DNA from: Leptospirillum ferrooxidans C2-3
Lineage (GTDB): Bacteria; Nitrospirota; Leptospirillia; Leptospirillales; Leptospirillaceae
Reading direction: 5' to 3'
Assembly (NCBI RefSeq): GCF_000284315.1
Contig: NC_017094.1
Span: forward strand, 899,486 to 963,485
Length of the DNA stretch: 64,000 nt
Shown here in pieces: positions 1 to 64,000 of this stretch; the first letter of the stretch is position 1, and each line of letters opens with the position of its first letter. The notes under the pieces were generated by a model. The model made no database searches and was not told the origin of the DNA. It saw nothing but the letters and a program-made list of their open reading frames with translations. Position numbers and translations under genes: made by a program.

Positions 1-1553
1 ATATCGGCTATTCCGGAGATTGCTTCCGTTAACTGCCCCATGATTTCCGGGTTTTCAGGATTTCCAAAATTGAGGCAATCCGTCATTCCAAGCGGGATAG
101 CTCCCATGGCAGCCAAATCGGTAACCGCTTTGAGGACAGTTATTCCCGCTCCCCTATAGGCATCTTTCGAAAGTGTATGTGGAAGGCTGGATAAAGCTAT
201 TGCAACAGATGATTTTTGGGGAGACTTAAGGTTCATAACGGCCCCGTCATGTCCTGGACCCATGAGCGTTGCTCCACCAACAGCCTTGTCAAACTGCTGA
301 TGAATCCATGTCGTGTCACCACCGTTTGGATGCGAGATCATTTCCTTGAATGTTTCCAAGATGGCGTGGGATCCACTTTGAGCTTTGATATGATTTGGCA
401 TCACAATAGCGGGATTCGTGCTCGTTGGGCGATCATAGACAGGGGCTTTGTCTGTTAAAAGCTCAATGGGAATTTCTGCCAGGAGCTGGCCTTTCATTTT
501 AACGCGGAATAGTGGCTCGGTGATCGTTTCTCCGACGACACTGGCTGCCAATTGGTAGTTCCTGGCGATCTGGAGTATTGGTTCTACCTGTTCTGGTTGG
601 GCAAGAAATAACATCCTTTCCTGACTTTCAGAAAGGAGAATCTCCCATCCTTCCATCTTGGTTTCCCGAAGAGGAACCGAGGAAAGGTCCAATTCCATTC
701 CAAGTCCTCCACGTCCTGCCATCTCGGTCGAGGAGCTTGTCAGGCCGGCTGCGCCCATATCCTGAACGGCAACAGGAAGTCCTTCCTGAATGATTTTAAG
801 AGTCGCTTCGATCAAATTTTTTCCTACATAGGGATCTGCAACCTGAACCTGTGGTCTAAGGTCTCCATCTGACGAGTTAAAGCCTCGTGAAGCCATTGCT
901 GCTCCAGATACTCCGTCCCGTCCGGTTCTGTTTCCCATATAAATGGCAATAAGGCCTGCCTTTGGCGCTTTAGCTGACATAACACTATTGACGTTAACAA
1001 CGCCAAGGGCAAAAACATTGACGAGAATATTATTCAAATATCGATCATCGAACCACACTTCACCTGCAACAGTAGGAATTCCTACTGGATTTCCGTAGCC
1101 TGCAATCCCTGCTACGACACGTCTGAACAATGTTCTGTGGCGGGGATGGCGTAATGATCCAAAGACCAAGCTGTTTGCCAAAGCGATTGGGCGGGCTCCC
1201 ATTGCAAAAATATCCCGGAGAATTCCTCCAACACCTGTGGCAGCCCCCTGAAATGGCTCCAGAAAGCTTGGGTGGTTATGACTTTCCATTTTAAAGGCAA
1301 TCCCGATCCCCTCACCAATATGGATGATTCCAGCATTTTCGCCTGGGCCTGAGACTACTCGTGAGCTATGGGCAGACTGAAATCTTCTGAGATGCTTTCT
1401 TGAAGACTTATAACTGCAGTGCTCACTCCACATGGCAGAAAATATCGCTTCTTCTGTCAGGTTTGGGTCTCTTCCCAGAAGGGAAAAAATGGCTGCCATT
1501 TCGTGTGATGGAATTCGAAATCGGGATTCTCTATTGTCTGCTGTCAATGTCAT
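1..1553 (-). CDS. purL: Phosphoribosylformylglycinamidine synthase, large subunit PurL (3' end cut by window)
   Basis: PurL is the synthetase subunit of FGAM synthase, the ATP-dependent fourth step of purine synthesis, using ammonia delivered by PurQ in the cytoplasm. The minus-strand frame is open from an ATG at 1553 to the window edge, giving 517 complete codons of a family usually about 730-750 residues long. Family hallmarks are visible: WSEHCSYKSSR at residues 42-52, the KMESHNHPS motif at about 88-96, and later QDMGAAGLTSS and LLSESQERM. It lies 43 bases downstream of purQ on the same strand, so the two are probably co-transcribed. The C-terminal half lies outside the window. Identification is secure from motifs. 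Confidence 0.96.
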   Translation of the reverse strand, partial: MTLTADNRESRFRIPSHEMAAIFSLLGRDPNLTEEAIFSAMWSEHCSYKSSRKHLRRFQSAHSSRVVSGPGENAGIIHIGEGIGIAFKMESHNHPSFLEPFQGAATGVGGILRDIFAMGARPIALANSLVFGSLRHPRHRTLFRRVVAGIAGYGNPVGIPTVAGEVWFDDRYLNNILVNVFALGVVNVNSVMSAKAPKAGLIAIYMGNRTGRDGVSGAAMASRGFNSSDGDLRPQVQVADPYVGKNLIEATLKIIQEGLPVAVQDMGAAGLTSSSTEMAGRGGLGMELDLSSVPLRETKMEGWEILLSESQERMLFLAQPEQVEPILQIARNYQLAASVVGETITEPLFRVKMKGQLLAEIPIELLTDKAPVYDRPTSTNPAIVMPNHIKAQSGSHAILETFKEMISHPNGGDTTWIHQQFDKAVGGATLMGPGHDGAVMNLKSPQKSSVAIALSSLPHTLSKDAYRGAGITVLKAVTDLAAMGAIPLGMTDCLNFGNPENPEIMGQLTEAISGIAD

Positions 1554-1596
1554 GATTTTTCCGGGAATATGCCTTGAGTAAGGCGGGTTATGGTGC

Positions 1597-2367
1597 TCAC
1601 CGGAGTTTGATTGGTCCATCCGGTACAGATGATTTCAGAAGGCTGCTTAGAAGTGAGGTAAAGATTGTCAATCCTTCGGTACTTCCCGTTTCGTCAGAGG
1701 ACCTTCTTTCGGGGTGAGGCATCATTCCAAGAATATTTCCTTCGAGATTTGAAATGGCTGCAATATCATGTAGTGCACCATTGGGATTTTTTTGATACCT
1801 CATGACAACCTGAGCATTCTCTTCCAGTAATGCCAAATCTTTTTCGTTAAGGTAGTATCTGCCTTCTTGATGGGCTATAGGCAGATTCAACCTGCTTCCT
1901 GGGGAGAAAAGAGAGGTAAATGGTGTTTTTGTTTGTTCAACAATCAACGGAGTATCAGCGCAGATAAATTTTCTGCTGCTGTTTTCGAGGAGGATTCCTG
2001 GCAAGAGACCGGCTTCGGCAAGAATCTGGAAACCATTACAGATTCCCAAGACAGCCCCTCCCCCTAGGGCAAAGTCCCTAAGAGCCTTCATGACTGGAGT
2101 CCTTGCCGCGATCGCACCAGTTCTCAGGTAATCCCCATAGGAGAAACCACCCGGTACAATAACTGCATCGTAAGGTTCCAACGATTGGGCCATATGCCCA
2201 ACAATCTCGGGGAGTAGACCTGAGACCCTCGACACCGCTTCAAATGTATCCATCTCACAGTTGGTTCCCGGAAAACGGAGAATTGCAACTTTGAAAGATG
2301 CTGTGCAAGTGTCGGATGATAGTATTTTTTGGGAGTGTGTATTCACGCATTCTATTCTAGTCGTCAA
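1597..2367 (-). CDS. purQ: Phosphoribosylformylglycinamidine synthase, glutaminase subunit PurQ
   Basis: PurQ is the class I glutamine amidotransferase that hydrolyses glutamine and passes ammonia to PurL. The protein has the family N-terminus (VAILRFPGTNCEMD), the nucleophile Cys at about residue 110 in LGICNGFQ, and the His/Glu pair in MPHPERR near residue 218. Length from the TTG at 2367 is 256 residues, slightly long because of about 25 extra N-terminal residues. The TTG is preceded by GGAAG six bases away. A GTG at 2346 is in frame but has no clear ribosome site, so I kept the TTG. No purS gene is recognisable just upstream, although PurS normally accompanies this short PurL/PurQ type. 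Confidence 0.95.
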   Translation of the reverse strand: MTTRIECVNTHSQKILSSDTCTASFKVAILRFPGTNCEMDTFEAVSRVSGLLPEIVGHMAQSLEPYDAVIVPGGFSYGDYLRTGAIAARTPVMKALRDFALGGGAVLGICNGFQILAEAGLLPGILLENSSRKFICADTPLIVEQTKTPFTSLFSPGSRLNLPIAHQEGRYYLNEKDLALLEENAQVVMRYQKNPNGALHDIAAISNLEGNILGMMPHPERRSSDETGSTEGLTIFTSLLSSLLKSSVPDGPIKLR

Positions 2368-2808
2368 AGTGGACTTCCGTCAAACAGCAAAAATGACTTG
2401 ATTGATTTTGATCGATTCTGAGGGACTGTCAATGGTGACAATTATCATGATGAAAAGAGTCATGAGCATTTGCAGGAATTCTTTTGAGGTTAATCGGCGA
2501 TGAGGATACTTTGTTTGATCAATGATAGAATGGAAATGTTTGGATGAAAACTCGTTTTATAATATCAACATTAAAGGTAGTAGAGAGATTTTCATCAAAC
2601 CTTCTCGAGCTCTTGATCTTTAGAATGATCTGATATTTTGGAAGCTCTCAGAGTTGCCATGGGCAAAGTTGGAGCATTTTTCTAAAATGGAGATATTCCA
2701 TAAGTGACTGTTGTTAGAGGATGGATACTTCGAAGATTGAATCTGACATGCTTTATTGCCATGCCTTTTTATCCTGAATTTCTTTGATAGATTTCCAGAG
2801 GAGATTTT
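2368..2808. other. Intergenic region between purQ and the HD-GYP gene
   Basis: This is a 441-base AT-rich stretch between two divergent genes. A perfect TATAAT at 2558-2563 could be a -10 element for the plus-strand gene, but no good -35 lies at the right distance. The last bases carry the ribosome site AGAGGAGA for the gene at 2809. A minus-strand reading frame that reaches into the next gene looks like chance. I see no RNA gene. Confidence 0.5.
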
Positions 2809-4065
2809 ATGAAGAAATCCATCCCTATTGATAGCTTGAAGGTCGGAATGTTTGTCTGTGATCTGGATCGAAAATGGTGGCAGACAGATTTCCTTGTGCA
2901 TCAGTTTCTGATCAAGTCCCAAGGTGATATAGAAAAGCTAAAAGGAGCAGGTGTTCAGGTGGTGGTGGTGGACTTGGCTCGTTCAGAGGTTTCTGTTCCG
3001 GATTTACATGCAGAGATTCATGAAAAAGAAAATGTTCTGAAAAAAATGGATGAAGATCCAAAGTCTTCCTTTTTTTTACCGGAATCTCATTCTCTTCCTT
3101 CTATTCAGGATCTTAAGAGTTTTAAGGATCTGAAGGAGCGAACGGAAAACCTGCTTCAGGATGGGTTCAAAAATGCCCGTTTTGGAAAAGAAATACCCGT
3201 TGCCCCTTTTAGAGAGAAGATTGAGAACATGATTGACCTGATATCAAATAACCCTTCCCTGATTACTTTTCTGATGGAAATGGAAGAGTCTGATGATGAA
3301 ACTTATCGACATTCTATCAACACGATGATTCTTGCTTTGGGTCTCGCTATCCGGAAAGGAATCCAGACCTGTGACCTTAAAGCATGGGGACTCGCAGCAT
3401 TATTTCATGATATTGGTAAAACAGGAATTCCTCTTCCGATCCTAAAAAAGACCGGTCCACTAAATCAGTCGGATTGGAAAATCATTCGGGAACATCCTGA
3501 AATTGGGTATCGAATTTTGAAGAACCATCCCGATAAAGATGTTTCAGGTCTTTGTGCGACTGTTGCTTATGAGCATCATGAAAGAAAAAATGGTTCGGGG
3601 TATCCGCGAGGGATGTCTCTTGATAAGCTTAATCCTGTAACTAGATCGCTAATTGCATTGGACATGTATGAGGCATTGACTGCCAATCGTATTTATAGAA
3701 TAGGGTACTCTCCTGCAAAAACGCTGGAAATTCTCCTGAAATCCGCTGAGGACAAGATTGATCCATCAGCAGTATCGGATCTGATTAAAATGGTAGGGGT
3801 TTATCCGACAGGATCCCTCATTGAGACCATTCGGGGGGAAATCGTCTTGGTAGGAGGATACACGGATCCGACAAGAACAATCTCGGAAGAGGTTGTTCTT
3901 TATGTTTTGAAAGACTTGAACGGTGAATGGCTCTTGCGGCCAGTTCGCCGTGTAAAATCGAGCCTTGGACCGAAAGAGGTGAAGCGTACCCTTCATCCGA
4001 GGGAGATGGGGTTATCGGAAAAAGATATTGTCCGTCTGATTTATCCTGTTTCACGGGAAAGGTAG
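2809..4065 (+). CDS. HD-GYP domain protein, probable cyclic-di-GMP phosphodiesterase
   Basis: The protein has 418 residues. The N-terminal ~60 residues resemble the DUF3391 module often found before HD-GYP domains (IDSLKVGMFVCDLDRKW). The catalytic domain covers about residues 145-350, with the metal-binding HD pair at 200-201 in LFHDIGKTGIP and the diagnostic HHERKNGSGYP at 256-266. HD-GYP proteins hydrolyse c-di-GMP and control biofilm or motility. No receiver domain and no membrane segment are visible, so it is probably cytoplasmic and uses its N-terminal module for sensing. AGAGGAGA precedes the ATG. It stands alone: the purine genes are divergent, and the next gene has its own promoter and operator. 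Confidence 0.9.
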   Translation: MKKSIPIDSLKVGMFVCDLDRKWWQTDFLVHQFLIKSQGDIEKLKGAGVQVVVVDLARSEVSVPDLHAEIHEKENVLKKMDEDPKSSFFLPESHSLPSIQDLKSFKDLKERTENLLQDGFKNARFGKEIPVAPFREKIENMIDLISNNPSLITFLMEMEESDDETYRHSINTMILALGLAIRKGIQTCDLKAWGLAALFHDIGKTGIPLPILKKTGPLNQSDWKIIREHPEIGYRILKNHPDKDVSGLCATVAYEHHERKNGSGYPRGMSLDKLNPVTRSLIALDMYEALTANRIYRIGYSPAKTLEILLKSAEDKIDPSAVSDLIKMVGVYPTGSLIETIRGEIVLVGGYTDPTRTISEEVVLYVLKDLNGEWLLRPVRRVKSSLGPKEVKRTLHPREMGLSEKDIVRLIYPVSRER

Positions 4066-4118
4066 CGATACCGCCAATTGGATGGTTTCGAAAGGGGATC
4101 TTCCTCCGACGAATCGGT

Positions 4119-4147
4119 TTGACATGGTGGAAAAAGTGTTTTAGTTT
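4119..4147 (+). promoter_or_regulatory. Candidate sigma-70 promoter of the RND export operon
   Basis: A perfect TTGACA (-35) lies at 4119-4124. After a 17-base spacer comes TAGTTT at 4142-4147, a weak -10. The TetR-type palindrome begins four bases later, where a bound repressor would block initiation. The first gene starts at 4200. The promoter is predicted from sequence only. Confidence 0.5.
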
Positions 4148-4150
4148 CTT

Positions 4151-4172
4151 AAGAACTGACTAGTCAGTTCTT
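4151..4172. promoter_or_regulatory. 22-bp perfect palindrome, probable TetR-family operator
   Basis: The two 11-base arms (AAGAACTGACT and its complement) form an uninterrupted perfect palindrome centred on CTAG. It sits directly downstream of a predicted promoter and 28 bases before the first gene of an operon whose second gene encodes a TetR-family regulator. Core sequences like ACTGACTAGTCAGT are typical of operators of TetR regulators that control efflux operons. Autorepression of the whole operon is the simplest reading. Confidence 0.75.
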
Positions 4173-4199
4173 GTTTGTCTTTTATTTAAGGGGATCGGA

Positions 4200-4949
4200 T
4201 TGAAAATGGCAGTTTTTTTACTCCTGAGGACAAGGTTCTTGTCCAGATCCATTATGACAATCTTGTCGATCATACTCCTTTTAGGTGTCTCCAATATTCC
4301 GGTGAATGCTGCCCCAACCTCTGCTCCCGTCACAGAGACACCATCTGCTCCAACGTCAGGATCTTCGACAAAAGCCCCTAGTGCCGCTGAGAACTGGAAT
4401 GCTCTAGATGAAGCCAGTTTTGATGAAAACTATGGTCATTTTGGTCTCTCTCTGGCCTTCCTGTTTAATATTGCCCAGACTCCATCCTCGCATCTTTTTT
4501 ATGAGAACGGTTTTGGTGGAATAGGGGAGATTTCCTATGGCATCTTGACTGGACTCAGGGTCATTGCGGGAGGCGGTTATGTCCTGAATTCTCCCCACTT
4601 TTCACCTCCTCTGAAGGGAGTTGGGAATAATGCGGACGCATCCTATGAACAAGGTTATGTTGGTAGTCGTCTGGCAATGAACCCCTTTTTTCCCTCCTTT
4701 TTCATTCATCAGCCATGGATTCCCTATATCAGAAGTGATGTTGGTGGGGTGAGTGCTGGAGTATCCGATGCTGGAGCTCTCTCCGGTCACCAAGATGGGG
4801 TCATGGCTGATCTTGGTCTCGGAATAGAAGGTCGGGCACCTGAATACCCCATCGGGTTTTTTGTGGAAGTTCGTTCCCAATGGTTTTTCCTGGGTCCTCA
4901 GACAGAGACTGTCATCCCTATTCTTGTGGGATCAACCTTTTATTTTTAG
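4200..4949 (+). CDS. Exported outer-membrane beta-barrel-like protein (paralogue of the 14594 gene)
   Basis: The 249-residue protein starts with a hydrophobic signal region followed by a low-complexity Ala/Pro/Ser/Thr stretch to about residue 65. The rest is Gly- and aromatic-rich, alternates polar and hydrophobic residues, and ends in aromatic FYF, all as in outer-membrane barrels. The C-terminal third matches the product at 14594 (PYIRSDVGGVSAG against PYLRFDVGGVDLA, then GALSGH against GGLSGH), so they are paralogues. The start is TTG at 4200 with AAGGGG six bases upstream; ATG at 4206 is an alternative. It is first in the operon behind the operator and has no assigned family. A role at the outer membrane in export is inferred from context. 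Confidence 0.75.
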   Translation: MKMAVFLLLRTRFLSRSIMTILSIILLLGVSNIPVNAAPTSAPVTETPSAPTSGSSTKAPSAAENWNALDEASFDENYGHFGLSLAFLFNIAQTPSSHLFYENGFGGIGEISYGILTGLRVIAGGGYVLNSPHFSPPLKGVGNNADASYEQGYVGSRLAMNPFFPSFFIHQPWIPYIRSDVGGVSAGVSDAGALSGHQDGVMADLGLGIEGRAPEYPIGFFVEVRSQWFFLGPQTETVIPILVGSTFYF

Positions 4950-4958
4950 GGGGGACAG

Positions 4959-5618
4959 ATGGTTGTTCAGGACAAGAAGTTAAATGAAATTGCCACCAGA
5001 GAGATTGCTTTTCAAATGGAGAAAGACCGCATTATTGACCAGGCGGCAAATTTGTTTGCCCAAAGGCGATATGATCAGGTAACGCTGGATGAACTAACGC
5101 AAATTCTGGGAATCGGGAAGGGGACTCTTTATCGTTATTTTACAAATAAGGAACAGCTGTATGCCGAGATCCTTGACATCGGACATCAGAAATTAATGGA
5201 GATTCTGAATGGAGTCAAAGATAGGGAAGATATGAATCCGCTTGAAAAGCTCTACGAGATGTCTTTTTCCATGGCTCACTTCATACGGTTGCATCTTGAC
5301 ATTTATAAGGTAATGGCAATTGAAGAGCCTAAAGAGCGTCAATGTTCAACAGAAAAGGTTCAACAATATCGAAAAGAGCGGATCCAAATGATCTCGGATG
5401 TTGTGCAGGAAGGACGTTTGCTGAATTATTTTCGGCAGGATATAGATATCACACTGTTTTCCCAAAGTCTGATGGGCTCCCTTTGGGTTGAGGCCATTTT
5501 TCCTTTGGGAGCTGTAGAAAAAGACGGTCGGCTGATATTGAGAATTGAAGAGATTATTTTTATGTTTCTGAAAGGCGTAGGGACGAATCAGAATTTTTTT
5601 AAAGGTCGGATGATATGA
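4959..5618 (+). CDS. TetR/AcrR-family transcriptional repressor
   Basis: The 219-residue protein has a typical TetR DNA-binding domain at about residues 25-75, including LFAQRRYDQVTLDEL and the recognition-helix region GIGKGTLYRYFTNKEQLY. The remainder is the helical ligand-binding domain. Such proteins repress efflux genes until a drug or metabolite binds. It begins nine bases after the preceding gene with AGGGGGG upstream, and its stop overlaps the ATG of the TolC gene (ATGA). It is therefore inside the operon it most likely controls through the palindrome at 4151-4172. The ligand cannot be told from sequence. Confidence 0.93.
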   Translation: MVVQDKKLNEIATREIAFQMEKDRIIDQAANLFAQRRYDQVTLDELTQILGIGKGTLYRYFTNKEQLYAEILDIGHQKLMEILNGVKDREDMNPLEKLYEMSFSMAHFIRLHLDIYKVMAIEEPKERQCSTEKVQQYRKERIQMISDVVQEGRLLNYFRQDIDITLFSQSLMGSLWVEAIFPLGAVEKDGRLILRIEEIIFMFLKGVGTNQNFFKGRMI

Positions 5619-7057
5619 TACGTTTATCCCCATTTCCCCTTAAAGTCCTTTTGATGTTGCTGTTCTCTTTTTGTGTTTGTTTTAAGATCATATGCTTGCC
5701 TAAAGAGCTTCATGCGGCTGAACTTCCTTCCCCCGGTGAAGGGGGGGCGGTAACGATTCCAAGCCAGCTGACTCTCCAGGATGCTATGGAAATTACTCTT
5801 CGCTCCCATCCTCAATATCGGCAGGCGATTCACACTTATCAGGCAAACAAGGAGATTATCGGCCAGGCTCTTTCCAATTATCTGCCGCATGTATCTGCTG
5901 GAGCCGGTTATACGTACGAAACGGGAAACTTTGTCATTTCTCCGGGCTTTCCTCCATCATTGTATTCGATCATTCAGCCTCCAAATAATACCGGTTACAA
6001 TTATTATCAAGCCCAGATTAATGTCTCGGAGACTCTTTTCACATTCGGACAACGAGTCACTCAGGTTCGTCAAGCGCGTTTTAATGCAAAATCTTCAGCT
6101 GATCAGGCGAGATGGACTCTCTATACTCTCTTGTCAAATGTTGAAATAGCTTATGATACCCTTGCAGAAGATGTTCTTCTCGTTGATGCCGCTCAAAAGA
6201 CACTGAAGGATTATGAAGAGCAGGAGCAGGTTGCCGAAGGGGAAAATCAGGTTGGAACCGCTTCCAAATTTGATGTTCTAAATGCTCAAGTGAATCGTTC
6301 GAATGCCCAGCTGAATCTGATCACAGCAAAAAATAATGTCAAAATCGCCAGAGTGGGACTTTTAAACGCAATGGGAGTCTCTTATGGTGGAGAGTTTCAT
6401 GTCATTCCATCCCTCGAATTTGATCTGATGAATGATGATTTGGATAAGCTTCTTATGAAGGCTATCAAGCATAGGCCAGATTTTATTTCGGCAAAGGATT
6501 CCGTAAACGCTAGTTGGCAAAATGAACTTTATTATAAAAGTACCTACCTCCCTTCGATCGGGGCAACCGGCGGGTATTCTTATGCAAGCATGTTTTTGCC
6601 GATGACCTATAACTGGTTTATGGGGGCGACGATCTCAGTTCCCATTTTTTCTGGCTTTCTGACCGTTCACCAAGTTGCACAGGCACAGAAGACGATGGCT
6701 GCATCACAGGATGCACTTGAATCGCTTCGCCAAAATGTCATCATGCAGGTCAAGCAGGACTTTTTTAACCTTAAGACTTCCGTTGAAAGAATCGATACAG
6801 TCAAAACTCTTTTGGAGCAGGCAAAAGAAAGTCTTCGCCTGGCGGAGGGGCAGTATCGGGTTGGTGTTGGTTCGGCTGTTGCTGTTACCCAGGCAGAGGC
6901 TGATCTTGCTTCAGCTCGAGCCCAGTTTGTCCAGTCTGTTTATGGGTATAAAATCGCCCGAGCAAATTTGATAAGGGACATCGGGATGGATCCACTTGCC
7001 CGCGTTGAGAATGGGAAACATGTCAACACTAAAAAAGAGGTTGTACTTCATGAATAA
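5615..7057 (+). CDS. TolC-family outer-membrane efflux protein
   Basis: The 480-residue protein has a signal peptide (hydrophobic to about residue 30) and then the duplicated helical/barrel pattern of the outer membrane efflux protein family. Examples are LTLQDAMEITLRSHPQ near residue 50, SETLFTFGQR, and LAEGQYRVGVGSAVAVTQAEADL in the C-terminal repeat. TolC proteins form the trimeric outer-membrane duct of tripartite pumps. Here it would serve the adaptor and RND pump encoded next. Its ATG overlaps the regulator stop by four bases. It is clearly related to the TolC protein at 13185 (shared TGNF, YYQAQ/FYQAQ and SETLF segments), consistent with a duplicated module. Confidence 0.94.
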   Translation: MIRLSPFPLKVLLMLLFSFCVCFKIICLPKELHAAELPSPGEGGAVTIPSQLTLQDAMEITLRSHPQYRQAIHTYQANKEIIGQALSNYLPHVSAGAGYTYETGNFVISPGFPPSLYSIIQPPNNTGYNYYQAQINVSETLFTFGQRVTQVRQARFNAKSSADQARWTLYTLLSNVEIAYDTLAEDVLLVDAAQKTLKDYEEQEQVAEGENQVGTASKFDVLNAQVNRSNAQLNLITAKNNVKIARVGLLNAMGVSYGGEFHVIPSLEFDLMNDDLDKLLMKAIKHRPDFISAKDSVNASWQNELYYKSTYLPSIGATGGYSYASMFLPMTYNWFMGATISVPIFSGFLTVHQVAQAQKTMAASQDALESLRQNVIMQVKQDFFNLKTSVERIDTVKTLLEQAKESLRLAEGQYRVGVGSAVAVTQAEADLASARAQFVQSVYGYKIARANLIRDIGMDPLARVENGKHVNTKKEVVLHE

Positions 7058-8168
7058 GACTGGAAAAAGGATAATGATTGCGGTTCTGGCGGGACTTCTC
7101 CTCGTGATCGGCTACCGATTCCTGCACCATACTGGCCATCAGAATGTCGTCACGAAAATGGGCCCCTCATCAGCTCGTGTATATGTATCCCATCCAGTTT
7201 TTGCACCGATTTCCCAATCCATTACCCTGACCGCTGATATTCAGCCCATTAATCAAGCCGCAATCTATTCACAGGTTAGTGGTTACCTGGATTCGATTTC
7301 AGTAAGAAGGGGATATCACGTTAAAAAAGGCCAAGTTCTGGCAAAAATTAACGATACAACCTATAGGGCACAGCTGCAGCAAGCTCAGGCAACCATGGAC
7401 TATACTTGCACAAACGCAGAGCGTTACAAGAAACTTGTTGCCAAAAATCTTGTGTCGCTTGATTCTTACGACTTGGCCAAGGAGCAGTGTGAACAATCCA
7501 AGGCTGCTGTTACTTATGCAAAAAAAAATCTGGCTTACACTGAAATAACGGCTCCTTTTAGTGGGTATATCTTCAACCGAATGGTTGACAAGGGTGCCAC
7601 TATCCCTGCAACCACTGGGGCAATTGCATCAGGCCAATCACCACTCTTTACGATCGTTGACGTCCACATTGTCAAAATTGTGATCAGTGTTCCAGAAAGT
7701 CAGGTCCGATTCCTTCATGTAGGACTCCCTCTGCAGGTGATGGTGGATGCTTATCCGGGAAAAGTTTTTCCGGGGAAAATCACAAGAATGAATCCGGCTC
7801 TGGATATCCAGACCCGAACGCTTGCTGTTGAAATTGATATGGACAATTTTTCCAGTCTTCTGAAGCCAGGAATGTTTGCGAGGGCGGTTCTCCTTTTACG
7901 GACAATACCACATGCATTGGTTGTTCCAAATGAGGCGCTGCTCAACCGGAACGGGAAGTATTACGTTTACAGTGTCGTGGGAGGTATTGCCCATCGAGTC
8001 AAAGTCAAGCTTGGTATTCGGGGAAAGAGACATGTTCAGGTCCTTTCCGGTATTTCACCAGAAGATGATGTTGTTGTTTTGGGACAACAACATCTGGCAG
8101 AGGGTGAGAAAGTAGATGCCAAGACCTATATAGTAGACTCTTTGTCTGATACTCACAGAAAGTCCTAA
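7050..8168 (+). CDS. RND efflux periplasmic adaptor (membrane fusion protein)
   Basis: The 372-residue protein has an N-terminal membrane anchor (IMIAVLAGLLLVIGYRF). It then shows the adaptor layout: a lipoyl-like half-motif (IYSQVSGYLDSISVRRG, KKGQVLAKIND), a short helical hairpin, the second lipoyl half (YTEITAPFSGYI), and a beta-barrel domain ending near VVPNEALL. These proteins join the inner-membrane pump to the TolC duct. I chose the ATG at 7050, preceded by AAGAGG nine bases away. An upstream in-frame start at 6996 would add residues inside the TolC gene and no signal. It overlaps the TolC stop by eight bases, and the RND gene follows after three bases. Confidence 0.95.
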   Translation: MNKTGKRIMIAVLAGLLLVIGYRFLHHTGHQNVVTKMGPSSARVYVSHPVFAPISQSITLTADIQPINQAAIYSQVSGYLDSISVRRGYHVKKGQVLAKINDTTYRAQLQQAQATMDYTCTNAERYKKLVAKNLVSLDSYDLAKEQCEQSKAAVTYAKKNLAYTEITAPFSGYIFNRMVDKGATIPATTGAIASGQSPLFTIVDVHIVKIVISVPESQVRFLHVGLPLQVMVDAYPGKVFPGKITRMNPALDIQTRTLAVEIDMDNFSSLLKPGMFARAVLLLRTIPHALVVPNEALLNRNGKYYVYSVVGGIAHRVKVKLGIRGKRHVQVLSGISPEDDVVVLGQQHLAEGEKVDAKTYIVDSLSDTHRKS

Positions 8169-8171
8169 GAA

Positions 8172-11100
8172 ATGTGGCTGACCAGACTTGCTCTTCGGAA
8201 CGCGATCGGTGTTCTGATGGCTTCCTTGGCGATCGTCTTGATCGGAGCACAGTCGGTCGCCAGACTACCAATCGATCTTTTTCCAAATCTTGCGGTTCCA
8301 GTGCTGATAATTGGGACTATTTATCCGGGAGCTTCTCCACTTGATGTGGAGCAAAGTGTTACTTACCCTCTCGAAAAGACCCTTTCAACAATCGATAATG
8401 TTTCCCATATACAGTCGCAGTCAAGAGAAGGAGTGTCTGCGATTCAAGTCTGGTTTAACTGGGGGGAAGACTTAAATGGGGGGATGGTCCAGGCCGTTCA
8501 GAAAATCAGTCAGATTCTGAATCAGCTACCTCCAGGCATCCAGCAGCCTTTTATCCTGAAGTTTGATATTGCCAATATTCCGGTTGTGTCCGTGACTGTA
8601 TCCGATCCTGCCCTTGATCAAGTCAAATTGTATGATCTTGCTTATAACACTATCGAGCCACAGCTTGAACAGCTGCCAAATGTTTCACAGGCGACCGTAA
8701 ATGGGGGGAAAGTTAGGCAGATCAATATCGATATGGATCCGCATCAACTTTTTGCGAGAAATCTCTCTATTATTCAGGTAGTGAATGCGATCAATGCTGC
8801 CAATCTCATTCTCCCGTCAGGGGATGTCAAGATTGGCTCGAAGGATTACAATCTTTTTACCAATAATCAAATCACCCACCATTTAGTCGATACTCTCTCA
8901 AATATTCCTGTCTCAACCCAAACGACTCCGGATGGAAGAATCGTTCCCATTTTCATCAAGGACTTTGCTAAGGTTTCTGACTCAGCTGAGACACAGACGA
9001 ATATTGTTCGGGTCAATGGACAAAATGCTGTTTATTTAGCAGTGAACAAACAGCCAGGGTCTAATACCGTGGGTGTTGTTGATGAGGTTAAAAAGGCCAT
9101 CCCGAAGCTTGTTGGGTTACCATCAGGAGTCCGACTGGATACTTTTTTTGATCAGTCGCAATATATTCGTCAGTCGATCAAAAGCTTATATCGGGAAATT
9201 TTTCAGGGCGCAATTCTCGCAATTCTGGTTATCCTTTTATTCCTTGGGGATATTTCAGCGACCGTCATTATCAGTCTGGCCATTCCTCTCTCTGCTCTTG
9301 TCGCATTAACTTTTCTTTCCTCATCCCATCAAACATTGAATGTTTTTACTTTTGGTGGGCTTGCTTTGGGGATAGGGCGACTCGTGGATGATTCAATCGT
9401 AGAGCTTGAGAATATTTACAGGCATTTTTCCATCGAAACAGAATCCCGTTCGATGGCTCTTTTGGGGGCGGCATCAGAAGTGGCTATGCCCATACTTGCC
9501 TCAACGATTACAACGGTCATTGTTTTCCTCCCCATTCTCTTCATGGAGGGGATTGGTAGACTTTTATTGACTCCGATGGCACTTACGATCACATTTGCTC
9601 TTTTTGCCTCATTTTTTGTATCCAGAACAGTAACGCCTCTTTTATGTTACCGATTTCTGAAAGTCCATAAATCTGTTTCCGAAGGTGTTTTGACCAAAGC
9701 TTTTTCATGGTTTAAAAGGGTCTTTTCCTCCATAGAGGAACGTTATGAAAAAGCTCTTTTGTATTCGATTCATCACAGGCGAAAAATTTTCCTTGGTGTG
9801 TTGAGTGTTTTTTTTGGTTCTTTGCCTCTGATTTATTTTATCGGGACAGAGTTTTTTCCTGCTCCTGATGAAAGTCAGTTTACAATTAATATTCAGGCTC
9901 CCCCTGGCACAAGAATTGAAATTACGACCCAGATTGCGAAAAAAATTGAAGATCTCATCCGGCAAACACTCCCCCCATCCGATGTCAGGCTCGTGGCTTC
10001 TAATATTGGTCTTCGCAATACGGCTGGGCGGGGAACTAATGGGGCTGCATCCGTTTTTACTGCCAATACAGGGCCTGATACAGGATTTGTCCAGGTTAAT
10101 CTTGTTGAACCCGATAAGAGAAGTGAGACAGCCGATCAGTTAATGGATAAAGTTCGCACTGCAATGCGAGGAAAGTTTCCCGGTGTGGGGATTTACTTTA
10201 TGCCAGGGGGATTGATTGAAAGAATTTTAAATTTTGGATACCAAGGGATTATCGATGTCGAGATTTATGGGTATGACCTGACCACAGCACAGCGTTTGGC
10301 AGATGTTCTCTCTCAAGGGATGCGCTCAATTTCGGGCGTTAAAGACGTTCAAGTTCTCCCCAATGACTTTCATTATCCAGAAATTGATGTTCAGGTTGAT
10401 CGGGTGAAAGCGGCCATGGTAGGGCTTTCCGAGCAGTCTATCGCATCAACTGTTTTATGGAGTTTTGTTGGAAACGAAAACAATCCATCAATTTATACGG
10501 ATCCGGCTACCGGGAATGAATATAATATTGTTGTACAGTTAGATCGTATTCACAGGCATTCGATGGAAGATCTTAAGAATGTATTTTTGACAAATGCGAA
10601 TGGTTCCCCGATTCTTTTGAGAGACGTTGCCACAATCCGTCAATCAAATGGTCCCAATGAAATAGATCGAAAAAAAATGACTCGTCTGATTACGATATCA
10701 GCCAATCCAGTAAACCGCTCTCTAGGGGATATCACGAAGGACCTGAAAGTCCTGCTTAAAAATACACCCCACCCGATCGGTTTTTCCGTTAAACTCTCCG
10801 GACAGATTGCTCAGCAAAAAGGGGCATTTCTATCTTTGGGTCTCGCCGTGTTGATGTCTATTCTGCTCGTCTATATGGTTCTTGCAACACAGTTTAGATC
10901 GCTTCTGGATCCCTTTGTCATCATGTTTTCGGTACCAATGAGTTTTACTGGAGTGATCTGGATCTTTTTTTTAACGGGAACTCCTTTTTCAACAATTGCC
11001 TTTATGGGAGTGATCATGACAGTAGGAATAGCCGTGAGCAATGGTGTTCTTTTGGTTGATTACACTAATCGATTGCAGCGGGAACATGGCCTTTCACTTG

Positions 11101-11366
11101 AGGACGCAGTTGTTCGAGCAGGGAAAACCCGACTTCGACCTGTTGTCATGACAAGCCTTGCGACGGTTGTTGGTCTTCTTCCCATGGCTCTTGGGCTTGA
11201 TATCGGGAGTTCCAATAGCCTGCCCCTGGCAAGGGCTGTTATTGGTGGCTTGACTCTTGCAACAGTCTTTACCCTGGTTTTGGTACCCACAGTTTATCTC
11301 TCTGTACACAAACGCTTTCCCTTGAAACAGCGCTCATCGGATGAGCTGAAATTTTTAGGGGAGTGA
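8172..11366 (+). CDS. RND-family inner-membrane efflux transporter (AcrB/HAE-like)
   Basis: The 1064-residue protein has the full RND layout: TM1 at residues ~10-30 followed by PIDLFPNLAVPVL, a large periplasmic loop, a block of TM helices from about 340, then the repeat in the second half. The proton-relay Asp pair is present in TM4 (GIGRLVDDSIVELEN). The lysine that AcrB carries in TM10 is replaced by Ser (GIAVSNGVLLVD), as in several non-AcrB subfamilies. It exports substrates from the periplasm or inner membrane with the adaptor and TolC encoded upstream. Substrate is unknown; the subtype looks more like the multidrug/lipophilic class than the metal class. Confidence 0.95.
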   Translation: MWLTRLALRNAIGVLMASLAIVLIGAQSVARLPIDLFPNLAVPVLIIGTIYPGASPLDVEQSVTYPLEKTLSTIDNVSHIQSQSREGVSAIQVWFNWGEDLNGGMVQAVQKISQILNQLPPGIQQPFILKFDIANIPVVSVTVSDPALDQVKLYDLAYNTIEPQLEQLPNVSQATVNGGKVRQINIDMDPHQLFARNLSIIQVVNAINAANLILPSGDVKIGSKDYNLFTNNQITHHLVDTLSNIPVSTQTTPDGRIVPIFIKDFAKVSDSAETQTNIVRVNGQNAVYLAVNKQPGSNTVGVVDEVKKAIPKLVGLPSGVRLDTFFDQSQYIRQSIKSLYREIFQGAILAILVILLFLGDISATVIISLAIPLSALVALTFLSSSHQTLNVFTFGGLALGIGRLVDDSIVELENIYRHFSIETESRSMALLGAASEVAMPILASTITTVIVFLPILFMEGIGRLLLTPMALTITFALFASFFVSRTVTPLLCYRFLKVHKSVSEGVLTKAFSWFKRVFSSIEERYEKALLYSIHHRRKIFLGVLSVFFGSLPLIYFIGTEFFPAPDESQFTINIQAPPGTRIEITTQIAKKIEDLIRQTLPPSDVRLVASNIGLRNTAGRGTNGAASVFTANTGPDTGFVQVNLVEPDKRSETADQLMDKVRTAMRGKFPGVGIYFMPGGLIERILNFGYQGIIDVEIYGYDLTTAQRLADVLSQGMRSISGVKDVQVLPNDFHYPEIDVQVDRVKAAMVGLSEQSIASTVLWSFVGNENNPSIYTDPATGNEYNIVVQLDRIHRHSMEDLKNVFLTNANGSPILLRDVATIRQSNGPNEIDRKKMTRLITISANPVNRSLGDITKDLKVLLKNTPHPIGFSVKLSGQIAQQKGAFLSLGLAVLMSILLVYMVLATQFRSLLDPFVIMFSVPMSFTGVIWIFFLTGTPFSTIAFMGVIMTVGIAVSNGVLLVDYTNRLQREHGLSLEDAVVRAGKTRLRPVVMTSLATVVGLLPMALGLDIGSSNSLPLARAVIGGLTLATVFTLVLVPTVYLSVHKRFPLKQRSSDELKFLGE

Positions 11367-11460
11367 TCTTTCTTTAAGTTTCTTCAACGGGTTTCGTCTG
11401 GTAAAATTGGGGTATAGATCTTATGAGACACTTCCATCAAGAACAGTCGAGGCTGGGGAG

Positions 11461-12051
11461 ATGAATATTATAGAGGTGAGGTTAGGAAAGGTTGCTCTGC
11501 AGAGTATTTTCCTTGGGCTGATTTCCTGTGGAGGGGTAATTGTGGCAGAAGGGGCCAATATCAGTTCTCTGCCTGCCGCGCCCAATTTTGTGGCTATTCC
11601 TCCGGTGACACCCTTTAATCCTTCTGGTGGGTCCCCTTTGGGGCAAACTCCCGGAGCTTTTGTGCCTCAACTGCCGAACTCATCTCTTCCGGTCGCGCCA
11701 TTGTCTGCCCCGATTATTCCACCTTCCCTTGGGTTGCCTCTTGGATCATTTTCTCCCGGGGCTCCTGTTTTATTCTCTCTTGGACCTCTATTGGGCGGAC
11801 CCATCCAGCAGGGAGCTGGTCTTTCAGCTCCCGTTCAGGCCTTTTCGATGGGGCCAGCGACCTTGCTCAATCAATTTGCTCAGCCCCCGCTTGTTCCCTA
11901 CGGACAGGTTGGTGTTCCTCCGGCTGCTTATAATCCTTCACTAGGAGGACAAGCCGGTAATCCCTTCGCTTTGACATGTAACTACTACTTTTTTGTGAAT
12001 TGCGGCGCGTCCGGTGGGCAAGCCCAAAACTTTAAATACTCAACCAGGTAA
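11461..12051 (+). CDS. Pro/Gly-rich exported protein of unknown function
   Basis: The 196-residue protein has a likely signal peptide (hydrophobic about 10-30, ending around VAEGA). An extended low-complexity chain rich in Pro, Gly, Ala, Leu and Ser follows, and the C-terminus has two Cys (LTCNYYFFVNCG) that could form a disulfide. No domain is recognised. It lies 94 bases after the RND gene on the same strand, so it may belong to the export operon or have its own promoter. I chose ATG 11461, which starts directly at the signal peptide; a TTG at 11407 would place 18 extra residues before it. It could be a surface or matrix protein, but function is unknown. Confidence 0.6.
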   Translation: MNIIEVRLGKVALQSIFLGLISCGGVIVAEGANISSLPAAPNFVAIPPVTPFNPSGGSPLGQTPGAFVPQLPNSSLPVAPLSAPIIPPSLGLPLGSFSPGAPVLFSLGPLLGGPIQQGAGLSAPVQAFSMGPATLLNQFAQPPLVPYGQVGVPPAAYNPSLGGQAGNPFALTCNYYFFVNCGASGGQAQNFKYSTR

Positions 12052-12069
12052 AGTGTTACGAGCAGATGG

Positions 12070-12990
12070 TCAAGTTTTTTCCATCCATCCTGATGTGAAG
12101 ATCCTTGTTCCCAACTTAACCAATGGTGCGGGTTCAGCATCGACCTCTTGACGTGTAATGGCGCAAAGTGTGGAATTCGCAAGGAAGTCAGGTAGTGAAA
12201 GTCCAATAATTGACCCACTATCAAGCTCATTTTTTGCTGCAGATGCGGGGAGGATTGTTATTCCTACTCCTGTCATGACAATTTTCAGGATGAGATCTGT
12301 GTCTGTTGTCTCCATCGTGACATTAAGCGAGAGTGCATTTTTTTGTGCTTCATAATCAATAAAGTCCCTTAACAGATTTTTTTTGTTGGGAAGAATGAGT
12401 GGGAAAGATTTGAGGGTGCCAACATCTCTTTGCCATTTTTCCTTTGAAATTGTTGGAGATGCCAAAATAAGCAAGTTTGAGGGGCCTCCAACCGGATGAA
12501 TGGATAGATGACTCAGTCCATTTTTGATATGGGGAGCATCTGGAACATGCGTGAGGATGATATCCGTTTTTCCGGCAAGGAGTTCAGAGATCATATCCTG
12601 ATCGAGTCCCTGATGAATGGAAACGGTAGCGTTTTTATACGTCCCGCGAACAAAAGATGTGAAGGGAGTATTCCGGGTGAATCCGGTGGCAAACCCAATG
12701 CCGACCGAAAGCTGTTCAACTTTTATGGCAGGCATTTTTTCTGTCATGATTTTGGATGTATTCTTGACTTGGTCCCATATGCTTTTTGCATGATCAAGAA
12801 AAAGAATTCCATTTGGAGATAAAAAAACCCTGCGGCCGACTCTATTAAAAAGTCTGACTCCAAACTCTTCTTCAAGGAGCTGGATTTGGGTCGACACGGC
12901 TGGTTGGGTCACTCCCAATATTTTAGCTGCCTGAGAAAAGTTCAAAGTTTGTGTCACAGTTAAAAAAGTGTGGATTTGGGAGAGTGTCAT
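12070..12990 (-). CDS. LysR-family transcriptional regulator
   Basis: The 306-residue protein has the N-terminal winged HTH of LysR regulators (TLSQIHTFLTVTQTLNFSQAAKILGVTQPAVSTQI) and a C-terminal substrate-binding-like domain. LysR proteins usually activate a divergent gene in response to a small molecule. Here the divergent neighbour is the TolC gene that opens the ABC-2 export operon. I chose the ATG at 12990, preceded by AAGGGA six bases away; an upstream in-frame start at 13035 has no such site. It is convergent with the preceding Pro/Gly-rich gene, with only 18 bases between their ends. The inducer is unknown. Confidence 0.93.
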   Translation of the reverse strand: MTLSQIHTFLTVTQTLNFSQAAKILGVTQPAVSTQIQLLEEEFGVRLFNRVGRRVFLSPNGILFLDHAKSIWDQVKNTSKIMTEKMPAIKVEQLSVGIGFATGFTRNTPFTSFVRGTYKNATVSIHQGLDQDMISELLAGKTDIILTHVPDAPHIKNGLSHLSIHPVGGPSNLLILASPTISKEKWQRDVGTLKSFPLILPNKKNLLRDFIDYEAQKNALSLNVTMETTDTDLILKIVMTGVGITILPASAAKNELDSGSIIGLSLPDFLANSTLCAITRQEVDAEPAPLVKLGTRIFTSGWMEKT

Positions 12991-13184
12991 AATGTGTCCC
13001 TTTTGGGTTTCAGTAACAATAAATGCTTTTAACATATTGAGTTAATAAGCATTGAAAGGATCTTTTTCATGCTTTTGTTCGATGGTATGATCAATATATG
13101 AATAAATTTTATCATGTAATTTCTGAAATGGAAAGAGACTTTTTCGTGGGAGTGGTGTTTTTTGATTAACTTGGTGAATAACCT
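12991..13184. promoter_or_regulatory. Divergent LysR / TolC intergenic region
   Basis: This is a 194-base AT-rich region between divergent genes. A possible plus-strand promoter is TTGTTC at 13075-13080 and TATGAA at 13097-13102, spaced 16. Around 13088-13115 there is a loose dyad (TGAT ... ATCA) with several T-N11-A matches, where a LysR protein could bind. These are weak matches; the arrangement is the main argument. Confidence 0.4.
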
Positions 13185-14597
13185 TTGAAAACAGATTGCA
13201 TGAATATGTTGGGCCGGAAGAACTATTTCCTTTCTTTGTTATTGTCATTGATGGTGTTTTTCCCTTACCAGTCAATCTCCTTTGCCTCGTCACCTGTCCC
13301 TGAATCCTCTTCCAACGACTCCGATCCGTCGCGTTATTATCTTCTGACATTGAGAAATGCTCTTGGCATGGCTGTTCGGGATCAGCCATTAATCAAGGCT
13401 GCTGAGGAAGGAGAAAATATTTCAATTGCTGGGGTTGGAATTGCCAAAAGCCAGTATTATCCTACCCTTAACGGCTCAACCACCTATACGAGGGAAACCG
13501 GTAATTTCGGACCCCAGCCCGGCTTTCCCTTTACCATTCCGGAATCTCCTGTTTCCTACGATTTTTATCAGGCACAACTCTCCTTGTCTGAGACACTCTT
13601 TGCCTTTGGTCGACGGCGGGCCCAGGTTGCCCAGAATAAAGAACTTGCAAGTGCCTCCCGTCGCCAGATAGAGGAAACCTTGTCAGAGACTATCCTGAAT
13701 GTCGAGAAGGCGTACTTTTCGGTACTGAGAGATCAAAACCTTGTTCAAGTTGACCGTCTGACAATAAAGGATATGGAACTCCAGCTGGCTGTAGCGAAAG
13801 CGCGCTTTTCGGATGGAGTCGCAAATGGATACGATGTTCTGAATGCAAGAGTGAATCTTTCGAATTTTCATTTGACAGAAGTGCAGGATGAAAACCATCT
13901 CAGAGTGGACGAGCTTGCCTTGAACCATGCAATGGGAGTTATTGGGCGATCACCATATCGAGTCGCCCCGGTCAACGATGCTTCTGTTGTGATACCGGAT
14001 GAGTCATCCGCTATCAGTCAGGCACTTTCCCGGAGGCCTGACTTGAGAGTTCTCAATAGTCAGCTTCGAGCCCAAGAGCAAGCTATCCGTTTCAATCAGG
14101 CTCAGTTTCTTCCCACCGTGACGCTTCTGGGGAACTACTCTTTTGATAGCGAATTCTTTCCACTTGTATACAACTGGTCGGCGGCTGCAACAGTCAATGT
14201 TCCAATTTTCAACGGTTTTTTAAATGTTGAGCAAGTGAGGCAATCGAGAGCCCAGAAGCGACAGCAAATTGATCAGAGGGAAGCATTACGGCAAACAATC
14301 GTGCAGGCCGTTGATAGTGATCTTTTAAACCTGAGAACGGATGCGGCCAAAATTCGGGATTCTTCCGTTCTGACTGATCAGGCGGTCAAGAACCTTGCTC
14401 TGGCTGAGGAGGAGTTTCGTGTTGGAACCGGGACAACCGTGGCTGTTTCCCAAGCAGAGAGGGATTTGGCCAGAGCAAGGGCTGGCCTCGTAAGGGATCG
14501 TTCTCAGCAATCTATTGATATGGCTCAGCTCAAGAAAGATATGGGAACAAATTTTGATTTTGGAAATCACAGAATCCCCTCTGGGCCTTTACCATGA
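13185..14597 (+). CDS. TolC-family outer-membrane efflux protein (ABC-2 export cluster)
   Basis: The 470-residue protein has a signal peptide (LSLLLSLMVFFPYQSISFAS) and the outer membrane efflux protein repeats (LTLRNALGMAVRDQP near 50, SETLFAFGRR, LAEEEFRVGTGTTVAVSQAERDL). It resembles the TolC protein at 5615 over its whole length. Its start is uncertain: TTG 13185 has GGTGA seven bases upstream, while ATG 13200 and 13206 are closer to the signal peptide. Its stop overlaps the next ATG (ATGA). No RND gene follows; the downstream transporter is ABC-2 type, so the duct probably serves an ABC exporter. Confidence 0.93.
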   Translation: MKTDCMNMLGRKNYFLSLLLSLMVFFPYQSISFASSPVPESSSNDSDPSRYYLLTLRNALGMAVRDQPLIKAAEEGENISIAGVGIAKSQYYPTLNGSTTYTRETGNFGPQPGFPFTIPESPVSYDFYQAQLSLSETLFAFGRRRAQVAQNKELASASRRQIEETLSETILNVEKAYFSVLRDQNLVQVDRLTIKDMELQLAVAKARFSDGVANGYDVLNARVNLSNFHLTEVQDENHLRVDELALNHAMGVIGRSPYRVAPVNDASVVIPDESSAISQALSRRPDLRVLNSQLRAQEQAIRFNQAQFLPTVTLLGNYSFDSEFFPLVYNWSAAATVNVPIFNGFLNVEQVRQSRAQKRQQIDQREALRQTIVQAVDSDLLNLRTDAAKIRDSSVLTDQAVKNLALAEEEFRVGTGTTVAVSQAERDLARARAGLVRDRSQQSIDMAQLKKDMGTNFDFGNHRIPSGPLP

Positions 14598-15328
14598 GAA
14601 CATGGTATGCCATCGTGCTTTGTTCTTCTTTTTTCTTTGGTATTTTTTTGAGTGCACCCAAGGCTGAGGCTGACCCCCCCTCTCCTTTTGTTCCTGAGGC
14701 TCCAATGGTGAAGCATCCCCCGACTGAATCCCCGTCAATTATGGATGGAGGAGGTTGGACTATTGCTCCCTTTGTCTCGTACTATACTCTAACAGGTGGC
14801 GGTGCTTCCCGTTATTTTAACAGCGCATTGGGAATCGGGGGCGAACTGGAAAAACCTCTCGCTGCTTCAATGTCTCATTGGCGATGGAATGTAGATGGAT
14901 CTTACCTTCAGATGACTCCGGGGCCGACTCTTTTTGTCACTTCTTCCCAGAATTCCCTGTTTGGACAGCCTACCCAGACCCCGATCCTATCTCCTGTTCC
15001 GGGCTCGGCAAGTATTACTGGGTGGATTCTGAGAACTGGCCTTGCAAGGGGCTTTCCCCAAATGCTTCCCGATGGATGGCTTGGGCACGGTGTTGTCATC
15101 CCTTATCTTCGTTTTGACGTTGGCGGGGTTGACCTAGCTGCAACAGGAGCGGGTGGCTTGTCTGGACACCCTTTCGGTGTTTCTGTTGACGGGGGAGCGG
15201 GTGTTTCTTTGAGGGTTCCTTCTTCTCCAATGGGTGTTTTTATGGAAATAACGCCTACCGAGATTCTGATTTCTGGGGAAGCACTGTTCATGACTCCCCT
15301 CACAGCGGGGATTACGTTCCATTTTTAA
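14594..15328 (+). CDS. Exported outer-membrane beta-barrel-like protein (paralogue of the 4200 gene)
   Basis: The 244-residue protein has a clear signal peptide (IVLCSSFFFGIFLSAPKAEA) and then a Gly/aromatic-rich barrel-like body ending in FHF. It shares the C-terminal pattern with the product at 4200 (PYLRFDVGGV, GGLSGH, GVFMEI against GFFVEV, and an aromatic end). Both genes are beside a TolC gene, here immediately downstream with a four-base overlap, at 4200 one gene upstream. No Pfam-type domain is recognised. A role as an accessory outer-membrane component of an exporter is an inference from this repeated linkage. Confidence 0.75.
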   Translation: MRTWYAIVLCSSFFFGIFLSAPKAEADPPSPFVPEAPMVKHPPTESPSIMDGGGWTIAPFVSYYTLTGGGASRYFNSALGIGGELEKPLAASMSHWRWNVDGSYLQMTPGPTLFVTSSQNSLFGQPTQTPILSPVPGSASITGWILRTGLARGFPQMLPDGWLGHGVVIPYLRFDVGGVDLAATGAGGLSGHPFGVSVDGGAGVSLRVPSSPMGVFMEITPTEILISGEALFMTPLTAGITFHF

Positions 15329-15382
15329 GAATTATCTGGGTTAGCGAGATGCTTTTCCATTTGTCCAGGAGGGTTTTTCGGT

Positions 15383-16021
15383 ATGGAAAAAGAGCCAATA
15401 GACGAGGATCGTCGAAGATTTGCCCAGATGGGTATTACTCAGGAGTCATTGGATCCGGGAAAGAAAAAAATATTTTACGCATTGGCATCGGTCGTAACAC
15501 TTGTTTTTCTTTCAGGGATTTTTTATACCGTTTTCTTTTATGTGACTCTTCCCAACCACCATACTCTTTCAAGACCCGGACAGCCCCAGGTTGACTCGGT
15601 TCCTTTGCCGGTTCCCCCTTCAACAATGTTTCCTGGGGTGGGGGCTTCTAAAAAAAGTATTTTGACTCAAGAGAATCGTTATTTTATTTCATCAGTTGGG
15701 GGGATTCGATCGGAAGGTGATGGCCTTACGCTGATTCTGACTCTTCATATCGAGCCGACGCTTGAAGGGGCAAATGGCATATCGCTTATCTTGTCCACTC
15801 CACCCCGGTGGGTCGATGGCAGCCAGGGGTCTATGGAGGGAACTCTGGATTGGGATAAGTCAAGGCTTTTGAAACCGGGAGAAACAGTGACTTTCCCCAT
15901 TCATTTTGTCAAAAAACCAAGAACTGGAAAGTTTGACCTTTATATTGGGTTTCTGGGAAATCAGGGAATGTCAAAAAAACGTTACCCCATACACTTCTCC
16001 GGCTTAAAGGTTCCTTCATGA
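15383..16021 (+). CDS. Single-pass membrane protein with a periplasmic beta-rich domain, unknown function
   Basis: The 212-residue protein has about 25 charged N-terminal residues, one transmembrane helix at about 29-52 (IFYALASVVTLVFLSGIFYTVFFY), a Pro-rich linker and a C-terminal domain of alternating beta-strand pattern (about 85-210). That is the topology of an inner-membrane-anchored periplasmic protein. It sits between the TolC/outer-membrane genes and the ABC ATPase, the place where an adaptor would be expected, but it has no lipoyl or hairpin motifs of the HlyD family. I do not recognise a family. Confidence 0.65.
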   Translation: MEKEPIDEDRRRFAQMGITQESLDPGKKKIFYALASVVTLVFLSGIFYTVFFYVTLPNHHTLSRPGQPQVDSVPLPVPPSTMFPGVGASKKSILTQENRYFISSVGGIRSEGDGLTLILTLHIEPTLEGANGISLILSTPPRWVDGSQGSMEGTLDWDKSRLLKPGETVTFPIHFVKKPRTGKFDLYIGFLGNQGMSKKRYPIHFSGLKVPS

Positions 16022-16039
16022 CGGAGGTTTCGGTCTTTT

Positions 16040-16792
16040 ATGCCTGATAAAACTGAGAGGGTTTTGGAAGCAAGGAATCTTTCCAAAACTTTCCTGAATG
16101 GATCCAAAATCGCTTTGGGTGGGGTAAGCCTGGATCTCTACAGAGGTGAAATCCTCTCGATTGTCGGACCAAATGGTGCTGGCAAGTCGACCCTTATTCA
16201 AATTCTTTTGGGACTTCTGCACCCGAATACCGGTTCCCTCAATATCCTTGGTGTTGATGCAATAAGACATAGGAGACTGATTGCCCACAGGATTAACTAT
16301 GCCTCGACAGACCTTTCCCTTCCATACTCTCTGACTGTTTTTGAAAATCTCAAGGTCTACTCATTCATTTATAATCTGGCAGATTGGAGAACGAAGGTTG
16401 ACTCTATTCTCTCGGATTTCGGCCTATCGGAGATTGCCAGTCGTCGGGTGGGAAGCCTTTCAACCGGACAGGTGGCGAAACTCGGAATAGCAAAAGCCCT
16501 TCTTACGGAACCGGAGATTCTTTTTCTTGATGAACCAACCGCAACGCTTGATCCTGAGGTGTCTGGACATCTGAGAGAATTCCTTAGAAAAAGGGTTCTT
16601 GATACAGGCATGTCTCTTTTGTACACCTCACACAACATGAGGGAAGTGGAGAGACTTTCTGATCGAATCATTCTTTTGGGAGGAGGAAAAATCATTAAAG
16701 AGGGAATGATTGGAGATCTTTTAAAAAGTAATTCTGCTGCTGATCTGGAATCTCTCTTTCTTGATACAGTCAAGAAAACGGCCTCATGGTAA
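16040..16792 (+). CDS. ABC-2 type exporter, ATP-binding subunit
   Basis: The 250-residue protein has Walker A GPNGAGKST at 43-51, signature LSTGQ in VGSLSTGQVAKLGIAKAL, Walker B ILFLDEPTATLDP, and the switch His in YTSHNM. This is the DrrA/CcmA-like class that powers ABC-2 exporters of drugs, lipids or polysaccharides. The usual Q-loop glutamine after the Walker A domain is not obvious (RINYASTDLSLPYSLTV). Its last seven bases overlap the start of the permease gene, so the two are translationally coupled. It belongs to the operon beginning at 13185. Substrate unknown. Confidence 0.93.
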   Translation: MPDKTERVLEARNLSKTFLNGSKIALGGVSLDLYRGEILSIVGPNGAGKSTLIQILLGLLHPNTGSLNILGVDAIRHRRLIAHRINYASTDLSLPYSLTVFENLKVYSFIYNLADWRTKVDSILSDFGLSEIASRRVGSLSTGQVAKLGIAKALLTEPEILFLDEPTATLDPEVSGHLREFLRKRVLDTGMSLLYTSHNMREVERLSDRIILLGGGKIIKEGMIGDLLKSNSAADLESLFLDTVKKTASW

Positions 16793-17613
16793 CGGACCGC
16801 ACCCGCCCCTCCATTTCCCTTTTTACAATAAGGCCAATGCTGGGTGTAATGCTGCGCCAATTTTATCTTTATCGGCGGAGCCTTCCAAGGTGGATGGAAA
16901 TCTTTTACTGGCCACTACTGGATCTTCTGGTCTGGGGATTCCTGACGCTGTATCTCAGGCAGGGATCCATTATTGCTTCTCATGCTGTTTACTCTCTTTT
17001 GGGAGCGCTTCTTCTTTGGGACATGCTTTACCGGTCGCAGCAGTCTATTTCAATGGTATTTCTTGAGGAAATCTGGTCAAGAAATCTTTATCACCTTCTG
17101 GTGAGTCCATTAACTCCTTATCACGTTATTTTTGGAGCAATCCTTACCGGAATTCTAAAGGTCTCTCTTTCTTCCGGGCTTGCGATTTTTTTGGCCTACC
17201 ATTTTTTTTCATTCTCTCTTTTTAGTATTGGTCTTTCTCTCATTCCTTTTATTTTGGCCCTTCTATGCATGGGGTGGGCACTTGGTATCCTGACAACAGC
17301 CCTGATATTGCGATTCGGTCAGGAAGCAGAGGTCCTGGCCTGGGGAGTGATTTTTCTCTTTCAGCCTGTCAGTGCTGTTTTTAATCCTGTTTCCGTTCTT
17401 CCGCCGGTTTTTAGAAATATTGCAATGTTTGTGCCCGCCTCCCATGTTTTTGAGGGGATGCGCCAAGTGGTCAATGGGGGCCGATTCCCCGGAGGACAGC
17501 TTATGGTGGCCTTTTTTCTGGATGGTTGCTACCTTTTTTTAGCTCTGATTGTTTTTGGTTGGGTAATGGCCAGAGCCAAAAGGGAAGGGTTTTCCTTGAA
17601 ACTTGGTGCATGA
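16786..17613 (+). CDS. ABC-2 type exporter, permease subunit
   Basis: The 275-residue protein has about six hydrophobic segments and the family signature region near its end (PASHVFEGMRQVVNGG), as in ABC-2 permeases of the DrrB/NodJ class. It forms the membrane part of the transporter with the ATPase encoded just upstream, overlapping by seven bases. With TolC and the exported barrel protein in the same operon, export across both membranes is possible, though ABC-2 pumps more often stop at the inner membrane or periplasm. The stop codon lies inside the terminator hairpin that ends the operon. Confidence 0.92.
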   Translation: MVTDRTRPSISLFTIRPMLGVMLRQFYLYRRSLPRWMEIFYWPLLDLLVWGFLTLYLRQGSIIASHAVYSLLGALLLWDMLYRSQQSISMVFLEEIWSRNLYHLLVSPLTPYHVIFGAILTGILKVSLSSGLAIFLAYHFFSFSLFSIGLSLIPFILALLCMGWALGILTTALILRFGQEAEVLAWGVIFLFQPVSAVFNPVSVLPPVFRNIAMFVPASHVFEGMRQVVNGGRFPGGQLMVAFFLDGCYLFLALIVFGWVMARAKREGFSLKLGA

Positions 17614-17636
17614 TGATGCACCAAGTTTTCTTTTTT
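17599..17636 (+). terminator. Rho-independent terminator ending the ABC-2 export operon
   Basis: A 13-base perfect stem (AAACTTGGTGCAT at 17599-17611, complement at 17616-17628) with a four-base loop is followed by a T-rich tract (TTTTCTTTTTT). The stop codon of the permease gene (17611-17613) lies within the hairpin. It is the clearest terminator in the window. Confidence 0.9.
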
Positions 17637-17724
17637 GAACCAGTTCCATCACGAGTCAGGTTCTGAGGCCTGTCCGAATGGACTTTTGTTTGACACCATC
17701 TTTTTCGCGGGAGATAATCCAACC

Positions 17725-18468
17725 ATGGCAAAGCGTGAAGTCGTCGAATGCCCTATCCTTTCGATCATTCCAGAGACACCAAGAGTGAACACTTATCGTC
17801 TGGGAGTGGGGGGAGGGGCTTTTTCATTTATGGCTGGACAGTTCCTTATGGCTTCTATCCCGGACTTTCTTCGTGAGGATGGGCGTCCTGTTAGACGAGC
17901 GTATTCCATTGCATCGTCTCCGCTTGATTTGATGGAAGGTTACCTTGATCTGACAATCACAAGAGTTGGAGAAGGTGGATATTTTTCCAACCGGATACAT
18001 GAATCGAAAGTAGATGACATTGTCCTGATTGAAGGGCCATACGGAAAAGCCTTTCATCTTGCCTATCCTCCTGAACGCTTTCCTGAAAGATACCTTTTTG
18101 TTGGTTCGGGAAGTGGCATTGCTCCTCTTCGGGCCATGATCCGCACTCTCCTGAAAGAAGGATGCCCAGTTCCAATAGAGCTCTTTTACGGTTATCGATA
18201 TGTTTCGGATTGTATTTATGAAGAGGAAATCAAAGAATGGATGAAAAAAGGAGTGAGTGTCCATCTTGCCATTTCCGGCTCTGTTTCTTCGGGGCAGGTT
18301 TTTAGCGGAGCATATGGGAGGGTTACGTCGATTCTTCCTGAACTGATTCCTTCCTATAATGGGCAGGAGGTCTTTATTTGTGGCCCTCCAGCGATGGTTG
18401 AGCAAACTGTCAGGTTTTTTCAGGATATCCCTTTTCCGGAAGAATCTGTTCACAAAGAGCAATGGTAG
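17725..18468 (+). CDS. Ferredoxin/flavodoxin-NADP+ reductase family oxidoreductase
   Basis: The 247-residue protein has the FAD-binding motif RRAYSIAS at about 57-64, the nicotinamide-binding GSGSGIAPLRAM at about 127-138, and CGPPAMVEQ near the C-terminus, ending in Trp like many FNRs. Such enzymes move electrons between NAD(P)H and ferredoxin or flavodoxin in the cytoplasm. I started it at the ATG at 17725; an upstream in-frame start at 17635 would extend into the terminator region. No ferredoxin gene is adjacent. Its partner and direction of electron flow are unknown. Confidence 0.9.
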   Translation: MAKREVVECPILSIIPETPRVNTYRLGVGGGAFSFMAGQFLMASIPDFLREDGRPVRRAYSIASSPLDLMEGYLDLTITRVGEGGYFSNRIHESKVDDIVLIEGPYGKAFHLAYPPERFPERYLFVGSGSGIAPLRAMIRTLLKEGCPVPIELFYGYRYVSDCIYEEEIKEWMKKGVSVHLAISGSVSSGQVFSGAYGRVTSILPELIPSYNGQEVFICGPPAMVEQTVRFFQDIPFPEESVHKEQW

Positions 18469-18565
18469 TTTTGAATGCTTTGGAGTCTTTTCCTGAGCAG
18501 CCCTTTGGGATAGTCAGATATACTTTCGATTCTGACTGTCTCTTGATAAAGATGGAGTAAAGCTC

Positions 18566-19585
18566 ATGACAGAGATTTTTGCCCAGATAAAGACTTCTCC
18601 AGATTCAAACCGTAAACCCTCCTCCTGGCGCTGGAATGTTGGTCTCGTTATTTTTTTGATGATGATCATTCCTAGCTCTGTCATGGTTATTTTGTATTAC
18701 CGGGAGGTCATGGCCACCTATTATGTCACCAGGAATCCGTTGCCAAAGTCCGCAAGGGATATGGCCTCGGGTCTCGATCAGATCATGATCTCTGATATCA
18801 GGGATACCCTGAACCTTGGAAATCAGCTTGCCAATCCAGCTATTCTCAAAAGCTCTGGGAGGATCCAAGATCTTTTGGGGAAGTATGTCCTTTCCGGCCA
18901 TCTCCAGCGATTTGGGGCTTGGGAAGTGACCGATCCATCCGGAAATATTCTGGGAGGGATTGGAAACAGAGGTCTGAATCCTCACCGCGGCCAGGCAGGG
19001 AGTCTTATCGCCGATCTAAAATCCGAAGGAGGAGCGGCAAGACTTTCCGAGCCGATCATTGACCCTGTCAACCATCTTGCGCTTCTCCTGTTGGCTGTTC
19101 CTATTCTCCATAGGGGCCAGACATCGGATGATCAACCGTTGGGCTATCTTGTCGGGATTGAGAATTTGTCAACAACACTTCATCCGTTCCTTTTTCAACC
19201 CCGGAAAAAAGGTGCTCCCGGTCTTTCCTATATCGCCTCCACTGATGGAGATATTTTGGCAAGTTCAAAAGAGCTACTCATTGGCCAAAATATGGGCAAT
19301 ATTGGTTTGGCATCGGTTTTGGAGCATTTTAAGCAAGGGTTCTCAGGAGGGTACAAGGCAGATATCAGAGGGAGCAAGTATCTTTTTGGAACAGCCTTGA
19401 TGAGTGATACCCAGGGAATCGCTCCCCACCCTTGGATGGTTGTTCTCCAGGCACCAGAGGATGTTGTGATGGTCAAAGCCAAGAGAATGAGATTTGTGAT
19501 GGATCTCGTTGCGTTCGTAGTGGCTCCAACACTATTTTGTGTGGACTTATTTTTTCTGTTCAGGAGCATACGCTCCAGTCGTTGA
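18566..19585 (+). CDS. Membrane protein with a Cache-like extracytoplasmic sensing domain, no output domain
   Basis: The 339-residue protein has a cytoplasmic N-terminus, TM1 at about 26-45 (LVIFLMMIIPSSVMVILYY), a roughly 260-residue extracytoplasmic region with PAS/Cache-like features (WEVTDPSGNILGGIG and later YIASTDGDILASSKELLIGQNMG), and TM2 at about 312-333, then only a few residues. This is the input half of a sensor kinase, cyclase or chemoreceptor without any HAMP, kinase or GGDEF part. The stop is followed immediately by a new gene in another context, so I see no sign of a frameshifted output domain. Function unknown; possibly it senses a ligand and passes the signal to a partner. 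Confidence 0.65.
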   Translation: MTEIFAQIKTSPDSNRKPSSWRWNVGLVIFLMMIIPSSVMVILYYREVMATYYVTRNPLPKSARDMASGLDQIMISDIRDTLNLGNQLANPAILKSSGRIQDLLGKYVLSGHLQRFGAWEVTDPSGNILGGIGNRGLNPHRGQAGSLIADLKSEGGAARLSEPIIDPVNHLALLLLAVPILHRGQTSDDQPLGYLVGIENLSTTLHPFLFQPRKKGAPGLSYIASTDGDILASSKELLIGQNMGNIGLASVLEHFKQGFSGGYKADIRGSKYLFGTALMSDTQGIAPHPWMVVLQAPEDVVMVKAKRMRFVMDLVAFVVAPTLFCVDLFFLFRSIRSSR

Positions 19586-19591
19586 TGGCAG

Positions 19592-20749
19592 ATGACCCCT
19601 CCATTGTCCCCTGTTTCCAAGATTGGTTTTGTTGGTGCAAGTCGATTCACTCTCCCTGTGGTTCGCTGGATCCTTGGCAAAGGGTATCCGGTTGTTTGGA
19701 TTGACCAGAACTTCAGTGCGTTGGAGGAAAGTCTGGCTCTTTTTCAAACCCAAATGGCTGAAGAGGAGAGACTTGGTGAGAGGACACATGTTTTAACGAG
19801 CCAGCTTTCAAGTCTTCTTTCCGGCTCGACGAGTCTTATGGATCTTGTTGGGTGCGATCTGGTCATTGATGGGACCCGGGACCATCTTGAGGGAAAAATT
19901 GACTTGGCCAGATCTCTTGAGCAACTTTTGGGAGACCGGGTCCTTTTGGGTGTCTTTCTCGAATCCCTGACTGTTTCTCATATCGCATCCAGAATCACCC
20001 ATCCGGAAAGACTTATTGGCCTTCGTCCCGTTGGCCTGCCTCCAAGAGTCCTGCAAAGTTTTGAAATTATTTCTGGTGTCGAGACAGCTCCTGAGTGTGT
20101 CACAAGAGTATCTGATTTCTCGCGTATGCTGAACCTTGAACCAGCGATTGTGAGAGAAGGTCCCGGAGGGATTGTCAACCGGCTTTTGGCGCGTCTGTTT
20201 TCCGAGGCACTTCTGCTTCCGAGACAGGTCAGGGGGGAGCATGATGCGCTTGATCGTGCCTTGGCCCAGTCTGGGCTCGCAATCCATCCCTTTGAAATGA
20301 TAAGAAGGCTTGGGGAATATGAAGTCTCCGGTATGATCACCTTTTTTAGACGTTACTATGGGTTGTCGTTTCCGCTTCCGGAGGAGCTTCCCCTGAGTTC
20401 GGCGATGACTTCTTCTTTCCTTCATGATGATTCCGACACATTTATCAGGGAGGTGACCCATGGGGGAAGCACTATCGCATTGTCTGACTGGGCAGATGGA
20501 GTTTTTTTGGCGGTCACAAATGAGGCCGTTCAAATTGTGTCTGAAGGTGTTAGCGATTTTGATACAGTCGACCGAATTACCAGAATCGCATTTTTGGGAG
20601 AAAATACGACGACGGGACTTCTCTCCAAAGGGGCTCAGAGAGGGTGGCCTCTTATTCTGAGTGGTTTGTGGGACTATTCGAACCGAACAGGCGGAAGGGT
20701 TTGGCCTTCACCAATGCTTCAGCTATGGGCATCATCAACGAGAAACTGA
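19592..20749 (+). CDS. 3-hydroxyacyl-CoA dehydrogenase-like protein with altered active site
   Basis: The 385-residue protein has an N-terminal Rossmann fold (KIGFVGASRFTLPVVRWILGKGYPV) and a C-terminal helical domain (GIVNRLLARLFSEALLL) in the order found in 3-hydroxyacyl-CoA dehydrogenases. The segment HPERLIGLRPVGLPP at about 137-151 aligns with the family's HPxRFIGLHFFNP. The catalytic His is therefore replaced by Arg145 and the FFNP turn is lost. The glycine-rich loop is also atypical (GFVGASRF, not GxGxxG). It may have lost dehydrogenase activity or act on another substrate. It starts six bases after the Cache-type gene. Confidence 0.65.
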   Translation: MTPPLSPVSKIGFVGASRFTLPVVRWILGKGYPVVWIDQNFSALEESLALFQTQMAEEERLGERTHVLTSQLSSLLSGSTSLMDLVGCDLVIDGTRDHLEGKIDLARSLEQLLGDRVLLGVFLESLTVSHIASRITHPERLIGLRPVGLPPRVLQSFEIISGVETAPECVTRVSDFSRMLNLEPAIVREGPGGIVNRLLARLFSEALLLPRQVRGEHDALDRALAQSGLAIHPFEMIRRLGEYEVSGMITFFRRYYGLSFPLPEELPLSSAMTSSFLHDDSDTFIREVTHGGSTIALSDWADGVFLAVTNEAVQIVSEGVSDFDTVDRITRIAFLGENTTTGLLSKGAQRGWPLILSGLWDYSNRTGGRVWPSPMLQLWASSTRN

Positions 20750-20754
20750 ACCGT

Positions 20755-21669
20755 ATGGATGACCGGGCGACCAATATCATTTCTGTATCCAGAAGAACGG
20801 ATATACCCGCTTTTTATGGAGAATGGTTTGAGAAAAGGATTTCTGAGGGTTTTGTAGACGTCCCTAATCCGTTTAACCGCAAAGTACGTAGGGTTTCCCT
20901 TTTGGAAGCGGATGTTTTTGGGTATGTTTTTTGGTCCAAGAATCCGAAACCTTTTCTTCCCAGACTTGAACGGCTCCTTTCAAAAAACATTCGGGTTCTC
21001 TTCCATGTCACGATAACAGGGCTTCCCAAAACGGTCGAGCAGAGGATTCCTCCTTCAGACGATGTGATTCTGTCGGTCAGGGAGCTTTCAAAGATGCTTC
21101 CTCCCGGTTCCATTATATGGCGATTTGATCCCATGCTTTCCCATGAGGGTCATTTTCATCAAGAATTTCGGGACAGATTCCTATCTCTTTCCGAGCAGCT
21201 GGCCCCTTTGGTTGACCGTGTCATGGTCAGTCTTATCGATCCGATGAAAAAAACCCGGAGAAATTTTCCCGAAGGGGATCTTTGGTGGCCTTCCGGAAAG
21301 AATTCCTTGGATGAACAGACATCACAGGACGAAGTCCAGGAAACGCTCCGTTGGATGCAGGAAAAGTCACCGATTGCCGGAAGAGTGTTTTCTTGCACGG
21401 AGCCGGGCTTGTCTGGAGCGGTTCTCCCCGGAGCATGCATATTGAAGAGTGATTTTGAGCGGGTATGGGGATCTCAAAAATTGGATTCAGGAAAGCCCGT
21501 TTCTGCTCCCCTCCGGGTCGGCTGCGGTTGTGACCGATCTGTTGATATCGGTGTCTATGATACTTGTCCTGGTGGCTGCCGCTATTGTTATGCGGTTGCG
21601 TCTCCGGAGAAAGTCCTGTCCAGATGGGAAAAGTATGATCAGATGTCTCCGATGCTTGGAGGGATCTGA
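20755..21669 (+). CDS. DUF1848 family protein
   Basis: About 304 residues. The N-terminus NIISVSRRTDIPAFYGEWF and later YVFWSKNPKPFLP and HVTITGL match the DUF1848 family. The C-terminus carries a cysteine cluster (CGCDRSVDIGVYDTCPGGCRYCYA) that probably binds a metal or iron-sulfur cluster. The family's biochemical role is not established. The start is uncertain: ATG 20755 fits the family N-terminus, ATG 20725 is in frame, and longer starts would run well into the preceding gene. It is between the dehydrogenase-like gene and DUF5069 in one tight run. Confidence 0.85.
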   Translation: MDDRATNIISVSRRTDIPAFYGEWFEKRISEGFVDVPNPFNRKVRRVSLLEADVFGYVFWSKNPKPFLPRLERLLSKNIRVLFHVTITGLPKTVEQRIPPSDDVILSVRELSKMLPPGSIIWRFDPMLSHEGHFHQEFRDRFLSLSEQLAPLVDRVMVSLIDPMKKTRRNFPEGDLWWPSGKNSLDEQTSQDEVQETLRWMQEKSPIAGRVFSCTEPGLSGAVLPGACILKSDFERVWGSQKLDSGKPVSAPLRVGCGCDRSVDIGVYDTCPGGCRYCYAVASPEKVLSRWEKYDQMSPMLGGI

Positions 21670-21715
21670 TGAATCCAGATCAGTGTTAGGAATTCTGTAA
21701 AAGGAAGAGGAGAGC

Positions 21716-22192
21716 ATGGAAAAGAGTATTCGGGAATTAATCCGTTCACCCAGAGAAACATTGGGTGGGTTTTGTTTCCTCCCAAGGTTGATCGATAAGG
21801 TCCGGCTTTATGCCACTGGCGATCTGCCGAAAGACTATCATGAAAATCTTCTGAAAGAGGGGAAGACGTTTGATGGGCGTTTTCTGCTTTTTACGGGTGT
21901 TTCGCCAGAAGCTCTCCGAAATGTCATTTTGAAATCCAAAACGGATGAAGAGGTTCTTTCCTGGATTTTGAAAAATAGTCAGGCAAAAACAGAAAGAGAG
22001 ATCCGGGAATGGGTTGATACAATCAGGAAAGACAGGCCTGATGCTGACCGGTCTCGAGCAAGAAAATCTTTTTATCCGGAAGTGGCGAAAAAATGGGATG
22101 TTGCCAGATTATCCCCCTTTGATCTGATAGATCTTGATGAAGGCCGCATTGACCATCCTATCGATGGTGAAATGAAACAATCCCGCCCATAA
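21716..22192 (+). CDS. DUF5069 family protein
   Basis: The 158-residue protein begins with the family pattern LIRSPRETLGGFCFLPRLIDKVRLYATGDL and has the helical body of DUF5069 (also YHENLL and FLLFTGVSPEAL). No signal peptide or membrane segment is seen, so it is cytoplasmic. No biochemical role is known to me. GGAAGAGGAGAGC precedes the ATG, a strong ribosome site. It closes the group beginning with the Cache-like gene at 18566. Confidence 0.8.
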   Translation: MEKSIRELIRSPRETLGGFCFLPRLIDKVRLYATGDLPKDYHENLLKEGKTFDGRFLLFTGVSPEALRNVILKSKTDEEVLSWILKNSQAKTEREIREWVDTIRKDRPDADRSRARKSFYPEVAKKWDVARLSPFDLIDLDEGRIDHPIDGEMKQSRP

Positions 22193-22372
22193 GCACTTTA
22201 CAGCATGACGAGATGTTTCCGTTCTTACGGGCGGAAGTTCCTGTTTCTCCGGCTTGTGCTCGAAAGATGTTGACGTTATCGTCTTGTCTGTCTCTTCGAA
22301 GGCATTTGTCTTAAGCCCGGTTCGGCCTTGAGTCCTCGGGCGGAACTTGTCACAGCCATCTTTTTGAGCATG

Positions 22373-22993
22373 TCAATGCTTCAAAAGAGGTGGATAGACC
22401 TTTTTGTTTGCTGAGGACCAGAGCATGACATAATGGCTGACCATCAGGAGGTGCCTTCCGGCCATGGAAACAGGCAGTTCCTGTGGAAAACGTTCCATTC
22501 CCTTGATTTCACCAACGGCCGTGATGAGGTTTCCTGTTCCGATGGAAGGTGTCTGATTCTGATTGTTTCCAAAAACAATGAGTCCACTTCTTTCAGGGTT
22601 GATTTTGGGTTTTGCCTGGCCGATCATTTTTAGCGAAGGGACGAAGAGAATGAAGGTATCCCTGCTTGTGATGTCTTTTCGTTTTTCCTTGTCAGAAAGC
22701 TGTTTCGGAAAAGAGTCTTCTGTGAGGGGAAGGGCACGAATCAGGAAGATGGCTCCCACTGGCGAGTCCGTTCGTCGAATGATCTGTCCGCCAAGAACGG
22801 TGATGCGTCCAACTGGGAGAGGTTTGGTTGCCAGAATGCTATGGAGATCATCGGGGGTTTTTTGCGCGATAAATACAGTCATTTGCTCTGTGTCATCCTG
22901 ACTTGCGCAGCCAGAAAGGCCAGCCAAAGGGATGAAAGCAATCAGTAACAGCAGGGATGCGTTTCGTATCTTTTTCATTATTTCGGAAGTCAT
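22373..22993 (-). CDS. Slp-like outer-membrane lipoprotein
   Basis: The 206-residue protein has a lipoprotein signal peptide with lipobox LSGC (Cys at about 29). The body has the Slp pattern: GGQIIR, FLIRALPL, DTFILFVPSL, LITAVGEIKGMERFPQELPV and a final SHYVMLW. In E. coli, Slp is a stationary-phase and acid-stress lipoprotein. AGAGGG six bases before the ATG at 22993 supports that start. It is a single minus-strand gene between the DUF5069 gene and the insertion sequence, and its function here is inferred from the family only. Confidence 0.75.
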   Translation of the reverse strand: MTSEIMKKIRNASLLLLIAFIPLAGLSGCASQDDTEQMTVFIAQKTPDDLHSILATKPLPVGRITVLGGQIIRRTDSPVGAIFLIRALPLTEDSFPKQLSDKEKRKDITSRDTFILFVPSLKMIGQAKPKINPERSGLIVFGNNQNQTPSIGTGNLITAVGEIKGMERFPQELPVSMAGRHLLMVSHYVMLWSSANKKVYPPLLKH

Positions 22994-23101
22994 CGATTTC
23001 CCTCTATGTTGAGTAAACTATCCTGTATTCCTGAGCATCAAATACTTCCATTGTAACAAGGAATATTGGACGGGTCCAATGAAAGCCTCATCCAATATGG
23101 T

Positions 23102-24517
23102 ATGAGTCTGAAAGGGGGTTCGTGATTCCAGTAAGAAATGAGTCTGAAAGAGATCGAATCGTTCATAATATAGGGCATGGTGATCAATATGGACGAGGCG
23201 AAGCTCAAAACGCTGATGCAAGTAGAAGAGTTTTTGAAAGGAATAGAGAGCCTGTTCTGTGTGGTCAAGGAGGAACGATACCCCTTTGTTCAGCGCACCC
23301 TGACGCGGTTTGGGTATGAGAAACTAGGACGGAAGGAGAAGGGGGTGGTCCTTCGGTATCTTGAACGGATGACCGGACTCTCCCGCCAGCAGGTGACCCG
23401 GCTTGTCCGGAAGTTTCAGGCCACGGGGACGGTGACACTGGGATACCAGTCGCCCAGGCAGGGATTCAAGAGAGTTTTTACTCCTCGCGATGTGGCTCTT
23501 CTGGCAGAGATGGATGAACGGCATGGAACCCTTTCCGGACCCGCCACGAAGAAGCTGATGGAGCGGGCCGTTAAGATCTACGGAGAAGAAAAGTATGCTG
23601 TCCTCTCCGGGATTTCGGTCTCCCACCTGTACAACCTGAGGGGCGGCAAAGAGTACATCTCAAAACGCCGGCATTGGACGAAAACCCGGTCCACGAAAGC
23701 TCCCATTGGGGAACGACGCGCTCCCCGTCCGGAAGGCTCTCCCGGGTATCTCCGGATCGACAGCGTGCATCAGGGAGACCAGGACGGTCAGAAAGGGGTC
23801 TATCACATCAATGCCGTCGATTGCGTGACCCAGTACCAGGTGGTGGCCACTTGCGAGAAGATCAGCGAAGCCTACCTGATCCCGGTTTTAAAAGAGATGA
23901 TAGAGGCCTTTCCCTTCGTGATTCTGGGCATTCATGCCGACAACGGATCGGAATATATCAACTATCAGGTCGCCAAGCTCCTGAAGAAGCTTCTGATCGA
24001 GCTTACCAAGAGCCGGCCACGACACTCAAACGACAATGCCCTGGCAGAATCCAAGAATGCTTCCGTGGTGAGAAAGCATCTGGGATATGCCCATATTCCC
24101 CAAGTCTTTTCCAAGGAGGTCAATACCTTCTGTCGGGAGCACCTGAACCCTTACGTGAACTTCCACCGGCCCTGTTTCTTCCCCAGAACCGTGACCGATA
24201 CAAAAGGAAAGGAGAAGAAAAGCTATCGATATGAGGACATGAAAACACCTTTTGAAAAGTTCAAGTCCCTCCCCTCTTCGGAGAGTTGCCTGAAACCGGG
24301 TGTGACCATGTCCCAACTGGAAAAGATCGCCTTGTCAAAGACGGATAATGAAGCGGCAGAACAGATGAATATCGCCAGGGATTCCCTTTTTCAGTCCTGG
24401 ACAGAAAGACCTGAAAAACGGGCCTGAGGATCAGAAAGCCAAAAACTCAGTCCAGACTTTTAACCAGGAACGATTCTGATCTTTTTCCTCATCGGAGGAT
24501 CTGATTTTCAGACTCAT
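23102..24517 (+). mobile_element. Insertion sequence with one DDE transposase and 12-bp terminal inverted repeats
   Basis: The ends ATGAGTCTGAAA (23102-23113) and its complement (24506-24517) are perfect 12-bp inverted repeats flanking a single transposase gene. A second, inner similarity is present at each end: the left end repeats TGAGTCTGAAA about 36 bases inside, continuing to GAATCGTTC, and the right end has a matching GAATCGTTC block. I see no convincing target-site duplication, so exact boundaries are uncertain. The element looks more GC-rich than its surroundings, as expected for an acquired element. The family is probably IS481-like or a related rve-type group. Confidence 0.8.
23177..24427 (+). 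CDS. DDE (rve-type) transposase
   Basis: The 416-residue protein has an N-terminal helix-turn-helix region (about 50-85, MTGLSRQQVTRLVRKF) and an integrase-core catalytic domain with a probable DDE triad: D195 (RIDSVHQGD), D255 (HADNGSEY) and E291 (ALAESKN). The frame is intact, so the element may be active. ATG 23177 is the longest start; ATG 23189 is an alternative just downstream. It catalyses cut-and-paste or copy-paste of the element that surrounds it. Confidence 0.9.
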   Translation: MVINMDEAKLKTLMQVEEFLKGIESLFCVVKEERYPFVQRTLTRFGYEKLGRKEKGVVLRYLERMTGLSRQQVTRLVRKFQATGTVTLGYQSPRQGFKRVFTPRDVALLAEMDERHGTLSGPATKKLMERAVKIYGEEKYAVLSGISVSHLYNLRGGKEYISKRRHWTKTRSTKAPIGERRAPRPEGSPGYLRIDSVHQGDQDGQKGVYHINAVDCVTQYQVVATCEKISEAYLIPVLKEMIEAFPFVILGIHADNGSEYINYQVAKLLKKLLIELTKSRPRHSNDNALAESKNASVVRKHLGYAHIPQVFSKEVNTFCREHLNPYVNFHRPCFFPRTVTDTKGKEKKSYRYEDMKTPFEKFKSLPSSESCLKPGVTMSQLEKIALSKTDNEAAEQMNIARDSLFQSWTERPEKRA

Positions 24518-24663
24518 TCTTCAATTGGAATTGACTATGAATGATTTGCTCCTGTCAGTGATACAAATCCTTTGAATGAAAGAGACAGCCTTTTACCCGG
24601 CAGTATTGTGCATAGTCATTGAACGGAATTTTGGAAGTCCACTTTTTGTCAAGGAGATAGGTA

Positions 24664-25479
24664 TTGAAAAAAACGCTGATAAGAGAAAGCTGGGATCATG
24701 CTTCAAGAGGATACAGGGATGGCCTTGGATCACAGCTGCAGAGTATTGCCATGAGGTTGGAAAAGTTGTTGCCAGATCGTTTTCCTGGTCCTGTTCTTGA
24801 TCTTGCTTGCGGTCCTGGTACGGTTTTGTTTTATTTATCTCAAAAACGGCAAGAGGTAAGTGGGATCGGGTGCGACTTTTCCATCGAGATGGGGAAGATT
24901 GCCCGGGAGCGCAACCCAGGTGCACAAGCGGTCGTGGCGGATCAGGACTGTTTACCTTTCAGAAATGGGTCTTTCGGTGCGGTTGTTTCTTCCATGGGGA
25001 CAATTTTCTCAGCAGATCATGGCTTACAGCTTCAAATGATCTCTCAAATATTAAGGAGTGGAGGGTTCCTGGGATTTTCCGCATGGGGAGAAAAAAAGGA
25101 TTGCGCCTTAAGAAGAGTTTCGGAGGAGGTGACCAAAAAATGGCCACATTCAACACCTGAAGCAGTGCCATCGCTTGACTCGCCATTTGCATCAGGTATG
25201 AGTGATTGGCTGAACAATGTTTCAAGTGATGCTGGGCTAGAAGTCTTGAAAGTGGAGTCTGGCGATCTGGTTTTTGATTTTGAGAATTTGTCTGAAGCGG
25301 CTTCTTCTCTGGTTCATACGGGTCGATTTGCGCTTCTTTTGAAGGATCATCCAGAGTGGTTGGAGCCCTTGAAAAAATTGACTCTCGAGTATTTTTATCC
25401 CTATCAGGAGCATTCTGGGAGAGTGAAGCTTTCCAATCGGTTTCATCTTTTTCTTCTCAGGAAAAAGGGATCGGTATGA
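24664..25479 (+). CDS. Class I SAM-dependent methyltransferase
   Basis: The 271-residue protein has the SAM-binding motif VLDLACGPGTVL at about 44-55, the acidic motif II region (GIGCDFS), and motif IV-like GSFGAVVSSMGTIF. It resembles UbiE/Methyltransf_11 enzymes. The start is TTG 24664 with AGGAGA seven bases upstream. A DUF2252 gene follows after 37 bases on the same strand, suggesting an operon. The methyl acceptor cannot be told from sequence. Confidence 0.87.
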   Translation: MKKTLIRESWDHASRGYRDGLGSQLQSIAMRLEKLLPDRFPGPVLDLACGPGTVLFYLSQKRQEVSGIGCDFSIEMGKIARERNPGAQAVVADQDCLPFRNGSFGAVVSSMGTIFSADHGLQLQMISQILRSGGFLGFSAWGEKKDCALRRVSEEVTKKWPHSTPEAVPSLDSPFASGMSDWLNNVSSDAGLEVLKVESGDLVFDFENLSEAASSLVHTGRFALLLKDHPEWLEPLKKLTLEYFYPYQEHSGRVKLSNRFHLFLLRKKGSV

Positions 25480-25516
25480 AATTGGATCCACCTGCTGTGC
25501 TTCCAGGAGTTTGCTG

Positions 25517-26728
25517 ATGGAAATAAGAGATGTCATCTCAGAGATTCTTCTTTTTAATCAAGATCTGGATCCCAGAAGGGTGAGGCTCAAGTATCATCGT
25601 ATGCGGGAGGATGCTTTTTCATTCTTTCGGGCAACATGTCACCTTTTTTACCGGACTCTTCCTCAGAATCCAATCTTTACCCAGGCTCCTAAGGTATGGA
25701 TATCGGGAGATCTTCATCTTGAAAACTTTGGAAGCTATAAAGGCGATAACCGTCTGGCCTATTTTGACCTGAATGATTTTGATGAAGCTTGCCTTGCTCC
25801 CTGTACGTTGGAGCTTTTACGAGTTTTGACCAGTATTTTGGTTGCCTCTGACAGATTTGAACTTGGTGCTCGACTAAGGACGGATTTGTGCAAATCGTTT
25901 GTCAGGTCTTATATCTCTGAAGCCATGAGTGAAAAACCCCGATGGATTGAGCGATCACTTTCAAAAGGTTTGATCAAAAACCTATTCAAGGCTGTTAAAT
26001 CTATAGACCGGAGATCTTTTCTGGAGAGCCGGAGTATCGTGAAAGGCAAACAACGACGGCTGATCATCGATGGGGTGAAAGCATTTGCAACTCCTAAGAG
26101 AGAGTCGGATGGAGTTGTCAAAACGTTGGAGGCTTTTGCAGAAATGCAAAAAAATTCTGAATTTTACAGGGTTCTTGATATTGCGGACCGAATTTCCGGT
26201 TTGGGTAGTCTTGGTGTTTCCAGGTACGTACTGCTCGTTGAAGGCCGTGGCACCCCTTCCGGAAATTTTTTATTGGATCTGAAGGAAGCAAGGAGCTCCT
26301 CTCTGGGTAAGGCATTCTCAAGCATTCAACCACATTGGGAAAATGATGCGGAGAGGGTGGTTGCTATCCAGAAACGTTGCCAAGCGATATCACCCGCGCT
26401 TTTGTCCACTCTTTCCATTAACGGGCGTCCCTTTATTCTCAAAGAACTTCAACCAAGTGAGCACCGAGTCAATCTAGACCGATGGAGAGGAAAAATATTG
26501 CAAAAGGAAGAGGTCCTTGGATCTATGGGGGCTCTCTCTGCCTGGTCTCAGATACGTTCTTCCGGTTATAAGGGTGCGGCTTCTTCAGAAGAAATTGCAC
26601 ATTTTGCAAGCGAAGAGAACTGGGCGTCTGGATTGATCCAGTGTGCTTTTGAGAAGGCTCGTCTGTTTCAAGACTATTATCGTAACTATTGCCGTGCGTT
26701 CGACGATCGCGTCTTTGAGAAAAACTGA
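25517..26728 (+). CDS. DUF2252 family protein
   Basis: The 403-residue protein matches DUF2252: MREDAFSFFRATCHLFY near the N-terminus, then WISGDLHLENFGSYKG and YFDLNDFDEACLAP, which look like the catalytic-loop and metal-binding motifs of kinase-like folds (HxxN and D). The C-terminus has FQDYYRNYCRAFDDRV. The family is thought to be kinase-like, but no substrate is known to me. AGGAG seven bases before ATG 25517 supports this start over the TTG at 25511. It follows a methyltransferase gene. Confidence 0.85.
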   Translation: MEIRDVISEILLFNQDLDPRRVRLKYHRMREDAFSFFRATCHLFYRTLPQNPIFTQAPKVWISGDLHLENFGSYKGDNRLAYFDLNDFDEACLAPCTLELLRVLTSILVASDRFELGARLRTDLCKSFVRSYISEAMSEKPRWIERSLSKGLIKNLFKAVKSIDRRSFLESRSIVKGKQRRLIIDGVKAFATPKRESDGVVKTLEAFAEMQKNSEFYRVLDIADRISGLGSLGVSRYVLLVEGRGTPSGNFLLDLKEARSSSLGKAFSSIQPHWENDAERVVAIQKRCQAISPALLSTLSINGRPFILKELQPSEHRVNLDRWRGKILQKEEVLGSMGALSAWSQIRSSGYKGAASSEEIAHFASEENWASGLIQCAFEKARLFQDYYRNYCRAFDDRVFEKN

Positions 26729-26751
26729 TCAGGAACTGGAAGCAGCCGGAA

Positions 26752-26775
26752 CGCTGGAGACCGATTGCTCCAGCG
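26752..26775. repeat. Inverted repeat between convergent genes
   Basis: CGCTGGAG at 26752-26759 and its complement CTCCAGCG at 26768-26775 form a perfect eight-base stem with an eight-base loop in the gap between the DUF2252 gene and galE. There is no T-tract on either side. It could aid termination in both directions but is not a classical terminator. Confidence 0.4.
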
Positions 26776-26855
26776 AAAATGAGAGTATGTCCAAATTCTT
26801 TTTTAGGTGAAAAGTAACAAGGTTTCCTTCTGATGCAACGCCTGGTCAGCTGGAT

Positions 26856-27821
26856 TTATTGATTTTCAAATTTCCATGCGTGTTTGATAATGGTTTCAAT
26901 CTCCGGATAATGGGGTGTCCATCCCAGCTCCTGTTTGATCATCCGGCTATCGGCGACCAAGCGGGGAGGGTCGCCTTCACGCCTGTTTCCATTCTTAACC
27001 CGTATCTCTTTCTGTGTCACTTTTTCTGCTGCTGCAATGACTTCGAGAACAGAAAATCCTTGACCATTTCCGAGGTTGTAGGCGGCGGAGTCTCCCCCGG
27101 ATGAAAGATGCATAAGGGATAGCAAGTGGGCCTCGCAAAGATCAACGACATGAATGTAATCCCGTATGCATGTCCCGTCGGGGGTTTCGTAGTCTTTTCC
27201 ATAGACGGTGATGGAGTCCCTTTCTCCAGATGCCGCTTTGAGAATCAATGGAATAAGATGTGTTTCCGGGTGATGTCTCTCACCATTTTTTCCATCAGGG
27301 TCGGCCCCGGCTGCATTGAAATAACGGAGAGAAACACTTTTCAATCCGTATGCTTGTCTATAATCCGCAAGAACCTGTTCGACGAATAATTTGGTTCTTC
27401 CATAGGGGCTGACTGGTGATTTTGGATGGGACTCGTCAATGGGAGAGTAAATCGGTTCTCCAAAGATTGCAGCGGTGGAGGAGAAAATAAATTTCCTGAT
27501 ACCAGCGTTGACCATGGCATCAAGCAGCACCAGCGTTTTTGAAACATTGTTGTTGTAGTATTTTGACGGAGATGTGACAGATTCCCCTACCTGAATAAAG
27601 GAGGCAAAATGCATGACAGCATCAAAGCTGTTTTCAGCCAATACTTGATCCAGCAGGGATCTGTCTCCTATGTCACCCAAAATAAACGGTGTTTCGCCAA
27701 TGGAATCCCTGTGCCCGTTCGAGAGATTATCCATGACAGTCACTTCATGGCCAGATTTTTCAAGCAATGAAACCATGTGGGAGCCAATGTATCCAGCTCC
27801 TCCTGTGACAAGTATTTTCAT
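26856..27821 (-). CDS. galE: UDP-glucose 4-epimerase GalE
   Basis: The 321-residue protein belongs to the short-chain dehydrogenase-like epimerases, which interconvert UDP-glucose and UDP-galactose for surface polysaccharides. The NAD-binding GGAGYIG lies at 7-13, the catalytic Tyr/Lys pair in YGRTK at Y140/K144, and the Ser/Thr region in FSSTAAIFGEP. Length is close to the family's ~330. GGGGGA precedes the ATG. It is a single minus-strand gene. Substrate specificity could also include UDP-GlcNAc. Confidence 0.93.
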   Translation of the reverse strand: MKILVTGGAGYIGSHMVSLLEKSGHEVTVMDNLSNGHRDSIGETPFILGDIGDRSLLDQVLAENSFDAVMHFASFIQVGESVTSPSKYYNNNVSKTLVLLDAMVNAGIRKFIFSSTAAIFGEPIYSPIDESHPKSPVSPYGRTKLFVEQVLADYRQAYGLKSVSLRYFNAAGADPDGKNGERHHPETHLIPLILKAASGERDSITVYGKDYETPDGTCIRDYIHVVDLCEAHLLSLMHLSSGGDSAAYNLGNGQGFSVLEVIAAAEKVTQKEIRVKNGNRREGDPPRLVADSRMIKQELGWTPHYPEIETIIKHAWKFENQ

Positions 27822-28373
27822 CTTTTTCCCCCGTGATCGGTTTTCTCATTCGGTCCCTGTCCGTCCATGTTGATAGTGTCAAGGCGGGAACTCGGGTTTT
27901 TTGATGCTCACTTTTTTATAGGATTGACCGTTTTAACCCGAAAAGCTACCTCCCAAAAACATCACTCTTTCTTGAAACGACGAACCAGAAAAGGGGTACT
28001 CTCTCCTTTTTAGAGGCAGAAAGGAGACTTTTTCAGTTTTTCCGGGATAGGAATAATCCATGAAAGTAATGAGAGCCAGTATCGTTTGTCTGTGCAGGAG
28101 ACATTTTCCCCAAGAACTGGACGCTGTTTGCACTGGCCACCGCCGGCGAATCCTACCAGAGTCAATTGAAATTTCCAAAATGAAAAAAATGTTCCCGTTT
28201 TCCACAGTCTCCATTGTAGGCTCTGGTGATTGAGGAATGATTGCCTGATTGGGTCAGGATATTCCTTTTTCAATCCTGTCTTGGTTTGAATTTGATCCCC
28301 CCCTCAGATACACTTGATTTATTGAGTGGTTGGCTGGTGACGCTTCAATGGGGTAATCCGTAAGGAGAGTACA
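27822..28373. other. Intergenic region upstream of galE and the 28374 gene
   Basis: This is 552 bases between divergent genes. Short minus-strand reading frames (for example 27933-28214) have no ribosome site and no recognisable motif. It ends with AAGGAGAG before the ATG at 28374. I see no RNA gene, repeat or convincing promoter. Confidence 0.4.
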
Positions 28374-29054
28374 ATGGGGCCGAAGGGATACAAAGGGCTC
28401 GATTCGTTTTTATTCCTGTATGCACTTCCCATTCCTTCGAGTCTTGTATCGTACGGGAGTCGAGCGCTCAGGCCTGTCTCTTTTTTCCCATATCGAACAC
28501 TTGGTGGCATTCACATCACAATGACTGGATTTCGTAGGGGAAAGCTTTCCTTTTTATCAGGCTATTACGAATGTGAGGGTGTGAAAGGTTTTCTGGGCTC
28601 CGTTCCTGAACTCAAAGGTGCTTTGTCTGTTCGGGAAATTCTTCCATCGGAAGGCTGGATCTTTGAAGGGGATGGGGTCTTTTTCCCTCGCGGTGGCTCT
28701 ATTGAGGCGAGGGTAAGAGCGACTCTCCCAATGAGGAAGACCTTTAACTTTATGGATGTTCGACATGGGGTTGTTTATTTTCGTCAGGATGCCGGAGCGA
28801 CACTCTCTCTCCTGTCAGTGAAGGGCAGCTGGTCAGCCCCCATACAAAAAGTCCTTGACTCCGGCTGGAAAGTTGCTGCCATGGGCTACAGGTCTTCATC
28901 CATTCAGACCGATCGGGTTGTGGGGCAGAGCCTGATGCCTGTCTTGGATTCGGAGACGATTTCAGGGTGTCCCTCATCGGAGGGCCGGCGTCGGGGTTCT
29001 ATTATTCCTGTGTTGCCAGAAGGCGAATCTTTTCCTGTGCAGCTAGGAAAATAG
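28374..29054 (+). CDS. Conserved-looking protein of unknown function
   Basis: The 226-residue protein starts at an ATG with AAGGAGAG upstream. The sequence is rich in aromatics and beta-strand patterns (YKGLDSFLFLYALPIPSSLVSYGS, GWIFEGDGVFFPRGGSIEARV, VVYFRQDAGATLSLLSVKGSW) with no signal peptide or membrane helix. I do not recognise a family. It is a lone plus-strand gene between galE and a TPR lipoprotein gene. Confidence 0.6.
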   Translation: MGPKGYKGLDSFLFLYALPIPSSLVSYGSRALRPVSFFPYRTLGGIHITMTGFRRGKLSFLSGYYECEGVKGFLGSVPELKGALSVREILPSEGWIFEGDGVFFPRGGSIEARVRATLPMRKTFNFMDVRHGVVYFRQDAGATLSLLSVKGSWSAPIQKVLDSGWKVAAMGYRSSSIQTDRVVGQSLMPVLDSETISGCPSSEGRRRGSIIPVLPEGESFPVQLGK

Positions 29055-29292
29055 GGTGAATGTCTCTAACAGACCCTGATCACCGTTTATTCTGTTGAGT
29101 CCGGTATTCTTACGGAAACTTCAGACAAACCTTCTTGAGTGTTACCAAGATCATTACTGTTGAGCGGATTTTGTTGGCTTTGGGATTTCTTGAATTGATT
29201 CAGATATTTCTGGAGGGGATGTGACAGAAGCTTTTGGTGTTGAGCCCACGGTTATTGCGCCAAAAAACAGGTTTTATGCCAGGTGCAAGTCA

Positions 29293-31530
29293 ATGTCTTT
29301 CAAAACCTGGGTGTCAGCAGGTCTTGTTCCTCTGATATTTGGAACCATACTGGGTGGTTGCCATATGGAGTCGGGTTCGGGAGCAGCCTCATCAGGATAT
29401 GGCGAGACAGTGATTGCCAGATCGAAACCTTTGCCTGTTGATCCGCCACGACCTTGGCAATCCTACTACCATGAGCTTCAGTCCTATATCAATCAGGACT
29501 TTGGAAATCCTTTCATGGCTCTGGAAGAAACAGAAAAGGTCCTTCACTATCGACCAAAGTCATTGTCCATGCGACTCAGGAAGGCTCATTTACAAGAGAA
29601 GACCGGAGATGAGAAAGGGGCTATTGAAACCCTAAAAAAACTGACTCTTGATTACCCCAAAAGGATATCTCCATGGCTATACCTCGCCAGGATAGAGCGT
29701 GTTCAGGCTCTCCGCATTTCAGATCCGACTCTCAGAAATATGCGTTTTGAAGATATTATCACTCTTTATCGGCAACATGTCCTTCCGCTGGATCCTTTGA
29801 AATCGGAAGTTTATGTTGCGATTGATGATTTGTATAACCGGACTGGACAACCAGATAAAGGGATCGAAGTCTTGAAGGAGGGAGTCGATAAAAATCCAAC
29901 ATCAAGTTATTTGCCCTTTTATCTGGGTTTCCAGCTTGCAAGAGAGAAAGATTTTAAAGGAGCGAAAGACGCATTCTCCCTTTCTGTGAAAAGAAATTCA
30001 GGATTTGAGCCGGGATGGGAGTCTCTGGGAGACTTGGCCGCGACACTTGGGAACTTTCCTGAAGCCGACAAAAATTACCGCATCATCCTGGACAGGATTC
30101 ACCCCGGTGACCCACAGGTGGAAGGCAAGCTTTTGAAAGATCTTCTTTCTGAAGGAAAAACGAGGGAAGCGATTTCTTTTCTGGGACAGGTTATCAAGGA
30201 GCATCCCGATGACGAACGTTTTGGACTTATCCTGACATCCCTTTTATTGGAAGACAACCAGCTTGATCGGGCAATCGGGGAAATCCAGTCGATTGTGCAG
30301 GAGAATCCCGGAGATGAAAAGCTCCTATCATTTTTAGGGTCAGTGTATGAGAGATCTCTTCACCTTCCCGAAGCTGTTGATACCTATCGACTGATGATCC
30401 AGAGATTTCCCAGTAGTGACATGGGGTATTTTCTCTTGGGTGATCTTTACAGACGTCTTGAAAACCCAAAAGCTGCAATCAAAAATTTTTTAAAAGCGGA
30501 AAAGTTGGCTCCTTCCAAATGGGAAATCCCTTTTTCCATATCTCTTGCAGAGATGGATCTGAAGCGTTTTCCGGTTGCGCAGAAGTATTTGTCCAAGGCG
30601 ATGGAGCTTCGTCCGGACAGCGCCGTTCTGTATTTCAACCGTGGTGTTCTCTTTGACCAGTGGAACCACAAAAAATATTTGAAACAATCCCAGCGCGATC
30701 TGGAGAGATCCATTGCTCTGGATCCTAAAATGGCAGATGCCTTGAACTATCTGGGTTACACCTGGGTCGTGGACAATGGGAATCTGATCGCCGCAAGGTA
30801 TCTTATCCTGAGGGCGCTGACTGTTGATCCAAAGAATGGTTCTTTCAGGGATAGTATCGGGTGGTGTTATTTTCGGATGGGACAGATTTACAAGGCTCTT
30901 CGCGAAGAGTCAACAGCCTACGGACTGATGCCGCATGATGCAACGGTTCTCGCACACTTGGCGCGTATTGAAATGGCGGTGGCAAAGGATCTTTCCGGAA
31001 ATTCCACGACCCCGCGAAGACAAGCGATCATTTCTCAGTCTGCCGCGATGTCTTCTCTTTCACAAAAAAACTTTTCAAAAGAGTTTTCCATAAAAAGGCT
31101 GAAGGAAGACGCACGTTTTCATTTGAGGGCATCGATCATGCGTCACCCGATGAAAACAAAAAGGGTTGCTCTTTACAAGAAATGGTTTGCCAAGGAGGAT
31201 CCCTCTTTCCAGCATGATTTCTTTGAGGCGAAAAGACAGTGGAAACTTCTTCACCCTGCTAAAGGGAGACCATCCATCTACCGGGTCAGAACAGGGGATA
31301 CACTGGAAACGGTTGCAGCAAAAGGGATTATTTATGGAGATCCCCGATATTGGCGGACTCTTTTCAGGGCGAACTCCCCGGAGGTTCAAAATCCCAATAA
31401 ACTCCCATGGGGACTGATCCTCAGAATACCTTCCTCTCCATCATCCTCGGATGGACGAGAACACTCAGCATCCGGAACTCGGGCAGGGATTCTTTCATAC
31501 GGATCGAAAGGAAATGGGCATGTCGACTGA
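29293..31530 (+). CDS. TPR-repeat lipoprotein with C-terminal LysM domain
   Basis: The 745-residue protein has a lipoprotein signal with lipobox ILGGC (Cys about 23), then a long run of tetratricopeptide repeats (about residues 60-600, e.g. AIETLKKLTLDYPKRISPWLYLARIER, AIGEIQSIVQENPGDEKLLSFLGSVYERS). A LysM-like domain near the C-terminus (YRVRTGDTLETVAAKGIIYGDPRYW) should bind peptidoglycan. It could act as a scaffold at the outer membrane or wall. I chose ATG 29293, preceded by AGGTG. A GTG at 29221 with GGAGGGG upstream is a real alternative, but it would put 24 residues before the signal peptide. The aminotransferase gene overlaps its end. Confidence 0.85.
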   Translation: MSFKTWVSAGLVPLIFGTILGGCHMESGSGAASSGYGETVIARSKPLPVDPPRPWQSYYHELQSYINQDFGNPFMALEETEKVLHYRPKSLSMRLRKAHLQEKTGDEKGAIETLKKLTLDYPKRISPWLYLARIERVQALRISDPTLRNMRFEDIITLYRQHVLPLDPLKSEVYVAIDDLYNRTGQPDKGIEVLKEGVDKNPTSSYLPFYLGFQLAREKDFKGAKDAFSLSVKRNSGFEPGWESLGDLAATLGNFPEADKNYRIILDRIHPGDPQVEGKLLKDLLSEGKTREAISFLGQVIKEHPDDERFGLILTSLLLEDNQLDRAIGEIQSIVQENPGDEKLLSFLGSVYERSLHLPEAVDTYRLMIQRFPSSDMGYFLLGDLYRRLENPKAAIKNFLKAEKLAPSKWEIPFSISLAEMDLKRFPVAQKYLSKAMELRPDSAVLYFNRGVLFDQWNHKKYLKQSQRDLERSIALDPKMADALNYLGYTWVVDNGNLIAARYLILRALTVDPKNGSFRDSIGWCYFRMGQIYKALREESTAYGLMPHDATVLAHLARIEMAVAKDLSGNSTTPRRQAIISQSAAMSSLSQKNFSKEFSIKRLKEDARFHLRASIMRHPMKTKRVALYKKWFAKEDPSFQHDFFEAKRQWKLLHPAKGRPSIYRVRTGDTLETVAAKGIIYGDPRYWRTLFRANSPEVQNPNKLPWGLILRIPSSPSSSDGREHSASGTRAGILSYGSKGNGHVD

Positions 31531-32707
31531 AAAGCAAACATCTAACTCTGTTCCCTTTTTTGATTTGACCAGACAATACGCCCGGATTGAATCTGAGATC
31601 CTTCCTGTCGTGACATCTGTTCTTTCCACCCAACAATTTATTTTGGGTGAGACTGTTCGACGATTTGAAGACCAGATGGCTTCCTGGTGGGGACTTCCTC
31701 ATGCCGTTGGCGTTGCTTCAGGAACGGATGCCCTGATCTTGTCATTAAAGGCTGCCGGCTTGAAGCCTGGAGAAACAGTTCTGGTTCCGTCATTTACTTT
31801 TTATGCATCGGCCTCATCAATCGTCCTTTCAGGTGGAATACCACTTTTTACCGAGGTTGATCCCAGAACGTTCAATATGACAAGCAAACAGCTTTCAGAG
31901 ATCCTGTCCATTCGCGGAGAACGTCGGGATGGATTCTGGTATGACCATATGACCGGGTCGAGGATCAGCGGGATCGTTGTGGTTCATCTTTATGGCCAGA
32001 TGGCCGACATGTCCTCTATTTCCGCGTTTGCCAAAGAAGAGGGTCTATGGATCGTTGAGGATGCCTGTCAGGCAATTGGTGCCGAGCACTATGGGAAGCC
32101 TCCAGGTTGTTCTTCTGTTGCGGCGGCCTATTCCTTCTTTCCAACCAAAAATCTGGGGGGTGGGGGAGATGGGGGAATGATCGCAACTCTTAACGATAAT
32201 ATTGAGAGCCATTTGCGGTCACTTCGTGTTCACGGAAGTCTTCGCCGCTATTATCATGATGAGATTGGCTATAACTCTCGTCTTGACGCAATCCAGGCGG
32301 CCATTCTTGGGGTGAAACTTGCTCACCTTCATTCATGGAACGAGAGAAGAAATGAATTGGCTACGACATACAGCAAAGAGTTGTGCAATATTCCGGATAT
32401 TCTGACTCCGATTGTGGCAGAAGGGGGCAAACATGTCTGGCATCAGTACACGATCAGGGTGCTCGGGAAAGGAATGCGCGATACGCTAAAGGGATATCTG
32501 GCACAAAGAGGGATCGGCTCAGAAATTTATTACCCGCTTCCACAGCATAGACAACCCGCATTCGCACACCTTCCACCGCAAAATCTTCCAATAACGGACA
32601 TGTTGTCATCTGAAGTCCTGTCATTGCCCGTTTTCCCTGAATTAAAAGATTCCGAGCAAACTTTGGTTCTTTCAGCGATCAGGGATGGAATGTCCAAAGG
32701 AGGGTGA
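31520..32707 (+). CDS. DegT/DnrJ/EryC1/StrS-family PLP aminotransferase
   Basis: The 395-residue protein is a PLP-dependent sugar aminotransferase: YAxI, a SGTDALILSLKA motif near 68-79, PSFTFYASA, EDACQAIGAEH, and the PLP lysine K210 in FFPTKNLGGGGDGGM. These enzymes add an amino group to nucleotide-linked keto sugars for surface glycans. The start ATG 31520 has AAGGAA six bases upstream and overlaps the TPR/LysM gene by 11 bases. This coupling may reflect a cell-surface polysaccharide role, although no glycosyltransferase genes are beside it. Confidence 0.9.
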   Translation: MSTEKQTSNSVPFFDLTRQYARIESEILPVVTSVLSTQQFILGETVRRFEDQMASWWGLPHAVGVASGTDALILSLKAAGLKPGETVLVPSFTFYASASSIVLSGGIPLFTEVDPRTFNMTSKQLSEILSIRGERRDGFWYDHMTGSRISGIVVVHLYGQMADMSSISAFAKEEGLWIVEDACQAIGAEHYGKPPGCSSVAAAYSFFPTKNLGGGGDGGMIATLNDNIESHLRSLRVHGSLRRYYHDEIGYNSRLDAIQAAILGVKLAHLHSWNERRNELATTYSKELCNIPDILTPIVAEGGKHVWHQYTIRVLGKGMRDTLKGYLAQRGIGSEIYYPLPQHRQPAFAHLPPQNLPITDMLSSEVLSLPVFPELKDSEQTLVLSAIRDGMSKGG

Positions 32708-33373
32708 TCTTCCGTTTGCCCATGATATTTCTTTTTCAAAAAGGGTTTACTGACCTAAAAAAGGGACAAATGAGTCAACGCTCCGATTTCTCCCTGTCGC
32801 TGAAAATATCGTGGCGCTTCCGGTTGGAGAAGGGGAACGGCAAGTGTTTTCATTAATATGTGCTCATGCGGATACCGATTTGGAATTCCCGATTGGCGTC
32901 CCTATTTTCTGCCTGAAATCCGGACAGCCAGTGGTGGTGTGAACGGTCCGTCAAAAATCTTCGTTTTATCATTTTAAGACTTGGTCTGGAGACTCGGAGT
33001 GAGTTCCCCGGCAGTCGCACCTTAGCCGATCTTTGGGTTTTCTGGAGAGAGCAGTCACGCTTGGTATGCTCTTCGGGCACTTCTCAGCAGAAGCCAGTCC
33101 CGTAAGGGGTTGATTCATTAAAAGAACCACTCTTTTCTTAATCGGAAATTGGCAGGATTTTTTCTTCTTCCGTTGTATGAGAATCTGGTCTCAACAGCTT
33201 ATCTCTCTTTGTTTCTGAAGGATTTTTTTTCATTGGATTGGCCTTGTTTTTTCTCAGGAATGATTACGGCTTCCCTTCGATCTGGACAGCCGCACATATT
33301 TGGATTCCTGCAGACCTTCCCGGGGTAGAGATCTCGCGGGAGATTTTTTCTTTCTGGCGCTAGGGGAAAAAAA
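32708..33373. other. 666-base intergenic region between convergent genes
   Basis: This is a region with no gene I can support. It contains short frames on both strands; one minus-strand frame near 33210-33330 encodes a Cys-containing segment (CRNPNMCGCPDRREAVII) but lacks a start with a ribosome site downstream of the dehydrogenase stop. No tRNA or rRNA fragment was recognised. Low-quality remnants of older genes cannot be excluded. Confidence 0.4.
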
Positions 33374-34375
33374 TCATTCAGGAGAAATTGGGCCCACGAT
33401 ATTGATATTGGTTTTGCCAATTTCAAAGTCTGAAAGATTTTGAATGGTTGTTGCTGCGATCGTTTCCATCGCTTCCCTTGTAAAAAAAGCCTGATGACCT
33501 GTGACAATAACATTGGGAAAAGTCAGTAAGCGGGAGAAAAGGTCATCCGTAATGATTTCATCGGAGAAGTTTTTGAAGTATAAACCCGTTTCTTCCTCAT
33601 AGACGTCAAGTCCGGCTCCTCCAAGGCGTTTGGCCTTAAGCGCTTCGATGAGAGCTCTCGTATCGATTAATGCTCCTCTGCTGGTATTGATGAGAATGGC
33701 ACAATCCGGCATTTTTTGAAGGGTGGTTGCATTAATCAGATGATATGTCTGGGGGGTAAGAGGGAGATGAAGGGTTGTGATCTGTGATTGGGAAAGCAGT
33801 GTATCAAGGTCGACATAGTTCATTCCAAGGGCTAGACATTGGGGATTTTCCCAGAGATCATGACCCAAAAGGGAACAGCCCATCCCGTTAAGGATCTTGG
33901 CGACTGAAAAGCCAATTTTCCCTGTTCCAACGATTCCGACAGTTTTTCCATGCATATCGAACCCCATCAGTCCGTCCAGGAGAAAATTTTCTTCCCGGAC
34001 CCTGTTATAGGCTTTATGAAGGTGCCTGTTCAGCATCAGCATCAAGCCCAAGGAAAACTCCGCTACGGAATAAGGAGAATAGTCCTGAACTCTCATAACG
34101 GTTATATGGAGTTTTTGGGCAGAATCAAGATCGACATGGTTGAATCCGGTGCTTCGAAGGGCTAGCAGCCGTGTGCCACCTTTTGCGAGAGTTTTGAGAA
34201 CTGTTGCATTGAGGACATCATCAACAAAGCAGGAAACAGCCGGGAATCCGGCTGCCAATGGCGCCGTATTCTGATCAAGAGCGCTTTCGAGATATTGAAT
34301 CTGGTGGCGATTTTGATTGGCACAATCCAGAAAGGTTTTTTCGTAGGGACGAGCGCTTGTGACGAGAACTCTCAT
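33374..34375 (-). CDS. D-2-hydroxyacid dehydrogenase (LdhA-like)
   Basis: The 333-residue protein has the NAD-binding GIVGTGKIG at 147-155 and catalytic residues of the D-isomer family: Arg in INTSRGALID (R233), a Glu-rich loop (DVYEEE) and His294 in VVTGHQAF-like context (VTGHQAF). The N-terminus (MRVLVTSARPYEKTF) and the insert LYFKNFSDEII resemble fermentative D-lactate dehydrogenase LdhA. It would reduce pyruvate to D-lactate with NADH. ATG 34375 has GGATGGGA upstream; the longer start at 34432 has no support. It is divergent from gadB. The exact substrate could differ (other 2-keto acids). Confidence 0.9.
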   Translation of the reverse strand: MRVLVTSARPYEKTFLDCANQNRHQIQYLESALDQNTAPLAAGFPAVSCFVDDVLNATVLKTLAKGGTRLLALRSTGFNHVDLDSAQKLHITVMRVQDYSPYSVAEFSLGLMLMLNRHLHKAYNRVREENFLLDGLMGFDMHGKTVGIVGTGKIGFSVAKILNGMGCSLLGHDLWENPQCLALGMNYVDLDTLLSQSQITTLHLPLTPQTYHLINATTLQKMPDCAILINTSRGALIDTRALIEALKAKRLGGAGLDVYEEETGLYFKNFSDEIITDDLFSRLLTFPNVIVTGHQAFFTREAMETIAATTIQNLSDFEIGKTNINIVGPISPE

Positions 34376-34736
34376 GATTTCCCATCCTTTCTGGCAGGTG
34401 TCAGGGGGATGAAAACTTTTCCTGTCAATCACTCTCTCACTGCATCACTGCACAGAAAAAGAATATTCTTTTTTGAGGGTGATTCCAATGGATGAAGAAT
34501 GGAGTCCGATTTTGTGACCGGAAATTCCTGATATTTTCAGCCGAAAGCCAATTTGAAAAAGCTACGCCATCTGTCTTGATGTTTATCAGTCGCATTGAAA
34601 ATAGGAAAGGAGGGCATTCATGATCTGAAGAGCACTCACATGACGTCCTTTATTTTCAAGTCTTTTTATTGTCTTGTGGTCCATTTGTTTTGGATCCGGC
34701 GGGAACCATTCCAAGCAATCTGTGAAGGGAGAGAAC
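34376..34736. other. Divergent ldhA-like / gadB intergenic region
   Basis: This is a 361-base region expected to hold promoters for both genes. At 34606-34614 a very strong ribosome-site-like AAAGGAGGG is followed by ATGATCTGA, that is, a start codon, one codon and a stop. A longer frame from 34638 overlaps gadB in a different frame and looks like chance. No clear palindrome is seen. Confidence 0.4.
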
Positions 34737-36110
34737 ATGCTGACAAGAAGACATCATGCCAAAAAAAACGAAGAGTTTTTGACTCCGACATATGGAACCC
34801 GGTTTTTTACGAATGATCTGGAGGCCTTTAGAATGTCCGAAAAAGGGACAAATCCTCAAAGCGCCTATCAGATTATTCATGATGAACTGGATCTTGATGG
34901 AAACCCTTCCCTGAATCTGGCTTCATTTGTAACGACATGGATGGAGCCGGAAGCGCAAAAACTGATTTCAGAAAATCTTCAGAAAAATCTTGTGGATCAG
35001 AGTGAGTATCCCCAGACCGGGCAAATTCAGCATCGGGTCATTCATATGCTGGCTTCCCTATTTCATGCCCCAGAAGATCAGGATGTAACCGGAACCTCCA
35101 CAATCGGGTCATCGGAAGCGATTCTTCTGGGACTTCTCGCCCACAAAAAAAAATGGCAATTCAATCGGAAAAAGAAAGGGCTTTCTACTGAGTTTCCCAA
35201 TTTGGTTGTGGGGGGGGATGTTCATGTTGTCTGGGAAAAGTTCTGCCGATATTTTGATGTGGAGCTTCGCATCGTTCCATTATCCCGGAATCGTTTTATT
35301 CTCGATGTGAATGAGGCCCTTTCCATGGTGGATGAAAATACTATTGCCGTCGGGGCTGTTCTGGGTACAACCTTTACTGGTCAAATGGACCCGATTGAGG
35401 CGTTGAATGAATCTCTCGAAAAGCGTTATCGAGAGAAAGGATATTTCGTTCCCATTCATGTCGATGGGGCAAGTGGTGGATTCTTGTTACCGTTTCTCGA
35501 ACCGGAATTTGTATGGGACTTCAGGTTGAGTCATGTGAGATCGATCAATGTGTCCGGACACAAATTTGGTCTGGTCTATCCTGGAGTCGGCTGGCTATTG
35601 TTCCGGGATCGGTCGGATCTCCCGGATGATCTTGTTTTTCGGGTCAATTATCTTGGAGCGGAAGAAGAGACCTACACGCTGAATTTTTCATCAAATGCAG
35701 CGTTTGTCATTGCGCAATACTATAATTTACTCAGGTTGGGAAAGCAGGGATATCGCCAAATATTGAATAATTGTCTTGATAATGCCCGATTCTTTGCTGG
35801 CAAGCTTGAAAAGTCTTCCTTTTTTGTCCCGATTGACCCCAATCCTTCTTTGCCGATTGTTGCTTTTTCTCTTCGATCACCTCATGGAGGAAGAGAGATG
35901 GAGATTTCCGCTGAGCTCAAAAAGTTTGGCTGGATTGTTCCGGCTTATACTCTTCCACCAAAAGCAGAGACTATTTCTGTTCTCAGGGTTGTTGTTCGTG
36001 AGCAAGTCAGCAGAAATATGTTGGAGCACCTCCTTGAACACCTTGATATTTCTTCAAGAATCCTGAAGAATCCATCCCTGCAGACACACGAGTCCCCTCC
36101 TGTTTGCTAA
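34737..36110 (+). CDS. gadB: Glutamate decarboxylase
   Basis: The 457-residue PLP enzyme decarboxylates glutamate to GABA, consuming a proton; with an antiporter it gives acid resistance. It shows the family features throughout: NLASFVTTWMEPEA at about 60, HVDGASGGF at 241-249, and the PLP Schiff-base lysine in NVSGHKFGLVYPG at K276, the same number as in E. coli GadB. Length is close to the usual ~466. GGGAGAG precedes ATG 34737. The C-terminus differs from the E. coli His-Thr end that closes the active site at neutral pH, so regulation may differ. No glutamate/GABA antiporter gene is adjacent. A Kch channel gene follows. Confidence 0.93.
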   Translation: MLTRRHHAKKNEEFLTPTYGTRFFTNDLEAFRMSEKGTNPQSAYQIIHDELDLDGNPSLNLASFVTTWMEPEAQKLISENLQKNLVDQSEYPQTGQIQHRVIHMLASLFHAPEDQDVTGTSTIGSSEAILLGLLAHKKKWQFNRKKKGLSTEFPNLVVGGDVHVVWEKFCRYFDVELRIVPLSRNRFILDVNEALSMVDENTIAVGAVLGTTFTGQMDPIEALNESLEKRYREKGYFVPIHVDGASGGFLLPFLEPEFVWDFRLSHVRSINVSGHKFGLVYPGVGWLLFRDRSDLPDDLVFRVNYLGAEEETYTLNFSSNAAFVIAQYYNLLRLGKQGYRQILNNCLDNARFFAGKLEKSSFFVPIDPNPSLPIVAFSLRSPHGGREMEISAELKKFGWIVPAYTLPPKAETISVLRVVVREQVSRNMLEHLLEHLDISSRILKNPSLQTHESPPVC

Positions 36111-36199
36111 ACGGATATTGAGCGCGATTTCATTATTGGAACTTAACGAATTTTATTTGTTTGTCTGCCTTTTTTCATAGGGAAGAGAGTCTTTTTAAG

Positions 36200-37456
36200 A
36201 TGCTGAAGGATCTTTTTTCGAAATGGATTCTGAAGTGGAAAGAATTCGTGGGGGCATTTCGTCTGTTGTTTGCGAAGTGGTCCCATGGATATTTGGGGAA
36301 ACTTCATCCGCAATTTTGGTTCCCCCATGGAGTTCTTGCCCTGATCCTGATCTTTTTGGGGATCAGGAATGTCTTGCCCCTTCTCGAGCAGATCAGGCTC
36401 TTGAGTGAAGGCATTATCCGTTATGGACCGGTAGAAGACTTTAGCCATCTTCCTGCATTTTTTCAGCATTGGATGGGAAGTGTCAGAAGCTTTATTGGTA
36501 TCTTGCAGATATTGATGGGGGTTGGACTTGTATTTCGATCCCGTTTTGCTTGGGCTGCAGGGCTTGTTCTCTCATCCGCATCATTTTTGATCCTGTTCCG
36601 TCAAAATCACGGACATCTTATTTTACCGTCCATCGGAGATCTTGTTCTGTTTTTTGGGCTGGTTCTTTTTCGTCGCCAATTCTACCGGTCAAATGTTGCA
36701 ACCGGAACGATGTTTTCTCTTATCAGTATCATTCTTCTCTTTTCGTATGCGGTATTTGGATCCTTTTTGCTGGGAATGGGGTTCAATCCGCCAATCAAAA
36801 ATCTTTTGACTTCTTTTTATTATGCTGTTGTCACGATGTCCACTGTCGGGTACGGTGATATTGTTCCTGTTACAGATGATGCCCGAATTTTCACTGTTTC
36901 GATTATTATTTTGGGAATCAGTGTTTTTACAGCGTCATTATCCACGGTCATTCTTCCACTGATGAATGAGCGTGTCCAACATCTGTTGATGGGAGAAAGA
37001 AAAGGGATGGTTCGAAAAAGTCACTATATTCTGGTTGGAACCAGCGCTTTGGCGATGAATACCTACGAGGAACTTGCCCGTAGGAACTTTCCTGTCACTT
37101 TTATTGTTCCAAAGAGGAGAGTTGATGGTGATTGGGAGAAAATTGATCAGGTCGAAGGTGACCCAATAGATCCGGAAGTCTTGAAAAAGGCAGGAATTGC
37201 CGATGCTTTGGCAATCCTGGCGCTTCTTGAAGATGATGGTGATAATGCTTTTGTTGTGCTTGCAGCGAGAGAAACCGGTTCGGTTGCAAAGACGGTTGTT
37301 TCCGTTCGAAACAGGGAGAAGCTGGCAAGGGTCCGCACCGTTCATCCGGATTTGATTTTATCCTCGGATCTTATCGGAGGACAGCTTCTTGCAATGGCTC
37401 TTGCAGGAGAAGATGTCGATGGAAACGAAATCATCCGAAAAATCTTTCAGAGCTAA
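36200..37456 (+). CDS. kch: Kch-type potassium channel with C-terminal RCK (TrkA-N) domain
   Basis: The 418-residue membrane protein has about six hydrophobic helices, the K+ selectivity filter TVGYGD at 215-220 between the last two, and a cytosolic RCK domain (SHYILVGTSALAMNTYEEL and LKKAGIADALAILALLEDDGDNAFVVLAARE). Similarity to E. coli Kch is strong in the filter-to-RCK region (MSTVGYGDIVPV, DADNAFVVL-like). Start ATG 36200 is chosen over the TTG at 36161. It follows gadB by about 90 bases, so co-regulation in pH or ion homeostasis is plausible. The gene name is by family resemblance. Confidence 0.9.
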   Translation: MLKDLFSKWILKWKEFVGAFRLLFAKWSHGYLGKLHPQFWFPHGVLALILIFLGIRNVLPLLEQIRLLSEGIIRYGPVEDFSHLPAFFQHWMGSVRSFIGILQILMGVGLVFRSRFAWAAGLVLSSASFLILFRQNHGHLILPSIGDLVLFFGLVLFRRQFYRSNVATGTMFSLISIILLFSYAVFGSFLLGMGFNPPIKNLLTSFYYAVVTMSTVGYGDIVPVTDDARIFTVSIIILGISVFTASLSTVILPLMNERVQHLLMGERKGMVRKSHYILVGTSALAMNTYEELARRNFPVTFIVPKRRVDGDWEKIDQVEGDPIDPEVLKKAGIADALAILALLEDDGDNAFVVLAARETGSVAKTVVSVRNREKLARVRTVHPDLILSSDLIGGQLLAMALAGEDVDGNEIIRKIFQS

Positions 37457-37500
37457 GCGAAGAGATTGCTCTGATAAAAAAGGACTTAAGGGTCAGCAGA

Positions 37501-40500
37501 TTAATCCTCTTTTGCAGAGGTTTTGATCGATCGGTTGAATTCTTCATCATAACGGAACCTGTTGGGAATCTCGTGTCTTAAAAGCTTGTAGACGGCCGGG
37601 ACCAAAAACAATGTCGAAATTGTTGCGATCAAAAGTCCACCGATTACAGCTCTTCCTAAGGGAGCATTCTGTTCCCCTCCGCTTCCACTTCCGAACGCCA
37701 TGGGCAACATGCCCAGAATCATTGCCGTTGCCGTCATGAGAATAGGACGAAGTCTTGTTGCGCCAGCGCTTTGAGCTGAGTCTCCAGCGGAGAGTCCCCG
37801 TCCGCGCTCGTCATTCGCAAAAGTAACAAGCAAAATGCTATTGGCTGTTGCAACGCCAATGACCATGATGGCGCCCATGGCCGATTCGACATTCAGTGTG
37901 GTATGTGTCAGGAAAAGGGCTATTGCAACGCCCAGAAGTCCCATCGGTATCGAAACAAGAATGATGAAGGGATCCAGAAAAGACTGGAAATTGAGCACCA
38001 GAAGCAGGTAGACCAGCAGAAGTGCCAGAATGAGACCAAGGCCAAAATGAGTGAAGGATTCAAGCATTGCCTCACTTTGTCCTCGATACCGAATGGTGGT
38101 GCCTGGTGGAAGTGCAAGCTTTTGGATCTGGTGTTTGATTGCGATGGTGAGTGATCCCAAATCACGACCCTGAGTATTGACCAAAACGTCAACAACCCTT
38201 TGAACGGTGTAATGGGAGATGGATCCTGGCGAGACTCCTTCTTTGACGTCTGCGAGATTGGAGAGATATTGGGTGTTTAAGACAGGGTTGGATAAAGGTG
38301 TCGTCCCCCTGATGGGAATGGATTTCAGATCTGAGACGGAATCAATTTCTGGAATTGGCGTTTGAACGGCTACAATATAGTTGATTCCATTTAACGGATT
38401 GACCCAGTAGTTTGGTGCAACGAGGGCACTTGATGCCAGTGAGACCAAAAGGTTCGATGCTACATCATTTTGGGTCAGCCCAACCTCCAGCGCATTGCCT
38501 CTGTGGGTATGGATGAATATGGTTGGATAATGCATGACCTGAGGAATTGAGACGTCTGCCGCCCCGGGGATTTGTCTGACAATTTTCCGGATTTTTTTTG
38601 CAAGCTGATAGGATGACTCCAGATTGCGACCCTCAACCTGAATATCAATAGGAGCGGATAGTCCAAAATCCAGAACCTGACTGATGATGTCCGCTGGCTT
38701 GAACCAGAAAGAGAGATCCGGAAATTCCTTTGCCAGTTTGCTCCGGATCTCTTTCTGATAGGAGAAGACTGAGTGATGGTGTTTTTTGAGTGAGATCAGA
38801 AAGTCGGCGTCCATTGGTCCGATACTGTCTGTTTCATAAAAGGCAAGATTGTAGAAAACAGGGAGTCCAATATTCACATCAACGGACTTGAGCTCCGATG
38901 GTGGAATGATGTTATGAAGTGCTTTTTCGACTTGGGCCGCATATTGTTCGGAAACTTCTATTCTGGTCCCGTCTGGTGCCCGCATGTGAAGAGCCAGAAG
39001 ACCGGCATCAACATTCGGGAAGAAGTCAAAACCGACTCTTGTTAGGAGGAGAACTCCCCCAGCTGCCAGTACAAGACAGGTGGCAATCACCATTCCCGGC
39101 TTCAGCAAAACCTTTCCCAGCATGAATTGATAGCGTACCTTCAGTTTTTCAAAAAAATGTAAAAATAATTTGGAGATTCCTGATCGTTTGGGTTCGGTTT
39201 TCCCGCTGGCCGATGGTCCGGAAGGATCGGTGAGGTTCTTTTGCCCGGAATGCTTTTGATGGATGATTTTTGAAAGGGTGACAACCAGGGTTCTGGAGAG
39301 AAAGTAGCTTGCCAACATGGAAAATACGACTGCAAGCGCTAGAGGTGTAAAAAGAAAGCGGGAGACGCCCTGCAGGAGAATGACCGGAAAAAAAACAATC
39401 AGGATTGAAAGGGTTCCCACAAATGCCGGCAGTGCGACCTGATTGGCTCCATCATAGACCGCAAGAAGGGGATCTTCTGTAAGGGCAAGATTTCTTTCAA
39501 TGTTTTCAATGGCAACTGTTGCGTCATCGACCAACATTCCGATGGCCAGGGCAAGCCCTCCGAGAGTCATGAGATTCAGGGACTCTCCCGAGATCTTTAA
39601 AAAGAATAAAGCCGTTAATATGGATAATGGGATGGATAAAAGGATGATGACCGTGGATCTCAGGTCTCCCAGAAAAAGATAAATCATCAGGGAAACAAGA
39701 AGTGTTCCGATGACTCCTTCCATGATGACATCGACGAGAGCCTGTTTGACAAAGACAGACTGGTCAAAAAATGGCTTCAGGTGAATCCCTGTTGGAAGAA
39801 GGGATTCAATATGCGGAATCAGCCGTTTGACATCCGAAACAACTGTTAGAGTTGATGCTCCGACATGTTTGAAAACCGTGAGATAAGTGGACCTCATTCC
39901 GTTGACACGGACAACATTTTCCTGGGGAGCAAATCCATCATGGACGAGGGCTACATCCTTGAGCCTTACAACGGTTGACCCCATGGCTTTTACAGGCAGA
40001 TTTCCCAGTCCAGCCAATTTGGAAGGACTTCCATTAATTTCTATGTTCAGCTCTTTTGTGCCGATTCTGGCGGTGCCTGCCGGGACAATGATGTTCGAGC
40101 GAGTCAGTGTATTGACGATATCATTTGGAGAAAGACCATAACCAAGAAGTTTTTGAGGATTGATATCCACCATGACCTGGCGCATTTTTCCACCAAAGGG
40201 GGCAGGCGTTGAGAGCCCTGGAATCGTAAACAGGTAGACTCTGATAAAGTTCAGTCCGTAGTCATAAAGCTGCTGTTCCGAATAGCGCTTCCCCTGAATT
40301 TCGAGCTGAACGATCGGAACATTTGCCGCATTGTAACTGATGATGTTGGGGGGCATCGTTCCCGGGGGAAAGATTCTGAGAAGTGTTTCTGATACAGCAC
40401 TGATTTGGGCAATTGCAGCTGCAATACTTTCTCCCTGATGAAAGTAGATCTTGATCAACCCTGTTCCGGAGATGGATTCCGACTCTATACGGCTGATCCC

Positions 40501-40728
40501 ATTGACGGTGGTCGAATAGGCCCTCTCAGATATGAGGACCATCCTTTCTTCCATGTCTGTGGGGGAGAGCCCTGGATAATTCCAGACGACCTTGACCACG
40601 GGGATGTCGATGGCAGGAAAGATATCGAGAATCATTTTCTGAGCGGCGAGGACACCCATGATGGTGATCAGGGCGCACAGGACAAATATGGTATAGGGAC
40701 GCTTCAGCGCCAGCCGGACTAAAAACAA
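37501..40728 (-). CDS. RND-family efflux transporter, no adaptor gene beside it
   Basis: The 1075-residue protein is a full-length RND pump: N-terminal TM, periplasmic head, and two sets of membrane helices (AIGMLVDDATVAIENIERN with the TM4 Asp pair; IGVATANSILLVTFAND in TM10, where AcrB's Lys is Ala and the following Glu is Thr). It is clearly different from the RND at 8172. It moves substrates out of the periplasm using the proton gradient. The gene on its 5' side encodes a DUF3105 membrane protein and not an HlyD-type adaptor, and no TolC gene is near. It may borrow the adaptor/TolC encoded elsewhere or work in another way. Confidence 0.93.
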   Translation of the reverse strand: MFLVRLALKRPYTIFVLCALITIMGVLAAQKMILDIFPAIDIPVVKVVWNYPGLSPTDMEERMVLISERAYSTTVNGISRIESESISGTGLIKIYFHQGESIAAAIAQISAVSETLLRIFPPGTMPPNIISYNAANVPIVQLEIQGKRYSEQQLYDYGLNFIRVYLFTIPGLSTPAPFGGKMRQVMVDINPQKLLGYGLSPNDIVNTLTRSNIIVPAGTARIGTKELNIEINGSPSKLAGLGNLPVKAMGSTVVRLKDVALVHDGFAPQENVVRVNGMRSTYLTVFKHVGASTLTVVSDVKRLIPHIESLLPTGIHLKPFFDQSVFVKQALVDVIMEGVIGTLLVSLMIYLFLGDLRSTVIILLSIPLSILTALFFLKISGESLNLMTLGGLALAIGMLVDDATVAIENIERNLALTEDPLLAVYDGANQVALPAFVGTLSILIVFFPVILLQGVSRFLFTPLALAVVFSMLASYFLSRTLVVTLSKIIHQKHSGQKNLTDPSGPSASGKTEPKRSGISKLFLHFFEKLKVRYQFMLGKVLLKPGMVIATCLVLAAGGVLLLTRVGFDFFPNVDAGLLALHMRAPDGTRIEVSEQYAAQVEKALHNIIPPSELKSVDVNIGLPVFYNLAFYETDSIGPMDADFLISLKKHHHSVFSYQKEIRSKLAKEFPDLSFWFKPADIISQVLDFGLSAPIDIQVEGRNLESSYQLAKKIRKIVRQIPGAADVSIPQVMHYPTIFIHTHRGNALEVGLTQNDVASNLLVSLASSALVAPNYWVNPLNGINYIVAVQTPIPEIDSVSDLKSIPIRGTTPLSNPVLNTQYLSNLADVKEGVSPGSISHYTVQRVVDVLVNTQGRDLGSLTIAIKHQIQKLALPPGTTIRYRGQSEAMLESFTHFGLGLILALLLVYLLLVLNFQSFLDPFIILVSIPMGLLGVAIALFLTHTTLNVESAMGAIMVIGVATANSILLVTFANDERGRGLSAGDSAQSAGATRLRPILMTATAMILGMLPMAFGSGSGGEQNAPLGRAVIGGLLIATISTLFLVPAVYKLLRHEIPNRFRYDEEFNRSIKTSAKED

Positions 40729-40779
40729 ATGATCAGTTCTCCTGTGATGTTACGTAAGGATAAATGGGGTGATTGATCT

Positions 40780-41412
40780 TTATTGGCGGCTGTTCTGACC
40801 ATTGGCAAGCCATTTTGCGATAAACTTTTTGATTTTGTTTTCGTCAACCTTATTGAGTGAAAGAAGTCTTGTCCAGGCGGTGACAGTAATACGCGATGGC
40901 AGTGTTGGATTCTTGGCCACAACAACGCCTTTTCCTTCCTCCAGACCGATAGATGGTGCATAAGTGTCGAAGGAGCGGGCAAGCGATTCAAGTTTTGTGA
41001 CGGTATCCGGACAGTTGCAATTATACTGGATCAAGATGTTCCCGTGTTCCAGCAGATGTACCTGTATGTAGTCCGGCATCGGGGAATCCGGGAAGTAGGA
41101 GGCAATAAACTCCTCACGATGTGGCCCTGATGTCGGTGGCGAACTATTGTAATGAAATCCTCTAAGCTGCGACATTTCCCAGTGGTCATGACCCTGGGAT
41201 GGGTAAAAGACTCCGAGATCCGGATCTGTTGTGCTAGCAGCAGGGGATGGTTGGGAGGATGCAGCGGGAGCTGGCTGTGAGGGGATCGATTCACTCATCT
41301 GGGTGGCTTTTTTATGTTGCACGATATAGACGAGAAAAGTTCCGACAATCAAGAGAACTAAGATTAATGGCCAACGAGTTGAAAATGAGGTTGATTTTTG
41401 ACTGCTAGGCAT
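40780..41412 (-). CDS. DUF3105 family membrane protein
   Basis: The 210-residue protein has an N-terminal TM helix at about 15-35 (WPLILVLLIVGTFLVYIV), a Pro/Ser/Ala-rich linker, and a DUF3105 domain (GHDHW, FHYNSSPPTSGPHREE, LLEHGNILIQYNC). The domain is conserved with several His and is outside the cytoplasm here. Its function is unknown. ATG 41412 has AGGAGA about ten bases upstream; a longer TTG start at 41517 is less likely. It is 51 bases upstream of the RND gene on the same strand, so it is likely co-transcribed. Confidence 0.8.
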   Translation of the reverse strand: MPSSQKSTSFSTRWPLILVLLIVGTFLVYIVQHKKATQMSESIPSQPAPAASSQPSPAASTTDPDLGVFYPSQGHDHWEMSQLRGFHYNSSPPTSGPHREEFIASYFPDSPMPDYIQVHLLEHGNILIQYNCNCPDTVTKLESLARSFDTYAPSIGLEEGKGVVVAKNPTLPSRITVTAWTRLLSLNKVDENKIKKFIAKWLANGQNSRQ

Positions 41413-41650
41413 GGAAAGGGCTCTCCTGATTGTGGTCCCATGAGGAATTCGGAACTGGTACAAGTTATTTTTGATGGTGAATGGCGACAAACTCTTCGAT
41501 GTCAGTTGAGAATCCAAGACTATCTGGGGAGATTCTCCCTATGAGGCTAATGTTCTCCATTATCGCTTTTAGGAACACGCTGTTCAATAGACTTCTTGTA
41601 TTGGAGTGGATGGCCTGGTTATGAGGAAGATGCGAGAGAGTCCCGCAGCA

Positions 41651-42274
41651 CTAATGGTGGTTCAGAAAATCCTTCATTGTTTTAATGGGATCGGGAGATT
41701 TTGTCAGGGCCCCGGACACCGCAATCGTTTGTGCTCCGGCCCGGAAGATGTCTCCAGCCATGTCAGGGGTGATGCCTCCAATCGCCACGAGTGGAAGTGC
41801 CGTTATTTTTTTAGTTTCAATGATGCCCTGAATTCCTCTGGGGGGATGCTCTAGATCTTTTGTTTTAGTGGGGTTGATGGGGCCAACTCCAAGATAGGAT
41901 GGAGAAAGGATGACCGACCTTTTGACCTCATACGGATTATGCGTTGAGATGCCAATGTGAAGATTTTTGAGCTCCAGGGGGATTAATTCCGAGGTCATTG
42001 AAGGAATGTCCTCTTGCCCCAAGTGAACGCCATCAGCTTCGATCAGATAGGCGATATCGGGTCTGTCATTGATCGTCAGAAGGGCTTTGTAGCTTGAGGT
42101 GAGCTCGCGTATTTCGAGAGCCCAGGAAAACAAAGCTTTTTCCGTCAGGGCCTTTTCCCTGAACTGGAACCAGGAAAGTCCTTCGGAAAGGAGGCTTTCA
42201 AGGTGTGAAAAAAAAGATGTCTTATCAGGAAAATCCTGACTGCCGGCAATATAAAGAAGTTTTGGAAATGTCAC
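41651..42274 (-). CDS. thiE: Thiamine-phosphate synthase ThiE
   Basis: The 207-residue protein joins the HMP-PP and thiazole-phosphate parts of thiamine. It shows the TIM-barrel pattern of ThiE: WFQFREKA (for QLREK), LLTINDRPDIAYLIEADGVHLGQED, GISTHNPYEV, YLGVGPINPTKTK and LVAIGGITPDM. Length is typical. It begins four bases after the accC stop and closes the accB-accC-thiE run on the minus strand. No TPP riboswitch is seen. Confidence 0.93.
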   Translation of the reverse strand: MTFPKLLYIAGSQDFPDKTSFFSHLESLLSEGLSWFQFREKALTEKALFSWALEIRELTSSYKALLTINDRPDIAYLIEADGVHLGQEDIPSMTSELIPLELKNLHIGISTHNPYEVKRSVILSPSYLGVGPINPTKTKDLEHPPRGIQGIIETKKITALPLVAIGGITPDMAGDIFRAGAQTIAVSGALTKSPDPIKTMKDFLNHH

Positions 42275-42278
42275 GAGT

Positions 42279-43676
42279 TTATTCCTGGACCGGTGATTGA
42301 ATCGTTTCTAAAAGAAGTCTTTTTTCCCTTTTTGCCATGACCTTCTCGATGAATCCTGTGTCATATTTTCCTTTGATGAAGTCTGGGTCATCCAGAATGG
42401 TCAGGTGGAGCGGAATGGTTGTTTTTATGCCTTCAACAAGATATTCGGATAGAGCTCTTTTCATTCTCGCAATAGCCTCATCCCTGTTTCTTCCTGTGAC
42501 AATGACCTTTGAAAGGAGACTGTCGTAGTGAGGGGAGATGACTGACCCTGTTGTCACCCATGAGTCAATCCTCACACCAGGCCCGCCGGGCTGGATCATC
42601 CGGGTGATTGTTCCGGGTGAAGGTGTGAATGTCCAGGGATCCTCCGCATTGATCCGGCACTCAATGGTATGGCCAATGCTTTTAGGAACGTCCTCGATCG
42701 ATCTGCCCGCGGCAATTAGGATTTGAGCCTTGACGAGGTCGTAATTGAAGGCTTGTTCCGTAATAGGGTGTTCAACTTGAATGCGGGTGTTCATTTCTAT
42801 GAAATAAAAATTTCGTTTGTCATCAACAAGAAATTCTATTGTTCCGGCATTTACATAACCGCATGCTTTTGCTGCCCTTATTGCAATCTCGGACATTTTC
42901 GACCGGACAGAAGGGGTGAGCAGGGGAGATGGTGTTTCCTCAAGCAGTTTCTGGTGGCGACGTTGGACAGAGCAATCTCTCTCACCCATGGCGATAACAT
43001 TCCCGTCATGATCCGATAAAATTTGGATCTCGACATGGTGAGGACCAATAAAATATTTTTCAATATAGACATCTCTGGAGCCAAATGCCTGGTAGGCTTC
43101 GGTTTGGGCGGATTGAAACGCATTTGAAAAGCCATCTTTTGCATGAACAATTCTCATTCCTCGGCCACCACCACCAGCAGATGCTTTGATGATAAGAGGA
43201 AAGCCTATTTCATCCGCTATTTCCATCCCTTCGTCCTCGGATGCTACGGCACCTATTGATCCCGGTACAACAGGGACACCTGTTTCCCTCATCAGAGCCT
43301 TGGCCCGGGCCTTATCTCCCATAAGGGAAATGCTTTCCGGGGATGGTCCAATAAAAACCACTCCGGCAGAGTGGCAAATTTCAGCAAAATGGGCATTCTC
43401 GGAGAGGAAACCATAGCCCGGGTGAATCGCTTCGGATTGGGTGACTTCGGCGGCACTGATAATATTGGGAATATTTCTGTAGCTGGAATTTGTTTCAGGG
43501 GGGCCGACACAGACAGCTTCGTCTGCCATTTGAACGTGCAGGGCATTTCGGTCGGAGGTGGAAAAAATAGCGACAGTCCGAATCCCAAGTTCCTTGCAGG
43601 CCCTAATGATGCGTACGGCGATTTCTCCCCTGTTTGCGATCAGAATCTTCTGGAATGGAGGTGTTTGAATCGTCAT
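42279..43676 (-). CDS. accC: Acetyl-CoA carboxylase, biotin carboxylase subunit
   Basis: The 465-residue ATP-grasp enzyme carboxylates biotin on AccB, the first step of fatty-acid synthesis. Visible motifs: KILIANRGEIAVRIIRACKELGI at the N-terminus, GGGGRGMRIV (ATP loop), and EMNTRIQVEHPITE with the catalytic Glu/Arg. It overlaps accB by four bases (ATGA). Length is slightly above the usual ~450, with a short C-terminal extension. Confidence 0.96.
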   Translation of the reverse strand: MTIQTPPFQKILIANRGEIAVRIIRACKELGIRTVAIFSTSDRNALHVQMADEAVCVGPPETNSSYRNIPNIISAAEVTQSEAIHPGYGFLSENAHFAEICHSAGVVFIGPSPESISLMGDKARAKALMRETGVPVVPGSIGAVASEDEGMEIADEIGFPLIIKASAGGGGRGMRIVHAKDGFSNAFQSAQTEAYQAFGSRDVYIEKYFIGPHHVEIQILSDHDGNVIAMGERDCSVQRRHQKLLEETPSPLLTPSVRSKMSEIAIRAAKACGYVNAGTIEFLVDDKRNFYFIEMNTRIQVEHPITEQAFNYDLVKAQILIAAGRSIEDVPKSIGHTIECRINAEDPWTFTPSPGTITRMIQPGGPGVRIDSWVTTGSVISPHYDSLLSKVIVTGRNRDEAIARMKRALSEYLVEGIKTTIPLHLTILDDPDFIKGKYDTGFIEKVMAKREKRLLLETIQSPVQE

Positions 43677-44140
43677 CCGTTCTCCGGCGTGATTGCAATT
43701 TCGATGAGCGGAGTCCCAAACTCAACGGCTCGTCCATCTTCCACCAGAATTGTCTTTACTATGCCGTCAAACTCGGATTCAATCTCATTCATCAATTTCA
43801 TGGCTTCTATGATGCAGAGGACCTGTCCTTTGCGAACAACCGATCCAATTTCAACATATGGACCTGCTTCCGGTGAAGGAGAGCGGTAAAATGTGCCAAC
43901 GATGGGAGAGGTAATATTCCGGGAAGATTCTTTATCTGCGGGGGGATTGGCAGGGTGCTTTAATCCTTCTGAGGAAGGGTATTCAGAGATTGGCTCCCTT
44001 GAGATCAACTTCATGCCGGTTGAGGTCGGGTAGGCGGGCTTTTCTATGCGAATGCGAAGCCCTTCCCTCTCCAACTCAAAAACGGTAATGTTCGTCCCCT
44101 GCAAAAGAGCCAAAATTTCAGATATTTCAGGATTTGTCAT
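43673..44140 (-). CDS. accB: Acetyl-CoA carboxylase, biotin carboxyl carrier protein
   Basis: The 155-residue protein has an N-terminal helical region, a Pro/Ser-rich linker, and a C-terminal biotinyl domain with the biotinylated Lys in EAMKLMNEIES and the typical VGTFYRSPSP start. It carries carboxybiotin between AccC and the transferase. AAGGGA precedes the ATG. It lies between efp and accC in an order (efp-accB-accC) common in many bacteria. Confidence 0.96.
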   Translation of the reverse strand: MTNPEISEILALLQGTNITVFELEREGLRIRIEKPAYPTSTGMKLISREPISEYPSSEGLKHPANPPADKESSRNITSPIVGTFYRSPSPEAGPYVEIGSVVRKGQVLCIIEAMKLMNEIESEFDGIVKTILVEDGRAVEFGTPLIEIAITPENG

Positions 44141-44191
44141 TGGCTTCCCTTTTGATGCGCGGGAGTGATGTCCGTTTTATCATGATAGGTC

Positions 44192-44767
44192 TTATGAAGC
44201 TGTTTTGACGCGTTCAATATAATCTCCGGTTCTGGTGTCGACCTTGACCACATCACCTTCCTGAAGGTGAAAAGGAACCTTGACAACCGCTCCGCTTTCC
44301 AGCTTTGCCGGTTTTGAGCCTCCTGATGCCGTATCTCCTTTTCGTCCTGGATCTGTTTCAGCAATGGTAAGCTCGACAAAGAGGGGCAGATCAACGGTAA
44401 TGGCTTTACCCCTATAGAATAGAATGGTTGCAATCATCTGTTCTTTTAAAAACAGGATCCTGTCTCCAAGCTCTGCTTTGGAAAGGGAGATCTGTTCGTA
44501 GTTTTCCGTGTCCATAAAAATATAGTCGTTATCTTGTGCATATAGAAATTGCATGTTTTTTTCTTCAATATCCGGTTCATCAAACTTTTCACCAGTACGG
44601 AATGTTCTTTCAATGACGGCTCCGGATTTGAGGCTTTTCAGTTTTGTCCGGACAAAAGAACCTCCCTTGCCGGGCTTTACATGCTGAAACTCGACGATGA
44701 TATATGGTTCATTATCAAGCTCAAGTCGAGAACCATTTCGAAATTCGTTCGTTACGATGACTCCCAT
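44192..44767 (-). CDS. efp: Elongation factor P
   Basis: The 191-residue protein has the three beta-barrel domains of EF-P, with the modified-Lys loop in QHVKPGKGGSFVRTKLK (lysine near residue 34), and LKEQMIATILFYRGKAITVDLPLFVELTI as the second domain. EF-P relieves ribosome stalling at proline runs. It sits just upstream of accB and downstream of aroQ, as in many genomes. No epmA or epmB genes for Lys modification are in the window. Confidence 0.96.
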   Translation of the reverse strand: MGVIVTNEFRNGSRLELDNEPYIIVEFQHVKPGKGGSFVRTKLKSLKSGAVIERTFRTGEKFDEPDIEEKNMQFLYAQDNDYIFMDTENYEQISLSKAELGDRILFLKEQMIATILFYRGKAITVDLPLFVELTIAETDPGRKGDTASGGSKPAKLESGAVVKVPFHLQEGDVVKVDTRTGDYIERVKTAS

Positions 44768-44823
44768 TGATTGGACTCCTGGATCAAAGATCTGATAAGG
44801 GTTGATTGCCCCCCTCCCTATTT

Positions 44824-45273
44824 TCAGGGAGGAGGAGTTGGTAAAAGCTTTAAAAAAGCCAAGTATGCAAGCTGATATCCGAAAATACCGAATCCGGAGA
44901 TGGATCCTACAGCAATATCCGACAAATAGTTTTTTTGTCGAAAATGTTCCCGCTTGGCGACGTTGGAGACATGAACCTCCAGAACCGGAAGCCCCGAAGA
45001 GAGAAACGCGTCCCGGATGGCTATGCTTGTATGTGTGAATCCGCCCAGGTTGGCAATGATTCCTCTGGCAACATTTTTAGATTGTTGAATCTTGTCAATA
45101 ATGGCTCCCTCATGGTTGGACTGGAAAAATGTCACGCCCAGCCCATGCTCCTTGGAAAGAGCCTGCAGGATTTTTTCCATTTCAGCCAAGGTCTCATTTC
45201 CGTAGATGGATGGTTCCCTTGTTCCAAGCATGTTCAGATTGGGTCCATTCAGGACAAGAATGGAGTGGGTCAT
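44824..45273 (-). CDS. aroQ: 3-dehydroquinate dehydratase, type II
   Basis: The 149-residue protein catalyses the third step of the shikimate pathway. It has the type II signature LNGPNLNMLGTREPSIYGNETL, the loop YSNHE-like FFQSNHEGAIIDKI, GGFTHTSIAIRDAF and EVHVSNVAKREHFR. Its ATG overlaps the stop of the TPR/Roadblock gene by four bases. Order aroQ-efp-accB-accC is a common operon. Confidence 0.95.
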   Translation of the reverse strand: MTHSILVLNGPNLNMLGTREPSIYGNETLAEMEKILQALSKEHGLGVTFFQSNHEGAIIDKIQQSKNVARGIIANLGGFTHTSIAIRDAFLSSGLPVLEVHVSNVAKREHFRQKNYLSDIAVGSISGFGIFGYQLAYLAFLKLLPTPPP

Positions 45274-46700
45274 CTGGTTTGATGAAGCCCATTATGGGAT
45301 CCAATTTCCTGTCCGATGATGTATCGGCATCGGCCGACATTGGCATTGGGATGTAGCCAGATAAACAGAGCACCATTGTCGCCTTGATCATGAAAATAAA
45401 GAATCCCTTCATTCATCCAGATGAAACCATCCTGAACCTCTCCTTTCCCAAGGGCAGAGCCAAGCTCGGTTATCTGGCGCAAAAACTCAACACCCTCTCC
45501 GGCAAAGATCTGGTTCACTTCATCTGATCCGTCCCTGTCATTGCCTGTTATGGCAAGGCCATCGGAACTCGCCCATATGACATCAAGAACATCCCGGTGA
45601 AGTCTCTGGCGAATCCGGTTGACAAGATCTTCAGGGTCTTCCGTTATGGGTCTATCGCTCTGACTGTATTGTTTCGGGGGCTGAGGCTTATCGATATGGA
45701 GGGTGGTGGTTTTCTGAGAAGATTGTGGGGATTTTTCAGTTTTCTGAAATAGAGGTTCCTGTTCCTCTAACGGACGATCAGATATGTCTGCTGCAATATT
45801 TTCAGTGGGAGCCGGTTCAGGAAAACTTTCAAGCTCGACAACTGGCTCCTCACCTTGAACATCCTCTTCTATCAGGTGTTGCTCTTCAGCCGCTTCGGTG
45901 ATGAGTGCGGAGAGAGGAAAGTGGGCTTTTGCCAGAGCCAGCTTTTGAGAGACTTGAAAATTGCCGGGGTTTGCTTTCAAGACTTCAGAATAGATATGTT
46001 CTGCCTGAGGATATCTCTTTTGTTCCATAAAGAGGTCACCCATGGTTTCTGTTTTTGGCAGAAGCTCCAGCATGTCCATTTCATCGTTGTCAGGGGTTTG
46101 GTTTTGGATTTGTTCTTCCGGTTCCTTTGGGAGAGGAATCTCCAATGGATCTGTCGTTACGGATTCCATTGGAGATTCCGGCTCAGGGACTTCATCCCGT
46201 TTCGACTCAATATTCTCGGAGAAATAGTCCCTGTTCTGATCATTGTTTAAGGGAGATTCATCCTTTTCTTTGAGGGGTTCTTTGACGATAGGGGCGGTGA
46301 CAGGAGTTTTGATTTTTTCCGAAAGCTCTAAAATTTCTGGATCATCAGGTGAAAGTGATGTTGCAACGGTGATGGCTTCTTTCGCTTTTTCCATGTCATT
46401 ATTTTTGTAATAGAGCTGAGCCAGGCTTTTTTGGGCGATAAGATTATCAGGGATAGTTCTTGATACAAACTCAAAATTGGATATGGCCTCAGGGATCAGT
46501 CCTTTTTCCATCTGGACCTGGCCAAGGGTGATTCGGGCTGCCAGATAGTAGGGATAGTATTCAACTCCTTTTGAAAGGAGTGCTTGGGCCTGATCCGTTT
46601 TGCCAAGCTCAATATAGGCCTCCGCCAGTTGAAGGAATGACCTGCTTTTTGGATTAGCCTCAATGCGCTCCTCAAGTGCGGAAATTTCTTCAGGTGTCAT
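45270..46700 (-). CDS. TPR protein with C-terminal Roadblock/LC7-like domain
   Basis: The 476-residue protein has N-terminal TPRs (about residues 1-125, e.g. LQLAEAYIELGKTDQAQALL, LAQLYYKNNDMEKAKEAI), a long acidic, Glu/Pro-rich low-complexity middle with one more TPR pair around 215-260, and a C-terminal domain of about 120 residues (VNRIRQRLHRDVLDVIWASSDGLAITGN ... GEVQDGFIWMNEGILYFHD) that resembles Roadblock/LC7. No signal peptide. The Roadblock module in bacteria often works with small GTPases of the MglA type, but none is visible here. It is first in the aroQ-efp-accBC run. Confidence 0.75.
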   Translation of the reverse strand: MTPEEISALEERIEANPKSRSFLQLAEAYIELGKTDQAQALLSKGVEYYPYYLAARITLGQVQMEKGLIPEAISNFEFVSRTIPDNLIAQKSLAQLYYKNNDMEKAKEAITVATSLSPDDPEILELSEKIKTPVTAPIVKEPLKEKDESPLNNDQNRDYFSENIESKRDEVPEPESPMESVTTDPLEIPLPKEPEEQIQNQTPDNDEMDMLELLPKTETMGDLFMEQKRYPQAEHIYSEVLKANPGNFQVSQKLALAKAHFPLSALITEAAEEQHLIEEDVQGEEPVVELESFPEPAPTENIAADISDRPLEEQEPLFQKTEKSPQSSQKTTTLHIDKPQPPKQYSQSDRPITEDPEDLVNRIRQRLHRDVLDVIWASSDGLAITGNDRDGSDEVNQIFAGEGVEFLRQITELGSALGKGEVQDGFIWMNEGILYFHDQGDNGALFIWLHPNANVGRCRYIIGQEIGSHNGLHQTR

Positions 46701-46919
46701 GTGCCTCTCATTTTATCTGCTGGTCTTCGCCGGTCTATGGCGGGGATTGTCCGGTGGACAAAAAACATGTCCAGATGGTTTGAACCCTATGTTGGGCATC
46801 CTACCAATCCATCATCTTTTTGGCAAGGATGCCCATTTGATTCGGGAGCGCGTTTTCTCTTTTCTGGTCTGTATATCTTCATTAGGGGAGAACGACTTTA
46901 TTCAAGGCCGAGATTGATT

Positions 46920-48152
46920 CTAATGACTGAGTATCCTGTTTCTAAGCAGGATAATCCTGTCGATAAGCCAATCTGCCAGATCTTTCTTGGAACCACTTTT
47001 TTCTTCAAATGAAGACCCATCATGGGTCAGTAAAAGAATGCTGTTATTTTCTGACCCAAAGCCTGACCCTGGTTCTGAAATATTATTAGATGCAAGAAGG
47101 TCAACCCCTTTTCTTCTGAGTTTATCCTGGAGCTCTTTTCTGACAAGTGATGTTTCAGCGGCAAATCCCATAATCGTTTGTCCAGGATGACGAGATTTTG
47201 TCAATGCAGAGAGAATATCCGGATTTTCCTTCAGGTGGAGAGTCCATTCTGTTCCATCTTTTTTCTTTTTCTGCGCCAAGGTGGAATCAGTCGTATAGTC
47301 AGAGACTGCTGCTGCCATAATTAAAATATCTGCTGAAGGAAAATGTTTAAAAAGCATTTCCTGCATTTCTCTGGCTGTTTCTACATATTCGACGTTGGCA
47401 CCTTGGGGTGGAGGCAGTGCAACAGGTCCGGAGATGAGATGAACTTTTGCTCCTCGACGAATGGACGCTTCTGCCAGTGCATATCCCATTTTTCCGGAGG
47501 AGCGGTTTCCGATAAATCGAACCGGATCGATCGGTTCATATGTGGGGCCTGCAGAAATGAGGACTGTTTTTCCGAGAAGATCTTTGGAATATGTCGATTC
47601 ATTCGAAAGCATTTCTTGAATTGCAGAAAAAATGGATTCAACCGACGCCATTCGTCCGACACCCGATTTTCCGGATGCAAGCGATCCTGTGTCCGGAGGA
47701 ACTTCCTTGATACCCCAGTTCCTCAGAGTGGAAAGATGCTCTTGAGTAGCGGGATGTTTGTACATCCGTTCTTCCATGGCGGGGGCAAAAAGAATTTTGG
47801 AGGATAAGGCAAGACAAAGTGTGCTGAGAAGATCATCTGCCAGTCCCAAGGCCATTTTAGCGATAAAGTCTGCTGATGCAGGAGCAATCAAAATCGCTGA
47901 TGCTTCCTGACCCCATTCAACGTGAGAAACGCGTGGCCCCAAGCCATAAGCTGATGTCTCGACCTTATGGCCTGAAAAGACCTCGGCTGTTTCTTTCGGA
48001 AAAAAATGAAGCGCATTTCTCGTCGCTACAACCCTGACATCATAGTCTGCTGACTTCAGTACCCTGATCAGATCAAGGGCACGATGCGCTGCTATGCTGG
48101 CTGTAACTCCCAGCAGAATGACTTTTCTTCCCTGTCCAGGGGCTTTACTCAA
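46920..48152 (-). CDS. coaBC: Bifunctional phosphopantothenoylcysteine decarboxylase/synthetase CoaBC
   Basis: The 410-residue protein makes 4'-phosphopantetheine from phosphopantothenate and cysteine. The N-terminal flavoprotein domain (KVILLGVTASIAAHRALDLIRVL; APAMEERMYKHPATQ) is the decarboxylase. The C-terminal synthetase domain has TVLISAGPTYEPIDPVRFIGNRSSGKMGYALAE and AAAVSDY. Length is typical. It begins four bases after rpoZ, forming part of the yicC-remA-gmk-rpoZ-coaBC operon. Confidence 0.96.
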   Translation of the reverse strand: MSKAPGQGRKVILLGVTASIAAHRALDLIRVLKSADYDVRVVATRNALHFFPKETAEVFSGHKVETSAYGLGPRVSHVEWGQEASAILIAPASADFIAKMALGLADDLLSTLCLALSSKILFAPAMEERMYKHPATQEHLSTLRNWGIKEVPPDTGSLASGKSGVGRMASVESIFSAIQEMLSNESTYSKDLLGKTVLISAGPTYEPIDPVRFIGNRSSGKMGYALAEASIRRGAKVHLISGPVALPPPQGANVEYVETAREMQEMLFKHFPSADILIMAAAVSDYTTDSTLAQKKKKDGTEWTLHLKENPDILSALTKSRHPGQTIMGFAAETSLVRKELQDKLRRKGVDLLASNNISEPGSGFGSENNSILLLTHDGSSFEEKSGSKKDLADWLIDRIILLRNRILSH

Positions 48153-48155
48153 TGT

Positions 48156-48560
48156 TTAATCTTCCGAGCTGTCGCTATCCTCCAGTTCCTCAGGTTCCGT
48201 TTCCGAATGATCCGATGCCGGCTCTGTATAGGTCTGGAGATCTGCGTGAAGGACTTCAGATGGTTCTGTTGCATAACCCCTTGAAAAGGAAAATCGCTCA
48301 TCATGCTTCATTTTTTCGCGAAGTGCTTCCCTGCGTTTTTGTTCAATCTCTAAGGCTTTTTGCCCGTATATGATTTCAACTTTTGAGGCCAGAATCTCCT
48401 CAATTGCATTGGTTGTTTCTTTTTGATAGTGATGGGCTGTTCGGGCTTTGGACCCCTCCATCAACTGGCGCGCCCTTTTTGCCGCTGCAATCACAAGCCT
48501 GTATCGGCTATCGATAATTCCCGGTGTGAAATCTATTGGTTTTGTGATCAGGTCGTTCAT
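48156..48560 (-). CDS. rpoZ: RNA polymerase omega subunit
   Basis: The 134-residue protein matches omega: IDSRYRLVIAAAKRARQL, TAHHYQKETTNAIEEI. It is longer than the usual ~70-90 residues because of an acidic C-terminal tail rich in Glu and Ser (EPASDHSETEPEELEDSDSSED-like, shortened here). The start ATG 48560 has AAGGAG nine bases upstream; ATG 48578 lacks one. It lies between gmk and coaBC, the usual neighbour set for omega. Confidence 0.92.
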   Translation of the reverse strand: MNDLITKPIDFTPGIIDSRYRLVIAAAKRARQLMEGSKARTAHHYQKETTNAIEEILASKVEIIYGQKALEIEQKRREALREKMKHDERFSFSRGYATEPSEVLHADLQTYTEPASDHSETEPEELEDSDSSED

Positions 48561-48611
48561 TCTCAAGGGCTCCTTCATGAAATTCTGAATTTTTAATGAC
48601 TACAGGTTTTA

Positions 48612-49340
48612 TTATAACCGATTATCAGCCGATTTGGTCAAAAGTGGGTTTTCCTGCTCAAACCTTGGCAAAAAATCTGTTTTGACAAAATTTTCCATCC
48701 TGTTTCTTCGGTGGTGCTCGCTTAGGATGATCGCATGAAGATCATCTATAGCCTGTCCAAAATCGACATTGAATATAAGATAGTCATAGAGGTTGAAAGC
48801 ATGAACTTCCTGTCGGACTTTGTCCAGACGTTTTTTGAGTGTTTCGCTTGAGTCCTGTCCCCTTTTGGTCAGTCTTTCTTCAAGTATTTGCCTGGATGGA
48901 GGCAATATATAGATGGAAACGCTTCCAAAATTATCTTTCCGAATGAGCTCAGCTCCCTGAATGTCGATATCGACAAGAACATCTTTGCCAGCATGGAAGG
49001 AATCCTGGATCGTTTTTCTTGATGTCCCATAGAGATTCCCGTAGACCTCGGCTGATTCAATGAAAAGATTGCTTTCTTTCATTTCAAGAAAGTGTTGTCT
49101 GGAGACAAAGTAATAGTCAATGCCGTCGACTTCGCCCGGTCTTGGCGAACGCGTTGTATAAGATACAGAATAATGGATCCGGTCAGTTCGCTTTGCAATT
49201 TCCTTGCATAGCGAGGTCTTTCCCGCTCCAGATGGTGCTGAGACAACAAAGAGAATCGGTTTGAAAACTGATTTTCCGTAGATTGTCTGATTTAGTCCGT
49301 CTGACAGCACGATATCTCCTTCGGATGATCTTTGGTGCAT
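48612..49340 (-). CDS. gmk: Guanylate kinase
   Basis: The 242-residue protein phosphorylates GMP to GDP. Walker A SAPSGAGKTSL is at about residues 34-44, with GMP-binding residues in YSVSYTTRSPRPGEVDGIDYYFV, and DIDIQGAELI. It is about 25 residues longer at the N-terminus than typical Gmk (~207); AGGGA six bases before ATG 49340 supports that start. It belongs to the yicC-remA-gmk-rpoZ-coaBC group. Confidence 0.94.
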   Translation of the reverse strand: MHQRSSEGDIVLSDGLNQTIYGKSVFKPILFVVSAPSGAGKTSLCKEIAKRTDRIHYSVSYTTRSPRPGEVDGIDYYFVSRQHFLEMKESNLFIESAEVYGNLYGTSRKTIQDSFHAGKDVLVDIDIQGAELIRKDNFGSVSIYILPPSRQILEERLTKRGQDSSETLKKRLDKVRQEVHAFNLYDYLIFNVDFGQAIDDLHAIILSEHHRRNRMENFVKTDFLPRFEQENPLLTKSADNRL

Positions 49341-49352
49341 GGAAAGTCCCTG

Positions 49353-49634
49353 TTACTCAGAATCGCCAGCGTCAGAGTCCTCTTCCCGTCCGTTCATTCT
49401 GTTCCCGAGTGTTTCGGGCTGCAGCGCTGATAAAATGATGTGACCGCTATCCATGATAATCACGGACCTTGTTCGTCTCCCTTCAGAAGCGTCTATGAGG
49501 AGGTTCTTTTCCTGTGCGGCCTCTCTCATTCTTCTGACAGGCGCGGAGTTCACGCCTACGATGCTGATAATGTGTCCCATCGCCACAACATTTCCGAGTC
49601 CGATATTCACAAACGCTTGAGTCCTACTCGACAT
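49353..49634 (-). CDS. RemA-like protein (DUF370 family)
   Basis: The 93-residue protein matches the RemA/YlzA family: FVNIGLGNVVAMGHIISIVGVNSAPVRRMREAA, IDASEGRRTRSVIIMDSGHIILSALQPETLGNR. RemA binds DNA as a regulator of matrix and osmoprotection genes in Bacillus. Outside Firmicutes, members sit between yicC and gmk, as here, and their role is not settled. It overlaps yicC by 11 bases and leads into gmk after 12. Confidence 0.85.
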   Translation of the reverse strand: MSSRTQAFVNIGLGNVVAMGHIISIVGVNSAPVRRMREAAQEKNLLIDASEGRRTRSVIIMDSGHIILSALQPETLGNRMNGREEDSDAGDSE

Positions 49635-50508
49635 TCTGTATCTGTTCTTTCAATTTGGTAAGAGTTGTTCTAATAGCCATAGCCGGCTGAAATACAAGGG
49701 GATTGGCTTCCTTCGTAATAAAAGTGGATATTTCCCGTTGCATTTCCTGCGCGAGAAAATCCAGGGATCTTCCGATAGCCCCCCCAGAATCCATATCTTG
49801 CCGGAAGCGTTGCATATGGATGTTAAATCTTTGCCATTCTTCCTCGTTGTCCTTTTTGGACAAGTAAAGCAGAGCTTCTTCCTCAACTTTTTTTCCGGCA
49901 TCCATAACGCTTGTCTGCTGAAGAAGATTTGCAATTTTTGTGGCAAAGGTCTTTTTTGTTTCTTCAATCGCCTTGGGTCTGATCAATCCAATAATCCTGA
50001 GATATTCGTCAATTTCGCTGAGAAGCCCATCAATGACTCTGAGCAAAGCCTGTCCTTCTTCTTCTCGGGAGCTTTTCAGTTTTCGGAGAAGCTCTTCAAT
50101 GCTCCCAAAAGCTGTTTCCGTATCGACGGGAGGGGGGGGGATATTGCCCTCACGGGTCATTACTGTGAGGATGTGCGTTAGTGTGACCGCTTCCCTTAAG
50201 CCGAGTGCGTCCTTGATCTGGGAAAGTTCGATGAAAATGGCTGTTGCTTTTTCCAGGGAGATCGGCATTGATGCCATTTGCTGTGGGGGTCGGGAGACAG
50301 TCACTTCAATCCTGCCTCTTGTCAGGAAAGAGGCTGCCAATCGCCGAGTAGGGACCTCCAAATGTTCCCATTCTTTTGGAAAATTAAGGATAACCTCAAG
50401 ATTTTTATGATTGAGAGATTTTGCGGAAAGCCTGTATTTATCAAGAGGGTATGGTGCTGAGGCCTCTCCGAAGCCTGTCATGCTGAGTAATCCTCTGGAG
50501 ACGGACAT
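49624..50508 (-). CDS. yicC: YicC-family endoribonuclease-like protein
   Basis: The 294-residue protein has the YicC N-terminal region (LLSMTGFGEASAPYP, LSAKSLNHKNLEV) and the C-terminal DUF1732 part (KVEEEALLYLSKKDNEEEWQRFNIHMQRFRQDMDSGGAIGRSLDFLAQEMQREIST, given in parts). YicC proteins are linked to RNA decay and stress in E. coli. AAGGAATG precedes the ATG. It is the first gene of the group ending in coaBC. Confidence 0.92.
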   Translation of the reverse strand: MSVSRGLLSMTGFGEASAPYPLDKYRLSAKSLNHKNLEVILNFPKEWEHLEVPTRRLAASFLTRGRIEVTVSRPPQQMASMPISLEKATAIFIELSQIKDALGLREAVTLTHILTVMTREGNIPPPPVDTETAFGSIEELLRKLKSSREEEGQALLRVIDGLLSEIDEYLRIIGLIRPKAIEETKKTFATKIANLLQQTSVMDAGKKVEEEALLYLSKKDNEEEWQRFNIHMQRFRQDMDSGGAIGRSLDFLAQEMQREISTFITKEANPLVFQPAMAIRTTLTKLKEQIQNVE

Positions 50509-50849
50509 CTTTCATTCCTTATAAGTGGTATTGGATGAAAAGGCGATTGGTCCACGAAAATGATGAGTGGATGAGCCGCCAAGAGATTCCGAAGCGATTA
50601 TTGATTGTTCCCAATGGACTCTTTCTATATGCTCCATATTATGGGGCATTTGTCGGAATCATCTTGGTTGGGATGAGAAGATCTTTTGGTGTGTCACACC
50701 ACGATGTCCCCATTCTAAAGGGATTTTTTTAAAATGGAAAGCGTTGTTTCAGGATGGATAGAGTTTGAAGCTTTTGGCTGTATGGGTTTGTCTCACGTTT
50801 AAACACAGCAAGTTTGACGGTCTTATTCGCTAGAACATATGGAGGATTC
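50509..50849. other. Intergenic region between yicC and the glucosidase gene
   Basis: This is 341 bases between divergent genes. The two small plus-strand frames here have no ribosome site or known motif and look like chance. Promoters for both directions are expected but I see no strong match. It ends with GGAGG before TTG 50850. Confidence 0.4.
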
Positions 50850-52955
50850 TTGAAGGCTCGACGAAATCAGATTCATATGGCTTCCAGGGCGATCGGTCCA
50901 GAGGATCGCCTGCTTAAAAAAGAAGATCTTCTGGCGATTTGGGATCTTTTTGGAACGATTGATGTCAGGAAAAAGAACTTTTATGGGATCTTTTGGCATG
51001 GGATGCGATTTGTTTCTGCGTGGATTTGGAGCATCCAAGGACGTCATCCAATGAATCTCGAACCCTTAGGAGAGCCAGAAAACGGGGTTTCTTATTTTCG
51101 GCAATATATTCCTTTTTCATCTTCTTCGGGGGAAGAGGCTGAGGGAGCCGTATCACTTCTTTTAGAAAGAATCCTTTTGCCGGAAGGGGTTCGTGAGCGT
51201 CTTTCAATCAGAAACTTTTCCAGGGTGAAACGTTCTCTTCAGGTCGTGTTAGCAATGGATTCTGATTTTGCCGATATGTTTGAAGTCAGGGGATTTGTGA
51301 GTTCGATTGACCTTCCCCGAAAGGTCGAGAGAGTTTTTCGTGATGGTGTGCTGAGTTTTTCCTGTCAGGGAAAGGATGGAATTGTACGGGAATCGGTCAT
51401 CTCTTTTGGTGGAGGGCATCCTGCAGTAGTTTCAAGTGCCGGAAAGGAGGTCCGATGGACAATAACCATCCCGCCCGGAGAAGAGTGTTGTGTTGAAACG
51501 GTTCTTGCACTTGTTGAAACCCGCTCGATTCCTTTGCATTCTGTGCATGAACCTGAATTATCGCCAGAGTCTTTTTCTTCTGTTTTGAAAAAAATGCGAA
51601 AAAACAATCTTGATGAGCTGGAAAAATGGCCTGTTTTAAAGACGGACAACCCGATTCTTTCCGCTTCATATGATAGGGCTTGTAAGGATATGGACATGCT
51701 CTTTACGGGAGGGTTTGAGGGAAAGGTCCCTTATGCTGGTTTACCTTGGTTTTCGACCTTTTTTGGGAGAGATGCGATCATCACAGCGTATTCCATTTTA
51801 TGGGCTCGGCCGGATATTGCTCTTAACGTATTGAAATATTTGGAGAAAAGGCAAGCAACAGAGATTGATCCTTTCAGGGCCTCTCAGCCCGGAAAAATTC
51901 TTCATGAGGAGCGATCCGGCGAGCTCTCAAATCTTTTGGAAATCCCATTTGGTCGATACTACGGATCCATTGATTCCACCCCGCTATTTATTGTTTTAGC
52001 TTGCGAATATTATCAGAGAACCGGTGATGAAAAAATACTGGCTTCCCTTTGGCCTTCGATAGAGAAAGCTTTGTTCTGGATTGATCAGTATGGACTTGAT
52101 CCTGTTTCACAGTTTCTGATCTATTCCGCAAGCTCTGATGGAGGCCTCATCAATCAGGGATGGAAAGATTCGGCCGACTCAGTGTTTCATGCTGATGGGA
52201 GTCTGGCAAAGCATCCCATTGCTCTGATAGAAGTACAGGGATATCTCTATTGGGCTTGGAGCATGCTTGCCCCTCTGGCAGAAAAATTTGGAGCCCTTTC
52301 CTTGTCAAAGAGCCTGAAAAAACGGGCTAAAAGGCTTAAGGAAAATGTCATAAACAAGTTCTGGATTCCTGAATACAATATGTTTGCAATGGCAATCGAC
52401 GGAGCGGGCAAGCCTTGTGTCATTAAATCATCCAACCCTGGCCATTTGCTTTTAACTGGAATTTTGCCCAGGAATCTGGCACGAAGACTAGCAAAAACCC
52501 TGCTTGATCCTGAATTATTCAGTGGATGGGGTGTCAGGACTCTGGCGAAGGGGGCGGCTCGATATAATCCTGTTTCCTACCATAATGGGTCGATATGGCC
52601 CCATGATAATGGATTGATCCTGGCAGGAATGTCCCGAATGGGTTTCATAAAGGAGCTGAAGACACTTTCAAGCGCGTATCTCGATGGGATATCGATGTTT
52701 AAGGATTACCGCTTGCCTGAACTGATTTGTGGATTTGACCGACAAGACTTTGCGGGGCCGGTTCTTTATCCGACGTCCTGTTCTCCTCAAGCTTGGTCTG
52801 TTGCATCTCTTTTTCTGTTAATTCGATCTATGACCGGGGAGCTTTTCGAGAAAGGTAGGTTTGTTCACAAAGGGAGATTTTTTCTGCCTCCGGGCGTGGA
52901 ATCTCTTGAGATTCTTGGAGTCAAGGGAGCTGACAGGGCACTGATATCGTCTTGA
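50850..52955 (+). CDS. Amylo-alpha-1,6-glucosidase / glycogen-debranching-type protein
   Basis: The 701-residue protein has an N-terminal beta-rich domain and a C-terminal (alpha/alpha)6-barrel. Key segments are GLPWFSTFFGRDAIITAYSILW, SQFLIYSASSDGGLINQGWKDSADSVFH (in parts) and WGVRTLAKGAARYNPVSYHNGSIWPHDNGL. These match bacterial glycogen-debranching/MGH-like glucosidases. It would hydrolyse alpha-1,6 or related glucosidic links in storage or trehalose-type glucans. The start is uncertain: TTG 50850 has GGAGG four bases upstream; TTG 50814 and ATG 50877 are other choices. No signal peptide is visible. No glycogen gene is beside it. Confidence 0.88.
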   Translation: MKARRNQIHMASRAIGPEDRLLKKEDLLAIWDLFGTIDVRKKNFYGIFWHGMRFVSAWIWSIQGRHPMNLEPLGEPENGVSYFRQYIPFSSSSGEEAEGAVSLLLERILLPEGVRERLSIRNFSRVKRSLQVVLAMDSDFADMFEVRGFVSSIDLPRKVERVFRDGVLSFSCQGKDGIVRESVISFGGGHPAVVSSAGKEVRWTITIPPGEECCVETVLALVETRSIPLHSVHEPELSPESFSSVLKKMRKNNLDELEKWPVLKTDNPILSASYDRACKDMDMLFTGGFEGKVPYAGLPWFSTFFGRDAIITAYSILWARPDIALNVLKYLEKRQATEIDPFRASQPGKILHEERSGELSNLLEIPFGRYYGSIDSTPLFIVLACEYYQRTGDEKILASLWPSIEKALFWIDQYGLDPVSQFLIYSASSDGGLINQGWKDSADSVFHADGSLAKHPIALIEVQGYLYWAWSMLAPLAEKFGALSLSKSLKKRAKRLKENVINKFWIPEYNMFAMAIDGAGKPCVIKSSNPGHLLLTGILPRNLARRLAKTLLDPELFSGWGVRTLAKGAARYNPVSYHNGSIWPHDNGLILAGMSRMGFIKELKTLSSAYLDGISMFKDYRLPELICGFDRQDFAGPVLYPTSCSPQAWSVASLFLLIRSMTGELFEKGRFVHKGRFFLPPGVESLEILGVKGADRALISS

Positions 52956-53034
52956 CACAGAGGGAAGGTCTATCAGTCTTCCTGGCGCACTCCCTTTTCC
53001 AAGGGCTTATGGGTTTAAAAAGGCTTTAAGGTTC

Positions 53035-53063
53035 TTGCTAATTCTCAAGTGATAGACTAATAT
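53035..53063 (+). promoter_or_regulatory. Candidate promoter of the penicillin-binding protein gene
   Basis: TTGCTA at 53035-53040 and TAATAT at 53058-53063 are separated by exactly 17 bases (4/6 and 5/6 match to the sigma-70 consensus). It lies about 90-120 bases upstream of the candidate starts of the next gene. Confidence 0.55.
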
Positions 53064-53154
53064 CTCCCCGCATTCATTTGCATAGTTGCTTTTATTGAGT
53101 GCTTTGATTATTTGTTGGTTGATGTTTCGCCTGCGTGGGTGTTTTTTGGGTTGA

Positions 53155-54579
53155 TTGGCGCAGGTAGCTTGGGGGTATTGTCCATTGATCCGTCGAGTGG
53201 TTCACTTGCTCACCATCATCCATAATCCCATTTCCTGGACTTTGGGAAAACGTATCTTTTCCCTTTTTATCCTTATTTCTTTCTGGACACTTCCAACTCA
53301 GGGTGGCGTTCCGCACGCTCAAACTTCGGTGGCGAATGCTTCCGTAAGCCTTCCTAAGGAGCAGCTTCCCAAACTGCTTGCCGTTTCGACTCCTTCCTCT
53401 GCTTCTGCCGGGCCTGATCTGCTTGGCTCTGTTGTGTCCGGTCATCCGGATGTTCTGAATGTTCAGGGAAAACCTGCCATTCGTTTCAATTCCAATCTTC
53501 CTGTCCTTGATCCCGATTTTCTTCCATCGTTTCACACACCTGTCGGTGATCATTTTGAGACGAAAACGGACGAAGGATATGTGATTACATGGACTGTCCG
53601 TCCATCCCTGCAGAAGGATGTCGCCAAGTTTGTTCTTCGAAACAGGGTGCCTTATGGGATGTTTGTTGCTGTTGATCCAAAAACAGGGGCATTCTTGGCT
53701 TTTTATGGCAGCCAAGGCAGGACTGAGTCCGATAGTCTGGTTCAGAAAGCATCCTATCCTGCTGCTTCTATGTTCAAGGTTGTTACGACTGCAGATGCAC
53801 TTGAGAACAGGAAAATCAACCCTGATACAGAGATTTATTTTCATGGGTGTCTCTATTGCATCGGTCCGGCTTATTGGACAGATAACCGGCGTAGGGATCG
53901 TCTCCATCTCACTGTGACAGAAGCTCTTGGTAAATCTGTTAACATGATTTTCGCAAAAATTGCACTGCGCTACCTGACGCCTCAGAATCTTCAGTCAATG
54001 GCGGACCGCTTTGGATTTAATAAGGAAATCGATTCTGATGTTCCTTTTGAAATGAGTTCAGCTGTTATCCCGTCAGATAGGGCAGGTTTTGCACGAAGTG
54101 CCGCTGGTTTTGGTCAGGTGCTTATCAGTCCGATTCATGCAGCCGTAATTGCAGGGGCTTTATCAAATGGTGGCGTGATGATGCGTCCTCATTTGATTGA
54201 AAGTATCAAGGGGCCAGACGGTAAAGTTTTTTTCCAGCCAAAGCCACAGGTTTTGGCAGTTGTTGCGGATGCAAGGATATCTTCGACCCTTCTGTCAATG
54301 ATGCACTCTACCACAGTCAAAGGTACAGGACGGCGTGCCTTTTTTCGGTGGCATAATGATCCTATCCTTCGCAAGATATCCGTTGCAGGGAAGACCGGAA
54401 CTCTGTCCGGTCTCCATCCGGAAGGTCTTTATGAATGGTTTATGGGGATGGCGCCTGTTGGGACACCCCGAATCGCGGTAGCAGCTTTAACGATTGATCG
54501 AGGTTACTGGCGAATAAAAGGAACGGATATTGCAAGCCGGGGACTTCGAACATATTTTAGGAAGAATGCGGACGAGTAG
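53155..54579 (+). CDS. Penicillin-binding protein with transpeptidase domain
   Basis: The protein (474 residues from TTG 53155) has a basic N-terminus and a hydrophobic segment at about 33-46, then a linker and a transpeptidase domain with the three active-site motifs: SMFK at 205-208, SVN at 261-263, and KTG at 413-415. It crosslinks peptidoglycan in the periplasm. It lacks a glycosyltransferase domain and is shorter than class B PBPs, so it may be a minimal transpeptidase or endopeptidase-like. Start choice is uncertain: TTG 53185 follows GGGGG. Confidence 0.88.
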   Translation: MAQVAWGYCPLIRRVVHLLTIIHNPISWTLGKRIFSLFILISFWTLPTQGGVPHAQTSVANASVSLPKEQLPKLLAVSTPSSASAGPDLLGSVVSGHPDVLNVQGKPAIRFNSNLPVLDPDFLPSFHTPVGDHFETKTDEGYVITWTVRPSLQKDVAKFVLRNRVPYGMFVAVDPKTGAFLAFYGSQGRTESDSLVQKASYPAASMFKVVTTADALENRKINPDTEIYFHGCLYCIGPAYWTDNRRRDRLHLTVTEALGKSVNMIFAKIALRYLTPQNLQSMADRFGFNKEIDSDVPFEMSSAVIPSDRAGFARSAAGFGQVLISPIHAAVIAGALSNGGVMMRPHLIESIKGPDGKVFFQPKPQVLAVVADARISSTLLSMMHSTTVKGTGRRAFFRWHNDPILRKISVAGKTGTLSGLHPEGLYEWFMGMAPVGTPRIAVAALTIDRGYWRIKGTDIASRGLRTYFRKNADE

Positions 54580-54727
54580 AATCATCGAAATGAACGGTAT
54601 CTCTGATCGATCCTTGCAATTGATGATCCCATTCAAAAGTGTTGGTTGTGCTTCTTTGTAGATTCTTGAGTCAGTTGGTATGAATCGTTTATTCGGCTGC
54701 TGGTGGCTTTGAAAGGGAGGAAAACAC

Positions 54728-55138
54728 ATGGTAATGGTAAAAAAAGTAATGACCAAAAATCCGATGACCGTTGAGATGACAACAACTGCACGCGAAGTGG
54801 CTGAAATTATGAAGACAAAGAAGGTGGGCAGCCTTTTGGTGATGCAGGGTGAAAAAACGGTTGGAATCATTACCGAAGCAGATATTGTCAGGCGGGTAGT
54901 GGGTGAAGATCGTGTTCCATACGTGACAACTGTTTCAACGATCATGAGTGCTCCAGTTCTTTCAATCAACTCTGATGCGTCCATTTATGATGCCCAGGAT
55001 TTGATGGACAAACATCATATTCGTCATTTGTTGGTGATGGAAGAAGATGAGGTTGTTGGGTTGATATCCATTCGGGACCTTATTCATCCAGCCTACCTTG
55101 GAAGAGAAGATTCCTGGGATAGTGGCCATACGGAATAG
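54728..55138 (+). CDS. Two-CBS-domain protein
   Basis: The 136-residue protein consists of two CBS motifs in tandem: VKKVMTKNPMTVEMTTTAREVAEIM and VSTIMSAPVLSINSDASIYDAQDLM, each followed by the strand-helix repeat (VGIITEADIV, VGLISIRDLI). Such Bateman modules bind AMP, ATP or SAM and sense energy state. GGGAGG precedes ATG 54728. It is a stand-alone protein followed by a terminator. Confidence 0.92.
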   Translation: MVMVKKVMTKNPMTVEMTTTAREVAEIMKTKKVGSLLVMQGEKTVGIITEADIVRRVVGEDRVPYVTTVSTIMSAPVLSINSDASIYDAQDLMDKHHIRHLLVMEEDEVVGLISIRDLIHPAYLGREDSWDSGHTE

Positions 55139-55152
55139 ACTTTATGTGATGG

Positions 55153-55188
55153 GGGGCAGAAAACAACTATCTGCCCCTCATATCTTTT
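55153..55188 (+). terminator. Rho-independent terminator after the CBS-protein gene
   Basis: The arms GGGGCAGA (55153-55160) and TCTGCCCC (55170-55177) form an eight-base stem with a nine-base loop, followed by a T-rich end (TATCTTTT). Confidence 0.8.
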
Positions 55189-55268
55189 AGGATTCTATTC
55201 AATCTTTTTTCCAACCTTCTTTTTTTCCCCCCATCCGACCTTCCAGCCATATTTTTTTATCTCACTAC

Positions 55269-55297
55269 TTGACAAGTCTTTTTTTTCTCTCTAGAGT
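55269..55297 (+). promoter_or_regulatory. Candidate promoter P1 upstream of the lipoprotein/outer-membrane gene pair
   Basis: A perfect TTGACA at 55269-55274 is followed after 17 bases by TAGAGT at 55292-55297. The Fur-box match begins six bases downstream, so the transcription start would fall inside it. Confidence 0.5.
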
Positions 55298-55302
55298 TAA
55301 TT

Positions 55303-55321
55303 GAAAACGATAGTCATTATC
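55303..55321 (+). promoter_or_regulatory. Fur-box-like site
   Basis: The 19 bases GAAAACGATAGTCATTATC match 16 of 19 positions of the consensus GATAATGATAATCATTATC. The site lies between two predicted promoters, a position fit for iron-dependent repression of the genes at 55455 and 56041. Other Fur-family sites look similar, so the regulator is not certain. Confidence 0.6.
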
Positions 55322-55334
55322 AAATATTTTTTCG

Positions 55335-55363
55335 TTGACATTGCTCTTCCTGTTGATTAAGAT
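55335..55363 (+). promoter_or_regulatory. Candidate promoter P2 upstream of the lipoprotein/outer-membrane gene pair
   Basis: A perfect TTGACA at 55335-55340 and TAAGAT at 55358-55363 are spaced by 17 bases. Together with P1 it brackets the Fur-like site. Confidence 0.5.
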
Positions 55364-55454
55364 GATACCCGGTATCTATGATATTTAGTCTCATGATGAT
55401 TTTGATTGATTCATCGAATGATATTTTCGATCAATGAGAATTGGGGGAAACATT

Positions 55455-56048
55455 ATGTACCGTATGAGAAATATCTTATGTCGCTTGACACGACTTTTTC
55501 CTGTTTTCCTATTATTTCTGGCTTTCTCAACCTTGCTTGCTTGTTCAACAGGAGCTCCTTCCTTGTCAAGGCAGGAGCTTTATGGAGCTTTTTCCAAAGA
55601 TGAAAAAGCGGGGGATCTTCGGAAGGCAAGACTGGATCTTTCCGATATTTTGAAAAGCCATCCCAGAGATCCGATTGCATGGAATGATCTCGCTTATCTT
55701 GATTTTCTTTCACATCATTACAAGAAGGCACAAGGTGCTTTGGCACAAGGTCTGGCGCTGAACCCCAATGATCACTTCCTTCTCTTGAACAAGGCAAGAT
55801 TGTTCCTGGCTGAAGGGAAAAACGAAAAAGCCAGAAGGGTTCTTCTTTCCATGATGGCATCCCGCCCATGGCCAAAAGGTTTTCGTATGATCTTGGCCAT
55901 TGCTGATCTGAGAACAGGGCATCGTGATTCTGCAAGAGTTCTTTTCTCGGAAATTCTGGCAGAAAGACCCTCCGATAAACTTGCTTCCATTTATCTCTCT
56001 CGTTTGTCGTTACGGCACCCCTCTCTTGGAGATTTTTCAAATGGCTAA
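55455..56048 (+). CDS. TPR-containing lipoprotein
   Basis: The 197-residue protein has a lipoprotein signal with lipobox TLLAC (Cys about 30) and TPR-like repeats (NDLAYLDFLSHHYKKAQGAL, LLNKARLFLAEGKNEKARRVL). ATG 55455 has GGGGG seven bases upstream and is preferred to ATG 55434. It overlaps the next gene by eight bases and is probably co-transcribed with it behind the Fur-like site. Confidence 0.8.
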   Translation: MYRMRNILCRLTRLFPVFLLFLAFSTLLACSTGAPSLSRQELYGAFSKDEKAGDLRKARLDLSDILKSHPRDPIAWNDLAYLDFLSHHYKKAQGALAQGLALNPNDHFLLLNKARLFLAEGKNEKARRVLLSMMASRPWPKGFRMILAIADLRTGHRDSARVLFSEILAERPSDKLASIYLSRLSLRHPSLGDFSNG

Positions 56049-57129
56049 GAGTATTCGTTTTGTCTCAAGGCGTTTTTTTCCTGTCATGACTTTTTTTTTC
56101 TTGGTGTTTTCTTCCCCCCATTCTGTGAGAGCCGAAGATCCTCCCCTTGGGCTAACTCCTCCTTCAGCTTATGAAGAGGACAGGAACAAGGACCTGATTC
56201 CAGATCTTGAACCGCTCGAGCCAGTTTATTTGCCATGGGGGCCCAATACGAGTGGTCCAAACTTTACGGGGACAGCGGAGGTTGAACCCGTCGGATCGTT
56301 TTTTATAGAGCCATACTGGTTTGACTATATTCAGCCCGGTCTTGGATTCTCATCACTTTCGATGCCGGAGAGAATCTCCATCGGACTTATGGAGAATTGG
56401 GAGTTCGATATGTCGATTCCCTTTGTCTCGAACCATGGAAGTGCCCCTACCACTCCCAATGGCCAATCGATCAACAGTTTTGGAATGGGGGACACTCTTC
56501 TGTGGGTCAAAAGGCAGCTGACATCCGATTCTGATGTCTATCATTTCTGGGCCCGCCCAGCTGTGACAATCGAAGGTCAGGTAACATTGCCCACCGGGCA
56601 TTTCCTGAATCTCAATCCCCAGCTTTATGGTGTTGATCAGACCGGTGACGGGACCTATAACGAAGGCTTGTATGTTATCCTGAGGAAACATTTCAAGCCA
56701 TTTATGTTTTATCTCCAGGTGGGAGACATTATTGAAAATCCAACCGATGTTGGTCCCGGATTTACCTTCAATAATGGTCTTGCCGTTACTGGGGCTTCCC
56801 AATCGGTTTTAAATGGCAATCTCCTTTATTATGCGGGAGCACTGGAGCATGTTTTAAATGATAAGTGGGGAGCCGGTTATGTTTTGGAGTTCTTTGGGGA
56901 AAGCCAGTCGGGACAGAGTCTTTTTGGGGCAGCGAATGCTCCCGCATGGTCTTTTTTCTGGATTGATCCTGCGATAGAGTTTTCATGGCCGAATGAAGGG
57001 GCTGTGACTGTGACATGGGGGGCCGGGATTGCTCTTCCTGTCTATCAGTCCAATTATCCGCAGACGTTCACACCACTTGGGACCGTTACGATTTATTATA
57101 ACGGCCCCTTTGGATATCGCGGGGAGTAA
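56041..57129 (+). CDS. Outer-membrane transporter/porin-like protein
   Basis: The 362-residue protein has a signal peptide (FFPVMTFFFLVFSSPHSVRA) and then strand-rich segments with many aromatics and Gly, ending in YYNGPFGYRGE. Internal pieces such as VEPVGSFFIEPYWFDY and GDTLLWVKRQL look like transporter-type outer-membrane proteins. I chose ATG 56041, not the longer frame, because the signal peptide begins there and GGAG lies nine bases upstream. Function unknown; a link to iron is suggested only by the Fur-like site. Confidence 0.72.
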   Translation: MAKSIRFVSRRFFPVMTFFFLVFSSPHSVRAEDPPLGLTPPSAYEEDRNKDLIPDLEPLEPVYLPWGPNTSGPNFTGTAEVEPVGSFFIEPYWFDYIQPGLGFSSLSMPERISIGLMENWEFDMSIPFVSNHGSAPTTPNGQSINSFGMGDTLLWVKRQLTSDSDVYHFWARPAVTIEGQVTLPTGHFLNLNPQLYGVDQTGDGTYNEGLYVILRKHFKPFMFYLQVGDIIENPTDVGPGFTFNNGLAVTGASQSVLNGNLLYYAGALEHVLNDKWGAGYVLEFFGESQSGQSLFGAANAPAWSFFWIDPAIEFSWPNEGAVTVTWGAGIALPVYQSNYPQTFTPLGTVTIYYNGPFGYRGE

Positions 57130-57136
57130 TTTCTTC

Positions 57137-58261
57137 CTACAAAAGGACCTGCGCTTTGATCATGCTTTCTGAAAGAAGCCGGGTAAATGTGTCTTCCCAG
57201 TGATTGGTCACGCAGATCCGGATGCATTCCTCTCCAACCGGGACAGTGGGGGAACGGATGACAGGAGCGAGGAGCCCGTTCTCCTTTAGGGAAGATGAGA
57301 TCATCTCAAGTTTTTCAATAGGGCCCTTGATGGAAAGGATCGGAGAAGAAGAGATGGGAAGTCCGATCGCTTCCCGAACCTTTCTGACTCGAGAATGCAG
57401 ATTTTCGACGAGTTCACCGTTCTCATCAAGAATGGTCAGAGCCTCAAGGTTTCCTGCAAGAACTCCGGGGGGAAGAGCGGTGGTATAGATAAGGCTTCTC
57501 CCAGTGGAAAGAACCAGTTCCCGTATGAGCGGGTGACAAACGGTGTAACCTCCCAGTCCCCCCAATGCTTTGGAAAATGTTCCTGTCAGAACGATCCGTT
57601 GAGGATTGAACGCGAGTGACGCATGCTCAAGACCGCCCCGCCCCTCCTGTCCCAGAGTCCCTGTCCCATGAGCATCATCAAGTAGCAGAATCCCATCAAA
57701 CTCATCACAAAGGTTCAGTAATGCAGCAATGGGACTACGGTTGCCATTCATACTGAAAAGAGACTCCGTTACAATAATGAACGATTCTCCCAGAGGCCGT
57801 TTTTCAAGCATTCCCCTGAGGGCTTCAAGATCGTTATGGGGGAAAATCTGGTACTGGCATCCAGACAACCTGATACCATCGATAATGGATGCATGATTAT
57901 GGCTATCGGAATAAATAAAGGGATAGATTGTCGAGAGGGCCAGGATCAAGGATATATTGGCCTGGTATCCTGTCGAGAAGACAATGGACGATGGTCCTCC
58001 CTTGAAATCGGCGATCGCTTCTTCAAGCATTCCATTTAAGGGGTGATTTCCTGATAAAAATCGGGATCCTGTAGCGCCGGCTCCGTCAGAGGCAGTTGTT
58101 TTTACGATTGCTTCTATAACTGAAGGGTGACGGGACAGACCCAGATAGTCGTTTGAAGAAAGGTGGCGATAGGAAGGTGATGGAAGACTTTTCCTTCGTC
58201 CAGCCTCGTAAATTCTGGATAACTGGGATTCTATCCTGGATTTGAATGAATCGGTGGGCAT
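57137..58261 (-). CDS. bioF: 8-amino-7-oxononanoate synthase BioF
   Basis: The 374-residue PLP enzyme condenses pimeloyl-CoA (or -ACP) with alanine in biotin synthesis. Visible: YLGLSRHPSV, GSRFLSGNHPLNGMLEEAIA, SNSHNHAS-like YSDSHNHASIIDG, DDAHGTGTLG, and the PLP Lys in LTGTFSKALGGLGGY. ATG 58261 has AGGAG five bases upstream. The gene overlaps the end of bioW by 31 bases. Its stop is eight bases from the convergent outer-membrane gene. Confidence 0.94.
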   Translation of the reverse strand: MPTDSFKSRIESQLSRIYEAGRRKSLPSPSYRHLSSNDYLGLSRHPSVIEAIVKTTASDGAGATGSRFLSGNHPLNGMLEEAIADFKGGPSSIVFSTGYQANISLILALSTIYPFIYSDSHNHASIIDGIRLSGCQYQIFPHNDLEALRGMLEKRPLGESFIIVTESLFSMNGNRSPIAALLNLCDEFDGILLLDDAHGTGTLGQEGRGGLEHASLAFNPQRIVLTGTFSKALGGLGGYTVCHPLIRELVLSTGRSLIYTTALPPGVLAGNLEALTILDENGELVENLHSRVRKVREAIGLPISSSPILSIKGPIEKLEMISSSLKENGLLAPVIRSPTVPVGEECIRICVTNHWEDTFTRLLSESMIKAQVLL

Positions 58262-59184
58262 TCGAGCTCCTGTTTGCATGTGAAAAGAAGATCTTCAAGA
58301 TGTTGTGGAGGGGAGATCGGAGACATTTTGTCAAAGAGAACGGAAGTCTCTTTCAGGCCAGCGATCAGGGCAGTCAACTCATCATCATCGGGGATCCTGT
58401 TCAGAAGATAAATCCTTCCCCCTCCGGTCATTCCGGCTTTTTTCATATGGGGTAGCCTGATGTAGGCAATATCTTTGGCTGCAATATAGCCTGTTGTGTA
58501 AGTCGGGTCATCGGATATACACAGTTCAAGATGGATCAGGGGTTGGGCGACGACTTTTGATGCCAGCATCAGTGCTTCAGGAAAGCGCCTTCCGGAGATT
58601 CCGTTTGATTCTGCTGATGCTTCAAGTTCTTCTTTTGTTTTCCATTCCATTCCAATATGAGTTGTTCTGACTCCTTCCTCAGGAACAGGTATCTTCTCCC
58701 CGGAAGGGGAGAGAAGTATCGCACCCCATAGCGGATTGGCGGTTGGTTTAAGGAGAGAGTCGATACAATCGAGTATCTTTTGGGTTGATTTTTCTTGGTC
58801 GACAGAGATCTTTCCAAGGGAGAAAAGCAGAAAGGACCTTATAAAGGATCGTGTGGTTTCTTCGCTCTCCGAATGGAGTTGTCGAACCGGCAGAAGCTGG
58901 GACCTTTGAAGATGTTCCGGTGCGACTCCATCCACCCTGATAGAAATGGTCAGATCGTTCTTGAGATGATGTGGTGCAGATCCAAGCCCTCTTTTGAAAA
59001 GCCGGGAAATACCTTCCTCAAGATTCCTTTCAAGGAGAATCTCCTCTCCTCCGGAACAATGCTTTCCATTTAAGGATGCTCTCATCCGTATATTAAAGAA
59101 TCTCTCCGGGAGTTCCTCTTTGGACGATTCCGAATGGATGTGGTTTCGTTTGGGGCTGAAATCAGACTCAGTCACAGGTCTCAC
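58231..59184 (-). CDS. bioW: 6-carboxyhexanoate-CoA ligase (pimeloyl-CoA synthetase) BioW
   Basis: The protein (317 residues from GTG 59184) matches BioW: FNIRMRASLNG near the N-terminus, PLPVRQLH (for QPLPV), EALMLASKV and ELCISDDPTYTTGYIAAKDIAYIRLPHMKKAG (in parts). BioW activates free pimelate to pimeloyl-CoA. The N-terminus is about 30 residues longer than other BioW; a start nearer the RMRAS motif is possible but no better site is evident. It overlaps the bioB stop and leads into bioF. Confidence 0.9.
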   Translation of the reverse strand: MRPVTESDFSPKRNHIHSESSKEELPERFFNIRMRASLNGKHCSGGEEILLERNLEEGISRLFKRGLGSAPHHLKNDLTISIRVDGVAPEHLQRSQLLPVRQLHSESEETTRSFIRSFLLFSLGKISVDQEKSTQKILDCIDSLLKPTANPLWGAILLSPSGEKIPVPEEGVRTTHIGMEWKTKEELEASAESNGISGRRFPEALMLASKVVAQPLIHLELCISDDPTYTTGYIAAKDIAYIRLPHMKKAGMTGGGRIYLLNRIPDDDELTALIAGLKETSVLFDKMSPISPPQHLEDLLFTCKQELECPPIHSNPG

Positions 59185-60304
59185 CCATCTTTTTCATATT
59201 CACAAAGGAGATTTGTCCGGTGGTTACGGGAATATTGATTTCCAAAATCGAACCGGATGGGTCAACTGGCATTTGCCCTGTTAGCGGATCTTTGGAAAGG
59301 GTATGTCCCATGTCCTTGATCATTTGAATATCATCGAGTGGAGGTCTCCCCATGCGAGTCAGGTAATTTCCGATCATGACCCCGTCGGCGCCATGTCTGA
59401 AAATTTCCGGATGGCGTCCTCCCAGTGCCTGGACTCTTCCTCCGGTGATCCGGATTTCTTTTGTTGGAAGCATATATCGGGCGACGGCAATGGACCGGAG
59501 TGCTTCTTCTGGTCCGATTCCGGCTCCTTCATCGTATAGGGGCGTTCCGGGGATGGGGACCAGAAAGTTGAGGGGAATGGAATCGACATTGAGTTCCCTG
59601 AGTGTCTGAAGCATTGAAACCCTGTCCTTTTCCGACTCGCCGAGTCCAAAAATCCCTCCTGAACAGACGGAAATTCCCTTTGCCTGGGCTTTTTTGATCG
59701 TATCAACCCTGTCTTCCCATTGATGTGTTGTGACGATGTTTCCAAAATACTCTTTTGATGTTTCAAGATTATGGTGAAGTCGGTTCAAGCCTGAGTCTTT
59801 TAACTTCTCGAGAACGTCCTCAGAGAGGATTCCCAATGTTGCGCAGGACCAAACTTTCACATCCTTCCGTACGGTTTCGATCGACTGGCATATCGCTTCG
59901 ACTTCAATGGGGTCTGATAATCCCCGTCCCGAGGTTGCCACACAGAATCTTCTGGCACCGTTTGCAACAGCTAGGGTTGCTGTCTGAAGTATTTTTTCTT
60001 TTGAAACCATTTCAAACTCAGGAGAAATGGTGGAGTGATGGGAAGACTGGGAGCAGAAATGACAATCCTCTCCGCAGGCTCCGGATTTTGCATTCATTAC
60101 CGTACAGGGATCGATGGCATTGCCTCTGAAGGTTTCCCTGATCAGGGAGGCCCCCTCCATGATCTTTTCGGAATATTCGTGAGGGAGTGAAAAGAGCCAA
60201 ATCGCATCATCCGCGCTGATCCCTTCTCCGGACAACGCGAGGTTGGTCAGTGAGGAAAGTCGATCGAGTGATTGTTCGCAGGTTTTTTTATCGGGCACAG
60301 CCAT
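59168..60304 (-). CDS. bioB: Biotin synthase BioB
   Basis: The 378-residue radical-SAM enzyme inserts sulfur into dethiobiotin. The CxxxCxxC cluster is C77, C81, C84 in SGACGEDCHFCSQ. Other family segments: GARRFCVATSGRG, NRLHHNLETSKEYF, CSGGIFGLGES, PLNFLVPIPGTPL and ITGGRVQALGGRHPE. Slightly longer than the usual ~340-350. ATG 60304 has AAGGG six bases upstream. First of bioB-bioW-bioF; bioA and bioD are not in the window. Confidence 0.95.
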   Translation of the reverse strand: MAVPDKKTCEQSLDRLSSLTNLALSGEGISADDAIWLFSLPHEYSEKIMEGASLIRETFRGNAIDPCTVMNAKSGACGEDCHFCSQSSHHSTISPEFEMVSKEKILQTATLAVANGARRFCVATSGRGLSDPIEVEAICQSIETVRKDVKVWSCATLGILSEDVLEKLKDSGLNRLHHNLETSKEYFGNIVTTHQWEDRVDTIKKAQAKGISVCSGGIFGLGESEKDRVSMLQTLRELNVDSIPLNFLVPIPGTPLYDEGAGIGPEEALRSIAVARYMLPTKEIRITGGRVQALGGRHPEIFRHGADGVMIGNYLTRMGRPPLDDIQMIKDMGHTLSKDPLTGQMPVDPSGSILEINIPVTTGQISFVNMKKMGETCD

Positions 60305-60562
60305 TTTTTGCCCTTTCATATGATTAGATAAAGACAGGTTTCATTTGTTGTCACTCAGCTATATCCGTCTCCGGATCTTGCGGACAGACTTTTCCGGAAG
60401 AGAAGGACAGGAGAGTCCATTATAGCAGAGGTTGCGGCATATTCGTTCCAGGAGTTTGGGGGAAGAGGAAAGAGAAGATCCGATCCGCCTGTCCCTGAGG
60501 AAGGAGGATCGGATTGTGTTTTCGTGAAAAGTGAAATGGCTTGAAAGCCAAAAAAATGGATG
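60305..60562. other. Intergenic region upstream of bioB
   Basis: The arms ATCCGATCC (60478-60486) and GGATCGGAT (60506-60514) form a nine-base inverted repeat with a loop of about 19 bases. On the minus strand it is followed by a pyrimidine-rich tract, so it may end the flavin oxidoreductase transcript. No BirA-type dyad is seen upstream of bioB. Confidence 0.45.
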
Positions 60563-61651
60563 TTAGTCCATGGAAGGGTAGTCGGTATAGCCTTTTACGC
60601 CTCCACCGTAGAATGTTGTTGTATCGATCGGATTGAGATGTACCCCTTTTTTGAATCGCTCCACCAGATCGGGGTTGGCCAAAAAAGGACGTCCGAATGC
60701 TACGAGATCCGCAAGGCCACTTTTGAGAACATTGTTTCCTTTCTCCCGGTTATAATCGCCCGCGACAATGAGTGTTCCTGAGTAAAGTGGACGAAAAAAT
60801 CGGGCAGAGAGGTCCGGAGTTGGATGCTCTCCCTCCTGAATGGCAGGTTCTATAAGGTGAACATAGGACAGATTCAACTTCGAAAGTTTTTGCAGGACAT
60901 ATCCAAAGGTTTTCTGGGGGTTGCTATCGTTCATGTCGTTGAAGGTTCCCCCTGGTGAAAGCCTGATCCCGATGTTCTGACTGCCCCATACGCTTGTCGC
61001 AGCCTCGATAACTTCGAAGAGAAACCGCGCCCGGTTCTCGAGACTTCCCCCGTAAAGATCTGTCCTCTGATTGGTGCTGTCTTCCAAAAACTGGTCGATG
61101 AGGTAGCCATTGGCTCCATGAATCTCAACACCATCAAACCCGGCTTCCTTGGCGTTTCTGGCAGCCGTTTTGTATTGTTCGACTATTTGGGAAATCTCGG
61201 AAAGTTCCAGCGCGCGGGGCGTTGGGATCTCTTTAGGTCCTGTGGGTGTATAGGTTGTCATTCCCCTTGGAGCGATGGCCGATGGAGCAACCGGGAGATT
61301 TCCCTGGAGGAAATCAGGGTGGGAAATCCTGCCAACATGCCAAAGCTGGAGGTAGATAACCCCACCTTTTTTATGGACGGCTTCTGTGACCTTTTTCCAT
61401 GCGGCAATCTGTTCGGGCGAATGGATACCAGGTGTCTGAATATAGCCTTGTCCCCCGGGAGAGATCTGGGTCGCTTCTGTGATGATCAAACCTGCCGTTG
61501 CCCTTTGCTCATAGTAAGTTGCCATCAAGGGAGTGGGGGTGTTGCCTTCTCCAGCGCGACTTCTGGTCATTGGTGCCATCACCATCCTGTTTCGGAGGGT
61601 TGTTGTGCCAAGCTGGTATGATGAGAACAAGTCAACTGCGTTTTGGTTCAT
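60563..61651 (-). CDS. Old Yellow Enzyme family ene-reductase (NemA-like)
   Basis: The 362-residue FMN enzyme reduces activated double bonds, nitro compounds or quinones with NADPH. Family marks: LFSSYQLGTTTLRNRMVMAPMTRSRA, ATQISPGGQGY, QLWHVGRISHP, FDGVEIHGANGYLIDQFL with the FMN/catalytic His-Asn, and NRTDLYGGSLENRARF-like QRTDLYGGSLENRARF. It is downstream of an Rrf2-type regulator on the same strand, 65 bases apart, and is probably controlled by it in response to electrophiles. Confidence 0.93.
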   Translation of the reverse strand: MNQNAVDLFSSYQLGTTTLRNRMVMAPMTRSRAGEGNTPTPLMATYYEQRATAGLIITEATQISPGGQGYIQTPGIHSPEQIAAWKKVTEAVHKKGGVIYLQLWHVGRISHPDFLQGNLPVAPSAIAPRGMTTYTPTGPKEIPTPRALELSEISQIVEQYKTAARNAKEAGFDGVEIHGANGYLIDQFLEDSTNQRTDLYGGSLENRARFLFEVIEAATSVWGSQNIGIRLSPGGTFNDMNDSNPQKTFGYVLQKLSKLNLSYVHLIEPAIQEGEHPTPDLSARFFRPLYSGTLIVAGDYNREKGNNVLKSGLADLVAFGRPFLANPDLVERFKKGVHLNPIDTTTFYGGGVKGYTDYPSMD

Positions 61652-61716
61652 GGGGAAAATCTCCTTCTATGGGTGATGGGTCAGACGGAATCAGGTTATT
61701 GATTCCATTTCGTTTA

Positions 61717-62160
61717 TCAGGGAATCCCTTCGATCAATGCCGAAAGGGGAATCTGTTCAAGTGTTTTTTTAAGTGAATTCGTAACGGATTGAAAAACCGG
61801 GGCGATCAGCCTGTGCATATTAATGCTGACTGGACAGTCTGTATTGGGTGGGTTGGGATTGAATGCAAAAACTTCTCCCTGATCCACTGCTTCAAGAATG
61901 TCCAGAAGAGTAATCGATTCAGGAGCTCTGGACAAAGATACCCCTCCAGCTCTCCCTTGTCGTGAGATCACCAATCCCGCTTTTTTAAGATCCACCAGAA
62001 GTCTTCTGACAACAACAGGGTTGGTCTTGACACTCGACGCCAAAAGCTCCGAACTGATCCACTGACCTTCCAGCAGATCCGCCCGGGGCGGTTGTTTGGG
62101 AATATATCCGAGTCCCACCATGATGTGTGTTGCCACTGCGAATCGGCTACTTTGAATCAT
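61717..62160 (-). CDS. Rrf2-family transcriptional regulator
   Basis: The 147-residue protein has the Rrf2 winged helix (SSRFAVATHIMVGLGYI, SELLASSVKTNPVVVRRLLVDLKKAGLVISRQGRAGGVSLSRAPESITLLDILEAV, in parts). Only one Cys is visible (NTDCPVS), so it lacks the three-Cys Fe-S cluster of IscR/NsrR and is closer to YwnA-type members that sense by a single Cys or small ligand. It is next to the NemA-like gene and has an inverted repeat in its own promoter. Confidence 0.9.
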   Translation of the reverse strand: MIQSSRFAVATHIMVGLGYIPKQPPRADLLEGQWISSELLASSVKTNPVVVRRLLVDLKKAGLVISRQGRAGGVSLSRAPESITLLDILEAVDQGEVFAFNPNPPNTDCPVSINMHRLIAPVFQSVTNSLKKTLEQIPLSALIEGIP

Positions 62161-62162
62161 AC

Positions 62163-62181
62163 TGTAACCTTAACTGTTACA
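62163..62181. promoter_or_regulatory. Inverted repeat upstream of the Rrf2 gene, probable operator
   Basis: TGTAAC (62163-62168) and GTTACA (62176-62181) flank a seven-base centre (CTTAACT). It begins two bases before the regulator ATG, in the 5' leader or promoter. Dyads of this shape are typical of Rrf2 regulators, so autoregulation is likely. Confidence 0.6.
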
Positions 62182-62387
62182 TTTAATGAAGTCAATGATC
62201 TCCAGAAATGGAAGATAGAAGGGGAGCGGGTAAGAAAGTCCTTTGAGATTGAGTGGTTTCTGACAAGGGAATGGGGATATTTCATAAAAGAGAGTCTGTA
62301 TGGTCGGACAGGGTTGATTGTCTTACAAGAATGCGGTCTGTTTGAGAATTCCTTCAGGAATTCTTTTCAGCGGCTCCCTTTGGGGGT

Positions 62388-63656
62388 TTACGCGATTGCT
62401 CCGTCATCACTCTGAAAGGATGAGGATTCTTGTCGATGGAGAGGGAGCTTGCTATGTCGCAATAGGAAGCTTTCAAGAGAGACAGGTGTTCCTGCAAGAG
62501 TTTCAAGCCTGCTGGCGATTGAGCTTCTGGCCATTGTTTCGGCATTGTCGATTGAGACGTTCCTCAAGAGTATCCATGCCTGCTCTTCTTTTGGATCCCA
62601 AAAAAAAGGTTCGTCCATCCTGGTTTTTTCCGCAATGCCCTTGAGTGTTGAAGCGCTTGCCCTTATGGGAAGGAATGTGATCTCGGAGGTTTCATGGCGA
62701 ATCTTCGAGACGAGAGACTCTGCCTGCCGGATATCAAAACCGGCCGGGTTTAGCCATTGTCTGGCATAGCGGTACTGGGGGGACCAAGTGAAGGTCCTGA
62801 CACTTTCGAGAATCAAAAGGGACATTTTCTGGAGAACTTTTCTGTATGTCGCAAGTCCGGTTCTCTTGAGGAATTCGGCATTGGCCGAGACGGAAACGAC
62901 CGGGAGAACCCTGGCACATCTCAAAAGGGTGTGGATCCAGAGATGCTCGAGGGTTTTTTGGCTTCCTTCAAGTGTTGATCCCCAGATTCTTGGCATAACG
63001 GAAAAGTTTTGAGGCAATCCGGGAAGTTTTTCGGAGTCGGTTCCCGGAGGAACTCCGATGGGAGTTCCATGGGCTGTTCTGAACAGGATTCCGGGCTCAT
63101 ATCGTTGTCTGTACTCCGATTGAAAAGCTCCGAGAGCCGTCGTGCAAAGGGTTTCCTCATCGAGACGTGTCAGCCAGCTCGTGATTTCCTGCTGTATCTT
63201 GGTGTCGTCACTAAAAAAATCCGGACTTTTGACTACGGAAGGGTCTAATCCTTTCCCTTCCGGCACAAAAATAACATGAATGCCATTTTCAAACTTTCTG
63301 GCGGAGATCCCCATCCTGGGAGGAAGCGTCAGATCTTTTCTCCGGACCTTGAAGAGGATGTGAGCCTTCTTTTCTGAAAAAATCTGGTTCCGGAAGTCGT
63401 CAAATGTTCGTGTTTCAGTGGCGGGTAGGATGTCAGAGAGTTCGGAAAAAAAGAGATCCTGGGCCTTCAGTGTCGGCATGGTTGAGAAAAGAGGGGGCAA
63501 ATTGTCAGATCGGTAGATGAGATCCCCTCCCTTCGAAAATCCCATATGCCATGATCCGTCCGGAAGTCCTCCGGCGTTGGCTTCGAGTCCACTGCCCACC
63601 TTGTCTGGCGCATAGAGGACAGGGGCCTGACTCATGAGTGGATGCTGGGACGCCAT
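62388..63656 (-). CDS. Protein of unknown function, about 422 residues
   Basis: No family is recognised. The sequence is soluble-looking with several aromatic and Pro-rich parts (DGSWHMGFSKGGDLIYRSDNLPPLF, TGLATYRKVLQKMSLLILESVRTFTWSPQYRYARQWLNPAGFDI, in parts) and no signal peptide. ATG 63656 is used; a TTG at 63665 with AGAGGAG five bases upstream is an equal choice. It is divergent from glyQ and unrelated in strand to the Rrf2 gene group. It may be a lineage-specific gene. Confidence 0.6.
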   Translation of the reverse strand: MASQHPLMSQAPVLYAPDKVGSGLEANAGGLPDGSWHMGFSKGGDLIYRSDNLPPLFSTMPTLKAQDLFFSELSDILPATETRTFDDFRNQIFSEKKAHILFKVRRKDLTLPPRMGISARKFENGIHVIFVPEGKGLDPSVVKSPDFFSDDTKIQQEITSWLTRLDEETLCTTALGAFQSEYRQRYEPGILFRTAHGTPIGVPPGTDSEKLPGLPQNFSVMPRIWGSTLEGSQKTLEHLWIHTLLRCARVLPVVSVSANAEFLKRTGLATYRKVLQKMSLLILESVRTFTWSPQYRYARQWLNPAGFDIRQAESLVSKIRHETSEITFLPIRASASTLKGIAEKTRMDEPFFWDPKEEQAWILLRNVSIDNAETMARSSIASRLETLAGTPVSLESFLLRHSKLPLHRQESSSFQSDDGAIA

Positions 63657-63835
63657 GATCCTCAAGGATGCTCCTCTGTTCTGGCCGATAGAAAAAACAA
63701 TTCTCAAGAATCATAAGGTTATGGATCGCTGTATGCAAATTGCGTCCTATTTTTTGACCTCCAAATGCTGAGTTTGTTTTTTCAGGGTTTATTTTTCATA
63801 AAGGTGCCAACCGAGAGGCTGACGCCTTTTATCCG

Positions 63836-63865
63836 TTGTCTTTTGACACCGAATAAAAGTATGAT
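63836..63865 (+). promoter_or_regulatory. Candidate promoter of glyQ
   Basis: TTGTCT at 63836-63841 and TATGAT at 63860-63865 with an 18-base spacer, about 85 bases before the glyQ start. TATGAT is a good -10; the -35 matches 4 of 6. Confidence 0.45.
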
Positions 63866-63950
63866 CGGGGCTTGATGCGTCGCTTCGCCCGGTCTTTACA
63901 GGAGAACTTAGGGGAAGCGGCTGCCGGGAAAGAATTCGGGGAGGGGGTTT

Positions 63951-64000
63951 ATGTCGGTGATGCCAGGCCACACATTTCAGGAGATGATTCTTTCCCTCAA
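63951..64000 (+). CDS. glyQ: Glycyl-tRNA synthetase alpha subunit, 5' end only (cut by window)
   Basis: The last 50 bases open a frame at ATG 63951, with GGAGG about six bases upstream. The first 16 residues are MSVMPGHTFQEMILSL. The part HTFQEMILSLQ matches the N-terminal TFQ-x-x-ILxLQ signature of GlyQ proteins. Only this segment is visible, so the call rests on the motif, the strong ribosome site and an upstream promoter-like sequence. GlyQ is the alpha subunit of the tetrameric enzyme that charges tRNA-Gly. Confidence 0.75.
   Translation, partial: MSVMPGHTFQEMILSL

Follow-up and report, generated by a model that had tools for sequence, protein, structure and literature searches.

A TolC gene paired with a small predicted outer-membrane barrel gene in the RND and ABC-2 export loci of Leptospirillaceae

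Leptospirillum ferrooxidans C2-3 encodes, in two neighboring clusters, a TolC-type outer-membrane channel together with a small predicted outer-membrane barrel protein (Bar). The conserved, lineage-specific variant of tripartite export that these clusters represent is real. Our preferred explanation, which we hold tentatively and at close to even weight, is that the common ancestor of Leptospirillaceae duplicated a TolC–Bar pair, that the two copies serve an RND pump and an ABC-2 transporter, respectively, and that Bar is a dedicated partner of TolC. The clusters lie in a 64,000-nt stretch of the genome (GCF_000284315.1, NC_017094.1, positions 899,486-963,485), hereafter the window. Leptospirillum is an acid-mine bacterium of the family Leptospirillaceae, and its habitat is strongly acid.

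All open reading frames named in a first-pass annotation of this DNA were recovered in place. The first cluster lies on the forward strand and begins with the gene for barrel A (BarA, 4200..4949), preceded by a perfect 22-bp palindrome, AAGAACTGACTAGTCAGTTCTT (4151..4172), located 27 bp 5' of the BarA frame. The BarA start is TTG as called, with an ATG at 4206 also possible. A TetR-family regulator gene (4959..5618; PF00440, E 3e-14) sits between BarA and the first channel gene, TolC1 (5615..7057; Pfam OEP), with which it shares a 4-bp overlap. TolC1 is followed by a periplasmic adaptor of the RND_mfp type (7020..8168; TIGR01730, E 1.6e-75), whose start at 7020 is an assumption within a frame that opens at 6996, and then by an RND pump of the AcrB/AcrD/AcrF family (8172..11366; PF00873, E 5e-232). 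A proline-rich protein with no assigned function, seen in the genus only (11407..12051, forward), separates this unit from a LysR-type regulator on the reverse strand (12070..13035), which is divergent from TolC2 and conserved in position across the family. On the forward strand again, TolC2 (13185..14597; Pfam OEP) is followed by barrel B (BarB, 14594..15328), so that the gene order is mirrored between the copies, barrel-TolC in the first and TolC-barrel in the second. Next come a protein with one transmembrane helix and a periplasmic Ig-like β-sandwich (15383..16021), an ABC transporter ATPase (16040..16792; PF00005, E 7e-32) and an ABC-2 permease of the ABC2_membrane type (16786..17613; PF12698, E 3.5e-10; PF01061, E 5e-8). 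Two conserved followers of the ABC-2 unit complete the forward-strand series: a ferredoxin reductase-like FAD/NAD oxidoreductase (17635..18468) and a membrane protein without a Pfam match, in which two hydrophobic helices surround a periplasmic domain that appears dCache-like by eye (18566..19585). The assignment of one copy to an adaptor and RND pump and of the other to an ABC-2 transporter, as first proposed, thus holds, with the ABC genes (16040-17613) lying past the end of the region originally described.

The two barrel proteins had been proposed to be paralogs, and our comparisons bear this out. BarA and BarB are 41% identical over their last 76 residues (BLAST E 3e-15), and their family profiles align significantly over 176 columns reaching the C-terminus (profile-profile probability 99.1%, E 4e-19). 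Searched against the whole genome, the BarA profile returned BarB as its sole second match with E values up to 10 allowed, and the BarB profile returned BarA as its sole second match at E<=0.001. Judged by sequence, BarA and BarB are true homologs. The C-terminal F is invariant in both families, and BarA carries a signal peptide, recognized by eye, and a Pro/Ser-rich tail.

The fold evidence comes from a BarB rather than a BarA model, which is of moderate quality (mean pLDDT 73). The predicted BarB structure is a barrel ending in an aromatic residue, with eight strands if the short segments 213-219 and 222-226 count as one. Foldseek searches with this model gave OmpA, NspA and OmpX as best matches (E 3e-6 to 4e-5; OmpA 3e-6), with Ail, OmpW/OprG-type channels and porin III of the Legionella Dot/Icm system (9nh2) also among the hits, at 9-14% sequence identity to BarB. 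By sequence, neither barrel of the window matched PF13505 (OMP_b-brl), which was found in 1/15 BarA relatives (6e-5) and 0/15 BarB relatives, and BarA, BarB and the Ig-like protein had no significant match in the PDB. From these data we infer that Bar is a secreted, OmpA-like barrel of eight strands whose proline-rich tail would be periplasmic. Overall, the loops of the barrels show no higher conservation than the strands, and in BarB extracellular and periplasmic loops show no contrast in conservation. Weak small-barrel candidates were also seen elsewhere in the genome (at 241 kb, 385 kb and 800 kb), none of them beside a TolC gene.

TolC1 and TolC2, also suggested to be paralogs, share 36% identity across an alignment of 451 residues (E 2e-86). 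Each contains two stretches of the OEP repeat (PF02321), scoring 198 bits for TolC1 and 174 bits for TolC2 against a cut-off of 22. An initial tree that included all of the genome's own TolCs did not place the pair because of very long branches; when redone without the other own TolCs, the tree joined TolC1 and TolC2 in one clade (support 100/97) relative to the nearest other Nitrospirota TolCs. An alternative grouping TolC1 with the latter was rejected (p-AU 0.02). TolC1 and TolC2 are therefore each other's closest relatives, which supports a duplication of the TolC–barrel pair as a module in the family ancestor. The genome's other TolCs have no such barrel according to the barrel-profile searches, and the 11 closest TolCs outside the family, which sit in RND/MacAB clusters, have no barrel relative nearby; TolC therefore does not generally need a barrel, a point against a dedicated role for Bar.

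Extracellular loop 1 of TolC1 and TolC2 is unusually conserved and contains a common motif, E[TS]GNFxxxPG[FI]P, that is absent from other TolCs. We rejected this conservation as a footprint of the barrel and did not use it as support, because the loop is just as conserved in two barrel-less TolC groups of the family, in a control that included a few rows representing wrong ORFs.

Both TolC–barrel pairs are present in all family genomes in which the locus is assembled, and the arrangement is kept across five genera. BarA, TolC1 and the RND ortholog occur in the same 18 genomes and are jointly missing from three; the RND orthologs of the 17 other genomes are 74-82% identical. BarB occurs in 20 genomes, adjoined by TolC2 wherever the contig reaches, and the 4-bp TolC2/BarB overlap of the window recurs in every relative where both genes are seen. 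Genome G001 retains LysR-TolC2-BarB-orf-ABC and lacks the RND unit. As the first-pass annotation anticipated, a TolC gene accompanies the barrel homologs of other genomes in every case where the contig permits a view. Barrel relatives outside the family were found neither in 246 genomes of the phylum nor by a single pattern-based scan covering 84,980 species. Within these searches, the barrel is confined to Leptospirillaceae and turned up nowhere but beside TolC1 or TolC2. In a single genome of about 2,500 genes, the chance of both barrels lying at most two genes from one of its 12 TolC genes is roughly 4e-4.

The sequence upstream of BarA points to a link with the RND pump. The palindrome is the only perfect one with arms of at least 10 in the 64-kb window, and it has a single match in the genome at up to three mismatches. 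All genomes that have a TetR gene in the RND operon (5/5) carry the core ACTGAC-YR-GTCAGT upstream of BarA, and the exact core is found in none of the remaining genomes, which lack TetR at this position. The palindrome upstream of BarA is preserved in four genera. Because it lies directly upstream of BarA, we take BarA to be the lead gene of the operon, which thus combines a TetR gene with a putative operator at its upstream end. In most genomes without TetR, the BarA-TolC1 gap is 3-25 bp; negative values among them are an artifact of over-long ORF starts. The segment 4150-4173 also scans as a terminator. We rejected this as the main reading because the sequence, and not only the stem, is kept 5' of BarA where the purQ-like upstream gene is divergent. 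A functional link of BarA to the RND pump through a shared, putative TetR-type operator is therefore supported.

The RND unit resembles AcrAB-TolC and other HAE-type efflux systems in having TolC, membrane-fusion adaptor, RND pump and a TetR-family regulator in one operon, the composition of an RND tripartite system. It differs in that the operon starts with the gene for a predicted outer-membrane barrel and in that its RND and TolC proteins fall far short of the curated cut-off of every named NCBIfam equivalog, with the RND protein scoring 652 bits against 1250 for RND_permease_2. The ABC-2 unit, in turn, resembles MacAB-TolC and other TolC-dependent ABC exporters in that the ABC transporter is accompanied by a TolC gene of its own, but has a separate ATPase and ABC-2 permease instead of MacB. 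Unlike MacAB, it contains no HlyD/MacA-type adaptor gene, the sole adaptor match of the cluster being that of the RND unit, and thus departs from the usual composition of an ABC tripartite exporter. In the adaptor's place, and next after BarB in every assembled copy, is the family-restricted Ig-like single-helix protein, none of whose 14 members matches a Pfam family. We regard it as the leading candidate for the adaptor that is absent here.

To our knowledge, TolC-type channels were long regarded as functioning without an outer-membrane partner, before YbjP was described on E. coli TolC. One precedent for a TolC partner thus comes from E. coli, in whose pumps the lipoprotein YbjP binds TolC (PMC13082787). 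If Bar binds TolC, the two would be alike as lineage-restricted outer-membrane TolC partners common to RND and ABC pumps; YbjP, however, is a DUF3828 lipoprotein at the periplasmic face of TolC, whereas Bar is a predicted transmembrane barrel (PMC13082787, PMC13095208). Unlike YbjP, Bar is encoded and duplicated with TolC. The idea that the barrel compensates for a missing lipid, in the manner of YbjP, found no support: no lipobox was detected in the window's TolC1 or TolC2, nor in the other TolC rows compared, some of whose starts may be wrong. The predicted BarB fold is that of the eight-stranded barrels OmpA, OmpX and NspA (PF13505), but Bar lacks the OmpA peptidoglycan domain and is operonic with TolC. 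A second precedent is Legionella Dot/Icm, an export machine that spans the envelope and with which small barrels have been modeled in situ (9nh1, 9nh2); that system is a type IV secretion system, and its porins are unrelated to Bar in sequence, although the BarB model matches porin III.

Bar may instead be a small OmpA/OmpW-like protein that is co-regulated with the pumps without being part of them, tuning outer-membrane permeability or the cell surface upon pump induction. We regard this as a serious, if somewhat doubtful, alternative. In its favor, the BarB model matches small barrels of a general kind (OmpA, NspA, OmpX, Ail, OmpW), a position at the head of a TetR-controlled operon is compatible with co-regulation without contact, and loop conservation in barrel or TolC isolates no interface signal. 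Co-regulation sits less well with two Bar copies, each beside a sister TolC yet associated with different pumps and regulators (TetR, LysR), with the fact that Bar was never found away from TolC, and with the genome's other weak small-barrel candidates not lying beside TolC genes. A role as a small pore or substrate-binding protein, for example in uptake or sensing of a substrate expelled by the pumps, appears very improbable. The fold matches do include channels of the OmpW/OprG type, which serve small hydrophobic molecules, but the best are OmpA, NspA and OmpX, and the moderate-quality BarB model showed no channel-specific feature.

It is also conceivable that the TolC–Bar segment was duplicated once and its order kept by inertia, with Bar and TolC functionally unlinked. 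The mirrored gene order fits such a history, as does the synteny of the whole neighborhood across the family, because of which the linkage in many genomes partly reflects one inherited event. However, between genera the barrels have diverged to about 37-61% identity. Even so, they have stayed next to TolC, with the 4-bp overlap intact, amid gains and losses of TetR, the proline-rich gene and the RND unit in their surroundings, and the palindrome 5' of BarA is retained across four genera. Inertia therefore seems improbable to us.

In the explanation we prefer, the family's ancestor duplicated a pair of genes, for TolC and a small outer-membrane barrel; one copy works with the adaptor and RND pump and the other with the ABC-2 transporter. 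Bar, beside its own TolC, may anchor, orient or help assemble the channel at very low pH; it would not be a second exit duct, because an eight-stranded barrel is too narrow. In the ABC-2 unit, the Ig-like protein probably performs part of the adaptor's job. A more demanding four-part architecture, with the barrel as an obligate TolC subunit for both RND and ABC-2 export and the Ig-like protein replacing the adaptor in the latter, strikes us as unlikely. The suggestion that Bar defines a new accessory component of tripartite export stands in part: linkage, module duplication and the shared putative TetR-type operator agree with it, a role as a physical subunit of the export machine is plausible, and such a component would be confined to one bacterial family. 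If correct, Bar would add an independent case of an outer-membrane partner of TolC, with a tighter genetic link because it is encoded twice with the channel, in bacteria of strong acid, and partner functions such as anchoring, assembly or acid protection would become directly addressable. An ABC-2/TolC exporter without a classical adaptor would, likewise, be a departure from the tripartite rule.

BarA (4200-4949) opens the gene order BarA, TetR, TolC1 (5615-7057), adaptor, RND pump and proline-rich protein, followed by LysR on the reverse strand, TolC2 (13185-14597), BarB (14594-15328), orf15383 (15383-16021, +), the ABC ATPase and the ABC-2 permease. An FAD/NAD oxidoreductase gene and then a gene for a membrane protein with a periplasmic domain lie 3' of the permease. 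Most relatives keep the oxidoreductase and a two-helix membrane protein there (17635-19585); the latter has a periplasmic domain and no output domain. The proline-rich protein (11407-12051), encoded between the RND and LysR genes, is also rich in glycine, looks secreted and has been seen within the genus only. At 37540-40725 (-) the window encodes a further RND pump, with about 35% identity to that of module 1.

The first-pass annotation had regarded the barrel and TolC genes of the two modules as paralogous pairs, and this view was borne out. Over their C-terminal 76 residues, BarA and BarB are 41% identical (E 3e-15), and a profile-profile alignment of their families spans 176 columns with 99.1% probability (E 4e-19). 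Searched against the whole genome, a single contig of 2,559,538 bases, each profile matched the two copies only. TolC1 and TolC2 are 36% identical and their groups form one clade (support 100/97) in a tree computed without the most divergent rows, where they were set against two further TolCs of the same genome and the closest TolCs from elsewhere in the Nitrospirota. Grouping TolC1 with TolCs from outside the family was rejected (p-AU 0.02). Most simply, a TolC-Bar pair was duplicated once, before the family diversified; because the copies stand in mirrored gene order, a rearrangement is also required.

The barrel family occurs in 20 of 246 genomes of the phylum, all within Leptospirillaceae, the named relatives being Leptospirillum sp. 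and Nitrospirae MAGs. Across 84,980 species, a scan built on two short conserved stretches of BarA likewise returned only barrel-carrying Leptospirillaceae genomes. BarB is found in 20 genomes, with TolC2 adjoining wherever the contig extends far enough, and the two genes overlap by 4 bp in every locus showing both, including this one. BarA, TolC1 and the RND orthologue are present in the same 18 genomes and absent from the same three, a joint absence that partly reflects a single contiguous segment and incomplete MAGs. The congeneric genome G001 (72% complete) retains LysR, TolC2, BarB, orf15383 and the ABC genes, with flagellar genes in place of the RND unit, which could have moved elsewhere in that genome. 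At this locus (L031:949-19001) the flagellar neighbours are, by eye, flhB, flhA, flhF and a fliA-like gene.

The BarA frame is preceded, 27 bp upstream, by a perfect 22-bp palindrome, AAGAACTGACTAGTCAGTTCTT. It is the sole perfect palindrome of its size in the window, has no second copy genome-wide at up to 3 mismatches, and none of that size arose in 20,000 simulated intergenic stretches. Its core, ACTGAC-YR-GTCAGT, is found once per locus and at the same position in each of the five genomes (four genera) with TetR in the operon, and is absent from every compared locus whose operon lacks TetR; some of the latter carry a different palindrome there. The site looks as a TetR operator should, and would make BarA the first gene of a regulated efflux operon. 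In module 2, regulation would most obviously fall to the conserved divergent LysR.

The BarB model, built from a 15-sequence alignment, has eight strands (mean pLDDT 73), and its best PDB fold matches, at E 3e-6 to 4e-5, are OmpA, NspA, a Dot/Icm porin and OmpX. Every member of the barrel family has phenylalanine as its last residue and an N-terminal hydrophobic segment, by eye a signal peptide, followed by a Pro/Ser-rich tail; a peptidoglycan-binding domain is lacking. Eight-stranded barrels are expected to have both ends in the periplasm and to be too narrow for export, so Bar would most likely act as an anchor, stabilizer or assembly partner of TolC.

TolC1 and TolC2 have in common a distinctive, strongly conserved extracellular loop. 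However, loop 1 is equally conserved, with a different sequence, in two barrel-less TolC groups of Leptospirillaceae, and loop conservation therefore cannot be taken as a footprint of the barrel. In other TolC paralogues of the family (L145-L173), loop 1 (YGNSxFGxFLxPGYxY) is unusually conserved compared with other Nitrospirota TolCs, perhaps in connection with life at very low pH. The closest TolCs outside the family lie in RND and MacAB clusters with no barrel of the Bar family. Those of other Nitrospirota (L127-L137) sit in tandem RND and MacAB clusters with TetR, which suggests a single TolC common to both pumps.

The RND half is a tripartite RND system as defined; the ABC half departs from a tripartite exporter in one feature, having no adaptor gene. 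The natural candidate for linking its transporter to TolC2 is orf15383, which separates BarB from the ABC ATPase gene wherever a relative's locus is intact; alternatively, the two units may share the RND unit's adaptor. In the orf15383 model a single transmembrane helix is joined by a flexible linker to an Ig-like beta-sandwich, and its fold matches are only weak Ig-like ones (E at least 3e-3). None of 14 members has a Pfam family and no sequence relative was found in the PDB; among the 246 phylum genomes the gene is restricted to Leptospirillaceae. The protein carries an invariant PRWVD motif.

The closest precedent for such a partner of TolC is YbjP, which binds TolC in the MacAB and AcrAB pumps, occurs in some Enterobacterales only and is not needed for efflux under standard conditions (PMC13082787). 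Bar differs from it in fold, operon linkage and duplication. A literature search, mostly at title and abstract level, found no description of these barrels. During salt adaptation of L. ferriphilum, different TolC genes of that species shift in opposite directions, one changing alongside RND genes (PMC9053815).

What the sequence firmly establishes is the anatomy, the duplication, the linkage and the operator-like site. The arrangement works like a TolC-dependent export system to which an outer-membrane barrel has been added, and the accessory subunit envisaged in the first-pass annotation is the best reading of Bar, with the chances for and against it about equal.
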